Positions 1 to 64,000 of a DNA stretch of 64,000 nucleotides are shown here, in pieces. The translations under genes and the position numbers were made by a program. The DNA lies in contig OZ004583.1 in the NCBI GenBank assembly GCA_963924555.1, forward strand, positions 3,319,501 to 3,383,500, given 5' to 3'. Each line of letters begins with the position of its first letter. Positions within the stretch are counted from its first letter, which is position 1. Source of the DNA: Crambe crambe (lineage: Eukaryota > Porifera > Demospongiae > Poecilosclerida > Crambeidae). The notes beneath the pieces are model-generated. The model made no database searches. It was given only the letters and a program-made list of their open reading frames with translations, and had not been told where the DNA came from.

Positions 1-50
1 TCATCATCATGATCATCATCACCACCATCATCATTCTAATGCTAGCTACA

Positions 51-543
51 ACAAGTGAATGCAAAAATTTCTTCAAAATAAAAATGTGAAGTAGGGATGG
101 CCACAAATTTAGCACATATATAGCTATTATAACTGCAGCTTCATTATAAAAACCAAGTACTGCAGCATCAAAGCAGTATGGCCCAAAAATCGAGCTGGAA
201 TATGTATTATGACTGCATGCAAGAGTGAACTTAGTGAAGTGACCCCTTACCCATCATCAAGTACAAGATACTATTCCTACTTCACTCCCATGATCAAGGG
301 CCAAGGGAGTGAAGTAGGAATAGTATCTCGTACTTGATGATGGGTAAGGGGTCACTTCACTAAGTTCACTCTCTTGCATGCAGTTATAATACATATTCCA
401 GCTCGATTTTTGGGCCATACTGCTTTGATGCTGCAGTACTTGGTTTTCATAATGAAGCTGCAGTTATAATAGCTATATGTGCTAAATTTGTGGCCATCCC
501 TACTTCACATTTTTATTTCGAAGAAATTTTTGCATTCACTTGT
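51..543. repeat. Long foldback palindrome (P1)
   Basis: A near-perfect inverted repeat of about 490 bases. The left arm begins ACAAGTGAATGCAAAAATTT and the right arm ends with its reverse complement. Each arm is roughly 240 bases and they meet near position 297 with almost no loop. Inside each arm, about 35 bases from the tip, is GTAGGGATGGCC or its complement. There is no coding potential. It resembles a foldback/MITE-type non-autonomous DNA element. A partial arm of the same family recurs at 1,566-1,699. Confidence 0.85.
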
Positions 544-1565
544 TTGCATTCTTTTTCTTTGTGATTATGAAAATTGATAGACACTAAAGGTATAGCTAAT
601 GCTTCCTTAATTGAACTAAATTAATTTAATGATCAAATTTTATAGTATTTCAGGGAGGAGAGTTTGAAGGATGATCATCTGCAGTGTAATGGAGTACTGA
701 AAGGAGTGAACATTTTAAAAGTGAACAGCATTAGCTAATTGTTACGTATGTGATCATTGAAATAATTATTGAGATGGTACGTACGTATGTCTTGCTTGAG
801 AGAGGAGTATGGGGAGTTTATGCAGTGGCTGTACATATTTGGTGTAGTGATCGTAACCTTGTAGTGTAATGGCCACATCCTGTGCAGGTGTTATATGAGG
901 AGAACTGCTACTAATTGCCCCACCCCTTTTATGAGGTAATATCGCGAAGATTATTTTCATACGAGGCCCAGTTAGATTTTAGGCTATCCCTACTTAACCT
1001 GAAGAAATTTTTTACGCTCACTTGTTTCTATCCTTTTTCTTAGTGCTTGAAGTTGAATAAGGGAGGCTACAGTACAGTACTATACAAAGCCAGCTCTACA
1101 TAAACCTTATCTTTTTCTTTTGTAGGTACATACAGTGTCTCTGGTTGAAGAATTTGTTTAGCTATTTAAGTTTCGTTGATATAAAAGTTTACAGCAACAG
1201 CAATGTAAATGACATGTGCATGGCATGGTGAAGTGAGCTGACTACACTACAGCAAAGTACTGGCTATAATGCTATGCTACTATAGGATGAGCATCTGTAG
1301 GAGTGACTGGAACATCATCAGATAATAAAATGCTAAACTTAAGCTTACGTGGCTCCGCCCATAAGCCCCGCCCCCTTCAAAATGGCGTAGAAAGATTAGC
1401 AGTGTTCCGAGTGCTATCGAATAGTGAAGTAGAGCCTTAGTCAAAACTAATAGCAAAAGATCAGCCTCTAGGTGCCGCTCTAACAGATGGCCAAAGCAGA
1501 ATTTTGATGACTATAGCCAGTAAGTCGGTACGTCGATCTGATTATTATTATTATCCTTATTATTA
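544..1565. other. Gene-free stretch with repeat debris
   Basis: No exon-like open reading frame is seen. Around 985-1,030 is a diverged copy of a P1-type right end (CATCCCTACTT-like block followed by GAAGAAATTTTTTACGCTCACTTG). The rest is AT-rich unique-looking sequence with TAGCTA strings and a short CCGCCC-rich patch near 1,355-1,375. Confidence 0.5.
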
Positions 1566-1699
1566 CAAGTGAATGCAAAAAATTTCTTCGAAATAAAAAT
1601 GTGAAGTAGGGATGTTATTATAACTGCAGCTTCATTATGAAAACCAAGTACTGCAGCATCGAAGCAGCATGGCCCAAAAATCTAGCTGGAATATGTATT
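1566..1699. repeat. Deleted copy of P1 foldback arm
   Basis: This stretch repeats the left arm of the P1 palindrome (same order: GAATGCAAAAAATTTCTTCG, then AACTGCAGCTTCATTATGAA, then GGCCCAAAAATCTAGCTGGA). It has an internal deletion and no right arm. It abuts the P2 palindrome directly. Confidence 0.75.
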
Positions 1700-2496
1700 A
1701 CAAGTAAGGGAAAAAGCATTTCGTGAAATGAAAAAAAGATGTAGGGATGACCACTGCTCAAAAAAGTAAGGAAACAAGAAGGATGGAAATGGGATCAATC
1801 TTTGTTCTGTATATCCAGCCAACAATCCCTACATATACACACATTACTACACTATAATCTGAAGTTACCTGACGTATATGTAGGGATTGTTATTATACAG
1901 AACAAAGATTGATCCCATTTCCATCCTTCTTGTTTCCTTACTTTTTTGAGCAGTGGTCATCCCTACATCTTTTTTTCATTTCACGAAATGCTTTTTCCCT
2001 TACTTGTTCCTGGTCTTTTTTCCTCTCTTTTATGGTTTTAGCTATGATTAGAGTTCATTCTTCTATGTGTATGCAGGGACAGATGAAAGAAGTTCTCCAA
2101 TAGCATACCAGCCCAATCATTTATCGAGTCAAGGTGTTGTGTTGTTGAGCCATACTTGGGGGTCGAAGATGCTGAAATAGAGTCTACCGTGGTGAATCTA
2201 AATCCCCGAATCGATACAGTAGTCTATCATCAGCTAGAGCTAGCTAGCTAGCTAGAGACAGCTGAGTAATATTATGATTTCGAATAATTGGATATTCAAA
2301 TACATGCGCATGCGTATTATAGAAAAGATGGCTTCCTAATTGAATTAGTCGAGTGCTGTGCTCCTTAGTGTCTCCTTTTTCATCGACTCTTTCGAGGATC
2401 AACGAGTAGAAAAGATCGTAGTTGGTAGAATTTGGAGTGGATTTGTCCAGAAATTATGGCTGTAGCTTGAGTGGTTCGAGAGATATGGTTGTCTAA
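1700..2496. repeat. Composite repeat, copy 1 (P2 palindrome plus tail)
   Basis: Positions 1,700-2,007 form a palindrome with arms of about 145 bases (tips ACAAGTAAGGGAAAAAGC and complement). Both arms contain a (G)TAGGGATG block near the tip. A roughly 490-base non-palindromic tail follows, containing CATGCGCATGCG and AGCTAGCT runs. The whole unit repeats nearly identically at 2,537-3,335 and in inverted orientation at 24,659-25,469. ORFs read through it are repeats, not genes. Confidence 0.85.
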
Positions 2497-2538
<42 letters not shown>

Positions 2539-2540
2539 GG
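2497..2540. repeat. (AAT)n microsatellite
   Basis: About 14 tandem AAT/ATA units lie between the two composite repeat copies. A shorter related tract is at 3,336-3,361. These explain poly-Ile/poly-Leu/poly-Asn ORFs that are not genes. Confidence 0.9.
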
Positions 2541-3598
2541 GAAAAAGCATTTCGTGAAATGAAAAAAAGATGTAGGGATGACCACTGCTCAAAAAAGTAA
2601 GGAAACAAGAAGGATGGAAATGGGATCAATCTTTGTTCTGTATATCCAGCCAACAATCCCTACATATACACACATTACTACACTATAATCTGAAGTTACC
2701 TGACGTATATGTAGGGATTGTTGGCTGGATATACAGAACAAAGATTGATCCCATTTCCATCCTTCTTGTTTCCTTACTTTTTTGAGCAGTGGTCATCCCT
2801 ACATCTTTTTTTCATTTCACGAAATGCTTTTTCCCTTACTTGTTCCTGGTCTTTTTTCCTCTCTTTTATGGTTTTAGCTATGATTAGAGTTCATTCTTCT
2901 GTGTATGCAGGGACAGATGAAAGAAGTTCTCCAATAGCATACCAGCCCAATCATTTATCGAGTCAAGGTGTTGTGTTGTTGAGCCATACTTGGAGGTCGA
3001 AGATGCTGAAATAGAGTCTACCGTGGTGAATCTAAATCCCCGAATCGATACAGTAGTCTATCATCAGCTAGCTAGCTAGCTAGCTAGAGACAGCTGAGTA
3101 ATATTATGATTTCGAATAATTGGATATTCAAATACATGCGCATGCGTATTATAGAAAAGATGGCTTCCTAATTGAATTAGTCGAGTGCTGTGCTCCATAG
3201 TGTCTCCTTTTTCATCGACTCTTTCGAGGATCAACGAGTAGAAAAGATCGTAGTTGGTAGAATTTGGAGTGGATTTGTCCAGAAATCATGGCTGTAGCTT
3301 GAGTGGTTCGAGAGATATGGTTGTCTAAGAAGAAGAATAATAATAATAATAATAATAATAGAGAAGAAGAAGAATATAGCGATTTACCTGCTTGCCGTAT
3401 TTCTGAAACGGTAAGCTCCCTGGTCCTGAAACTTGGTCTGCACATTGTAGTAGGCTCTAGTAGGCTGGATAATCATTCACAGTAGCTTTTGTTAGGTCTA
3501 AGTGGGGGAACTGGAATTTCACTTTTGTATTAGTCTATAGGCGGCGCGCGCGGCCGTCCGAGTCATCCCTACATAGAGAGTGCTACCGCACTCTCTGA
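2537..3598. repeat. Composite repeat, copy 2
   Basis: The P2 palindrome occupies 2,537-2,837. The same tail as copy 1 follows to about 3,335, then a short AAT tract. A further roughly 240-base segment ends in TCATCCCTACATAGAGAGTG and the small palindrome AGAGAGTGCTACCGCACTCTCT. The identical 240-base segment repeats at 3,607-3,850. The inverted copy at 24.7-25.5 kb contains the same parts in the same order, so the joined structure behaves as one mobile or duplicated unit. Confidence 0.8.
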
Positions 3599-4945
3599 TA
3601 ATAATAGAGAAGAAGAAGAATATAGCGATTTACCTGCTTGCCGTATTTCTGAAACGGTAAGCTCCCTGGTCCTGAAACTTGGTCTGCACATTGTAGTAGG
3701 CTCTAGTAGGCTGGATAATCATTCACAGTAGCTTTTGTTAGGTCTAAGTGGGAGAACTAGAATTTCACTTTAGTATTAGTCTATAGGCGGCGCGCGCGGC
3801 CGTCCGAGTCATCCCTACATAGAGAGTGCTACCGCACTCTCTGACGCACTCTCTGATAAAGAAAAAGAACAAAAGTCAATTTTAGAACTCGCTTTTTTCT
3901 TATGTTAGCGAATGAATTTTTGGTTTTTGAACATTCTCCTCTCTTCTTTGTAGATGTAATAATTCACTGTAGCCTTCTGAGAACCTATAGAGTAAGGATA
4001 GAAGAGAAAGAAGAGTTTTAGTTTATACAGTCTTATGACCTTTGACCCGCCATCCCTACTTAGAGAGTGCTAACGCACTCTCGATAAAGAAAAAGAACGA
4101 AAAATCAATTTTAGAACTCGTTTTTTTCTTATGTTGGCGAATGAATTTTTGGCTTTTGAACATTCTCCTCTCTTCTTTGTAGATATAATAATTCACTGTA
4201 GCCTTCTGAGAACCTGTAGAGTAAGGGTAGAAGAGAAAGAAGAGTTTTTAGTTTACAAAAGTCAATTTTAGACATCGTTTTTTTCTCATGTTAGCGAATG
4301 AATTTTTGGTCTTTGAACATTTCCTCTCTTCTTTGTAGATGTAATAATTCACTGTAGCCTTCTGAGAACCTGTAGAGTAAGGGTAGAAGAGAAAGAAGAG
4401 TTTTTAGTTTATACAGTCTTATGACCTTTGACCCGCCATCCCTACTTAGAGAGTGCTAGCGCACTCTCTGATAAAGAAAAAGAACGAAAAGTCAATTTTA
4501 GAACTCGTTTTTTTCTTATGTTAGCGAATGAATTTTTGGCTTTTGAACATTCTCCTCTCTTCTTTGTAGATATAATAATTCACCGTAGCCTTCTGAGAAC
4601 CTGTAGAGTAAGGGTAGAAGAGAAAGAAGAGTTTTTAGTTTATACTGTCCTATGGACTTTGACCTGCCATCCCTACTTAGAGAGTGCTACCGCACTCTCT
4701 GATAAAGAAAAAGAACAAAAGTCAATTTTAGAACTCATTTTTTTCTTATGACATTGTTAGCGAATGAATTTTTGGTTTTTGAACATTCTCCTCTCTTCTT
4801 TGTAGATGTAATAATTCTCTGTAGCCTTCTGAGAACCTGTAGAGTAAGGGTGGAATAGAAAGAAGAGCTTTTAGTTTATACAGTCTTAATGACCTTTGAC
4901 CTGCCATCCCTACTTAGAGAGTGCTAGCGCACTCTCTGATAATCA
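3599..4945. repeat. Tandem array of ~235-base units with palindromic junctions
   Basis: After a second copy of the 240-base segment (3,607-3,850), a unit of about 235 bases repeats four to five times. Each unit contains GAATGAATTTTTGG, a TCTCCTCTCTTCTTTGTAGA block and CTTCTGAGAACCTGTAGAGT. It ends CCATCCCTACTTAGAGAGTG followed by the mini-palindrome AGAGAGTGCTNNCGCACTCTCT and GATA. One unit near 4,086-4,255 is truncated. The array resembles a young satellite formed by head-to-tail repeats of an element end. Confidence 0.85.
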
Positions 4946-5095
4946 TCTCTACTCAGCAAAGATGTTTAACTTGACTCTAGAGCACTCTAAAATGTAACAT
5001 TTCACTTTCTAACCAGCTAGCTATCTTCCAACTGGATGACGACAATTCTGCCCCTGAACCTTGTGTGTAACAGGCATAGATACAACTTGTATTCC

Positions 5096-6162
5096 TGCAG
5101 GGGTGTATCCACCACTCCAGTTGGTCCGGTTTTCACCAGACCACTTTAATTTTTTTATTATCCAATTTTATCCCACCTAGCGTAAGCCGCCAATTATCGA
5201 CCAGCACCTATTATCGACCGTGGCAGCACCAATTATCGACCACTTAGTATACGGACAGTCTACGGTAGTAAACAAACGTAAACAGAGTTTAAGAAAATGG
5301 CTGCATTGAAAAATATATGGGAAAAACTTACAAGCTCTAGAGAGAAAACAGGACTTCAACAGCACTTATTTATCAACTGCAGTATGAAAGTAAGTTACTA
5401 GCTCACGTTACCTATCGCCATGGCTCTGGAAGATCGCTTATAAGGTACGAAAGCTATCGACTTAAAGTCGAATTTGGTGATTGTTTAGTGAGGACTGTAT
5501 GGATAGATTATGACTGGATTCTGTAGGAATATGAAACACAGACCAATGAAGACTGTCTCCGAAAAGTATCACCAGAATCCAACAAAAAGGAGAGCTTCTG
5601 CAGCAGTTCCATTCCACCGTTAAATTGTGAAGCAGTTTATGGTAGAAATGCTTCGTTCATTTTTAAAATTTATTATGATGATGTATTTTATAGCATAAAA
5701 TAGTATAAAAGTATCTTTTTAAGGGCCCTAACATGTAGTGGAGCAAAACTGAAAGAAAGAATGGAACGGACGATGATTGATATTATGATTTTCAACGGGT
5801 GGTCGAAAATTGGTGTCGGTGGTTGATAAATGATTTTTTAGTTGACGTAGTAGATTCAGCATAGCAAAATCTCTATCCAATTGTGAGAAAAATAATTTAT
5901 ATGACGTTATAGAGGATGAAATTATCTTTCCTATGGTTGTTGTTTGAGACTTTGACGACCGTCGGTTAGGGAGATATGGTGCGAGGGGCAAAGTATGGTC
6001 GATAATCGGTGGCTTACGCTATGACCCAAGCATGTAAAATTCATAACTTTATCAAAACTCCTTATAAAAGTGGGTGTGGTTGATAAAGGGTAAAATGGGC
6101 ATGTCCATCCAAAAATTTTCACACCGGACCACTCAAAATTCTGTGGATACACACCTGTCCTG
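5096..6162. mobile_element. Outer inverted-repeat element interrupted by a nested element
   Basis: The left end reads AGGGGTGTATCCACC with GGTCCGGTTTTCACC inside. The right end reads CCGGACCACTC then TGGATACACACCTGT, so short inverted ends flank the region. Between them lies the 840-base nested element at 5,180-6,019. No transposase is seen. Boundaries are approximate. Confidence 0.5.
5180..6019. mobile_element. 840-base TIR element with TA target site, copy 1
   Basis: The ends are GCGTAAGCCGCCAATTATCG and its near-complement CGATAATCGGTGGCTTACGC, each flanked by TA. The second copy is at 12,238-13,078. Near the left end on the plus strand is a short exon-like ORF starting MAALKNIWEKLTSSREKT and ending at a good splice donor (ATGAAAGTAAGT). 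A second coding-like scrap lies at 5,510-5,640. TA flanks suggest a Tc1/mariner-type insertion preference, but no DDE domain is visible. Confidence 0.65.
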
Positions 6163-7085
6163 CTGTAGTTTATAGAAACCAAACCATTTTGCTTTTTGCT
6201 GATTAAGTTCAATGAGGGATTCAATATATTATTCCACCAATAATAAAAAGCTAGCTCATTTTAACATTGTGAGAACAAAGAATCATGCCTCCAATAAGGA
6301 TTCGAACAAAGAAAAACTACTATTTCTACATCTCTGCTTACATTTAAAAAGGGAACAAACAACCAAAGGAAACAAGTATAGTGATTTCACAGGTATCTAA
6401 AACTCTAGCTACACAGAGTTTTCTAGCTATAGAAAAAAAACATGTTTTTTTCTTGTACTTATAATTCTTAGTTCATACTTTATCATAATTAACTTCAAAG
6501 AAGTAGCTACGTATTAGCTATTGTTGAACTTAGAACTTAGATATATAGTGGGAAACAATGTAGTTTACATTACCATCTGAGGTAGTGATGATTTAACTAG
6601 CCCAACTGTCTGTTGCACCTGTGTTTGCAACAGTGCTAATACTTAATACTGCATGGCTATATAGCTAATATTGTTGCAATACATAATTATAGTAAACAAA
6701 GTATTGAATCACTCTAGCTATTATATACAGGTGACATAAGGTTTCATGTCAACTCAAATCATGTAGCTAATTACACAAGAAAAATTTTTGTTTGGCAGCT
6801 AGCGGACCAACCTATAGCTATTAGCTATACTCATGCATCCTTCTCTGTCTTAAAACATAGCTAATCCATTAAAGGGGGGAATCTTGCCTGCCTAACCCTA
6901 ACTAGCTAACTATACATAAGCGGAAGAACATAAATTTACCTGGGGGGCCAACCCCAAACCCCCATTGCACCACGCCTACCAAATAATAGTTGTGATTTAC
7001 AAGAGTCAAAATAGAGTTGAAAATGTTTCACTTTGCACATGACATGCAGTCATGTATAATTGTCTCCTACAATGACATAAATAGC
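6163..7085. other. No gene seen
   Basis: AT-rich sequence with TAGCTA strings. A 62-codon open frame at 6,212-6,400 has no recognisable motif and no splice context that would make it convincing. Confidence 0.4.
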
Positions 7086-7192
7086 TAGTTGAATGAAATC
7101 TGGGGGGGGGGGGGGGGGGGCCAAAACCATAAGTCTAAAAATCTGGGAGGGCCATGGCCCCCTGGCCCCCCTGGTTCCTCTGCCTATGAGAT
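7086..7192. repeat. Poly-G / GGCCCCC-type small element
   Basis: A run of about 18 G is followed by CCATGGCCCCCTGGCCCCCC and a CCTCTGCCTATGAG end. The CCGCCTATG-like end and G-run match the style of other small elements here (10,357-10,584, 18,679-18,981, 31,887-32,240). This copy looks incomplete. Confidence 0.45.
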
Positions 7193-7346
7193 AACTAACT
7201 TTCTAGTGGTTAAGAGATAAGTTAGTTCAATGGTAGCTACATACATGCATAATATTATTTCCACCAGCCTAAAATCAAATTGCTTGCAGATCATCCATGG
7301 TGAAACAAATTATTTCAACCACAAAAGTTAGGGACGATTCCATTAC

Positions 7347-7563
7347 AGCAAGGGTGCATCGAGCCACAAAGCAGTGAGAGGGTAGATGGCGAATTGAAAC
7401 CATATTTGGCTACAGTTTACTGCAGTAAACGGACATAGCTAAGTGAATAGAGCCTACCATGTGCTAAGCTAACCTTTTACAGTACGTATGCCATTGGCAT
7501 AGTATAAATTGAGGGCATGTAGTTGCATGCCCTCTCGCCCCTTTGTGGCTCGATGTGCTCTTG
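7347..7563. mobile_element. Short TIR element (MITE-like)
   Basis: The left end GGGTGCATCGAGCCACAAAG and right end CTTTGTGGCTCGATGTGCTC are inverted copies about 215 bases apart. Just beyond the right end, ATGTGCTCTTGATTACAATA is directly repeated (about 7,553 and 7,587). Confidence 0.6.
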
Positions 7564-7782
7564 ATTACAATAACAACTGAATGGGGTATGTGCTCTTGAT
7601 TACAATAACAACTGTTAGATCTAAATGGGGTAAATACTGATGTTACATAGCTTCATAGCTGGCAAATTTGCTACATATTAGTCAGTGACACATAGCTAAC
7701 TAGCTTTAGCATATTCATGTACGGTTCTACGTAGCTAGCTACTGTAGAAATGTTTTTTATTGTATACAAAAACAAAACAAAC

Positions 7783-7914
7783 CTTTCCATTATAGTTTAG
7801 AGCATTTCGCCTCACTGGAAACCATTGAATGATTGCACCTCCAAAATGAGTAGCTCCAGCTATGCTCACAAGGAGCAGTAGACAAAGACCACCGATTTTT
7901 TGAGAGCAAGACAT
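7783..7914 (-). CDS. Orphan first exon of a secreted/membrane protein
   Basis: Reading on the minus strand from the ATG at 7,914, 44 codons begin MSCSQKIGGLCLLLLVSIAG. This is a textbook signal peptide (short n-region, LCLLLLVSIAG core). It is followed by ATHFGGAIIQWFPV and ends NYNGK at a plausible splice donor (AAAG/GTTTG). The THF-GG-I-QW start after the signal peptide resembles ectodomain starts I have seen in sponge repeat-type extracellular proteins, but I cannot name the family. No downstream exon could be found between 6,000 and 7,780. It is either a gene with distant exons or a decayed fragment. Confidence 0.45.
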
Positions 7915-8119
7915 TTTAGAATTGCATGCTGCTGCTATTCAGTTATATGCGCATGCGCATGCACTATACCCGGGCTAATGGGTGTAGTTTATCAATAATT
8001 ATCTACAGTGGCTCCATACTCGCTGCTAGACGGCTATTGTTTTGCTGCTGCTATTTTGCCTTGCTAACCCCTTCGTCATTTTTTGTCGTCGCTCTGCGCG
8101 TCTAGGGTTTAGTGGTTAT

Positions 8120-9075
8120 TTATTTATCAGAGAGTACATGATAGTACTCTCTAACTAAGTAGGGATGGCAGGATGTTCCATTGGAGTAGTACCATTGGAG
8201 TAGTACTTAATATTTTCTTTCATAACTCCAGAATGCTTACCTCCTGCAGTCAGCAACTCCTGACTTGAAGACAGAACACCTTCAATGTGCTAGGACTCAA
8301 ATATGAAGAGCATAATTCTTCACCTTTAAGGGTGCTTGCAATAGCAACACCCGTGCTTCTATTTCTAGAGTTTGAAAAGGTTGTCCTGCACTTATACTGC
8401 AGCTAGTTGGATAATTTTATAGTCTTATCTTCAGATAGGATCAATCTACACACTATGTAATAGTTATTAAGAGGGGATGGGGCATGGTGTGGCTAAAATA
8501 TCTTAAACCATAAAATTTTGATTACTTCGTACATCTCAGGAATCACTGGTTCGAATCAGCTCATTTTTTGCATGCAGCTTTCAAAAATTAAAGTGATCAA
8601 CTTAACAGTTAGTTTTTTTCTATATCTAGCTTAGACTTCTCAAATCACAAGGTCGGGATGAAAAAATAAGAATAAACTAAAAATTAATATTGAAATTCAG
8701 AAAAACTCAATGTTATGTTGTAGAATACAGATAGAAGGTGTCTGAGAGAAAAAATTATCCAAGTAAGTCCAACAGTTCCCGAGAATTACAGGCATTAGCA
8801 AAGTCGTTCATAGCACCCACGAAAATTAGGCAATATTTAAAATTTTTGGTGTGTGTGGTAGTGACATGGTACTGTATAGCTAGGATATTTTGCTTATTGC
8901 TGCTCTAAACAGCTCTGGAGTTATACTCCCCTAGCAACCATGCGTGGGCGGAGGGTTGCAAGCACCCTTAAATCGACATGTTCAAAGATAGCACGTCATT
9001 TTACAACTTGTTAGCTTTCAACCTACAACGAGGCAGCGCAGACATTTTTATGCCCCGCCCCGTACACGTGATTCT
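8120..9075. mobile_element. Element with AGAGAGTA/TACTCTCT end and nested insertion
   Basis: The left end reads TTATCAGAGAGTACATGATA then TACTCTCT and AAGTAGGGATGGCA. The body (CTCCAGAATGCTTAC, GTCAGCAACTCCTGACTTGA, ACACCTTCAATGTGCTAGGA) is shared with 21,740-22,060 and 35,405-35,850. The tail (TCGACATGTTCAAA, AGCTTTCAACCTACAACG, GCAGACATTTTTAT) matches 35,710-35,795. This copy is interrupted by the 638-base insertion at 8,330-8,967. Confidence 0.7.
8330..8967. mobile_element. 638-base TTAA-flanked MITE (piggyBac/Kolobok-type target site)
   Basis: The ends GGGTGCTTGCAA and TTGCAAGCACCC are perfect 12-base inverted repeats. Each is flanked by TTAA (8,326-8,329 and 8,968-8,971). The homologous host element at 35.7 kb has a single TTAA at the same place (CCTTTAACTCGACATGTTC), which is the empty site. 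TTAA duplication is typical of piggyBac and Kolobok transposons. There is no transposase ORF, so the element is non-autonomous. Confidence 0.85.
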
Positions 9076-9640
9076 TGGATCTTGATCCGGTGAATCTGTT
9101 ATTAGCTTTCTCGATGCTCAGAGCGTAAACCCTAGCAGTCTAATCGCCACCGTGAAATATACGGAAATTTAATTACGCGATGACGTCACGCCGGAAGTTA
9201 TAATATTGATTCCGGAAGTATCACTAATTCATCGTCTTTCTTCAGTGCCATTCTTATTTTTCTGTATTTGAAGAAAGAGAAAATTACTTCAAGCTTCAGT
9301 CAAAAGGTAGGGAAGTAGGTTACCATTGTGTTTGTACTGCCTACATAATTCCTCAGTAAAATATTATGCGTTGAAGTACATAGTGTAGCTTAACCATTAT
9401 GTTCATGTTTACAATAAGGACTATCTTTTTTCAAGAAAGAAGCTTGGACACAAAAGGTCTTAATGTCATTTCACACCCTATTGCATGTAGAAGTTATATA
9501 CACAATTGCAGCATGTAGCATGCTCTATTCAGCAAATGGCCCACCCTCCAATATAGCTAACTTATGAAACAACATCAATAATATCGGTGTATAGAAGGCT
9601 ATTATTAGTCACTTTCTTGCTCTGAGTCACAAAAAAACAT
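9076..9640. other. No gene seen
   Basis: This stretch lies between the 8-kb element and the CXC pseudogene. No convincing exon is visible on either strand. Confidence 0.4.
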
Positions 9641-9654
9641 GGCTTAGAATTTCA

Positions 9655-11667
9655 TTGATCATCTTCAATGTCTTCTTCATCACTTGTTTCAGCCATTTCC
9701 TTTTTATTGTCATTCATTTCTTCCAGTTCCATGTGATGAAGATCATCTTTCTGTTCCTGGTGATATGTGTTAGCACACCCAGTGCATTGGCAACCAGGGC
9801 CACATTTGCTATGGTTTTTTCTGTATTTGCATCTCAGTGTTGTGCAACCTGTTTTCACTTGCAGCCTTTCAAGACATACTCAAGTCTTCTATTGGCCTAT
9901 TGGCCTTGGCAATGTTGCCATCGGTGTCCCACACCACATCAAGTTTTCCATTTTCCCTTTTCCATCCATACTCAACAAGTGCTGCATCATAATAATTGGC
10001 TATATAGAATGGGCAGCTATAATGAAGCTGCATGCAATCAACCAAATATAATATAGGTTTGCCCCAAGCTGCATAGCTATGTACATACTACATACCTGGT
10101 AACTCAATCAGTTTCCAAGTGCCACAACTCCAAAACCCATAGACATTTATGCCAGTGGAGCCTCAGTGCATCAGTTGTAGGAACATTATGACTCTCTAGA
10201 TCTGCCTTCATCCATACTCTTCTTTGAATAATGTCTAGCCATTCCTTACGTTCAACAACTTGAACTGAAAGACGATTGCGAGTATCATTGCATGCCACAG
10301 CTCCTAAATTATTCAATATCTTCACCAGCTCAAGACTACCTCCATGACAAAGGATCATAGGTGTAGGAAGGAGTTCGGAAGTGGGGGGGGGGGGGGGGGG
10401 GGGGGGGGGGCAAGTGTAATACTGTGAGACTGTAACAAGTGTGCATGCACCTTGCAAAACTAGGTACATATTTACCATGCTCACTGTTGTCATAATATTT
10501 ATTATTATGCCTTAAAAAGAACCAAAATAGATTGTGGAATGTGAGGGGGCAATGCCCCCCTTGCCCCCCCTTTCCTACACCTATCACAGTTATCATGCCA
10601 CATCTAGATGTGATGGAATTTTCATGAGAGGAAAGCTCACTCACCACACTCTCCATGCTTGTATACATACTTGACATGCTGCTTGTGGGTTTTGCCTGCT
10701 CAAACACAACCTTGGAGTGCTTGAGTTGTAAGACTACATTGCTGAAAAGCTTGTAACAGTGATTACAGATGGTACTTGATGCAGTGAGTGCTGATGTTTC
10801 AATACATATGGTGGTAAGATACGAGTTAACCAGGTCTGGTTCAGGGCAATGTCTGGTGTGCATTTTGGTTTGCTGTTGCAGGATGAGCATGCATGGCTGC
10901 GGGGCATATAGTGCATTTTGCATGTAGGTGTAATGACCCTTGCACAGTGGAGTGTCCTGCTCAGAACCAGAGATAATATGCTTCCCAAGTATATAGATTG
11001 AAGGGATGTTGGTGAAGCCATCTGTGTTCGTCTGTATGTATCCTCATTATACCCAGCCACCCCACAGTATCCCTTCTTGCTAGTAAGTTTGTCTCTCCAT
11101 CTGGGGTTGAAATTATTGGTGCCTACATTTCTGGTGGCTTGTCTATAACATGCATGGCATATGCAGGACATGTTATCAAGTTGTTGCTCCTCTTCCATAC
11201 AGGAACAAACCAGCTCAAATAGTAGCTATATTGTGGATAATAAAGAGAGCTATGATGAACTCTTAAATAAATAAGTAGCTATTATATATAATAGCTAGCT
11301 AAGTGCATTGCATGCATATCATAAGAAACCAAACACTACTTCAAAAACACCTCTGGCCAATTATAGTCAAGGAATTTTGCAGCTAATTTTCTCAATGTAG
11401 GAATATGGGACAATTAATATCTATTGGTGTTTAGTACTGCAGCTATTTGCCTACTTATCTTACCTGTGTGAAAGTGCCAAGAGGACTATTCAGCAAATGG
11501 CCCAAGGTTGAAGGATTATGCCCTTCAGAACTGTTAGTAGCTATAAATGTCGCCTGGTTTGTGGTAGAAATCCCTAACTTGAGCTGCATTTGCAGACTAT
11601 TCAGTGCAGAAAGTTTCGCGATTTTGGTCCTTAGCAACTGAACGATTCGCGAATTAATGAGATTCAT
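9655..11667 (-). pseudogene. Broken CXC-type cysteine-rich gene
   Basis: Minus-strand gene of at least four exon blocks. Exon 1 (11,667-11,461) begins MNLINSRIVQLLRTKIAKL and ends FTQ at a strong donor. Exon 2 starts near 11,225 and reads LLFELVCSCMEEEQQLDN, then CHACYRQ, then NFNPRWRDK. After a frameshift it continues with DTPLCKGHYTYM, CPEPDLVNSYL and STICNHCYKLF. After the insertion at 10,357-10,584 comes a block ending LRLHWHKCLWVLELWHLETD and an in-frame TGA. The last block (about 10,020 to 9,655) reads EYGWKRENGKLDVVWDTDGN. Two further frame breaks precede the cysteine-rich end TGCTTLRCKYRKNHSKCGPG / CQCTGC and an acidic tail. The terminus resembles tesmin/TSO1-like CXC domains; the whole layout recalls a multi-copy sponge family of unknown function. 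At least three frame breaks plus the insertion make it a pseudogene. Confidence 0.7.
10357..10584. mobile_element. Poly-G MITE inside the CXC pseudogene
   Basis: The ends ATAGGTGTAGGAAGG and CCTTTCCTACACCTAT are inverted repeats. The inside has a run of about 29 G and a CCCCCC-rich right half. Near-duplicate ATCAT/ATCAC sequences at the junctions look like the target duplication. Removing the element with one target copy rejoins the host reading frame (RCGMITV to LCHGGSLEL). Confidence 0.7.
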
Positions 11668-12036
11668 AACAATTTAGTATACGGAAAACCGTAAATTAAA
11701 AGGAGTGGCTAGTGCAATTAAATTTGTACTGTTCCTATGGGCACTTCCGGTAGGCGGCGACTAGACTGCTAGGCACTAGTCTGGTTATGAATCAACCCTT
11801 GGTGCAACAGTATATCAGGTACATATCAGTAAAGGCCTTTTTTATACAAAATTAACAATCTTATTATAAACTGCATGTATAGCTAGATCTTCCAGATACG
11901 ATTCATTTCGGCTCATACAATATTATGATGAAATCTCCAATGAACTACATAGTTACAATACATGAACTTTAAGTTTTGATAGCATCCAGTTGCCTGTAAT
12001 AAATAATAGAGCATTACATCAAAAAAGATGATAAAC
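11668..12036. other. No gene seen
   Basis: Upstream of the CXC pseudogene's first exon, so any promoter for it would lie here. TCTGGTTATGAATCAA (11,780) matches 35,920-35,935, indicating shared repeat sequence. Confidence 0.35.
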
Positions 12037-13206
12037 AAGTAAAGGAAAATATATTTAGCTATTCTAAATAAAAAAGAGAAGTATAGGGATGGCTGTGTGT
12101 GGTTTAAAAAAAGTTCAGCAACAAGAGAGTGAACTTCAGTCAAGTAACCCCTTACCCATCACCAACTACAAGGTACTTCACTCCCTTGAATTATATCTCA
12201 TCATGGGAGTGAAGTAGGAATAGTTGGCTCATAGCTAGCGTAAGCCGCCGATTATCGACCAGCACGTATTATCGACCGTGGCAGCACCAATTATCGACTA
12301 CTTAGTATACGGAAAGTCTACGGTAGTACACAAACGTAAACGGAGTTTAAGAAAATGGCTGCATTGAAAAATATATGGGAAAAACTTACAAGCTCTAGAG
12401 AGAAAACAGGACTTCAACAGCAAGTATTTATCAACTGCAGTATGAAAGTAAGTTACTAGCTCACGTTACCTATCGCCATGGCTCCGGAAGATCGCTTAAA
12501 AGGTACGAAAGCTATCGACTTAAAGTCGAATTTGGTGCTTGTTTAGTGAGGACTGTATCATAGATTATGACTGGATTCTGTAGGAATATGAAACACAGAC
12601 CAATGAAGACTGTTTCCGGAAAGTATCACCAGAATCCAACAAAAAGGAGAGCTTCTGCATGCAGCAGTTCCATTCCACCGTTAAATTGTGGAGCAGTTTA
12701 TGGTAGAAATGCTTCGTTCATTTTTTATAAAATTTGTTATGATGATGTATTTTATAGCATAAAATAGTATAAAAGTATCTTTTTAAGGGTCCTAACATGT
12801 AGTGGAGCAAAACTGAAAGAAAGAATGGAACAGACGATGATTGATATTATGATTTTCAACGGGTGGTCGAAAATAGGTGTCGGTGATCGATAAATTTTAG
12901 TTGACGTAGTAGATTCAGCATAGCAAAATTTCTATCCAATTGTGAGAAAAATAATTTATATGACGTTATAGAGGATGAAATTATCTTTCCTATAGTTGTT
13001 GTTTGAGACTTTGACGACCATCGGTGAGGGAGATATGGTGCGAGGGGCAAAGTATGGTCGATAATCGGCGGCTTACGCTATATAGTTGGTGATGGGTAAG
13101 AGGTTACTTGACTAAAGTTCACTCTCTTGTTACTGAACTTTTTTGAACCGCACACAGCCATCCCTACTTCTCTTTCTTATTTAGAATAAATATTTTTTCC
13201 TTTATG
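12037..13206. repeat. P3 foldback palindrome split by a nested element
   Basis: The left arm (12,037-12,237) contains AGGGATGGCTGTGTGTGG, CAAGAGAGTGAACTT and ACCCCTTACCCATCACC. The right arm (13,079-13,206) contains the reverse complements, including CCGCACACAGCCATCCCTAC. The 841-base TA-flanked element sits in the centre. Related uninterrupted palindromes are at 36,089-36,260 and 42,962-43,190. Confidence 0.8.
12238..13078. mobile_element. 841-base TIR element with TA target site, copy 2
   Basis: Same element as 5,180-6,019, nearly identical throughout. The ends are GCGTAAGCCGCCGATTATCG and CGATAATCGGCGGCTTACGC, flanked by TA on both sides. The MAALKNIWEKL exon-like ORF with its splice donor is conserved. 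Confidence 0.75.
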
Positions 13207-13229
13207 AATAATTTCACGTGTGCTTATTG

Positions 13230-13760
13230 GTGCTCCTGCATGTTCTGCTGTGTTTCCTGTTCTCTGTGACCTGCTTAGTATGCAACTCTGTTTCTTCTCC
13301 TCTGAGGAGACATCTCTTCTATAGCTGCTACAAATAAAAAAATATGCTTTGCAATCATAATAAACCATGCCTTAAGAACAAGAAAGACCAGACCCCTATT
13401 TTTTTTACAGGGGGCTGCGCGCGCGAGACTATGACCTGCTGTGTTCTCTGTTCTTTGCGATCTGTTCCTTGTGTGATCCCTCAGACCTGTGCATGACCTT
13501 GTGTGCTCTCTGTAATCTGCTGTGTACTCAGTGTCCTGTGTTCTCTCGCATTCTCAGTGACCTTATTCATTCTCTGCATGCATGCATGCTGCTGTGTTCT
13601 CTTTAACCATGTGTAGCTATTCTCTGTGATCTGCTGTGTTCTCTGTGAGTCACCTTAGTGTGTTTAATATCTGTGATTTGCTGTGTTCTCTGTGTCCTTG
13701 TGTGTCCTTTATGATCTCCACATTCTGTGGTGTCTGTAATGGTGCCCCCCCTCCCCGAAA
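13230..13760. repeat. Degenerate minisatellite (TGTGTTCTCTGTGATCTGC-type)
   Basis: Many imperfect repeats of about 20 bases built from CTGCTGTGTTCTCTGTG with interspersed GACCTTGTGTG. A small GC-rich block GGGGGCTGCGCGCGCGAGACTA lies near 13,408. No gene is seen. Confidence 0.6.
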
Positions 13761-13988
13761 GAAATCCTACTTCACTGTTCATATAAAATACAGGATAGAT
13801 CAATCAATCCACTAATAGCTAGCTATTAGTTGTTTACTAACTGTGTATTTCTAAAGAGACTAACAGTCATTGAATGCACTTTCACTGTCATAATTACTTA
13901 TTATTAAAATCAATATTCAATTGGTAGCCAGTCAGCTAAGTAGCTAGCACATCACAGTAGCTATAGCTATAGTCAAGTATAGATCGTT

Positions 13989-15566
13989 ATGAACTCAAGA
14001 GCACTGATTCTGTTGGTTTTACTAAATGTCGTATCTGCCCATGCATGCCCAGAGAATGGTAAGTCTAGAGCCATAATACAGTACTGATATCAAAGCGACA
14101 ATTCAAGCAGTAGCTGCTTATAAGCATTTCATAACAATAGCTAATTCAATACATAGCTAGCAATGTAGCTAGAATAGTATGGTAGTTAATACGTTTTTCC
14201 ATGGGTGTATAGGTATTATCGGAGCTAAGTGTATCAAAAAAAAGGGGAAAATTGTGAACGATATACTACCACCTTACACTGGAATATTTATCTTGTCAGA
14301 AGAAGTCCAAGGGAGAGGAGACATAACTGAAATTTGTGCAGTTGGTTCCATAAATAACACAACAGCAACGTCCAATTCAGCTGATAAAATCATGGGGACT
14401 ATAGATATTTTGATCATAGAGCACATCAAGGATAATTTATGGAAGGTTCGCACTATTCATAAATTCTATCAAGACTCCAAAGCTAAGAACAAGAAACATT
14501 GCAAGAATGATGATCGAAATTTTATAGGAAAGAAGGTCATGAAAGGTGACAGGGTAGCAGTTCATATTCCAAGTAAATGTGTGTATAACAACAGTATGAC
14601 ATACGAGTACTGTCCTTTGCAAATAAAATACCATGGTAATGATGTTAAAGTCATAGATTGGGCATATTCTTTTGATGATGTATATGAAGAAAAGGAATTA
14701 CAAATTAAGATAAATAAATACACCCGAATTCACGTTGGTTTCAATTTTCAGATGAAATATTGCATCAAGAAAGGTTAGTTATGTTATATTATGCTGTGTA
14801 GCTTACTAGTTCCATTAACTAATTTCGTGTTCACTTGGCACCTAAAGGGACATAGCTACACAACTGAGATAATGTTTATGTCTATAGCTCTATATGCACA
14901 TACGTAGATAACTTTTGACTATAATAATAGCTATCATCAGATTATCAAGATTTGGAATTGAGAAAGTTACAAAGTACGAATGAATACATAGCTAATTGTA
15001 CATTTTCTATACAGAAACAAATTCTATTGGAATTATCATTCCACTAACCATCGTCCTAGTGCTGTTAACAGCCATTCTTATACTCTTTCTCCTGATGATT
15101 GTCGTGTGGAGGAAGTTTGGCAGAAAGACCAGTAAGATGCAATAAAAAATAATAAACTAGAATGAGTTACATAATAGCAATAATAATAATATTTATGATG
15201 TCATTTTCATTTAGCACGAGATATGCAGGAAAGAGTGCACATGATTCAAGATATTGAAGATACCCAACAGGTACACTATATGAATGTTTTTTATTGCATG
15301 CATGAGCAACGAGCAACCACTACGTGCACGGCTACTCTACTCAATAGCTATGTACCGTTGATTTTATTGCTCAGGATTCAGTGTTATTGGCATAGTCTTC
15401 TGTGCTGTAATGACCATTTACAAGTCTGTCATAGTGCAAAATAAAGTACCTTCTAAGCCTGAAAGACAACTTCTAATCATCAAAGTACGTAGCTATAAAA
15501 TACGTAGGTTGAAAAGAGGTTGATGTGTGACCTGAAAGAACTAGCTAACAGTAGCTTTTTAAATGT

Positions 15567-15632
<66 letters not shown>

Positions 15633-16207
15633 ATTATTAGTTTGGAAATGTGGACTTTTTGCTCCAGGATACAAATAATTCTGAGGCTCAGGGAGCACAG
15701 GTAAAAAAATAATATACTTAATATAGCTATAGCTAAGCTTATAACCTCATACCAGGCCTAATTTTTTCATGAAACAGGCAAGCCTGGGAAGCTAGCTAGC
15801 TACGTATACGTAGCTATGAGGCAACTATGTTAATTAATAACATAGACCTACAATCTCATAGCTAGTTATTGTAACTACAAAGTTCTAGTTGTTGTAAAAC
15901 TAATATGCATAACTTTCTGTAAAGTGGTCCCTGTTCCCTAGATCCAGTTGTCAATTAAATAGTTATCCCTCAGAGACATAGCTAGCTATTATTAATTTTG
16001 ATGATAGCTACTACAGGTTAATAACTAGATGATACTATAGTAATTATGTGATGGTGATGCACAATGGTGTGATGATAATGAAAATAAACATTTTAGATCA
16101 GAATTGATGACATGGATATGACTGCATCTCCAGCCTACGAATGTGTGCACACGCCCCCTGTCCCATCAGCTGACCTTGAAGTTACAGAAATATATGATTA
16201 TGTGTGA
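13989..16207 (+). CDS. Receptor-like single-pass membrane protein A
   Basis: Six exons splice cleanly: 13,989-14,058; 14,213-14,773; 15,015-15,131; 15,215-15,270; 15,641-15,700; 16,097-16,207 (975 bases, 324 residues). Exon 1 encodes a signal peptide (MNSRALILLVLLNVVSAHAC). Exon 2 is the roughly 187-residue ectodomain with several cysteines (EIC, HCK, KCVY, EYCP, YCIK) and the motif SMTYEYCPLQIKY. Exon 3 is a membrane helix (IIPLTIVLVLLTAILILFLL then WRKFGRK, positive inside). The cytoplasmic tail carries SPAYECVHTPP and ends EIYDYV. Exons 2 and 3 are both symmetric phase 1-1 modules. Paralogue B lies 5.6 kb downstream. I do not recognise the family. The layout suggests a cell-surface receptor whose tail tyrosines could be phosphorylated, but that role is inferred. 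Confidence 0.8.
15571..15631. repeat. (GT)n microsatellite in intron 4 of gene A
   Basis: About 30 GT units end roughly 10 bases before the exon 5 acceptor (TCATTATTAG). The equivalent intron of paralogue B lacks it. Confidence 0.95.
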
Positions 16208-16274
16208 AGAGTGAAATTCTGTCGTTTTTATTACCTATGTATCATTAGCTAGTATTAGTTTTGAATTTTGAAGT

Positions 16275-16350
16275 TATTTTTGTGTGCTGACCCTTAATAC
16301 CATATACCAACCAACCAACCAACCAACCATGAGTTGGTAAAGGGTTGACA
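16275..16350. repeat. Hairpin downstream of gene A
   Basis: TGACCCTTAATACC with five AACC units is followed by GAGTTGGTAAAGGGTTGACA, which can fold back. A related sequence follows gene B (21,450-21,500), and a compact perfect version lies at 35,868-35,910 (TGACCCTTTACCAAC with GTTGGTAAAGGGTC). It is probably a tiny inverted-repeat element rather than a terminator. Confidence 0.5.
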
Positions 16351-16937
16351 CACACAAGTGCCTACCACATATGTATGAATGCCAATAGCTACATTTGGGG
16401 GTTGTGATATATTGCAGTGGACATAGAAAAAAAGCTAGCTAGAAGCACATTGTAGCTAGGAGAACTCGTACTTGAAACGCTTGAGGAGAGGTTTGGAGAG
16501 AGAAACTTGACACTTCAGGGAGTGAGTCTGTCATGTCTTGAAGGTCCTAGGCAGTGCACATCATACTTGTGAGGGAAGGGTATGTATAAGGCCCTTGCAC
16601 CAACTCACTGCTGGTCACCTGTCATTTCTTTGCATTGGTGATTCACTTGGAGCAAGACCTGAGATTATAGTGTTAGACCATTGGTTTTAATAATTGAAAG
16701 TGTATCTGTGTAGGCATCATAAAATTAATGCGCTTAGATACACAATTGACAGTCTTGTTTTCCGGAAAAAAAGGGGGACTAATCAGAAACTAAAATGTTC
16801 CATGCAGCAGAATAGTAAATTTTTTGCTCCAAGTGGGTTTTCTCATGACTAAGTACGTATAACTATTGTTGTGAATTTGCTGGAAATTATCAATGTGCTA
16901 ATGGTATACGTAGCTACATAGAAGCCTATAGTGCATG

Positions 16938-17012
16938 TGGAGTACCACATGTTTGAGGAGGAAGGGGACAATCTTGCCTGCCACATTCCTAGAACCATCA
17001 TGCTTCACCGGG
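16938..17012 (+). pseudogene. Relic of RNF213-like exon 50
   Basis: About 75 bases (GTGGAGTACCACATG, TTTGAGGAGGAAGG, CACATTCCTAGAACCATCAT) closely match the exon at 60,345-60,425 of the giant gene. A short deletion removes the first five codons after the shared start. No flanking exons are present, so it is a decayed fragment of a paralogue or duplicated segment. Confidence 0.65.
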
Positions 17013-17104
17013 GCTTACTATCTGCATACATAAGTGAAGGGATGCACGTAAAAGTATTCCATCATTCAAGGTAAATGGAAAAAGAAAGTGAGATATACTG
17101 AAAA

Positions 17105-17775
17105 TCTGGCTAAGAACTGTAGCTAGCTAAATACACAAGGACCCACATCCAAGTGGCTGATATAGTCATCCTTAAAATGACAGTAAATTTCATGCATAGC
17201 TAGGTCAGAACCTGCTGAACCCATTATAACCCCTGCTGTAACAGTGGATCCTGATCTTCTTCCTATATAAGGAGAGGTGGAGGTAGAGGATAAAGGTGAA
17301 TTATAATTACAATGAGGGGAAAGGGAGAGGAGGGAGAAGGGGAGGAGAGGGGAAGGGAGGGGAAGAGAGGAGAGGAGAGGGGAGGAGGAAGGGAGGGAGA
17401 GGAAAGGGAAAGGGAGGAGAGGAAAAGAGAGGGAGGAGGGGGAAGGGAGGAGAGGGAGATTAGAGGGAAAGAGAGGAGAGGAGAAGAGGGGAGAGGAGGG
17501 AGGGGAGGGAGAATAATAGTCTCCGTCTCTAGAGCATTCATTCACGAGTACAATAATGATCAACCACTGTGTTCTGTTACTCCCATGAAGAACAGTAGCA
17601 TTCCCATGCATAACTATACAAGGTAGTCCTTCAAATGGACTGAGCTTAGCTACCAAACTGTACTTCTGAACTTCAAAACATTCTGATTATTCTCGAGGAA
17701 AGGGTTGAGTAACACAATTAAACAAAAAAAAACACATCTCATGACTACAATTCACTGAGTTCCATACATCAAGAA
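17105..17775. repeat. Segmental duplication, left part (partner 61,985-62,515)
   Basis: The blocks ACCCACATCCAAGTGGCTG, TCATGCATAGCTAGGTCAGA, CACTGTGTTCTGTT, ACTCCCATGAAGAA, AGCTACCAAACTGTA and AAGGGTTGAGTAACACAAT occur in the same order and orientation at both places. The copy here is interrupted by the polypurine tract; the other contains a membrane-helix exon. Confidence 0.75.
17295..17515. repeat. 220-base polypurine tract (GA-rich)
   Basis: Almost pure purine on the plus strand, built from GGAGAGGGGAAGGGAGG-type units. It produces spurious Pro/Ser/Leu-rich ORFs on the minus strand and Arg/Glu/Gly-rich ORFs on the plus strand. It could adopt triplex structure. Confidence 0.9.
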
Positions 17776-17780
17776 CTAGT

Positions 17781-19133
17781 AAAAGTGCCTTGAGTTACTA
17801 TTGAATTAAGTCATCCATGCCTCGAGTCACTCGTGGCATTGATTTAAGTCTAACGTGCACGAGTATACATGGCACTGAATTAAGTCAGTGACTTAATTCC
17901 ATGCCAATATAAGTATTCACAATTAAATGGCAGCTTTTTAAGTCAGAGTAGGTCCCTGGTGATTGGCTGACTTAATTCAGTGCCATTATAACTAAGTGGG
18001 CAATTATTTAAGTACACTCAAAAAACAGTTATTAGTATTAATAGAAAAATTACAAGCTAGCTGTAGCAACAGAAACATGAAAATTATAAACAAGCTAATT
18101 TACAGTAGCAACATAACTAGCTGATAGATTACTGTGGTGATTGAGAGTATAGAATTTCTACACCATCTCAGATAGGCATGGGGCTAAAATGGCAGGAGAT
18201 AGGAACATTAGTGTGATGAGTAGCTACCCTCATCTGTTTTACCGAGGATGACTGATCTTCACATTCTCCTTGTTTAAATTCTTTGGTACACTGGGTAAAG
18301 GGTTTGCTATTTCCAGTTCTAGAAAGGTATAATAGAATTCTAGTGAACCTTCTAACTGAAAACTAGCTATAAGGTCACTGCTTGGAAGAAGATGAATATG
18401 ACATAGCTGGGTTATGATGAATGAAATGCTGTGTGTAGTATCTCTGAACATAGAAAATATTTTTAGTTATTGAATCTGGAGATTGTACAATAATCTTTTG
18501 ATTATCTCGTACTTTCAAGCACCATGGTTATGTTGCTAATTATTATTGCTTTTGATTTTCGACAGTTTTGAGTGTACTTAAATAATTCCCCATTTTTAGT
18601 TATAATCATCATCATGGCACTGAATTAGTCAGTAATTACCAGGGACCTACTCTGACTTAAAAAGCTGCCATTTAATGCATAGGTGGAGGAAAAGGGGGGC
18701 CGGGGGGGGGGGGGGGGGGGCTTTTTTGCTGGCCATGCATGTAAGGTAAACCAGTCAGCTTTACATATAATATACATTACATAATATAAACTCTATTACT
18801 AAAGAATTTATCAAAGTAGAATTTTTTGGTGACTTTTAGCTGTAATAACTAGCTGTATTATTTTTTTTCCATAATAGCTAGTTACAATGACAATTGTGTT
18901 AAAGTACAACACATAGCTAGACTACATTGCCCCCCCCCCCCCCCCCCCCCCCCCCACTTTTATTTTGCTTCCTCCGCCTATGTAATGTGAATACTTATAT
19001 TGGCATGGAATTAAATCATTGACTTAATTCAGTGCCATGTATACTCGTGGCATGTTTGACTTAAATCAATGCCATGAGTGACTCAAGGCAAGGATGACTT
19101 AATTCAATGCCATGAGTAACTTGAGGCATTTTT
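17781..19133. mobile_element. 1.35-kb foldback element with long inverted arms
   Basis: The left arm (about 17,781-17,990) and right arm (about 18,600-19,133) are inverted copies. Both contain GAATTAAGTCATCC-, GCATTGATTTAAGTC- and ACTCTGACTTAAAAAGCTGC-type blocks. The right arm is split by a nested element at 18,679-18,981. The centre has no convincing coding sequence. A piece of the right arm truncates the gene copy at 63.78 kb. Confidence 0.8.
18679..18981. mobile_element. Nested poly-G/poly-C MITE
   Basis: The ends ATAGGTGGAGGAAAA and TTGCTTCCTCCGCCTAT are inverted repeats, with a long G-run near the left and a C-run of about 25 near the right. The uninterrupted left arm of the host foldback lacks it. 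Confidence 0.75.
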
Positions 19134-19637
19134 ATTACTTTTATGTCATTTTATGTAGGACCATCAAGAAGCTATGAGTAGCTATAGACCAATGCTGCTG
19201 CTGCTTAGCTACGGTAAAGTAATAATTAGCTAGCTATCGGTTATTCAGTTTGCTGTGCTTGGGGTTCTAGTAGGAGTTTTATTCAGACTGGTCTCAACTG
19301 GTCAGGCCCTACGTCACAAAAGCACAAGCCACAAAGCCTGATCATCTACAATTAGTTGTATACACATCAGTCAAAGCATTACAATTCTTTTTTCACTATT
19401 TTTCCCTAAAATCCGTAGTAGCTAACTATCAATGGAATATTTATGTTATGATCCTGCATGTATTTATGACAGTGAAGATGCATTCAATGGATTTTAGAAT
19501 TACTATGTTCATGTGTTAGTAAACCAGATAGCAAAATTCAAATGGCTAGCAATCAATTTAGTAGATTGATCGATCTATCCTGTATTTTATAACAGTTAAG
19601 CTTAGTAGCACTGGCATCACAGTATAGCTAGATCACT
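19134..19637. repeat. Promoter-side region of gene B, duplicated at 62.75-63.1 kb
   Basis: From about 19,296 the sequence (ACTGGTCAGGCC, GTATACACATCAGTC, TTATGATCCTGCATGTATTT, GATGCATTCAATGGATTTTA, GATCGATCTATCCTGTATTT) runs in parallel with 62,748-63,060. No exon is seen before the ATG at 19,638. Confidence 0.6.
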
Positions 19638-21547
19638 ATGACGTCAACAGCACTGATTCTGTTTGTATTACTAAATGTCCTATCTGCCCATACATGCCCA
19701 GAGAATGGTAAGTCTAGCTTAGAGCCACAAATTGAATTATAATATAGATTCGACTCATTTATAAATGACAATTCAAATTCTTAGCTGCAAATATACTTAT
19801 GACAATATGTTCTTAAAGTGATACATACATTACATAGCTAGCTAGTAGCTATGATATTAAAATTAATAAGCTGATATTGCTGCCATGATAGGTGTAGGTA
19901 CTATTGGGACAGAGAAGATCCAAGGACTGCAAAATATCCAGAGCAAAATACTACCACCTTATAATGGCACATTTATCTTGTCAGAAGAAATAAGAGGAAA
20001 AGGAATCATAACAGAAATTTGCGTACTTGGTATCATAAACAATAAAACAGCATCATCCTATTCAGATGATATAAAGGGAACTCTGGATATTTTGATCATA
20101 GAGCACATCAAGGATAATTCATGGAAGATTCGCAGTATCAATACATTTTATCAAGACTCCAAAGCTAAGAACAAGAAACATTGCAAGAATAATGTTATAG
20201 GAAAGGAGCTTAAGAAAGGTGATAGGGTAGCAATTCATATTCCAAGTAACTGTTTGTATACCAGCAGTATGACATACGAGTACTGTCCTTTGCAAATAAA
20301 ATACAGTGGCAATGATGTCAAAGTTATAGACTGGGTATATTCTTTTGATGATCTATTTGAAGGAAAGGTATTACAAATTGAGATGAATAAACAAAGACAT
20401 AAAGTTGGTTTCAATTTTCAGATGAAATATTGCATCAAGAGAGGTTGATTATAGCTAGATATAGCTAAGCTGTAATTTGTGTTCATTTAGCACCTAGATG
20501 ATGTGTGCATAACTTCTGACTGGTAGTATTAGATCCATTGTACTCTAACTAGATAGATCATCATCATTAGCTATTAGCTAATAATATTATATACAGAAAT
20601 AGACGAGCATCACATTCAGAGATGGAAACTAAGTGCCAATCATAACTGCATACTTTAATTATTTTCTACACAGAAACAAATCCTATTGGATTTGCCATTC
20701 CATTAACCATACTCCTAGTGCTGTTAACAGCCATTCTTCTACTATTTCTCCTGATGATTGTTGTGTGGAGAGCATTTGGCAGAAACATGAAGAGAGCCAG
20801 TAAGATAAAGATAATGTAGCTAGAAATAATGATCAATGAATCCGAGTTGCGTAGCTAATGACAATAATGTTTAGCCATTTAATATGATGACGTCATTAAT
20901 TTTTTTTAGCACAAGATATGCAGGACATGATTCAAAATACTGAAGACACCCAACAGGTGCACTAGCTATTTGAATTATTTTCTTGCATGCATGAGCCTGA
21001 AGCCATGCTATCGGCGTAGTTTTCTGTGCTCTAATGATCATTTACTATTTTCCCAATATAAACAAGTCATTCTATAAACAAGCATGTCTGAAAAAAGGTT
21101 TAAAACAGGATGGGGTTGTGACCTGAAAGAAGAAATCATTAGCTAGCTTTTTTGATGTTGTGTAGCTAATTAAATGTGTCATTATTCATTATTAGTTTGG
21201 AAATGTGGGCTATTTGCTTCAAGACACACAGGGAACACAGGTAAAAAAATAACTAGATGATGCTATTATATGTGTGATAATTAAAATAAACATTTTAGAT
21301 TGGAATCGATGACGTGGATATGACTGCATGTCCAGCCTACAAACATGTGCAAACACATCAGCTGACCTTGAAGATATTATATATGAAGAGCCAAGTAGCT
21401 ATTAATATTATTTTGAAATTTCAAAAGTCTGTGTTTATTGTCATGTACCAACTCTTTATGCCAACCAACCGACCACGAGTTGGTAAAGGGTCAGCACACA
21501 CAAGCACCTACAATGACAACTACGTTGGTTGCAATGTAACAAAATAA
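19638..21547 (+). CDS. Receptor-like single-pass membrane protein B (altered tail)
   Basis: Paralogue of gene A with the same exon plan: 19,638-19,707; 19,898-20,443; 20,674-20,799; 20,910-20,956; 21,196-21,240; 21,299-21,547 (about 360 residues). The signal peptide is MTSTALILFVLLNVLSAHTC. The ectodomain keeps EIC, HCK, NCLY, EYCP and YCIK but lacks the extra cysteine after the GIIGAK position of A. The helix reads IPLTILLVLLTAILLLFLL, then WRAFGR. In the last exon about 10 bases are missing relative to A after the AYKHVQT region. The frame changes and a different 60-residue tail replaces the conserved SADLE and final tyrosine motif of A. In A's frame the tail would read DLEDIIYEEPSSY and stop near 21,410. 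The gene may still be made with a new tail or may be starting to decay. Confidence 0.72.
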
Positions 21548-22085
21548 TTATCATGCCTATACATTTGGGGGTTGTGGGAAGTGTGATATACTGCATCATA
21601 TTTTGGAACTTTTCGGTGGCAGAGATATGGGACCTGACATTGTTATGGTGGTGGCTATTAATTTTATTGATTCACTTCTTGTTCCTTTGACAAGTAAATT
21701 TTCGGTTAAAACGAAAATAAATTCATGAAATTTTTAATGGATATATCAGAGTATGATAGTGCTCTCCAGCTAAGTGGGGATGGCACGGACTGGGATTGCC
21801 CCATTGGATTAATACTTAGTATTAATTTTCTTTCATAACTCCAGAATACTTCTCTCCTACAGTCAGCAACTCCTAACTTGATGATAGAACACCTTCAATG
21901 TGCTAAGGACTCAAGTATATGAAGAGCAGAAGATAAAGCAGTATCATTTTACAGCCACTTCTAGAATCGTCATTTTCACCTGGTCGTTCATCATCATCAT
22001 CATCCACGAGCTTATTTCAGAAATAGGTAATTGAGGTCTCACCCACTTCCATGAGAAAACTTTTCATTAGTTCTTCCTCCACCCC
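21548..22085. repeat. Partial copy of the 8-kb/35-kb element
   Basis: From about 21,740, ATATCAGAGTATGATAGTGC, GGGGATGGCACGG, GTCAGCAACTCCTAACTTGA and ACACCTTCAATGTGCTAAGG match the elements at 8,120 and 35,405. A (CAT)n run at 21,989-22,004 follows. No gene is seen. Confidence 0.65.
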
Positions 22086-22088
22086 CTA

Positions 22089-22310
22089 CTTGAGCAGTGA
22101 AGAAGCAAACAAGCAATTCCCTCTGGAGTCAGAATTCTCAACATCATTGAAAATTTTGTCAAGAGAATCAGTGTGAGTGGCCTTGAAGGTCAAGAGGGGG
22201 ACCATGGGATCATTCCTCATTTGACAGAGGTATTTCTTAAGCTGGTCATGGAATTTAGCATGACTGCAAGAGGGCATTTTCATTGATGTCACCAGAACTC
22301 AATGACCACT
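22089..22310 (-). pseudogene. Relic of RNF213-like exon 26
   Basis: On the minus strand, KFHDQLKKYLCQMRNDPMVP and LLTFKATHTDSLD..FNDVE match exon 26 of the giant gene (44,700-44,900: KFHDQLKKLLRPMRNDPMVP, LLTFKATNTNFLD). Upstream, CATTGAGTTCTGGTGACATC also matches at the DNA level. Small deletions at both ends and an in-frame stop after SLLK show it is a fragment. It lies just downstream of the truncated kinase gene and is inverted relative to the intact gene. Confidence 0.8.
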
Positions 22311-22599
22311 AACACTTTACCTATCTGAAATCTTTCAGTTGATGCATTATAGATAAACATTTTTAGTCATGTTAGCTAATTAGTAGTTGTATGCATAAAC
22401 CTAGTATCCAGGGGAGGCTGCATTGCCTATAGTCTCTATAAATTGGTATAGCCAACAAGTCTACCTATCAACTACCATCTATGTGCATGCATGTTTTCAG
22501 AATCTTATCGATTTTGGAAATGTACATTTTAGAAATACTCATTTCAGAAAATAGAAATGTTCAGTTTGGAAATTGAAAATTCTTACTTTGACATGGCCC

Positions 22600-24595
22600 T
22601 TATGGGCCACTGTAAACATCACTCTTTGCAGAATATTTCCCACTAGTAAGTTCTCCTGGGTAGTAACCCTCCGATCTTGCAAAGGCCTTTGCCGTGTACA
22701 TGGACCGCCCATCACCAAGAATTTCAGGTAACTCGAGAGCAAATCCAAAATCTGTGGTTTTAGGACAGCCAACAGCATCCAACAGAATGTTCTGTCTATA
22801 TAATTGTTATCAAAGCAGCCCTTATTGTGGATGATTATAATAATAAACTTACGACTTAATATCCTGGTGCACTATGGGATGGTCTGCAGAATGTAGATAC
22901 AGAAGTCCACAGCATGTCCCCTTCAGAATCTGAAGTCGGTTTTTCCATTTCAATTGAACATTACCTATAACCTGAGTAGTGCAATAGGGAGTGTGGACTC
23001 TCAACGAACAAAACCATAGGGTACCTCATGGAGCCGATAATAGAGGCTTCTGCCTGGAGCATATTCATATACAATGATATCTTGTGACACTGAATAACCC
23101 ATAATGGGTATTATGTTGGGATGCCGAAACCTAGTACACAATACATACAGCTAAAGCAACAAGTACTAGACATACTCACAACACATACTTCGTCAATGCA
23201 GCCAGCTCAGTTTTCAGCATTTCAGCTCCCATACTTCGGCTTCCAAGTGACGTCTGACCCTCCTGCAAATTCAAACTCACAGAGACATTCTGCAGCTATG
23301 CTCTGACAGACCTCATTCAGAAATTTCACGGCAACTGTGGTGTGCCTCAATACACCTCTGTAAACAGATCCATACCCACCACGGCCCAACAGGTTCTTTT
23401 CATCTTTCTGGTCTGTAGCATCAAGAAGTTCTCTTGAGGGAAATGTTAGACCAGCTGTTAACATAATTCTGACATAGCTACTGAATATCACACTTTCTTA
23501 ATTATTCTTACAAAGTACGTAGCTGATTTCCAGTAACATCCGTGTAACTGTCAACGATACTGCCTTCAACCTCTACACTACTACCACCATCAACAACACT
23601 CCTTTTGGAAGCAGGTGATGTACTTCCTGGTGATTCAACACACTAACCTGGCATATCACTATAATCATAACAGCTTACTTGGTAATACTGAGATTTCAGA
23701 AGGCCTTGAGGTCACTTCTTCACCATTATAATGTACCGTACAAAAATAAACCCCCGGCTTTGTCACATACACCACAGATGTTGATGGTAAATCGAAATTA
23801 GTAGGGGTATGCCATTTATAGTCAGTTTCAAGGGACAGAATATTCACTACGCAGTATAATGCAACTTCTTCCCTGCCACTACACATTATCTGTTGTGGTG
23901 ACTGGTATACTATAGAAAGGTCTGCATAAACCAAATAGTGTGTAATTATACACATGTTCAATTTAGTTGCTAACTTGTTCCTTCTTGATAACCTCTTGCA
24001 AAAAAGGAATCATTTACAGACAGTGTGTCTGTCCCAAATGGAACTTTATATCTTCTGGCTGAAATGTAACAGATTGGATATCCAACTTTGAACGAAGTGC
24101 ATCACATTCCACCTTCTCAAAGGATACATTCCCATCACTAATAACCTTCCCATATTGCACTAATATATATTTATAAATTTCAACAAGGTATACGGATTAT
24201 AATGAGGGTCTTTACCATGAAGTTCAAAACTTGGGACATCAATACACACCTTAATTAAATAAAGTCCATACACATTAAGCAAGATATTAAATGCTAAAAA
24301 CTAACCTCTTGTGGTGGTCCTATCCCTAACTGAAGAGCATCAGGTCCCAAGTGACGCAGCCTCATATATGAGCCCAATGTCCAAGGAACAGTCTTGCCAT
24401 TAAATGATAAATCTTTGTGAAGTATCAAAGCACCACCTCTAGGTCGATACAATCTGAAATTTGACCCATCCAACTTGAAATAGTTTGCAGCAATTTCAAT
24501 AATATCCTTATACATGTGTGATCTCTCCAGCTCCAGCTCAGTAAACATGCCATCCCTTTGATAATTGCCTTTTGTATTTTTTTTCATTTTACACA
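22600..24595 (-). CDS. N-terminal domain + Ig-like + protein kinase (truncated)
   Basis: Minus-strand exons that join in phase: 24,595-24,306; 24,249-24,216; 24,159 to about 24,025; 23,921-23,679; 23,626-23,519; 23,454-23,312; 23,262-23,189; 23,130-23,025; 22,971-22,853; 22,795-22,600. The first block (GPDALQLGIGPPQE) is an unknown N-terminal domain. The 23.7-23.9 kb exon is Ig-like (ALYC..W..VYFC). The kinase is TKL/IRAK-like: glycine loop GRGGYGSVYRG, VAVK, FRHPNIIPIMGYS, YEYAPGRSLYYRL, GLLYLHSADHPIVHQDIKSQ, TTDFGFALE and KSDVYS. The HRD arginine is Q. Translation stops (GP-stop) right after DVYS, so the lower C-lobe is missing. The 5' side is cut by a repeat at 24,659, and one internal junction (24.02/23.92 kb) is uncertain. 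It is probably a truncated gene or pseudogene. Confidence 0.65.
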
Positions 24596-24658
24596 CTGAA
24601 ATCTGAAATTTGCATAAAGCTACTATTAGGGCATGAGACATTAATTACATCTCACTAG

Positions 24659-25469
24659 CTTATCAGAAAGTGCGGTACTCTCTATGTAGGGATGACTCGG
24701 ACGGCCGTGCGCGCCACCTATAGACTAATACAAAAGTGAAATTCTAGTTCCCCCACTTCGACCTAACAAAAGCTACTGTGAATGATTATCCAGCCTACTA
24801 CAGCCTACTACAATGTGCATGCAGACCAAGTTTCAGGCATCTTTTCTATAATACGCATGCGCATGTATTTGATATCCAATTATTCGAAATTATAATATTA
24901 CTCAGCTAGCTAGCCAGCAGCTAGATAACGATCATTGATTACTGTATCAACTCAGGGATTTTAGATTCATCAATCCATCTACCGGTACACTTTATTTCAG
25001 CATCTTTGACCTCCAAGTATAGCTCAACAATAATACAACACCTTGACTCGTTGCTATGCTATTGGAGAACTATTCTTCTTTCATCTGTCCTTGCATACAC
25101 ATAGAAGAATGAACTCTATACATTGCTAAAACCATAAAAGAGAGGGAAAAAGACCAGGAACAAGTAAGGGAAAAAGCATTTCGTGAAATGAAAAAAAATA
25201 TGTAGGGATGACCACTGCTCAAAAAAGTAAGGAAACAAAAAGGACGGAAATGGGATCAATCTTTGTTCTGTATATCCAGCCAACAATCCCTAGCTACATA
25301 TACTCGGGTAGCTTCAGATTATAGTGTAGTAATGTATGTATGTAGGGATTGTTGGCTGGATATACAGAACAAAGATTGATCCCATTTCCATCCTTCTTGT
25401 TTCCTTGCTTTTTTGAGCGGTGGTCATCCCTACATCTTTTTTTCATTTCACGAAATGCTTTTTCCCTTA
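24659..25469. repeat. Inverted copy of the composite repeat
   Basis: Reverse-complement copy of 2,537-3,598: the TTATCAGAAAGTGCGGTACTCTCT end, ATGTAGGGATGACTCGGACG, the CATGCGCATG and AGCTAGCT parts, and the P2 palindrome at 25,160-25,469. It lies between the kinase gene's 5' end and a small coding fragment, touching both. Confidence 0.85.
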
Positions 25470-25790
25470 TCTAAATACTTGACACACCATCATTCTTCCA
25501 ACACTTGTCTTTTTCCCACTGCTGCTGCTGATAGCGCTGCTGCTGCTGCTACTGAAGGCTTTTTTTCTCAGCCTATCCGCTCCTTCCATAAGGTTGGAAG
25601 GACCTAATATTTTTAACAGAGTCCACTTACGGTACCATATCCATTCCGTTAAGAACAACTCACTAGAAGTAAGACTAAGGGCTTCACTCCCCTCTTCTAA
25701 CAGCCCAGTGGCAGCCTCCTTGACAGACACACTGATATCCAGTAGATTTCTGGCTAGCTCTCTCCTTGACTTCTTCTTAGAAAATAGCTA
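25462..25790 (-). pseudogene. Two-exon Ser-rich coding fragment, unknown
   Basis: On the minus strand, KKSRRELARNLLDISVSVKE, then ATGLLEEGSEALSLTSSELF and LTEWIWY end at a good donor (TACC/GTAAGT). A short intron ends AATATTAG, and RPSNLMEGADRLRKKAF with two serine runs follows to a stop at the P2 palindrome edge. The frame stays open across the splice. The 5' end has no start and stops near 25,790. I do not recognise it; it looks like the end of a gene cut on both sides by repeats. Confidence 0.4.
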
Positions 25791-25814
25791 GGTAGAATTG
25801 AGCAATCTGATTGG

Positions 25815-25930
25815 TCACTTGCAGGGCACTATATCCAGTAGTGACTCAGAGGAGGGCACTACATATAGATGCCCTGCCTCTCAGGGCATAGGGCATCTAT
25901 ATATAGTGCCCTGCCTCTCAGGGCATAGCG
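25815..25930. repeat. Small palindrome around GGGCACTA/TAGTGCCC
   Basis: GGGCACTACATATAGATGCCC, CTGCCTCTCAGGGCATA, then GGGCATCTATATATAGTGCCC and a second CTGCCTCTCAGGGCATA. These are interleaved inverted and direct repeats with no coding content. Confidence 0.7.
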
Positions 25931-25984
25931 TTGTCATAGTAATTCAATATTATTTTGGCCTTTGGTGTTTATATCAATTAAAAA

Positions 25985-26225
25985 ATAAAGATGAACAAGA
26001 ATTGGAATGCCAGAGGTTCTTGCAAGCTCTACCTCCTCATCACTTTTAATTTGAGCAAATTGTCTAAACTTGATGGAGGAACTGGATGGCTCATTCTTAA
26101 CTGGAAAATGAATGGAGCTGACAATTGAGCTGGTACTGGGTTGTGGAAGGGTGGAACTGGCCAAAGAAGAAGCTTGGGCGGGGCTGAGTTCAGGGGTGGA
26201 ACTGGATTCTAGACACGCCCCACTG
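25985..26225 (-). pseudogene. Fragment of a tyrosine-recombinase-type element N-terminus
   Basis: The minus-strand frame reads SSSTPELSPAQASSLASSTL, HFPVKNEPSSSSIKFRQFAQ and IKSDEEVELARTSGIP, then loses similarity. A Ser/Pro-rich stretch followed by RF..-SDEE(V/I)E.A...-(G)IP is the style of the N-terminal region of Crypton/DIRS or KIAA1958-like recombinase proteins. No catalytic domain is present. The family assignment is from memory and tentative. Confidence 0.3.
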
Positions 26226-26264
26226 AGCTGCCGAGCCCACCATGCGCGCGCGCAATCCGTTTGA

Positions 26265-26412
26265 CAGGTTTTCCGGATTCTCGCAGAGGCTACCCGGACT
26301 CTCGAAAAACTTCCCGGACTCTCGGAAAAAACCCCGGACTCTCGGAAAACTTCCCGAACTCCCGGGAAATATCCCGGATTCTCGGGATAGCAATCCCGGC
26401 TTCTCGGAATTG
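26265..26412. repeat. GC-rich minisatellite (CCCGGACTCTCGGAAAA)n
   Basis: Six to seven imperfect units of 18-20 bases built on CCCGGACTCTCGGAAAAC lie 170-320 bases before the giant gene's start codon. The CpG-rich composition is unlike the AT-rich surroundings. Confidence 0.8.
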
Positions 26413-26431
26413 TATTCTCGCGCAGGATGAC

Positions 26432-26498
26432 ACTGAGGGCTAGTCTCGCGCGCCCGCCCAAAATTTGGAGGGGCGGGCGCGCGAGACTAACTGAGGGC
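26432..26498. mobile_element. 49-base GC hairpin with 9-base target duplication
   Basis: Perfect 19-base inverted repeats, TAGTCTCGCGCGCCCGCCC (26,441-26,459) and its complement (26,471-26,489), have an 11-base loop. They are flanked by direct ACTGAGGGC copies (26,432-26,440 and 26,490-26,498). It resembles a miniature insertion, about 90 bases before the giant gene's ATG. Confidence 0.75.
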
Positions 26499-26584
26499 CA
26501 CCATACTGCAACACCGCCCCTCTAGTTGATCAGGCGCAGATATCCAGCTACAAAGCTACGGCTGGGTTGCCACTTTCCTTAGGA

Positions 26585-29500
26585 ATGGAGGAAGAGGATC
26601 ATTTACAGTCTTTCTTGGTACTGTCAGTGCCTCCAGCCTCCAGCCAGCCGGGCCGCTCTGCTGCTGGATTAACAAAGCCCGAAGCTGAGGACGTTGATGG
26701 AACCTCAGGGAGTGTTTCTGCTGCTGCAGCAGGACAGGAAGAGTTATCCTTGAGTGATGTGGACATGGTGGATTCAAGAATCGTAGACAAGGGTAAGAAT
26801 CAATGCTGTATAGCTAATCATGTCCTGAAATCGGACGTCCTATGCAATAGACCCTTTGGCAGTTGCAATAGGCGTGGCATGGGCAGGGCTTATCACGGAA
26901 GCAACCATGTTGGTGTACATCTTGGAGGGGTACGAAGTACACTGGTACTGCTAAAGGCGGTGCAAATGCAGACTAGCTTTGCTGAACTCTAGCGATAAAT
27001 GAAATAGACTAGTTGCTGCATGAAAATACCACTACAAATATAAACTACTGAGCAGCAGCAGGAGTCTTAAGTGCAAACTAATACAATTTTTCCTATACCT
27101 TGTTCACCAACATGGCGGCTGTGCACCGATTAGAGTCAACTGCAAGGGGTCTAGCTATAATGTAGATACAATACTCAGACTTCAATTCTGATACTAGGTT
27201 TGAAGCTGAAGCGGGCAGATGCCAACCCCTTCCAATCATTCACATACTCCCTCTTCCCAACAATGGAGGAGTCCCTGCCTGTAGACTGGCTGTACCTGAC
27301 CACCAAGGACATGAAGTCAGACAATATCAGATTGCATCAGCTCAATACAGGAGACCCAGTGGCCGAACTGCTGGACAAATTCAGAAAGAATCACGCTAAA
27401 GCAGTGGTATTTATCAATACTGAGGACAATTACCAGCTGGTGCAGGAGTTTGTTGTGGGTGTGCCTCAGTTGACCTTTCCCGTTCTTGTTGTGAAGCAGA
27501 CAGATGGTAAAAAGATCTTGCAGTGTTATTCTGAGCTTTACAAGAGGGATGACATCTATGCTCGTGTGGATGCTGAAAACCGTGTAGATATGAATCAATC
27601 CAGGAGAACCTCTAACAAACATTCGGATACTGTGCTCCACAAGATAGTCGAGTCAGGCAGAGGTAAGCCACTCCCCCTCCCCAATCATGCAACCTCACAG
27701 TACAGCAGTACACGCTAACTTTTTTTTTCAAGCACAACCACTGCATACTAGATTTTAGAGAAGAGATTGACATTCCAGTCACCTGTGCATAAAAATGTGT
27801 GGGCAGAGTTTTGCACTTGAGAAGCTAGTTTCTTGCTTTCTGGAGCCAACTAAAGCCCAAGATACCAAATCTAGTTAATTGGGAAATCCTAGACTGGCAA
27901 GCCTAGGCTTACTCTTGGTGATTTTCTGCTCTTTGATTCTCACTTTCATGCTTTAGCACCATGTTTGTACTTTAGTCTAGGAATCAAGCATGTGTTCAAA
28001 CTGCAATTTGCAACCACCTAAGTAGCCATCTACATTTAGAAGAGAAAATGGCATCCTGCTAGCCTCACTGAACTGTGTTTTCTTAGCAATGGCAAAGAAC
28101 TAGGCTCTAGTATGATTAAGTACTGAGATGGGAAGAATAAAGCTTGTAAGAACAGAAACATTACATTACAGTATTTTCTACTTAGTACTGTCTCTTTTTT
28201 TTTTTTTTTTTGGTTTGTTAAAGCTGGCTTTCAGAAGTTTAAGGATAAACTAACTTACCACCCCAAGGAGGTTGAAGATTTGAAGACTGAAATTGATAGA
28301 TGTATGTTTGCCCTAAACAAGAATCCACTGGTGTTGAGTCAGAATACTGCCCAATACCAGCTCATCATGTCTGCCTTTCACAACTACGAGAAACTGGTAA
28401 GTGCATATAAATGAACTTTGAACTCCAAACTTTGAGACTTGGTGACCAACTGGTGGTCCTGATTGTTATTGTTTTCTGTAGGTTCCTAAAAAAAGTAGGG
28501 ACGTCTTCAATGACATTATCGAGAAGCTCAACAGTCACATGAGGGTCGTCTTTCAAAATGATTTTCCGTTCTACCTCCTCCTCATGTTTCGCTTCCACAA
28601 GTACATATATCAACACCTAGCTATGTCCGAATTCTAAACCAAATTGTTTCTGTGTTAGGAAATATCCGAAGTGCAAACAGTTCATTACCAGCTGTATTGA
28701 TAAATTAGAACGACTGGATATTGAGCCTCTTGCAGAAATTCTGAACTCATTCATCCAGCAGTAAGTCCCTGCACACATATATACACAATAATGAATATGT
28801 ACAAGTTGTTTTGATAACACTGCATGTAAACTGGCATGCCTGAATAAGTTATTTATATAGGTGCATAGTAAGTGTTTTGTCTCCCCTCTGTGATATGAAT
28901 CAGCTCCACCACTTAACCCCCCATAAATGATTCCCTCTATGATTATTCAGGGGGGATTTTAAAGTGATGTACAATCCCAATGGAGACGAGGACCAGCATA
29001 GTGATGCATTCCATCTACTGGAACAAGCCTGTCTGGAGCTGGCTGACGTCTCTTACAAGGACATCGTCTACTCCAGAATGCTCTGGGGTAAAGTCTCAAT
29101 CATTCTTTTGAAGTAATCACTTTTTACCTGATTTTTTGTATCCAGTTTCCATGGCAATGAAGTTCCATGATGCTTGGAAGGCGCACATTACTCATATGAT
29201 AAAATCACCTTGGACAGAAAAACTGGTCAATTTTAAACATGGGATAGTGTTTGAAAATGATGCCATCTCCTCCCTCAAGCGAGGACTAGAGTTAGGTAGA
29301 CTCCTGAAGCTGCCCTTTGACCTTTCCTGCCACTACCAGCACTTGGGAGACCTGCTTGCCAACAAGACCTTGAGACCTTTCTCCCACCTTGCGTTAGTTA
29401 GGGATTATCGAAGGGTTGTTATGGTAACATCATAGGCCCTGTGGTTCAGTTGCATGCCAAATATTAATAACTGTTATAAAGGGGCATAGCTATGCTATAA

Positions 29501-30739
29501 CTCCTTGGCTGCTGTGTGATTGATAATACACCATTTTTGTAGGAACTGTGTGAAGATGTTAGAGAAGTTTTTGCCTGACCTCGACCATCTGATTATAATG
29601 TTGACTACTATACGGGCAGTCTATCATCAGTTCCTCACACCAAATAAGCTGAAGAGCGTCAGTATCGAGGGAACCTTTGATGGATGTCTCAATGAGGTAT
29701 GTAGGTATGTAGGTGATGGTGTTGGATCACACATCTCTCCCTCCTCACCTCCTTTAGGGCATCAATTTTCTCAGTGTTCTTTTTGAGATCTTCACTAACC
29801 GTAAGATCAGCCATGAAATAATGAATGATAAGATAGGAAAATGGTTGAAGCTTCTTATTCAATTGGTGGACATCACTGGACCTGAGGCTGCAGTTCACTT
29901 TACTCTCTTCATTAAAAGCGATCAAAAGGTTATGAAGGAGTACAAACATCTCACCTTCAAATATGTGAGTAGTGGACTGGCTTTACTTTTCCCTCTATTC
30001 CGCAGTCGCACATGACAGCTGTTTCGTGGTTACATGATTTTTTTGTGGTCACGTCATGTGTATTGGAGGAATATCTATGTATATATGTACATATTCTTTC
30101 AGGTGATTGATGTCACCAAAGAAAATTTTCCATCCCTCCGGATCGATCAGTTCTATCACCTCTACACGTCCTTCCTCTTCTGGCCTATCCAGGTAAGTCT
30201 GAATCTCTATAGTTGGTTATGTGATCATGTGTCCATCACACTGTCATGCTGTAGTTTTTGGAAGATTTCTTGAATGACTACGCCATCCCATCAGATGTGA
30301 AGTTGAGTGACAAAATATGGGTGGATTACTTTGGTGTAGTGGTCCGTCGTTCCAGCTCAGCTCGGCTCCACTTCTATGTGTCAGACTTCCTGATTAAAGT
30401 GGGACAGAAATACAAGGAGAGCAAGAGACCAGTATCTTTCATCACTGACCTCTTTAATTTAAAAGTCAGCAAACTACTATCAGGTGAGTTATTCTTGTAT
30501 TTCCACTCTCATTCATGAATCTGTTATAAAGACACTACTTATTAATTGTAGTAATTTAGCTAGAGTATTGAAAGTGTTCTGTCTTTATGATTGAATCTCT
30601 TGTATCCATGGAAACAGTTGAAAATGATGATGATAAGGAGTCTCTTGAAGTTCGAGATAGGTTTTCCACTTTCCTGCATGACTACATCAACAGGAATGCC
30701 CTGAAGCACGGACTTCTCACAAAAATGAAGGACATTTTG
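26585..30739 (+). other. RNF213-like gene, exons 1-12 (N-terminal region)
   Basis: Exons: 26,585-26,792; 27,198-27,662; 28,224-28,396; 28,482-28,600; 28,659-28,760; 28,951-29,087; 29,146-29,392; 29,543-29,696; 29,758-29,964; 30,103-30,192; 30,255-30,483; 30,618-30,739. Residues 1-70 are low-complexity and acidic. Exon 2 holds a compact alpha/beta stretch (AKAVVFINTEDNYQLVQEF, FPVLVVKQTDGKKIL) that is faintly like a protease-associated (PA) fold. The rest is helical, as expected for the RNF213 N-arm. The exon 7 donor was set at 29,392 (GC/GTTAGT) because the later GT sites break the frame. Confidence 0.75.
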
Positions 30740-32115
30740 GTAAGCCTGGTAGATCTAGACATTACTCTTTTTTTCTCCATTCATCATAACAATAGCAGTG
30801 ACCGCAACTGGATTTGACTTCATCTTTGCATATCACTTATTCTAACTCCTTTTTAACCAGTTAACTAGTTAATATTTGTTTTTCTTTACTGTAGGCTACA
30901 CTCTTATGAGCTTATAGTAGTGTAACTGTATTCATGCCCAGTCTGAAGATCAAAGAAGCACTTGAACTTTAAAATCATAAAGTTCAAATGTGCTACAACC
31001 CACCCACACACTTTTTAACTTACCCATGCACAGAGGCATATAGTACCACAGTAATTGGTTGGGCAGCAAGCTGGCACACGGGATTTGAAGTATGGAATGT
31101 AACTACTTTTCGAATAATTATTTTTGAGATAGCTAGCTGATATAAAAAGCAGAACTTTTATCTAGTTTTCGTGGAGCTGGTGTGGAGCATCTTGGCCCTT
31201 GCCTCAAGTGGATACATTGAGCTATAATAAAAAGTGGCTGTAAAGAAGAACTGGAAAAAAAATGGCATAACAAACAGCCATGATGAGATAGTTGCACTTC
31301 TATGTAAGGATGATGGGTCAAAGGTCATAAGACTGTATAAACTAGAAACTCTGCTTTCTCTTTACAGGGTGTCTTGATTCGGTGGAATGGACTAGTGGAA
31401 TGGAATAATGGAATGGATGGTGGAATGCTCTAAAACTTAAAGGCTTATTTCATCATGATCGTCCAGCATGTTCAACTTTGGATGTACACTAACAGTGACA
31501 GACTTCAATGGCTTGCTCGATTTACATGTGCTGACTGCCTAGCCCCGTTCCCTGGCACGTACATGCATGCACTTTGCGAAAAAGGTAAAATACCACGTAT
31601 GAGAGGAAGAGAAGAAGAAGAAAATTTGGCATTTGGTTGTTGTGTGAAGTTTGGCAGCTTTTTTATAACAGTTAGGTTAATCATGGTGTATCTATGGGCT
31701 GATCATAGCTCTAACTGGTGACTCTCCTATCATCATCGACAGATGGCTTCCATGTTCTGTATTGCATGGATATGGGTATTAAACCTGTGATTGCTAGCAA
31801 CAATTGTACCAATTCAGATGCAGGAGTCCATAACAGCATCAGTATGATGCAGTTAAAGGTGGATGTAGCAGCTTTGTGTTAAACACATAGGCGCCGGAAT
31901 AGGGTGGGCAGGGGCAGCTATGGCCTCCCCACTTTTTAGCAAATGCAATATTCAAAGTAATGTGCGTGTTGGTAATGGTCGTCATAGACTGGCTAGCTAG
32001 CTAGTATGGCTTCTAGTTCAGAGATATCTGAGGTTACTCATCTAAGCCAAATCAACCAAGCAAGTTTACTTTTCCCAAGAGCAAAAAAGACAATTCAGAT
32101 GCATAGCTCAAGAAT

Positions 32116-32154
<39 letters not shown>

Positions 32155-35100
32155 ATTGTTGTAGAAATTGTAGGAAATAATTATAGGCTATCACTATTAA
32201 TGGAAGGCCTCCCCACTTAAAAACTCCTTCCGGCGCCTATGAAACATAACCATGAAAAATATTTTCGCAGGAGGAGATGTGATCATGTTGATCACCTGTC
32301 CCTGAGGATGTTTGCTAAGTAATGAAAATACATATCTACATATCACTTGAAGGCTAGTAGGCCTGGATAAATAATGCTGGCATCATTTTTTGAGTATATC
32401 TAGAAGCGTTGAGAAATATCTGAGAATTATAGCCCGTTGCCATGGTAACGGACCGATTTACATGGATTTATAAATGTGATACATACAGTGCATGTAATTG
32501 TAGCCTGGGGTGGTGTTTAAAGGGAAAAGTTAGATATAGATTCTGCAAAGTTGATATTGTACTTTTAAGGAGTTGTGACTAGACTGAAAGGTGAGTATGT
32601 GACAGTATAGACCATTTTTTGTCGGGGGTGTGACTCATCAGCTCACATGATAGACCCACCCACGCGATTAGCTAGGGCGCGCGCTAGTCGCATGCTGCGT
32701 AGGGCAAGAAACAATGGCAGCTAACTAATAGTAATAGATTCCTGCATCTGAATTGGTACAATTATTGCACAGAATTAATACCCATGCAATATAGAAGTCG
32801 GAACGTGTGTTAATAATCTAAATCTTAGATTCCAGTATATTCCCATTCCATCAATCTACTGAATAATGTGCTGGATGATCTTGATAAGGTATGCCCTCTG
32901 AAGCATTCCACCATTCCAGTATTCCATTCCACTATTCCATTCCATTAGTCCATTCTACCTAATCAAGACACCCCTCTTTACAGGTTATTTGTATGGTTTT
33001 ATCCACCTGTGGTTAATTACAACCACTGGCTATTGTGTACAACAATACTTCGCTAAAATAACAGTGTAGTAGCAATTTGGCTTGCAATCAAAAGGTTAGA
33101 GTTTGTCTTTCCTTGCATGCAAAATTATTAAGGGGCGTGGCTAGCCACTCTAACTGGGATTAGGCCCACATGTTGCAAGCTGCTAGTTACCGTAGGGAGG
33201 TTAATTTCGTCAGGGGAAAAAAATTCGTCTATCTCACCGTTGGTATAAAGAGTTGAAATTTTATTCGTCATAATTTTTACTGTCATAAATTTTTGCACTC
33301 ATTTTTTGTGCAACACATGCTGGTAGATCGTCAATCGCGATCGCTTCGTGCGCGCGAGAGCTAGCTAGAGACTGAGTCTGCTATAAGAGAACTGCTCCAA
33401 AAGCTGCTCGTGACTCTTCTCAAATAGTTGCACCTGGTAGGGATCTCTCCAATCCTGATGGACCATTGTCCACTTTGACACCATCAAGGCTATAAAAGCG
33501 GCTAACAGTGCTATGCAGTTGAAGAGATGCATGAAGAGTCTCAGATTAAAAAGAGAGGTCCATACATTAAGATATCTAACGAGGTTAGTTGGTTATCGCC
33601 TACACTCCAGCTCCTCTCCTACAGCAGCAGCCCAAATAGCTTTGCAAGTGTCTCTCTCGAAATAGCTAGTCCACCTGCCTTGGGGAAAAAATTTCGTCTT
33701 CAATGCGTATGTGCGAAGATTTATCCGTTCAATTTTTTCATTAGTATAATGATTCCGGATATGGCGGAATTTTTTCCTAACGAAATTAACCCGCCCTACT
33801 TATGCATATACTGTCTAGAATTTGTATGGCAGCTGAATATACAGGGTCTTATATGAAAGTAAACAGTTTTATAGGAAGGATAGAAGGTAGTATAGCTATT
33901 GCCTGCCAGCGCTCATCGAGATGGAATGCCTTTTATCATGAAAATGAGACGCTCATAACCTTGATAAGAATTATCCATTTTCTTCATCTTTGCTGTGTAT
34001 AGTACTACCTTAGCACTTCATAGTCCTGTGCTTGTTAGAAGATCCTGATATTTCCCCTTAGCAACCATGTGTTGGCATCAGCCTCCTACCTAGGCCCGCT
34101 TTTTTGGGGGGGGGGGTCTGGTATCCATTGCATGCGCATGCGCTCCAGCCCTTCAATTAAAGGGATTCACTATACTTTCAGACACATCCGTTACACAAAT
34201 CGTAATAAACATTATATCATCATAATTTTGAGAGCTGAGTCAGCAGCTCTAGCTAGAGAGACTCTTCTGTTGCTTTTGCTTTTTCTGTGCTAAATTCGAC
34301 TCGCCTCACCTTCAGAAACGTTCTGTGCAAGCTGTTTATGAAAGAAGTGATGTATTTGTGTCACTACCAACTGGTTAGATGAAAAGAGTCTTCGCTATCA
34401 TATCTTACCTTTTGTTTTTGACCATGAGAGAGATAGTGCTGTTCTTGTTGTGTCTCGCTTTATTTCACTGATGTGAATCAGGTCTGCTAAGGCTAAGCTT
34501 ATAAGCTGATAGAACATGCGCGTGCTACATACATTTTGATGATTACATCATTCACCGTTCACAAAATTTACATAATACGTGTTTAATTAAGCGCATGCAC
34601 ATGCAATTGATACCAGGTCCTTTGCTTTTCTACCACCCCACAAAAAAAGCAGGCCTAGGTACGTATGTCTGACCACCCTTAAAAATCTAAAATTCTGGCG
34701 ATAACATAAGGGAAAAAAACGATACTGACTTAGAGATCCATGAAAATCGTCAGTGGCGTATCTAGAGTTTGAGCTAGGAGGGTGCTTGCTAGATAGATAA
34801 TGCGCGCGTAAGCGCGCGCGAAATTTTTGCGAACCACGCCCACTTTTGATTAACCACACCCTCTTTATTATACCCAGATGATGGCCTAAGTATTAGCTAC
34901 CCTACTTTACCAGCGTACAGGATCAGAAGTGAGAAGACACTGGTGCAGACTGAATAAAGAAACACAGAAATTTTAGATCGAGATGTGCATTATTTAGGGT
35001 AAAAACGTGCCGGGCCCATGCGCCTCGCCGATGTGATTATTGAACTCTGACCCAATGCTGCTCTTTCTGTAAGTGTAATATTAAACTCTTGCTAGATGAT

Positions 35101-38100
35101 CAGCTTTAAATAATTGGATAGATAACTATAGAAGCGAGCCTACTGAAAAAGCTAGCTAGCAGCTGAGGGGGGTGCTCGAGCACCCTGAGCACCTCGCTAG
35201 ATACGCCACTGATCGTGGATAGCATGTGCAGAACACGCAGGTATGTTAACCATACCCATATTACTCTATCCCTACTTCATTCCCCATGAGTGCTCTAAAT
35301 GGAGAGTGAAGTAGGGATAGAGTAGTTGGGTGAAATTTGAAGGGGTAGGCTCTCTTATTAATCAACTTTTCTGAGCTTTATACACAGCCATCTATTTTTA
35401 GATATTTTTTCGTGTACGATAGTACTCTCTAAGTAGGGATGGCACGGATTGCCCCATTGCACTAATACAAAACATTTTTTTTCTCATCTACTATCAACAA
35501 CTCCTATCTTGAAGACAGAACACCTTCAATGTGCTAGGACTCAAGAGCAGAAGATAAAGCATTATCATTTTACAGCGATTTCTAAAATCACTGTTTTCAT
35601 CTGGTCGTTCATCATCTTTCACACCATTATTTCAGAAATGGTTCATTCAAATGCTATAATTTTTATACCACACTACTCAAAATTGACTCCTCTATAATCC
35701 TTTACCTTTAACTCGACATGTTCAAAAATAGTTCGTCATTTTCCAACCTGCTAGCTTTCCACCTACAACATGGCAGACATTTTTATAGAATATGCCTGGC
35801 CCCGTGCACGTTCTTGGCCACGTGCATGTGATTCTTGGACCTTGGTTAGTCTAGCGCAGCTGACCCTTTACCAACCCCCTCACGGTTGGTAAAGGGTCGT
35901 CTGCGCCAGACTAGGCACTTATCTGGTTATGAATCAAGCCTCTATCAAGTAAATAAGGTACAACACCAGTAAAGGCCTTAAAAATTACAATAAAATATTA
36001 CTGTAATACAGCATTTATCCTTCCCGATAGATTCATTTGGGCTCACAATGATGCATATTTGGGATGGATAGGAGGATCACAGTCAGAAATAAGGGAGTGA
36101 ACTTCAGTTAAATAACCCCTTACCCATTAACTATTCCTACTTCACTCCCTTTATATCTATCATGAGGATGAAGTAGGAATAGTTGCTCGTAGTTTGGTAA
36201 TATTGGTAATGGGTAAGGGGTTACTTAACTGAAGTTCACTCCCTTGTTTCTGAACTTTTTTGAACCACACACAGCCATCCCTACTTCTCTTTTTTATTAG
36301 AATAATTTTTTTCCTTTATTTGATTAATAACTGAGCACATGCACCTCCCCACAATTCTTTTCCCAGTGATCATGTAGAGTTTTTTTTTAATTTTCTATCT
36401 TATACTTACTTATCTCTATAAACTCTGCAGAATTCTATTTCTGGTGGGTGTGATGAGTTCCAACAGTTAGTGTTGAATGTGCTGCGTTATGAGGTAGTGC
36501 CAGAGCTGAAAGTACAGCAGGTGGACGCCAACTTTAAGACCCTGCTCAGAAACACTGTTAGCACATTGAAGGATGACTTGAGTTGGCTGACCTCCCTCTC
36601 ACCCAGACAAAGGTTCTGCTGGGGTATCATCACTACCTGCTGCTCTAAGATCACTCCTTCCTTCAACAACTTTGAGTGGGCCCAGAACTACATCTCTGTG
36701 ATCTCTGAGCTTAGTCCAATTTTCTCTTACTACTCAAGCGAGAAGGTGCTTGATAATCAGCAAATCATTGCCAATCAGTTTCCTCATGAAATTTCTAGTC
36801 ACTCATCGGATGACTTGAGGAAGTATGTACAGTAACCATAAGAAGGGGTAGTCTTGTGAGCCAGACCTATTATGTGTGTGCAGGGAAGAGAGAAGGAAAA
36901 ATAGGTCTGGTGAAAGTCGCCAGGTTTTTAACGAACAATGTTATGCAATAACATCATGACATCATCAAATTTCATGTAACTACGCCCATAAACATTGCAA
37001 TCTGTTTGTTCTGAGGATCCAGAAAGTCTCAAATAGTTCTATTCTACAGTACATAGAAAACTCTATAGTGCTTTGTAGCTAAGTTCTGCCCTGGCTCAAG
37101 AAAGACTCCTGATGCAAACTTCCTTTCCTAAGTTTTTCTGTGACAAATAACTATGAAGGTCAGCATGTGATTAATCAAAAAAATTTTTGACTGCAAAATC
37201 GAAATCTCGAGTCTGATTGTCTCCGCCAAGATCCTGGTGGAGTTTCATGAAATCCTGGCAACTTTCACCAGACCTATTTTTCTTCCACACGCGCGAAATA
37301 TGTCTAGCTCACAAGATTAAGAAAGGGGTAGGGACTGGCACATTATACTTTTGCTTCCCTATTATTCTATTCTTTAATTCCAGCTTTTTTTTACTGACCT
37401 ATTAAGCTTATAGCTAATGTCATGTATTGAAAGACTAACGTGTAGTCTCACTAGCAGATCAGCTTTGGTCAAGCTAGGCTAGCTAGTGTAACCATTCATG
37501 GAGTTCACTTTCTATAGCCTACATTATGCCAGCATTATGCTTTGATTGACTGAACTCTGCTGGGAGAATGTGCTAGTCCCTAGGGGAGAGGGGAGGTAGG
37601 TTGGTATAGAGATGTACAAAATAGTTTTGATTATGAAATCACTTGTTATTATTGAGCAGATACTTTGAATGGGTGGCAAAGATCCTGCAAGTGTTGGACC
37701 ATTGGAAGAAGAAGTTCCACCACCAAAACGTCAGCTATGATGAGGTCCTGCTCTATGCCAATAACCACAGCAAGCTAAACAAGCTGGGGAACATGGTGTG
37801 TGCCTCCAGTCTTATCGTTGAAGCTGGCATGGTCCAAAAAATCAAGACAACCATCCTCAGCAATTTTGAAATGCTGAACATATATCTTCTAAAATACATC
37901 CCAGGACAGCCTAATGCCAAGTGGTGCACTCTTCCCACCCTTCTGGAAGACTATGGTGTTTATCTCCCTCAGAATGTCACGAAGCTCATCCTGAACAAGG
38001 TGTGGTTTCCAGGAAAACCGGGACAGATCCCTGAGGACCAACTTGGCACTCCTCTTGTGTCCAGCACCAGCAGCCAATTCCAACCAGGACACGATGTCTC

Positions 38101-41100
38101 TCTGAAGCTCCACAGGAATACAAGTCTGTGTGACCTTGCTTGTTTAGTGAAAGAAATCAGCGACTTCCAGTACCCTCTGATGGACCACTTAAAGATGCTA
38201 GTTTTCTTCAAACTGCATCAAAGTGTCCTCTGCGACAAATACCTTCGTCTCTACCTCAAGAAGTTCACAGAGTCCCAACAACAACCACACATGCAGATCT
38301 CTGGGTTTATCTTGTCCCTGAAGTTACCCTCTGCCACTTTTTCTTCCTCTCCTCATGACCCTACACGGCCTACAGAAGTGAGTAGTCTCGTCCAGGCCCT
38401 GAAGAACACACACGAGCTGATCAAGAAGATCATGTCTGGTGTAGCTATTTATTCAGAAATCATAGCAGAGGATGAGCTTATGTTGCAGAAGTTAGACATA
38501 GAGAGAGAGTTTTCTGTTTTATCAGGGTACATTCTCCTTTCCGAACTTTCCATGAGCCAGTGCGAGGGATTGGACGGTGTTCGTAGCATGTTGGAACTAT
38601 TTCAGTACACCTCACACATACAGAATATTCGTTCTGTCTGTGAACAGTACAAACTCACCATGTGTCTGCAGGACCCTCTACTCAACGAGTTAACTGAACT
38701 TATCCAAGACCATATTACCAAGGAGGATCGTTCCAAAATGACACCCATTCTTGCCAAGAAGAAGCTGAAACGAGTGAAAGAAATCCTTTGTCTGGATGAA
38801 AATACCAGCTCTAAATGTTTGGACATCTTTGCTGTCATGCCAGATAGTGCTGCCTTTTATCAATTTATCCGGGACAAGAAGTTTTATGGACAACAAGGTC
38901 AGGCCATTTTCTTGCAGCAGTACGAACTGATCACAGCTCAACTTCAACATGAGGAGTATGACGAGTCGGTTCTCAATCACCTCCTGGCAGCTGTCAAGGT
39001 CATCAGTCCCTTTGTGGACCCACAAAATAGCTTCACAGACCTTATGAAGGAGGTGACCTCCCTTAATGCTGTCAATGGCCTCAAGCAACTTGAAACTGTC
39101 AATGCCAATATCACACTTATTCGACTCTGGTTCTCCAGGGCTGAGGTCAGAGTTCAATTTGAGTATAAAGTTAATAAGGGGCCCATAATAAGATTTCCCT
39201 TAGGTCTAAAATTGATGCACATCTCCCCATGCCCCAGTGTAAATTATATTAAATATAATTGCAGGGAGATACTCTTCAGAATGTGGAAAAGGAACTGGAA
39301 TGCCTGATCAACACAGGTCACTACACGTTCCAGTTTAGTGGGAATGGGACAGGGAGCAGCAGGGGACGAATCCTCTTGAAATACAAACCTTTCTCAGCAC
39401 AGCTCCCTCCACTATCCACCAATCAAGAGGAGGGAACAGAGGGACAATGTCCTATTGACTCCCTTCAGGGACAGTCATCAGAGTTGGGGGGAAGGCCTCA
39501 AGAGGAATTGTGGAATGAAGAGCAGATTGGAGACTTCGTGAGGAAGCTGGGTTTCATGGACAAGGAGAATGAAGGGGGGAAGCAAATTAAACAGTTCATC
39601 CATCTTAATCAGGTATTATTAATCCCCATAGTGTCACAACTAAATAAGGTGTTATTTTATAGCCATAGTAATATAATAGTTTAGCTATAATTTTTAGAAT
39701 GAAATTAATGGTCTGCTCATTAGAATGTTTTCCTGTGTGATCTCTATAATAATTGGAATTATCTTTTTCCCCTCTAGACTGCAAACAAACTGTTTGAGTT
39801 GTACCAGAAGCTGAGGGAATTGGGCCATCCTAAGTACTTGTCCTCTGGAACCATTCCTCCTATTCCCTGTTCTATCAGCCAAGACGAGATGGATAAACAA
39901 GTCCACACCACTCAAGACCTGGTCACTCAATGGATTCACAAAGTCTCAGAGCTTCGTAGTCAATACAGCTGGTTGCTCTATCTAAGTGTCCCCAAATTGT
40001 TGCAGCTCTTCCACTCGATCAACTCCACCTCTCTTAATATCGGGGAGAAGACTGATAGGATCCTCCATGAAGTCACCTTTTTAGCACACAATACTGCCAG
40101 CCAAAGAGAATGGCTGAGAGAGGGAATCAAGGCAAGTATAGTCTCTAGTTGATTTAAAATTGACTTCTTTGGGGTTTTTTTTTTTCCTTGGTGGCCATTG
40201 TTTTAAAATAGAGGTATGTAAATAAGGCTATTCACTTCAAATCTCTTGTTGCCTTTAAATAGAGGGTTCTTGAGAATAATTTCAAAAATGCTGACACATC
40301 AAAATCTCCTATGCTGATTGTGGGTCAGTTTCTGGATGTTCTGTTCAAGAACCACAACCTCCCTCAGAGGTGCTCGTTCAGAGACAAGAAAGGCCTTCCT
40401 CGGCATTGGAGCATTGCTACCACTGCATACTTTGCCCAACCCCTCTATTACTGCCCTGCCTACTCCCAGGCTGATTTCCTTGTCTTCATTTTTGACATCT
40501 TCTCTGGCATACCTGAGGCCTACCAGATCCTCCGTTGCCAGGCAACTACCACAGAGGAGGAGCTGAGCCTATTTTTGAAGCGAGCGATTCAGTACCCCTC
40601 CCACTACCTCATGCTGGATGTCAATAAGCTACCTTATAAACTCCAGGAGGTGAGAGAGTGACTTACTTTCTTTAATAGTCAGAAAATGACCAGAACTGGC
40701 CCTTAAGTGAGAGATGGTTGAAAATAACCCAGGCAAGCTCTCAATAAGTAGGAGATGGTTGGAAATGACCAGGGACTGTCCCTTAATGGTTGGAAACTAA
40801 CCAGGTGCTTTCAGCATAAACATAAATTTCCCCTTAATATTCTTCTAGCATATGGTGCAGCTGCACTTAGCAATGCAGAGGGACCACCACCAGTCCCAGC
40901 CTGAGCTGTCTCTCCAGGCCCCTTCCTCTACCATCCACTTTGTGGAGACTGCTCCCTCAGTGCTAAGGGAGATGCCTTGGATACAGTTAATGGACTCTAA
41001 GGTGGGTATGACAATAGATGTTGTTATGATTCATGATTATGAATTGATAGGGTTCTGGCTCATCTCTTGAGGATGTAAAGCAAATGTGTGCAAAGAATAT

Positions 41101-43869
41101 AATACAGCCATCACATTTCACCTGTTTCCAACTTGTCTATGGAGCAGCTGGTATGCATCATGTGATTATCATATGACTAGTAAGATACTGTATGTTATCA
41201 TTGTGTAACTCAGGGGATGGAAAGACACACTACATTAAGAAGCAGCTTGCAAACTGTTCAGTGCATAAGATGATTACCATCAATGAAGCTTTCTCCCCAG
41301 TCAGTACCATCACCAAGCTTCGCTCCCTTCCGCTTGACCAGAGCAATGTTGGCCTCTTCTTCAACTTCACAGTCCTTCCTCCAGAGGTGAGATACACTTA
41401 ATCTCAAAGTCATATGAAATCATACCCCTCTTCTCCTTAGCACTCAGTGGCAGATAGTGAAAGGCTTCATTATCAGGAACTCATGGAGATGATTGGCTGG
41501 TTCTTCTTTGATCTTTTTGTGCTTGGGTACGTGGAGGACCAGGAGTCAGGTCTTTCGTTCTGCTTCCCAGGGGATCTTGCCTGGGCCATTTATGTGGAGG
41601 TAACGCACACTAAATTTTTGTATGATAAGGTCCCATATTAACTCTGAACTCTATAGGTACCATCACGTGACAAGGACATCACTGCCGAAGAGTCACTCAA
41701 GCTCTTTTACGATGAAGTGCCCACCCTGAGCCTGCTGGGTTCCCCTCACTACATCCGCCAAGAGATCCCCTTCACAGTAGACTCTGATGTCCAGCTGGTA
41801 TGCAAGTACCTCCATGCTTATAAGAAAGGTGTCATCGACACGATATACAAGGAAGGTCTCTCCCTCATCAAATACAGCCAAAGCAAGGACCTCTCTGATA
41901 GAGACTGTCATAAGCTTCTTAATGAGTACATGCCAAAACACATCCTCTCTTCAAAGATCACTCAGAAGCTCTTCATCAAGTAATTACTTAAAGTTCATTA
42001 TTAATCCACATATCATTAATAGTACAATTAACTTATCACTCTACTTCAGGTACATGAAGCGCAGATGTGATTTCTTAGATAGTCTTCCTGCCTTCAACTA
42101 CAACACTGGCTCTGGTGAATATTTCACCAATGAGGCAGGGGTGAAGGTTGCTACGGACACCAAACATCTTGGCTCCACCCTCATGCACACCATGCTAAGA
42201 GAAGTCAGTGATTTTTGTGATCCTAGTATCAAGGAAAACTGGTCAGTCAAGGCTCACCAACAGGTTTGTGACTAGAATAGGTACGTACGATGTTATAGAG
42301 CCACATTTGGGCATTCATAACAAGTTAGTCTTTTAAAAGACTAGGAATGCCTCGGCACGACTTCAGTGCAACCTTTACTATTATTAAACTTTCTAAATAA
42401 TGTGCACTGAGCAACATGGCTTATTATAGTAAGGTTGGTATTTACACAGCTAGTATTCTTGCTGTTCAATGCTTTCAAATTGCCGTTTTGAATGATTCTC
42501 ACACATAGTTTGATTGAAGTATGTGTACTGGATTCTTTTATTAGATTCTCCTTCAACATGGCTCTCTCTTTGGCACGTCAAATGATCACCTAGTTCGCAA
42601 TCTCTGTTGTTTTTATTCATTGCTGTCTTTTAATCAGTTCTGTGCATGGGCTTGATTTGTTGACAAAGACGGCCAAGAAGCATCAGCACTCTCTTCACGG
42701 TGTAGCATTACTGTGTAGTGACTCCAAGCCTGAGCCTGAGCCTGTCTGTTTGTCTTTAGTAGAGCTTGAATTTGTGTTGACTTAGCTAGAGCTAATAATG
42801 CACGTGCTCGATACGCGTCACCGCGCATCATTGCGTGCGCTATTAATACGTACCATCATAGATAGATAGATAGTCTCCTTTGGCACTGTGCCTCGGCACT
42901 CTGGTGCCAAGGGGAAAAAATTAGCAATCTTTTCCAGTCTGCTTTGGTAAATTCTGAAGAACACCAATATTACCAAACTATGAGCTAGCTAGCTATTCCT
43001 ACTTCACTCCCTTCATATCTCATCTTGGCCTGTCATGGGAGTGAAGTAGGAATAGTTAGCTCGTAGTTTGGTAATATTGGTGATGGGTAAGGGGTTACTT
43101 GACTAAAGTTCACTCTCTTGTTGCTGAACTTTTTAGAACTGCACACAGCCATCCCTTCTTTTTTATTTAGAATAAATATCTTTTCATGGTAATATTTAAT
43201 ACTCGTAATGAATCTAGGCATCATGTTGAATGCTTTGAGTGTTATCAGTTTTGTAATTTCTGGGATAAACATTGTTTAGATCTCATTTATCCCTCTCCTC
43301 CTCCTCCTTCATTAGCTGATCTATGACTTCAAAGATGGAGGTGCAAGCCTAGACCTTATCTCTCTTCAACCTGACCAAATCGAAGAAGCTGAAATAACAA
43401 AATTCAGGAAGATAGGTGTTAAAATCCCATCCATGCTGTAAGTTTATTAATACGTGTCATGTGATAACTTTATCTAAGTGTATCTTTCACGTCTTGTCAC
43501 ATGACATGTTGTTATGTTTTTGCATGTCACATGACAGTGACTTGAACTCGCGTGAGTTGCTGGATAGTTATTTGTCCCGTGCACTCAACGTGGAGCTGGA
43601 TAATGGCCACCTTACTGTGATTGATAACTCAGCATATGTGTTGACACTGGACTACACCATCAAGATGCTGAATATCCATGAGAGGCATGAGTGTGGAATC
43701 CCTGTGATCATCGAGGGGGAGACAGGAGTGGGGAAAACTGCTCTGGTAGAGATGCTCTCCAAACTCTGGAATCAGTCACTTCTCTTAGTGTGGAAGAAGA
43801 GGAAAGAAAACATCCTCGATTTCCTCCAGAAGGAGCTGGGGGATATGGATGTCTCTTCCGAAAACTATC

Positions 43870-43929
<60 letters not shown>

Positions 43930-46900
43930 ATGTGCATGTGCGCTTTCTCTATAGGTAGCTACTTGCTTTCAATAATGGCATTCTACTTTGATTCTGTTTC
44001 ATTTTGTTTTCTTACTAGTTTAGCTACTCCTTATCAAGTAACTATTTCTGCATGGAATTGCTGCTAAGTGCTTCTTTGCAGCCTTATCACATGGTACTAT
44101 TTGGCACATACTTCCTGTTAAGTGGTGCGCATATGCCTGAGTGCAGTAACAATACAGTCCACCCAGCTGGAAATGGTACCTTGGGGGTGCATATCAGTTG
44201 TGATCTGTGTGGGTTGTCAGTCCTCCTGTAGGCTCCAGGAGGTTGCAGTTTTTAGTGCCTGCCTATAGTGCTGGCCTGACTACTCAGTGGCAGCAATATG
44301 TATTATTGGTGAGCAAAGCGAGCTTATGCAAATTGAGATTTCGATATGCATGCACATACAACATTTGACTTTTGACCCCACAAATGAAACATGCCCACAA
44401 CACTTAGCAACAAATAGCTAGAGCTTATTACTTCTACAGCATTTTGTCATAGAGGCTTAAGTGGATTGTAGGCTTTGGCTTTCTAAGTGATTGTGGTAAG
44501 CCCCTGTGTATGCAGCTATAGCTGTTCATCCTGACAGCATATCTTAGCCTAAGAAGTTAACTACAAATCTTTCACCAACTGCTTTGCTCGCCAATTGAAT
44601 ATATTACACAAACATACCGGAGTACATAATACATATGTACACTTAGTCTATTATTTTTGATTAATTCCTGTTTCCCTAGATGTGTGTTCATGCTGTGGAG
44701 TCATTGAGTTCTGGTGACATCAATGAAAACGCCCTCTTGGTTCTCTGCAGCCATGTTAAATTCCATGACCAGCTCAAGAAACTCCTCCGTCCAATGAGGA
44801 ATGATCCCATGGTCCCCCTCTTGACATTCAAGGCCACTAACACTAATTTTCTTGACGAGCTTTTCAATGATGTCGAGATCTCTGACTCATCAGAGGGAAT
44901 TGCTCATCTGCTTCAGTCCATCTTCACTGCTCAAGTGACACCCACTTTCCACAAGATCAATATCCATGCTGCCATGACACCATCCATAATTAAGAGTTTG
45001 TTTCAGCCAGTATTTGCTCAGGCCAGACTCTTACATACCACTTACCAGGAGAAGCTTGGTCAAGTGGATGAACTCAAGAAGAGTCAGTCCTTTGAATCAG
45101 ATGACAGCACCTTCTCCCCACCTTCTCCTCCGAGTCCATTTGTGACGGTGAGGTCAAAATTTTGCAGGTTGCTATGGATTGAGTTTGTCACATGATTTAC
45201 ATGCAGGTGTTTCTTGATGAGGTAAACACTTCATCATGTCCTGGTCTTTTCAAGGAGATAATTGTGGACAAGAGTTTCGATGGAGAAGTAATTACTTAAT
45301 TGGGATCGAAGTTTAATGCATGACCTTTAAATATTGCAGGTCCTCCATATTATATTGGGTAAAGGTTGTCAATATTAAATTCTGCATGCAATATGCATGC
45401 TAACCTCTATATCCATGCATTTTAAGCATTAAGATTATTTGGTTTAATTTTCCACTCTAGTAAGAACAAAGTGTTAAAGTTGATCTCTAAAACAGTATAG
45501 AGAAATAGATGACTACAGCATTATAGTACATGGTTGTTTCCCCCCCCCCCCCCCCCCCCCCTCTTTATAGCCTATTCCAAATAACATCTTCATTGTTGCT
45601 GCATGCAATCCTCACCGAGGGAACAGCCTGGCTTCCCATGAGACATGGGTAAGGGATACCTACTATGTGCGCTGCTTGCACCCAACACTGAAGTTCTTAA
45701 TGTGGGACTATGGTGCCCTCGACAAGCAGCAGGAGAGAGACTACATCGAAGCCAAGATGAAGATGATTAATAAAGACATGGAAAAATCAGAGGTATGTGC
45801 ATAGGTACAAGACCTTCAAATTTAGTGAGAAAATTTTTCATCCATGTTAATTTCTGCTGACCAGATTTCACCCACTGACCATACCATTAGTGCAAATATT
45901 TTTATTTTAAAGGTGGAAATCCTGACAGACCTGGTTGTGGCCAGTCAGGACAAGATGCGAGATTTTGCCTTCAGGCAATTGAGTGGCAGCTTAAAGCAGA
46001 AGAATGTCGAGTCTAAGAAACTGTCCTCACGCAGCTGTGTGAGTCAGAGGGACATTCAGCGAGTCTTTACCTTCTACCAGTGGTTCATGACTATGTACAA
46101 TAAACACCACCCCCACAAGGAACGGAGTGACTATCACAGGAGAGCAGTCCTAATGGCTCTGGGCATTGTCTATTATATGCGTCTTAATGCTAAGTATCGT
46201 AAAGAGTACAAAAAATATCTTGATGACATCAATCGAATGCCAAACGAAGTCTCTTTCTCCACAGCCTTTGATGAAGAACTGGAATACTACATTAAACAAG
46301 TTGAACTGCCCAAGGGCATTGCTCATACCATAGCTCTGAAGGAGAATCTTTTTGCCACCATCATCTGCACCATCACACACACTCCTCTTATCATTGTGGG
46401 AGCTCCAGGGTCCTCCAAAACCTTATCTTTCAACCAAACCGTTGTTAACCTCAAGGGGCAGGAATCTAAGAAACAACTCTTCCGAAATACGGAGATTTTT
46501 CGCTCACTTGACCCACACTATTACCAGTGTTCTCGACGCACCACGTCCAATGAGATTCAGACAGTCTTCTCACGAGCTGTGAATCGCCAGCGTAGTCACC
46601 AGCACTTCAACCTCCCCATTTACTGTGTGGTGTTCATGGATGAGGCAGGCCTGCCTGAGGAGAGTCATGAGTCACTCAAGGTCCTCCATTATCACCTGGA
46701 CAAACAAGAGGTGTCCTTTGTAGCCATCACAAACCATGTTCTTGATGCAGCCAAGACGAACCGTGCTATATCTCTTTTCCGCCCTGAGGCCTTGGACGAG
46801 GACCTGGAGACCCTCGCCAAGGGTTGTCTCTGTTCCAATCCAGAGAGTCCTCCACTTAAACTGCAACAAGATTTGGTCACAGTGGTGAAATTCTGCCAGC

Positions 46901-48855
46901 CTTATTCTGACTGCATGAAAAAGAGTTCAGAGTTCTCTCATTTTTTTGGTCTGCGAGACTTCATTCAGTTTATCAACTACTTGAGGAGGAAGAGAGACGA
47001 GAGACAGGACCTCTCCCCTCTCCTGGTCATGCAAGCTCTGGAGAGGAACTTCAATGGGTCTGCTGAGTTTGAAAACATTTGCAAGATGTTCTTGCAAGTG
47101 ATGGACACAAACCCCAGAGATGTGCCAAAACGCAAGATACTGGAAATCCTCAAAGAAAGTATACAAGATCGCCCTCAGGCAATGCAGAATCTCACTGAGA
47201 ATGAGGTCCGGTACAAGTTGATCATTGATCCCTCAGAAGATGATTCTCTGGTGCGTCTGCTGTTCTCCATGGGGGTACTGACAAGGGACAACACTAGAAT
47301 GTTTGTCTGTAGTGATTTCCCTGGTGATGGAGAGCTACAGAAGATCAACACCATTGCAGCCATCCGACACTCTGCCATGGAAGGACACACTGTTATCATG
47401 AGTCAAACTGACAGCATCCATGAGAGCTTCTATGATCTCTTCAACCAAAGGTTTCGACGCATTGATGACCCTGTGAATGGAGCTCACTACTACACTAATA
47501 TTGCCATTGGGGCCCACCTCAAACCTTCACGCGTACACCCTGACTTCCAGTGTGTTGTGGTAATCAAGGAATCCGAAGTAAAGGACACCCCCTCCCCCTT
47601 CCTGAACAGATTTGAGAAGTATTTCATCTCTCATGGAAGTTTATTGGAGACGGCACTGCAGAACCTTCCACCATGCATGGCCATTATGATAAAAGCTATC
47701 AAGGAAAAGGTCAGCAGTACAGCAACTTCACCTGCAGTATGCAGCCTCCTATGTATGGAGCTGCCTGGTTGGAACCGTATACATGCATGCTGACAGCAAT
47801 ATATCCTAGCCTAAGAATTTGAAACACAAAATTAATGAGTTGGTACTTTTACTGCTTCGCTCGCCAATAAAAATGTGTTACACTAACATACCCTGGTAGC
47901 TATGTTAGTCTTTTGTTATAATTGTTGTTGTACTCCACTGCAGGTGAATGACTTCATCTGTCAGGTGCTTGGTTTCCAAAGTTTGTATGGGCTTCAGCCA
48001 GAGACACTAGACTCGTTGATATTGGACCTGCTACCCCCTCTGAACCACACCTACCAGGAACTTGGGGAGGACAGTGTGGTAGACACTGAACAAGAGGTCA
48101 GCATTGATCTTTACCTGCTCAAGAAAATCCTCAACGCCCTCACAAACAATGCAGGCTTCAGCATCCCACAGGTGAGTCAATAGTCCCCCATGCCATGGCT
48201 CCGTACATGTATACACCTCAATCATTGCACAAGGTATTTCTAACTTTAGCCATACTTATATATTTTGTATAAAAACACTAATAAAAACATATGCTATCCA
48301 ATATTATTCCTGTTATGGTATCATTAATGCAGTATCTCCTCAATGAGTTGCATAACGATGCTGTCCATGTCTTCAGCCTGATGCACTACGACCCCAAATA
48401 CGAGGGTTTGCTCAAGACTTTGACTCGCCAAAATGCCATGAGAGCTGTAATGGAGGCCTTCAACCTACTCTACTCTGCCCCAGCCCCTCAAGATGAAGGG
48501 GGACAGAATGACCTGACCCTTGAGGGATGCATGGTGGTCTCCATTCTGCAACTGCTGCTGGTGAGGCTTTTCACTAAACGTTTGATGCAGTTGATGACTA
48601 CCGAGGCCATCATTCTCAACAGAAAGAAAATCCCTTTCTCATACCTTGCCAACTACATCAGCAACCAAGCCCACTTCAGTCTCAAGGACCTCATTACTCA
48701 GTATCATAAGGCTGTAGTAGCACTCTCGTAAGTCTCTTTCCCATTAAATAGCCCCTCAATCAAGCTCTTAGCTTCACTGCTAAGATTTTGGGCTAGATTT
48801 GTATTCTCTAGCTGAAGTTAGTAGAGTGTGTTCTAAACTAAAGTTGATGTATATA

Positions 48856-48915
<60 letters not shown>

Positions 48916-51900
48916 GGAATCCCTCCAGGACTCCTAATAAACTAATATGTTTCACACGTTCCTCCCCACTGGTTCATACCCTTCCTGCCCAGTTACCCTC
49001 CTCCATGATGGAGACACCCCAGGACCTAGACACTGTGGCTGACCTTGTCTTCCAAAACACAGACAAAGTAGTCATCCACAAACTATCTGGCCTTCTCTTC
49101 CAGAGTTCTGTCCAAAGGCTACTGAGGGACTTTGTAGTCTCAGAAACTGCAGAAGTATGTCTCTTGCTGGCTAATATGCAGGAGACTTCACTGAAGACCA
49201 TCAACCACATTCGCCTTATGATGGAAGAGGCAGAACTACTGAAAGCTCAGAAACAGTCCACAAAAGTGTTTGTGCTTCTGTTGCACTTCCCTCCGGTGCA
49301 GTTTTTCCAACATTGCTACCCATCCCTCTTCCTGAAGGGCTGGGACCACTGTTACCTGGACACCATTGCTCATAAAACTTTAGAGGGTGTGGTCAACATC
49401 GAAGACTGGTTTCATAAGTGCTGCTTTCCTTCTGAAGAGGACAATCCTGACAAACCTGATGGTCTCTTCAAAGCCCTCATGCAGCTCCTTCCTCAAGCAA
49501 TCCCTATCATTTCAGCTCGTGTCTACTTTGGCAACAAGAAAGACGCTTCCTTTAACTCTTTCATGAATGCAACTGAGAGAAGTGAGGCTTTGAAGCGGTT
49601 GCTATTCGATTGTAAAATTGGAAATGTGCTTTGTGAAAAATTCTGTGCTTATTGGAAGCCGAGGGTGATGGCTGAGTACTTGGAGAGAGCTGCCACTTTT
49701 TCAAAGCAGAGAGAATCCACTTTGAACATCACAGATTCCATCCAGACTCAATTCAAAGCTCTCTACTTCGACTTCTGTGTGTATATGCTCACACGAGCAA
49801 ACGAGAACTTCAACCTTGACATCATCTTTGCTGAGGATTGCTCTTTATCTCTCCGTAAACTCTTCATTGATATTTTCAGGGTTTTCCCCACGCCAAAACT
49901 CAATCAGCTCAATATTCTTAGCAATAACCTGCCCCTCCTCAAGCCCTCCCTACATTGTCCCCACTTCCCCTTTTTTGGGTATGTCTGCAGCCTGATGGAG
50001 AAACAGGTGGAAGTGAGCAGGGAGGCAGCAAACCTCCGGGTAGATATATTGGCAGAGAACGATTCTCTCTCCATTGATCACACCCCTAAAAACCCTGCTG
50101 AAAAGCAACAGGCATTGATCAATGTTTTAATTAAGAACTTGGAGCCAGTAGTGAATGTAAGTACTCTATTGTATATCATGTAACTGTCTTGTAAGATCAT
50201 TGTCTGCAGACCTTATACTATGTATGCACCCTCCCTTTATAATACTAGAACCTCATGTGACTGTCATGTGATCTCCATCATTGTTTGCAGGCCTCTCCCA
50301 AACGAGTGCTTGGGCTGATAATAGATGCCATGGCCAAGGATCAAGACCTCTGGTATTGCTACTTCAATGACTTCATTATCTGCAAGCTGAAACTGGGTGG
50401 GGAAGATCATGTCCCTGAGGGGGACATAGCCCAGTTGAGCATGCACACTTTTTTCCAGCAAATCCACAGTTACGATGCGCTTGAGAAAGTGGTACAGCTG
50501 CACAGTCATGTCAGTGTCCACTGGCTCCACCTGGCACAGGTGGCCCCTATTCTGAGGCGTCTCAACAAACTCCAGGGTCTGGGGGTAAGTTGTAAAGGAG
50601 ACAGAAGAAAGATCCACAATAACAGAAGGGGTATGAATGATAGGAGTTTAAAATTAATGAAGTGTGAAGGGATAAAGATATGTACACTCAAGATTGAGTT
50701 AAACATCTTCATCTTCTCTTACATTTGATTTAGCTGCAAAAAGAACCACACCTTCTGTCTCCCTTGACTCCTACACCCACATCTCCTACCAAGCAGCTGC
50801 TTCTGTCAGTGGAGCAGACCCAACAACCACTGGGTTCTTTCCTCCATATCTCCAATTTCATCATTAGCACTCTGTTTGATGTCCTCTTGGGTGCCACCTA
50901 CAACACAACAACTCCTCAGCTGGTTATCTGGTTTAAGGCTTATCGGTAAGGGGGAGTGGGGTTATATCCAGGTAGAACTGCAGTCTGGCAACCATTCCAG
51001 CACTATTACAATAGAAAGAAGCACATCAGATATTAATCAGTATCAAGTGAACTGTGATTTATTGTAGCTATTTGGCCCTGCATGGAATTATTATAGGGAC
51101 ATAATGACAGTGACCGTGCTGAAGCACTATATCTACCTCTCCCTCTCCATGCCCGAGGCAGCTGGCACAGTAGGATTAGACTTCAACTTGTTGGAAGCAA
51201 AATTGAATGTGATGCAGGCCACCTTCCTCGTCCTGGAATCCAGCCCCTCCCTCAACCAGGACGTCCTTGACGAGGGACTACTTACCTTTCAAACCCTCTT
51301 TAACCGCTACTTCAAGGAGGGTGTACAGGTACAGAAGGGGATTTCATGTGCATATGTATGCACATAGCTAGTAATTTTGTATCTTGATGATATATCTACA
51401 TATGTACTTATCTTGTTACTACTGACAGTTGAAGGACTCTCGACCAAGCCTTACTGGAGTGACTGATGTGGCTGTTTCATTAGTCAATGACAGCCTCCAT
51501 TCCTGTAATTCTGCTGTCAGACTAGTCATGGAAGGTCTTCTGGCCCACTTCTTCCCCCCAGACCGACCACAATACCACACCGAGGATATCCTCTGGTTCT
51601 TGAAGTTGGCTAACAAGCAGAATTGGAGTGCCAACCCTTTCGAAGTGGAAGAGGATAAGAGTGCACCCATACCCTCCAACAAGGTAGCTATTGAAAATAT
51701 TTAGTTTTAAAATAGAAAAAAAAATTTTTTTTTCTGTTCAGCTCCTTTCTGGTGCCATAGAGATGAGCATGTTCAAGTTCTACTTGGCCCGTATTCTTGG
51801 TAACTATGAGGAGCCCTCAAAAGGCAGAGCTAACCAGCAGGAGTTTGGACCACTCCTGTATCGGCAAGAGAACCGAGCTCTAGTAGGGAAGGTGCTCATG

Positions 51901-54900
51901 TTCAAGAAAGAACTAGGACTTCCTGGTCTTTATGTTCCAGTCTTCTATCAGAACTCCCCTCCCATTGTTATGGGGGTAAATGCCAAGGTCAATATGACTA
52001 TGTCAGTCATTGAAGATCAGTCATGTGACTACCTGCATTCTTTTTATCTTTTTACTCTACCTCAGAATGGCCGCATGCAGCAGTCACTTTGTCACCTGTA
52101 CTTCCTGACACTCATGGAACACCTCAGGAGTGAATCTAAGTTCAAGAATCCCGCTGGACTCTCTCTTCTGCTCCGCACAGCCAGCATCATCCAGAAGCAG
52201 CTGAAAAATGCAGAGGGTGCCGAAGCTGTTCTGGTAGGGGTGGAATTTCAAGCTGTAACCCAAGTGATAATTCAGCAACTTGCTTTATACCTTGACCCTA
52301 CACAACCTCATTCGCTGAAAAAAATAAAAAACAATATTGATGAAATCAACCTGTAAGCTCTCTCCCTCCCCCTATAATCTGTTTCTATTTTATGCTACTT
52401 CATATGTACATCAGTCTACTTAATGACCCTTCCATGGGGCATACAATGGTCCTGTCCCTTCACTTGCTCAAGTTGCTAAAGAGTTCCAGAAGGTTCATAG
52501 ACCTCATGACGACAGTGAAGTACGACTCCATTTCCTGCATTAAATGCCTCCAGCCTATTCATTCGCAACTAAAGGTTTGGTGGAATGGGTATGCTATTGG
52601 GTATAATCATATGATTTCTGTAGTCTCCATCAGAGATGAAGCCACACCTCCTTCCCTTCCTCCAGCCAGGGGCAGAGGGGGAACTGAGCATGCTCTACAA
52701 ACAGGTATCCTCAGTCATGTTGGGGATTCACAACGGTTCCAAGAAGGTTGATGATCTCCTGAAAGTGGCCCGAAACTGGTAAGGTGATACAGCATATCAA
52801 GAAGCAGTATTTTAAGTATTTAACATGGTGGTGTTGCAGTAAGCCAAGAGCTAGAGGAGAGGACCAATATCTCTCCTTCAGGATGATGGTGTGGCTTGCT
52901 ACCTATTATAAGTTCTATGATAAACAGGTACAAGAAGTCTATGGCATTCGATAAACCTGTCTCATTTTTGGATCATTGAAACTAGATGTCAGGGAAAATA
53001 GCTTCTGCTTGCCCCCTTCCGGCCCCTTCTATTATTTTTCCACTTAATTTGTGTGTATTCTGCAGGTTGTTTCCCCACTGCTATGTAACGTGATGGGAGG
53101 ACCGAAGATGTCTAACTACTTGCAGGAGGAGGGCTATGTTCGTCTGATCCAGTGCTTCCTGAAGCCTGATTTCATGCATCAGCACAAAGAGAGCCCCAAT
53201 CCCCTCACAGAGAGACAAGTCCTTGAACTGGAACCTGATGGTAGAGTTCAAGTCATCCCACAAGAAGGTGCTCAGTGGGATCCCCTTTACAAGCTTTTCA
53301 TGCCCACACAGGCTGATGATATAGGTATGTTTATGCTGGGTGTGGCTTGATGGTTTAGTTTCTGCTTCTCTCTCTCAGATCAATCTGATGTCGATCTTCG
53401 TCATTCAATGGCTAACATGCTAGCTGTTGTGCTGGGCAGTCCCCCTCGCTCCAACCATTTATGGTATCATCTCTTTGCTGCCAACAAACTCCAAAAGACA
53501 TACATGACAGGGTTCATGGTAAGTACGTACACAGGCGACTTACCATTATGGCATGTGCCCATGTGACTCTCTTCCCTCCTGGCCCCTGCAGTATGACTCC
53601 ACCATCCACCATGATAGACTTCTTTATGACTGTGGAGTGGAACTGTCCCCTGAGGGACAGTTTGGGAGACAAGACTACAAGAAGCATGCTTGTCGAGGAA
53701 CTTACACACTTCATTCCCTCTACCTCCTTCTCTGGGCCAATTTCAGTGCCTTCTGCTTGGCCTTGCTGACTCAGCCAGATGCAGACCAGTACATCCATGG
53801 ACCAATCATCTCAAAATGGTTATCTGTACGCCACTATTGTGTCTCTCAACTCCGCACCCTCTGGATCCACATGCGCAACAATTTGGGTCTCTCTGAGGAA
53901 CAGAGGTCCTTCTTCGCCATGAGGGCTATGAACAGACTCTATGAAGTGAGTCCAAACATCTTATTCAGTATGACCTTACCACTCTTCCCCTCCCCTCCCC
54001 CTCTCCTTCCCTCCATACGCATGTAGCTTCTGAGAAAGTCCAGTTCTTTGACTCCCATCCATTTGAATGTCCCGGTGATCAAAAAGGGTGTCTTTGAAAC
54101 TCGTGAGGACTTGGATAGTTATGAGAAGATGTGGCACATGGCCATCTATCAGCCAACTTGGGACGAGCTAGCAGAAAAAGTAATGAATAATACATGGTAC
54201 ATACAATAGTAGGCTTATAAGTACACTGAGCATGCCCAAAAGAACTGAACGTCCCCCATAATCTGCATAAATTATGCTTTCTGCTGTTTTTGCAGTTTGT
54301 GGAACTTTCAAACCAAAACCAGAACAAGCTGTTCAATGAAATAAGGTGAATGACTTGATGTCCTTTTACCAGATACAATGCATTTAATAACCTTCATTTC
54401 AGACACTTAGAAATGCATTACCCTCATTTTCCGTCTGAGCAAGAGTTCTGTCATACCATTCTAAGTGCAGGAGACTTGGAACAACATTCCGAGGGGGGCA
54501 AGCTGAGAATCCTGACCAGGTTCACTATGGACTGGCCACTTCTCAAAGTGGGGGGGGATCTGTTGCCGGACCTAGTAGAACTCTATCGCTGGCTCCACAT
54601 GAACATTGCTCACCTGATCACCTATGAGCGTGCCTCTTCCCTTGCCATTGGTCATGTGATCCAGCTGGTGGAGAGGAACTCCAGCAAAGAGATGGGAGAA
54701 TACCTGCGAAAACTCTACGAGCGAGTCAAAGACAACTACAATCGTTATGTGGAGTTGGTAGGAGGGGCCATTGGAGCAGGGGCATGTGCTGCAGTCCGAC
54801 GTGGAAATAAAATCTTCACCATAGATGATGAAATCCCTCTGATCCACTTCCTTTCAGGTACATATCGAACACACTCCCTGAAGACACACCCACTCCAATC

Positions 54901-55494
54901 TAAAACTCTGTAGTCATTTTAATGAAGTTTGTTGTTAATTGTGTTTAGATGTGGAGGAGGAAGATCAAGGGAATGACTGGTTGTATGTGGTGATCAACAA
55001 CATCATCACCAACCACAACAACATCATTGAGAACCTTTACTCCATTGTCCAGCCCAATAAACACACCTCTTTGGCACGCCTCCTTCCAGAGGAACCCTCT
55101 ACCATCCATCCCACTGAAGTCATAGCCAGTCACTCCATTGTTAGTCACTTCACCGAGTGAGTCACATAACCTATGAGTGATGAATGAAGTATTATAGTGA
55201 TGATTGTTGTGGCTAAGGCTACATGGAGTCAGTAGTTTCCTTCAACTGGTGAGGAGTCGTTACCAACCCACCATTCCAGGGGAGAGTCCTGCTGTACAAA
55301 ATTCCATTCACCCCAGGCAGGAAGTGTTTCAACTGGAACAACTGGAAGAGGATATAGTGACCTCCTTCATCATGGGCAAACCACTCATCAAGTCACCACT
55401 GCTACTCAGAACTGTCTTCAAATTCAAGAAGGAAGAGCAGCAAGATACCTGTGATGATTCAATGTATGTGAATCAATTATTTCTATTTGCCAAT

Positions 55495-55569
<75 letters not shown>

Positions 55570-58500
55570 TCTCCCTCCCTCCCTCCCTCAATAGTATGAT
55601 ATGCACAGCCTTGGATCTTCAAGGCATGACAAACTCACTCCATGAAAATTTTAAGGTCCCTCTCTCCGAAGCTCTTCTCAAGCGTTTTGAGTATGAATTC
55701 CACTTTGCCAGCTACCACCTGATGCTGGAAGTGGTGACAGCTCTACGGACTGTCTTGAATTATGCCATCAAGTCCTTACAGGAGACTAGACCAGGAGACA
55801 CAAACAATTTGGTGAATCAGAAGGTTCCTGAATTCATGTTAAGTCTTTATGAGCACCTCACGAATGATAGTGATGTGCTTTCTAAGATTGGAGTCCAAAG
55901 TGCCTCCCCTTCCCACATCTCCTGTCTTGCAGAACTACCCCTTCCCTCTGTGTACAGCTGTCTCAAGTTGTTTCTTGGCTGGGTGGAAGAAGGTTACTAT
56001 GACTTCTGTACCCTTCCATTTGCATTCAAGGTGCACATGAGTTACCAGGACAAGTCTGTGGTCGATCAGCAGCTGCGTCTCAGGTGGCAGGGGAGTGTGC
56101 CTGATCTCTTGGAGGAGCTACAGAACCTGATTGATGTCCTCAAGCATTCAGAACAGGATATCACCAGCAGAGTCAAGGAAGCAGCCAATGTAAGGCCCTT
56201 ATACAGTATGGCTAAAAATACATCACTGCTGATCACTTTCAAAAAAAAATATCAATTGAGCATCAAACTAGGCATCATGCTAGCTGGCTGCTTAGATTCA
56301 GTCGTATAAATAAAAAAAAATTACATTCAATCAGATGCGTTATGTCAGAACATGCCATAAAGAATAGCAAAAGCACTAAAGTGCTAACCCTCACTGCACA
56401 CATAAGACAAAATGTCTGTTGTTATACAAGAGTTAAGAGTGCATAATTATGTCATAATTTTGAGATCATTTCACTGATGAAAATAGGTACAATTGTCTAC
56501 GTTTTCATTTTATAAATTCATTCCAAATCATTGTTGACAAAAAGCATACACTTCACATTCTCATTTTGAATCTCCAGCAATCGTCAGTGCCTGCATGTGC
56601 ATGTAAACTTCTGCTTGGAGATGGCCTAATGACTGATACAGCACTGTGTCTGTGGTGTAGCTAGCTGGAGTGTTTTAGCTATAGCTTTTGCTCCTACAGT
56701 ATACTAGTTTAATGCATGTATCTATGTGCATGTTGCTTAAAAGCTTTTATAGCCATTAGCTAGCTGCTACAGTGTACATGTCTTACCTGCATGCTTTTTC
56801 TGGAGATGAGTAGGTAATGGTCAAATAAAAATATCAATAGTGAGCACACATGCGGGTTGCAAATCTTGCCTTCTTTCAGGATTAAAGCCTTTATCCAAAA
56901 ATTGGCTCAATTTAAACACTGAAGAGTATCATCTAGACATCATTAATGCTGATATATCGAAGTGCTCTGATCACTACTGGCTGCATGGTTGATGTATTAT
57001 AAACACAGACACCAACTGAGTATACTCTATAACCCTTGCGCATGTGTTGAGGGTTAATTATTGCGCAGCGGGAATTTGTATGAAGAAGCCCATGGATGAA
57101 GCTATTCAGCAGGCTAGTAGCGCAATGGAGCAGCTACAAGCAGTCCAGTTTTTTGTTGGTGGGTTTGATTTATTGCCTACTGGTTACACCATCCCCTGTC
57201 TTTTTAGGTACAACCCTACCCCTTAACACTGGAGATTGAGGAGTTCTGGGTGATTGAAAATTCTTTCCAGTCTGATCTCTTTGTTGAGTTCTTTGTCAAT
57301 AGCTAATATGTGGGAATTGTGATGTTGATTGAGGTCAAATTTCTGGAGATGCAATGGGTCCATGGTAGCCTAATGAAACAATGCTCTCTGGCTCAGATGG
57401 AGTCGGGGTAATTTCTAAGCTCCTCCTTGAATTGAGGACATCATAGGGGAGTAAAGATTTCTCTAAAGGGCATTTTGCTGAAGATAGTTATTTCACAGCT
57501 TTTGCAGTTATTATGTGTGACTGTATTTGCATGCTGTGCCCTTGATACAGCCTCGGGGTATAGGTAGAAGCGGAGGCATATCTCTTCACCTGTTGCTGTG
57601 TAGGTGATGTGTATACAGTGGTAGGGCTGAGCCTTGCCAGTATGCTTTTGGGATGAAAGGAGTTGTGTGCTCCCAATGTACTGGCATTGTTACCCTGGAA
57701 CCTTGTGCCTGATTGCTTCGGGGATAGACACCATATGAAAATGTCCTCCTTGTACTTGTCCCAGTAGTGAAAGTGACTATCTTTAGTTGCTAGCTGCCTG
57801 AAGCAGTGATCATATTGCACACATGCTTCAGCTGAATATTGTAGCATTGTGCAATGGCTTATTGCCTTGGGTGTTTGACCTCGTTAGAGGTTGCAAATGG
57901 CTCTATGATGATGGTAGTCTCCCCTTTGCTGCCATTGATTAGAGAATTTTCTTCCTTCAAGATATAATATGTAATTGGCGAGCGAGCGAAGCCCCACACT
58001 AATTGGTCAAAATGGAAAATTGCGATATTTATATGTTACACGTACGTCACTCAAAATGCGCATGCGCTTACGCATGCGCATGAAATAGCTACTAAGCAAC
58101 GTCATATTAATAAGCAATCATTTTCGTTAAGCTTGAAGTTGAAACACTATTGTAGCGAGTATTATGGAACCCAGAGAACCAGAAAACAAGCGAAGGAGGG
58201 CCCCAGAACACCCTCTAGAAACTGACCAGCAAAGAAGAGCGAGACCTCATGAAAGATATGAAAGAGACAGAGCTAGAAGGAGAACAGAGTCAAAGGAACA
58301 GAGAAAAACAAGACTAGCAAAGAAATGCGACAGATAGAGCCAGGAGGAGGGAATGTACAGAGTCAGCAGAAGATAATGCTGAAAGAGCAGAGCAAATGAG
58401 AGCTAGAAGGAGAGCAGAGTCAGCAGAACACAGAGCTGCCAGATTACAGCATATGAGGGCTCATTATTTGAGAGACTGGCTACTGAGTCTGAACAGGAGT

Positions 58501-61500
58501 GGTAGCCTGGGTTCAGAGAAGACACTCTAATGCTAACTGGGAATGCACCAAGTCAGTTAACAACCTGAATAGCTAGATATCAAAAGTCACTGTTGGGGCT
58601 ATATAATCATAAGTGAGGGAGGAGCACATTGAAATGACCACTGGCTGCTTGCTCGCCCAACTAATGCTATACGAGCATCTCTAGTAGTGTTAAAGATAGA
58701 TTAGAAAATAAAAGTACATTATTTGCAAGATTAAAGTGGAGAATAATGCTCTTTATACAAATCTCTCATAACAATCATTGGTTGCATTGTAGATGACAAC
58801 CACTATGTCAAAAGGTAGTCGATATTATCACTTTGCACACATTTAGCTATATGTATATTGTCCATATATCACATTACGCATCAGCAATCTTAAAAATCTA
58901 TACATCACTGCTGAGCTTCCTTCTATTCTTAACCTGTTGGGCTAAGCTTGCAGAGCAGACTTAGCAAAAGACTTCCATTGTAATTCATTTACACATTTAG
59001 CTCACATTGTAATAGTTTAGTACAATGCCAGGGCAAGGCAACCATACTATAACTATTATACGTATGTTCCACCTGATTGGCTGACTAGGCTCTGCCTTTA
59101 GGCTATGTTGCTTAGCTACTCTATCACCAGCACCGGCAAGGTAGATTCAATGGCTGTCCCCATGACAATTTCTGTCTCGGTACAGTATGTGTACTGCACT
59201 GCTAATGTTGGTGCTTTGCAGGAGCCACACCCATAGGATGGTTTTGACCCTGACAATGACCTGTCTACAGGGCCCCTCAAGAGGAAGCTACATACTGACT
59301 AAGCCCCTCCCTCGCTTCAACTTTGCCAGTGAGGAAGAACTTTCTAGACTTGGAGATGGTTTGGTACCCTCTATAAAAAGCAGTCATTCCCAAAGCTAGT
59401 TTCATGAAGTGCCAACTAAAGCCTATAGAAGAGCTGAATGTAGTGTAGTTGGCTTAGTATTACCAAGTGTGTAAGCTAGAAAGCCTATGTACCTTAGTTC
59501 TGGTGATTTTCCACATGAATCTCTGCTGTTGGATTCTCCACATACAAAGCTTTCATGGCTGATTAGCACTATATTTGAAGCCATTGTACGTACCTAACTT
59601 TATCAGAGTTTTGTTCGATCAAGCATAATGTGCACAGGATCAATGATAGGTTTGAATTGCATGATGACAATCTATGTACCCATGCCATGTAGAGAAAAAA
59701 TGGCATCCTGCTTGCCTCATAGTCTTGTGAGCCAGACCATTCCACTGGTCAACACTCCACATTAGTTTTGTGCCCGTGGAATGCACAAAATTAATGATTG
59801 ATGGGCAGGTTCAATTTGCACATGAATTAATTATTTGTTTTCCACCTAGTATATTTAGTCCCATAGACCAGTTGTACTTTAACTGGCATAAAGTCCTCCC
59901 CCAGGGGATAAAACTAGCTATAAAGTCTTCCCCTTTGCTAAATAATTAGAGTAATGCAATATATCTATTATAATACAATAATAAGATGTTTTGAAAGTTT
60001 CTTTGCTTGTGATAGCTACTCATGGCGTAAAAATCAACAAAGAAGACTGTGCAAAGTTGCTCGGATACTGTTCAGTATTATATTTTCTGGTCTCAATAAT
60101 AATTTAGAAAAGGTCTCAGATAGTACTTATGCATCAGTGCACTGCAAAATATCATCAGGTAGATCTATACTTGGTCCTCCGGCTACGTACACTCTTTCCA
60201 TGAACTAAATTTTTTTAGTTCCACTACAGCTTTTTCTCTAGAAAATTAGAACACAATAATGATAATATACTATGTGCTGCATACATCAAACACATGATTT
60301 GTGCTAATGGTGAATTTTGTTTATATATGTAGAAACCTATTGTGGAGTACCTGATAGAGTACCACATGCTTGAAGAGAAAAGAGACCATCTTGCGTGCTA
60401 CATTCCTAGAACCATCATGCTCCACCATTACGTAGCCTTCAGGCTCTCCCTCCGCAGGTATACAGGTAGACGTTTTGACACTTCTCCATTCCATTACTTT
60501 TTATATCACTGCAGGCTATGCCTGAGGGTCCAACAGGAACTTAAGGGGAGCAACAAGAGTGATGGAAGCTTGAACATCTGGTCAGAGTTCGTATCAGACC
60601 TGTGGGAGAAGCATCTTCCTCACTTGAGGTGGCCTGGAGAACATCATGGTGAAAGTAATCCCAACACTGGTTGCTATGGTTTTCAAGAGGAGGAGGAAGA
60701 GGAAGGAGAAGAGAATGAGGATTGCGTGCTGACATCCTCTCTCCTGGGGGACAGTGCTGATGAAGATGGTGGATATGAGAGAGGAGGGATGGAGTCAGGC
60801 TCCAACGGAATCCGAGACACCCCCATGGAGGAGGAATCTTTCACTATTTTGTCTGAGGTGGATGGCCACACATTGGATTTGAATAAGAATTCAAGTGAGG
60901 AGAAGGAGGGAAAAATTGGAGGAGCCTCTAATACTGAGACCACACATCTCCCAGGACACTGTGAGTATTGTCTGATGTGTGTTTGTGTGAAATTATTCTG
61001 AACTCAAGAAACGTCTTCTTTCTATAGTACAAAGTGGTATGTACATATGTAGCACTATGTGCAATGAACTAGTGGTGCTGTAGTAATGTGCTTTTATTTT
61101 CCTCCTGAAAGATGCAAGTCTAGAAGAACTGGCTCAAAAAGTTTCTGCTCAGGATGTAGCTGACTTTCTGACAAGGATCCAGCTCCCTCAATATGCAGAT
61201 GATTTCTTGAGTTCTGACATCAGTGGGGAAGTCCTGTTGGAGGCAGATGCAGATGTTCTGAATGAACTGGGCATGACTAGCCCCTTGCACCAGATGAGAG
61301 TCATTGAGTTATTCCGTAGGGAACTGCAGGGGAAAACCCCCAGGTACTAGTACTACATAATATTAAGTAGTGTCATGCTGATTTCAAGAGTTCTATAGTT
61401 CCTGAGAAATAAAGATAATGTACTCATTTGGCACTTATTCTCCTATATCTTGTTATCTTTCAATTTTTTTTTCTGTATAGGTATTCACAGGAGCATGTGT

Positions 61501-61697
61501 CCAGATTCCTGCAGCAATACAAGCTGGAGAAGTACACTCCCATGCTGGAATGTCATGGCATAGATGGAGACATGATCCTGGCGGTGGAGGGAAAACTAAT
61601 GAAAAGTATCCTCAGTGAAGTGGGTGTGACCTCAGCTGTGGATAATTTGAAGATAAGGACTAAGTTCAAGACTTTTGTAAGTAATGAAAATCCTTGA
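26585..61697 (+). CDS. RNF213-like giant AAA+ protein with C-terminal SAM domains
   Basis: Fifty-three exons join with consistent phases to 16,704 bases (about 5,567 residues; human RNF213 is about 5,200). Diagnostic sequence is the AAA core: P-loops GAAGDGKT (about 1,824), GETGVGKT (about 2,215) and GAPGSSKT (about 2,685), with Walker B motifs VFLDEVN and VVFMDEAGLPEESHESLKVL. A helical E3-shell-like region follows (LLHFPPVQFF, YPSLFLKGWD, GVVNIEDW, GACAAVRRGNKIF). Two SAM domains end the protein. RNF213 is a dynein-like AAA+ ubiquitin ligase acting in the cytosol and on lipid droplets and microbes. Here no RING or RZ finger could be found, so ligase activity is doubtful. The ATG at 26,585 follows a good splice acceptor (TTTCCTTAG/GA), so a 5' UTR exon may exist upstream. 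A strong donor (TTTTGTAAGT) lies just before the final stop. Exon coordinates are given in the five part entries. Confidence 0.85.
31367..32973. mobile_element. 1.6-kb Mutator-like element in intron 12
   Basis: The ends GGGTGTCTTGATT and AATCAAGACACCC are inverted repeats extended inward by GGAATGGA-type repeats (about 70 bases each). A perfect 9-base direct repeat CTCTTTACA flanks it (31,358-31,366 and 32,974-32,982). Nine-base duplications are typical of MULE transposons. The internal 88-codon ORF is not transposase-like. It is inserted in an inverted piece of the 3.8-4.9 kb array unit and itself carries the nested element at 31,887-32,240. Confidence 0.8.
31887..32240. mobile_element. Nested MITE with ATAGGCGCCGGAA ends
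   Basis: The ends ATAGGCGCCGGAA and TTCCGGCGCCTAT are perfect inverted repeats. Subterminal GGCCTCCCCACTT blocks occur twice. It contains a (TA)n(TG)n tract near 32,118-32,155. The style matches the other CCGCCTATG-ended small elements in the window. Confidence 0.75.
33192..33799. mobile_element. MITE-like element carrying transposase-like scraps
   Basis: The ends GTAGGGAGGTTAATTTCGT and AACGAAATTAACCCGCCCTAC are imperfect inverted repeats, with GGAAAAAAATTCG/GGAATTTTTTCC inside them. The internal plus-strand frame reads HEESQIKKRGPYIKISNE. The KRGPY.K pattern recalls the start of a helix-turn-helix transposase domain, but the rest is missing. Confidence 0.55.
34751..35211. mobile_element. 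461-base MITE with CAGTGGCGTATCTAG ends
   Basis: CAGTGGCGTATCTAG and CTAGATACGCCACTG are perfect 15-base inverted ends. Five-base ATCGT duplicates flank the element directly (34,746-34,750 and 35,212-35,216). CAGTGGCG ends recall hAT-type MITEs, although a 5-base duplication is short for hAT. Found in intron 12. Confidence 0.75.
35405..35860. mobile_element. Uninterrupted copy of the 8-kb element
   Basis: TGATAGT-like end, TACTCTCTAAGTAGGGATGG, ACACCTTCAATGTGCTAGGA, then CTTTAACTCGACATGTTCAA and GCAGACATTTTTATAG, parallel to 8,120-9,060. It has one TTAA where the other copy has the nested 638-base MITE. Confidence 0.7.
36089..36260. repeat. P3-type palindrome in intron 12
   Basis: GGGAGTGAACTTCAGTTAAA, CCCCTTACCCATTAACTATT and CCTACTTCACTCCC are mirrored by their complements. 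The right side continues to CACACAGCCATCCCTACTTC near 36,280. It ends about 170 bases before exon 13. A smaller cousin is at 35,260-35,400. Confidence 0.75.
36431..41001 (+). other. RNF213-like gene, exons 13-18 (stalk/linker)
   Basis: Exons: 36,431-36,822; 37,660-39,145; 39,265-39,612; 39,778-40,131; 40,263-40,649; 40,849-41,001. Helical sequence typical of the region before the first active AAA unit (VNANITLIRLWFSRAEGD across the exon 14/15 join). Exon 16 ends AAG/GCAAGT, so intron 16 is a GC-AG intron; the frame on both sides requires it. Exon 14 is 1.49 kb without an intron. Confidence 0.8.
36852..37318. mobile_element. MITE with GTCTTGTGAGCCAGACC ends in intron 13
   Basis: The left end GTCTTGTGAGCCAGACCTAT and right end ATATGTCTAGCTCACAAGAT are inverted. 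Inner AAAAATAGGTCTGGTGAAAG and CTTTCACCAGACCTATTTTT mirror each other. A fragment of the same left end is at 59,729. Confidence 0.7.
42340..43195. repeat. Intron 23 repeats, including a P3 palindrome
   Basis: 42,962-43,082 is a palindrome (ACCAATATTACCAAACTA, ATTCCTACTTCACTCCC and complements). The P3 right arm continues to CACACAGCCATCCC at 43,155. Upstream, a small GGCACTGTGCC/GGCACTCTGGTGCC fold lies at 42,880-42,910. No exon is seen. Confidence 0.65.
43872..43930. repeat. (GT)n microsatellite forming the intron 25 donor
   Basis: The exon ends AACTATCAG at 43,871 and the intron begins directly with about 29 GT units. Every GT is a potential donor and the true one can only be inferred from frame. 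Confidence 0.9.
44306..44597. mobile_element. Small TIR element in intron 25
   Basis: ATTGGTGAGCAAAGCGAGC and GCTTTGCTCGCCAATT are inverted ends about 290 bases apart. Related right-end sequence (GCTTCGCTCGCCAATA) lies at 47,853, and related ends flank the element at 57,971-58,660. Confidence 0.65.
48860..48914. repeat. (CT)n microsatellite at the intron 31 acceptor
   Basis: About 27 CT units run directly into the splice acceptor CCAG at 48,916, replacing the normal polypyrimidine tract. Confidence 0.9.
55498..55588. repeat. (CT)n/(CCCT)n microsatellite at the intron 48 acceptor
   Basis: About 35 CT units and then CCCT units lead to CAATAG, the acceptor of exon 49 (55,595). Confidence 0.9.
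57488..57850 (-). pseudogene. Gag-like/recombinase-element fragment
   Basis: The minus-strand ORF reads VQYDHCFRQLATKDSHFHYW and then TRFQGNNASTLGAHNSFHP. The W/YD..FR..A...W spacing resembles a recurrent upstream ORF of DIRS/tyrosine-recombinase-type elements in cnidarians and sponges. The zinc-binding residues expected later are mostly missing. Tentative, from memory. Confidence 0.3.
57971..58660. mobile_element. 690-base TIR element with Arg-rich repeat ORF relic
   Basis: ATTGGCGAGCGAGCGAAGC and GCTGCTTGCTCGCCCAACTAAT are inverted ends. From the ATG at 58,164 an ORF reads MEPREPENKRRRAPEHPLET and ERDRARRRTESKEQRKTRLA, stops at 58,338, and continues in the next frame as RARRRECTESAED, RARRRAESAEHRAARLQHM. 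Such RxRRRxESxEQRxARL repeats are common at the N-termini of Helitron-helicase-like proteins in invertebrates. It is a frameshifted fragment. Confidence 0.5.
59190..59399 (+). pseudogene. Possible recombinase-element N-terminal fragment
   Basis: One frame gives DGFDPDNDLSTGPLKRKLHT and then a stop. The next frame gives SYILTKPLPRFNFASEEELS and RLGDGLVPSIKSS and a stop. RF..-SEEEL..L..G.VP is similar in style to the fragment at 26.0-26.2 kb. Two frames and no neighbours indicate a relic. Confidence 0.3.
60333..61697 (+). other. RNF213-like gene, exons 50-53 (tail with two SAM domains)
   Basis: Exons: 60,333-60,457; 60,515-60,960; 61,112-61,343; 61,481-61,697. Exon 51 encodes an acidic disordered linker (EEEEEEGEENED). 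Exon 52 is one complete SAM domain (QDVADFLTRIQLPQYADDFL ... LNELGMTSPLHQMRVIELFR, about residues 5,419-5,495). Exon 53 is a second SAM-like domain (HVSRFLQQYKLEKYTPMLEC ... ILSEVGVTSAVDNLKIRTKF, about 5,496-5,567), ending NENP-stop. Intron 50 is only 57 bases and keeps the frame open if retained. SAM domains usually mediate homo- or hetero-oligomers. Human RNF213 has none that I know of. Confidence 0.85.
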
Positions 61698-61984
61698 GTT
61701 TTTTTAGAGACTTTTTAGAGACTTTTTATAGAAGATTTATAAAACTAACAGCTACTTTATAAGCTTGCTGTGTGCATTGTAATTATCATGCTATTATCAA
61801 ATGTTGCGTGGAAAGAGTAGAAGGCATAAATGTCCAGTAGTGCCATTATCCATGGAATGTCATATTCGATGGATTTCTAGTAGCTACTGTCCAATGGTAT
61901 ATACAATGGTTCCATTGTTCAAAGTATCTCTGGCCATCCATGGATAATCCATGGACAGGGCTTGTAAGTAAATGGAATAAGGAA

Positions 61985-62515
61985 AGTACAGCTCAATGTT
62001 ACACAAAGACCCACATCCAAAGTGGCTGGTAGCTATAGTCATTCTTAAAACGATAGTTCACTCATCCATTTCATGCATAGCTAGGTCAGAACCCTGCTGA
62101 ACCATCCATAACCCCTGCTGAACCTCCAATAATTATAACCCCACTGTGTTCTGTTGTTGTGATTTGTCATACTCCCATGAAGAATAGTAACACTTCTGGC
62201 AGTAGGCATGTATTTTCATGCATGACTGCAAGGTGGTCCTCGAAATGGAATCAACAGCCATTATTCTACTAATTCACCTGATGATTGTCATGTGGAGAAA
62301 GTTTAGCAGAAGGATGAAGAGAGCCAGTAAGATAATTATTATTTTGCTCAGGATCTTGTACCCATTGTAATGTTCTTCACTGTTTTTAGCTAAGCTACCA
62401 AACTGTAGTACAATCTGATTATTCTCAAGAAAAGGGTTGAGTAACACAATAAACAAAAAAAACACATCCACATTACTAATAATAATTACAATTCACTGAG
62501 TTCCATATATCACAA
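61985..62515. repeat. Segmental duplication partner of 17,105-17,775
   Basis: Same ordered blocks as at 17.1-17.8 kb (CCCACATCCAAAGTGGCTG, ATGCATAGCTAGGTCAGAAC, ACTCCCATGAAGAATAG, GCTACCAAACTGTAG, AAGGGTTGAGTAACACAAT). An orphan receptor membrane-helix exon lies in the middle. Confidence 0.75.
62252..62326 (+). pseudogene. Orphan transmembrane exon of the receptor A/B family
   Basis: AACAGCCATTATTCTACTAA.. reads TAIILLIHLMIVMWRKFSRR then MKRA and ends at GTAAGAT. It matches the end of exon 3 of gene B (TAILLLFLLMIVVWRAFGRN, MKRA, same donor). The first half of the exon and all other exons are absent. Confidence 0.75.
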
Positions 62516-62519
62516 TAGC

Positions 62520-63103
62520 TATTATGATCTTTTAGTGCAGCATAATATAATTAATCATGACAGTTGACAGGCTATCAAGATTGTCCATTTCCCCTGTAAA
62601 ATTGGAAGAGAGTTCGTCCTATGTATACTGCCATTAATTAAATTGCTGCTATTCTGTTGCACTTGGGGTTCTTCCAAGGTGTATAGCCAGTATTCAAAGA
62701 TACAGCACAACACACTTTTACAACATTTAGCATACATGTGGTCTCAACTGGTCAGGCCTACATCACAAAACCACAATGCAAGATCAACTACAACTAGCTG
62801 TATACACATCAGTCCAATTGACTAACAGTATTTTTTTCTAAATCCGTAGCTAGTAGCTAGCTACCTAACTGACTGTCAATGGAATATTTGTTATGATCCT
62901 GCATGTATTTATGATAGTGAAGATGCATTCAATGGATTTTAGTCTCTTTTGAATTACTACATATGTTGGTAAATATGATAGCAAAATGGACAAAAATGAC
63001 TAGCAATTAATTTTAATGGATCGATCGATCTATCCTGTATTTTATAACTGAAGCTTAGTAGCACCGGCACAGTAGTCATGCAAGTATAGCTACGTAGATC
63101 ACT
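62520..63103. repeat. Duplicated 5' flank of receptor copy C
   Basis: From about 62,748 this runs parallel to 19,296-19,637 upstream of gene B (same GGTCAGGCC, TACACATCAGTC, TTATGATCCTGCATGTATTT and GATCGATCTATCCTG blocks). 62,520-62,740 shows nothing recognisable. Confidence 0.65.
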
Positions 63104-63779
63104 ATGAATAGCACTGATTCTGTTTGTATTATTAAAATGTCATATCTGCCCATACATGCCCTGAGAATGGCAAGTCTCATAATTATTGATTTATAATACA
63201 GATTCAATAAATTACTCATTTTATAAGAGCAAAATACATAGCTATGTATTATGAATCTTGTTATTAGCTTTAATTAGCTATTGCTGCCATTGGTGTACAT
63301 AGGTATTGGGGCAGTGAAATTTATCAAAACACTGAATAGTATTGAGTATTGAGTGGAAAATACTACCACCTTATTCTGGATCTGGAACATTTATCTTGTC
63401 AGAAGAGGTTGGAGAAAAAGGAGAATTTTGTGCACTTGGTGTCATAGGCAACACAACAGCATCATTTAATTCAAGTGATATCATTGGGACTCTGGATATT
63501 TTGAAGGATAATTCATGGAAGACTCCAAAGCTAAGAACCAAAACCATTGCAAGGCTAAATTTAATGGGAAAGGAGCTTAAGAAAGGTGATAGGGTAGCAG
63601 TTCATATTCCAAGTAACTGTTTGTATACCAGCAGTATGACATACGAGTACTGTCCTTTGCAAATAAAATATAGTGGCAATGATATCAAAGTTATAGATTG
63701 GGTATATTCTTTTGATGATCTATCTGAAGGAGAGGTATTACAATTTAATGTGAAGCAAGCATTACATTCATACATTTAA
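63104..63779 (+). pseudogene. Receptor family copy C, broken and truncated
   Basis: Exon 1 (63,104 on) matches the signal-peptide exon of A/B but has lost 5 bases and gained 1, which destroys the signal-peptide frame. Its donor is GC instead of GT. The ectodomain exon (from about 63,303) has a stop in its first 20 codons, then an open frame ILPPYSGSGTFILSEEVGEK ... SMTYEYCPLQIKYSGND ... VIDWVYSFDDLSEGE with an internal scrambled deletion. It ends where the right arm of the 17.8-kb foldback family begins (63,785), so the final cysteine segment, helix and tail are missing. Confidence 0.8.
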
Positions 63780-63784
63780 TGTGA

Positions 63785-63890
63785 ACACTTATATTGGCAT
63801 GGAATTAATTCAGTCCCATGTATACTTGTGGCATGTTTGACTTAAATCAATGCCATGAGTGACTCAAGGCATGGATGACTTAATAAAGGG
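63785..63890. repeat. Fragment of the 17.8-kb foldback element arm
   Basis: GTGAACACTTATATTGGCAT, GGCATGTTTGACTTAAATCA and CCATGAGTGACTCAAGGCA match 18,988-19,110. The remaining 110 bases to the window end are AT-rich with nothing recognised. Confidence 0.75.
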
Positions 63891-64000
63891 TAGGTTGAAT
63901 GAAAAAAAAAATTTTTTTTAAATATCACCAAAACCCTTTCAAGGTAGTCTATAAACTAAATATATTACAATTTTAATTCACACTACAGCATAACACCCAC

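Follow-up and report, generated by a model that had tools for sequence, protein, structure and literature searches.

An RNF213-like giant AAA+ gene of the sponge Crambe crambe with two C-terminal SAM domains and neither a recognisable RING nor an RZ finger

The window analysed here, a 64,000-nucleotide stretch of the Crambe crambe genome (C5:3319501-3383500), contains a giant gene that has an RNF213-type AAA+ core and ends in two SAM domains, and in which neither of the two zinc modules of the RNF213 ubiquitin ligase was found. The gene probably encodes a ligase-dead, ATPase-competent and SAM-oligomerising RNF213 paralogue that would act as an ATP-switched scaffold, a function that we infer from its domain content. 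Work on RNF213 (mysterin) in moyamoya disease and immunity has centred on its role as a ubiquitin ligase. A naturally occurring family that has retained the ATPase, seems to be devoid of both ligase modules and exists beside RZ-bearing sisters would offer a direct test of the AAA machine without ubiquitin, and the SAM family could reveal roles of RNF213 other than ubiquitin tagging.

The genome (143 Mb) was searched for paralogues, which were aligned with the window gene. In the C-terminal block, PA (on C21) was 88% identical to it and PB (inverted on C5) 70%; further paralogues are PC (also on C21), PD (C19) and PE (C1). The window gene was modelled by dynamic programming on codon conservation and splice sites, a comparative approach in which the introns were inferred from paralogue comparison, whereas a spliced aligner was used to model the five paralogues, starting at the AAA region. 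The result was one plus-strand gene of 52 exons (a count that excludes two zero-length artefact rows) without internal stop codons (Table 1), and a tblastn comparison of its protein with PA covered the entire length (aa 1-5329) apart from small gaps. The reading frames of PA and PB were also open. A reading based on the sequence only had placed its finding at 47944 to 61697. Both ends were recovered in the model as an exon start and the stop codon, but the gene turned out to be longer. The landmarks GVVNIEDW, SCIKC and LLPDLVELYRWLH are located at aa 3320, aa 4112 and aa 4564, respectively. From 48 kb onwards, the introns have lengths of 49-217 bp, except for one of 4143 bp near the end, the PA counterpart of which has 490 bp. 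The SAM end could be assigned to the same gene because only a 57-bp intron separates the exon aligned with the final portion of human RNF213 from the next exon.

Table 1. Features of the window gene (positions in the window; aa, residue of the predicted protein)
Feature	Position	Strand	Basis or remark
Whole gene, 52 exons, 5329 aa, stop TGA 61695-61697	26585..61697	+	Comparative gene model, tblastn
AAA2 Walker A GAAGDGKT (aa 1655), intron-split	41051..41386	+	
Exon with AAA3 Walker A GETGVGKT (aa 2048)	43538..43871	+	
Exon with AAA3 Walker B FLDE (aa 2256 on)	45207..45287	+	
AAA4 exon, GAPGSSKT and FMDE	45913..47709	+	RNF213 homology
End of AAA core and start of E3 module, includes 413-aa exon	47944..50584	+	
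413-aa exon with GVVNIEDW	48917-50156	+	Present in 8/8 SAM loci
Stretch expected to hold RING (aa 3675-3976), without Cys/His array	50734..51987	+	Introns 97-151 bp
Exon with SCIKC, sole CxxC	52415..52574	+	Absent from PA and PB
RZ-site block, two exons (NHLWYHLFAANKLQKTYMTGFM / YDSTIHHDRLLYDCGVELSPEGQFGR...), without RZ ligand set	53379..53945	+	
Exon with LLPDLVELYRWLH	54403..54857	+	Also found near other SAM matches
C-terminal E3-module segment	54949..56189	+	Best hhalign match to human RNF213 (aa 4677-4827)
Exon aligned to last part of human RNF213	60333..60457	+	
Acidic linker	60515..60894	+	
SAM domain 1	61112..61343	+	Six-frame PF00536 match 61141-61302
SAM domain 2	61481..61694	+	

The proposal that the AAA+ core has been kept was borne out. 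When the AAA4 exon was compared with the PDB using phmmer, mouse RNF213 was retrieved with an E value of 1e-42. Walker motifs are present at AAA2, AAA3 and AAA4, both Walker A and Walker B at the latter two; the first of these sites is presumably AAA2, a number assigned by comparison with RNF213. The AAA3 and AAA4 motifs were also found in PA, PB and PC, and the AAA4 motifs in PD and PE, the models of which start after the AAA3 Walker A. By this core, the predicted protein belongs to the RNF213 family of AAA+ proteins. It resembles human and mouse RNF213 in the three nucleotide sites, in its similar length and in a collinear C-terminal region, and differs from them in that RING and RZ were not found and a tandem SAM has been added. 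No CBM20 match was obtained with Pfam in two N-terminal pieces that covered roughly aa 1-1350 (about aa 1350-1850 lay outside the scan).

For human RNF213, the parts of PMC11549300 used here give C4505, H4509, C4525 and C4528 as the metal ligands of the RZ finger and C4516 as the predicted nucleophile. Mutants of the zinc or nucleophile residues failed to ubiquitylate either bacteria or the vacuole of Toxoplasma; RZ mutants still coated the Toxoplasma vacuole, so that on one pathogen an ATPase-driven coat forms without ligase activity, bacterial coats required the RZ, and ATPase activity was required for all RNF213 coats (PMC11549300, same parts). In mouse RNF213, the active-site transthiolation residue is Cys4462 in the RZ, and the ligase is activated by ATP binding at AAA3/AAA4 (PMC12075652, in the sections drawn on). 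RNF213 is functional without the RING, according to the portion of PMC7311170 consulted.

Neither module was detected in the window gene. A regular expression for the full C3HC4 RING, which recovered the human RING as a control, matched none of six loci in six frames. The RZ profile PF20173 yielded 28 matches in the whole genome at E<=1, none of them in the window, and Pfam revealed no zinc finger in the scanned pieces of the window protein or in the E3 regions of the window gene, PC, PD and PE. The absence of RING and RZ claimed by the sequence-only reading, for which it had asked for a profile search of the existing exons, was supported by Pfam in these pieces and, for the RZ, by PF20173. 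Its remark that SCIKC is the only close cysteine pair was equally accurate: it is the single CxxC in 5329 aa, and it is absent from the two closest paralogues, PA and PB. PD and PE each have one CxxC elsewhere, which is not common to other members. In an end-to-end alignment (see below), the human RING falls opposite aa 3912-3952 but scores about zero there and does not place the RING site exactly; by eye, it would lie somewhat earlier, in the first half of the stretch expected to hold it. PD is not very informative about this site because the stretch of its model from the 413-aa exon to the RZ site includes tiny exons that are doubtful. As far as can be predicted, therefore, the protein has neither the C3HC4 RING nor the RZ finger with the transthiolation cysteine that characterise the RNF213 ubiquitin ligase. 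Half-RING and loose RZ patterns were scattered in the loci on both strands at a chance-like level.

The two C-terminal SAM domains that had been proposed were confirmed by a Pfam SAM_2 match in two stretches (E 2.9e-19). PC also has two SAM domains, and PD has one in the piece scanned. In the PDB, the pair resembles the SAM of Neurabin-1 (E 2e-6), the tandem SAM of tir-1, which we take to be the SARM1 orthologue, and the SAM domains of Caskin and DGK-delta. Like the window gene, tir-1 and Caskin have two adjacent SAM domains, and the phmmer match extends over the two in tir-1 (E 3e-5) as well as in the Caskin chains. In contrast to these proteins, the SAM pair is joined to a giant AAA protein, and no TIR or ankyrin part was seen. 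Some SAM domains of this kind oligomerise in other proteins.

A genome search with the AAA core yielded eight close loci (E below 1e-90), seven loci clustered on C17 (4.07-4.46 Mb) that share homology in the AAA core, with 28-41% identity over parts, and four weak others. The two groups differed in what lies downstream. A SAM match in the same orientation, no more than 45 kb away, was present at 8/8 close loci versus 0/7 C17 loci, whereas an RZ match within that distance was present at 0/8 versus 7/7. The 413-aa exon had the same distribution as the SAM match, with 8/8 and 0/7. The SAM and RZ comparison used one AAA place per locus (from 36), 17 of 56 SAM places and 20 of 28 RZ places, those left out being one on C18 and seven on C9. 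Four loci with neither SAM nor RZ nearby (C21:2957728, C10:2945714, C9:5240588 and C41:10867) and two partial loci (a ninth on C8 and one on C16) stand outside the count. Fisher's test for the split gave 1.6e-4, a descriptive value only, as it treats duplicated genes as independent.

One C17 gene was read through the RZ and contains the full motif (CPRGHPYFVGE / CGRPVQELNCVTCGARIGG). Because the RZ sits on separate small predicted exons, exon loss may be an easy route to its loss. A search with the human RING and its flanks found the post-RING flank in 7/7 C17 loci, but the RING part of the same query in 0/7, and inspection by eye of the 867 bp upstream of the post-RING-flank exon in one C17 gene revealed no complete RING. 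Because the RZ-bearing genes likewise yielded no RING, RZ loss together with SAM gain marks the SAM clade. The proposed loss of both fingers has therefore to be qualified: the lack of RING and RZ is supported for the window gene, as is the overall pattern for its family, but the absence of RING is not special to this gene. Similarly, the architecture had been described for a single gene, but it holds for a family with at least eight loci, this gene included. The finding of RZ but not RING in the non-SAM genes here also bears on the nature of the ancestral ligase module. Within the 867 bp, a short string between stops reads CVHHACIHC.

With the ATPase motifs kept, a recognisable RZ missing and SAM domains added, the protein is most simply read as a self-assembling scaffold that is switched by ATP. 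The protein would bind and hydrolyse ATP, would be unable to accept ubiquitin from an E2 via the known route of RNF213, and its tandem SAM could assemble it into oligomers or coats; it might act together with RZ-bearing paralogues. More tentatively, RNF213 may have given rise to two complementary families in an animal lineage: ligases that carry an RZ but no SAM, and AAA+ proteins that carry SAM but have no ligase function. In the latter, a new and very constrained module would stand in place of the RZ, and coats would grow through SAM polymerisation instead of ubiquitin. If true, this would represent a ubiquitin-independent mysterin coat that serves in cell-autonomous defence and may assemble jointly with the ligase paralogues.

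The block at the RZ site deserves separate consideration. Its dN/dS (NG86) was 0.04 for the window gene with PA and 0.10 with PB, the lowest of eight segments in both comparisons, although the segment tested (aa 4279-4360) has only 82 codons. Its exon was present in 8/8 SAM loci and 0/7 C17 loci. Because the block is so highly constrained, a new activity may reside there, and such constraint would be expected of either an active site or a scaffold surface. Retention of E3 ligase activity through a novel catalytic residue, for instance in this block or at another conserved cysteine, nevertheless appears unlikely. The four-member E3 alignment contains four invariant cysteines, including that of RHYCV (aa 4408), which would be candidates, but the cysteine of the block itself (YDCGVEL) is a serine in PC, and no zinc ligand set was recognised. 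Two alignments of the block were considered. It could be read as a degenerate RZ by its position, by a phase-0 intron as in the RZ of the C17 gene, and by a CG pair at similar spacing after the block; in a rival alignment made by eye, its upstream half corresponds to the pre-RZ segment of RNF213 (LAFSPATMAHAFLPTM / AYLPTM), which would imply that about 50 residues had been cleanly excised. Both were non-significant, as 7 to 55 of 200 shuffles reached the real score in seven tests, and hhalign of the stretch gave an E value of 0.47. Therefore, our claim is limited to the missing ligand set.

The C-terminal half was also compared with the RNF213 E3 module. Searches of the PDB with the E3 region, by phmmer with a single sequence and by hmmsearch with a profile, gave no match, and a local alignment around the RZ site was not significant. 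However, when a four-member family profile was aligned end to end with residues 3451-5247 of human RNF213 (numbering of the 5247-residue PDB chain), the score exceeded those of 60/60 shuffles (z 5.3, 6.0 and 6.8 at three gap settings) and of 60/60 permutations of 40-residue blocks (z 4.0, 4.2 and 5.1), i.e., 120/120 controls at each setting. In addition, hhalign matched aa 4677-4827 to human RNF213 4923-5060 with a score of 43.4, compared with a maximum of 30.6 in 40 shuffles and 24.4 for the reversed sequence. Because both methods beat all controls, homology to the E3 module is supported, best in the C-terminal part, and the "E3-shell-like" region of the sequence-only reading appears to be collinear with that module, as judged by the order-sensitive alignment. 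The gene could alternatively stem from a sister family of giant AAA proteins that resemble dynein and whose C-terminal region was never an RNF213 E3 module, so that nothing was lost. The missing database matches and the lack of the 413-aa and RZ-site exons in the C17 RNF213 loci would agree with this, but in view of the order-sensitive alignment and the hhalign match we regard it as somewhat less probable still than a ligase with a new residue. An AlphaFold model of the 413-aa exon was poor (pLDDT 53.5), and its matches were general folds, AAA among them.

A further alternative is that a zinc-finger exon escaped the gene model. The introns were inferred from paralogue comparison alone, and an omission is conceivable, but from 48.1 to 55.6 kb they span only 49-189 bp in the window gene and 54-254 bp in the same stretch of PA, and the six-frame RING search and the downstream PF20173 search at the eight SAM loci were both negative, making a missed exon very improbable.

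Selection was quantified with NG86 in eight segments for three loci (the window gene, PA and PB, the latter modelled only from the AAA core on). With PA, dN/dS was 0.14 for the AAA segment, 0.16-0.25 for the E3 segments, 0.17 for the linker and 0.28 for SAM; with PB, all segments except the RZ site had values of 0.25-0.52. That the gene is a decaying pseudogene, for which nothing beyond the missing domains speaks, can hardly be reconciled with 5329 codons without a stop, a frame conserved in PA and PB, and overall ranges of 0.04-0.28 and 0.10-0.52, respectively. The window gene, PA and PB are constrained.

Two further partial relatives of the SAM-type genes were found on other contigs of the genome. 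A partial copy of the exon that lies at the RZ position of these genes is located at C16:3515489-3515689 (E 1.7e-13) and is not among the eight close AAA loci with downstream SAM matches. In addition, C8:3185546-3191768 contains a diverged C-terminal block (E 0.006), the ninth in the genome, which is followed downstream by a SAM match; the AAA search of the genome yielded no match at this block.

RZ fingers of another type, WYKCPNGHxYCIGECGGA, were present at three loci on C6, C18, and C16 (L010, L013, and L015), and two of these fingers lie in long open frames. These loci look like genes of the ZNFX1 type.

RING matches were very numerous on C3, C5, C9, and C17. The open frames that contain them are about 700 aa long, a picture resembling a large TRIM-like expansion.

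In the window, a short ORF family with the signature ILPPYxGxFILSEE... occurs three times; no Pfam family scored above its cut-off for it.

Copies of the short ORF family in the window
Copy	Position
1	14173-14778
2	19870-20448
3	63336-63779

At the inverted paralogue PB (C5, reverse strand), a CCHC zinc-knuckle string at position 12345 of the joined stretch lies inside a long intron and probably belongs to a retroelement. At L052 (~827-855), the string CVHHACIHC, flanked by stops, adjoins the post-RING exon of a gene of the C17 cluster; it resembles the middle of a RING and is either a relic or due to chance.
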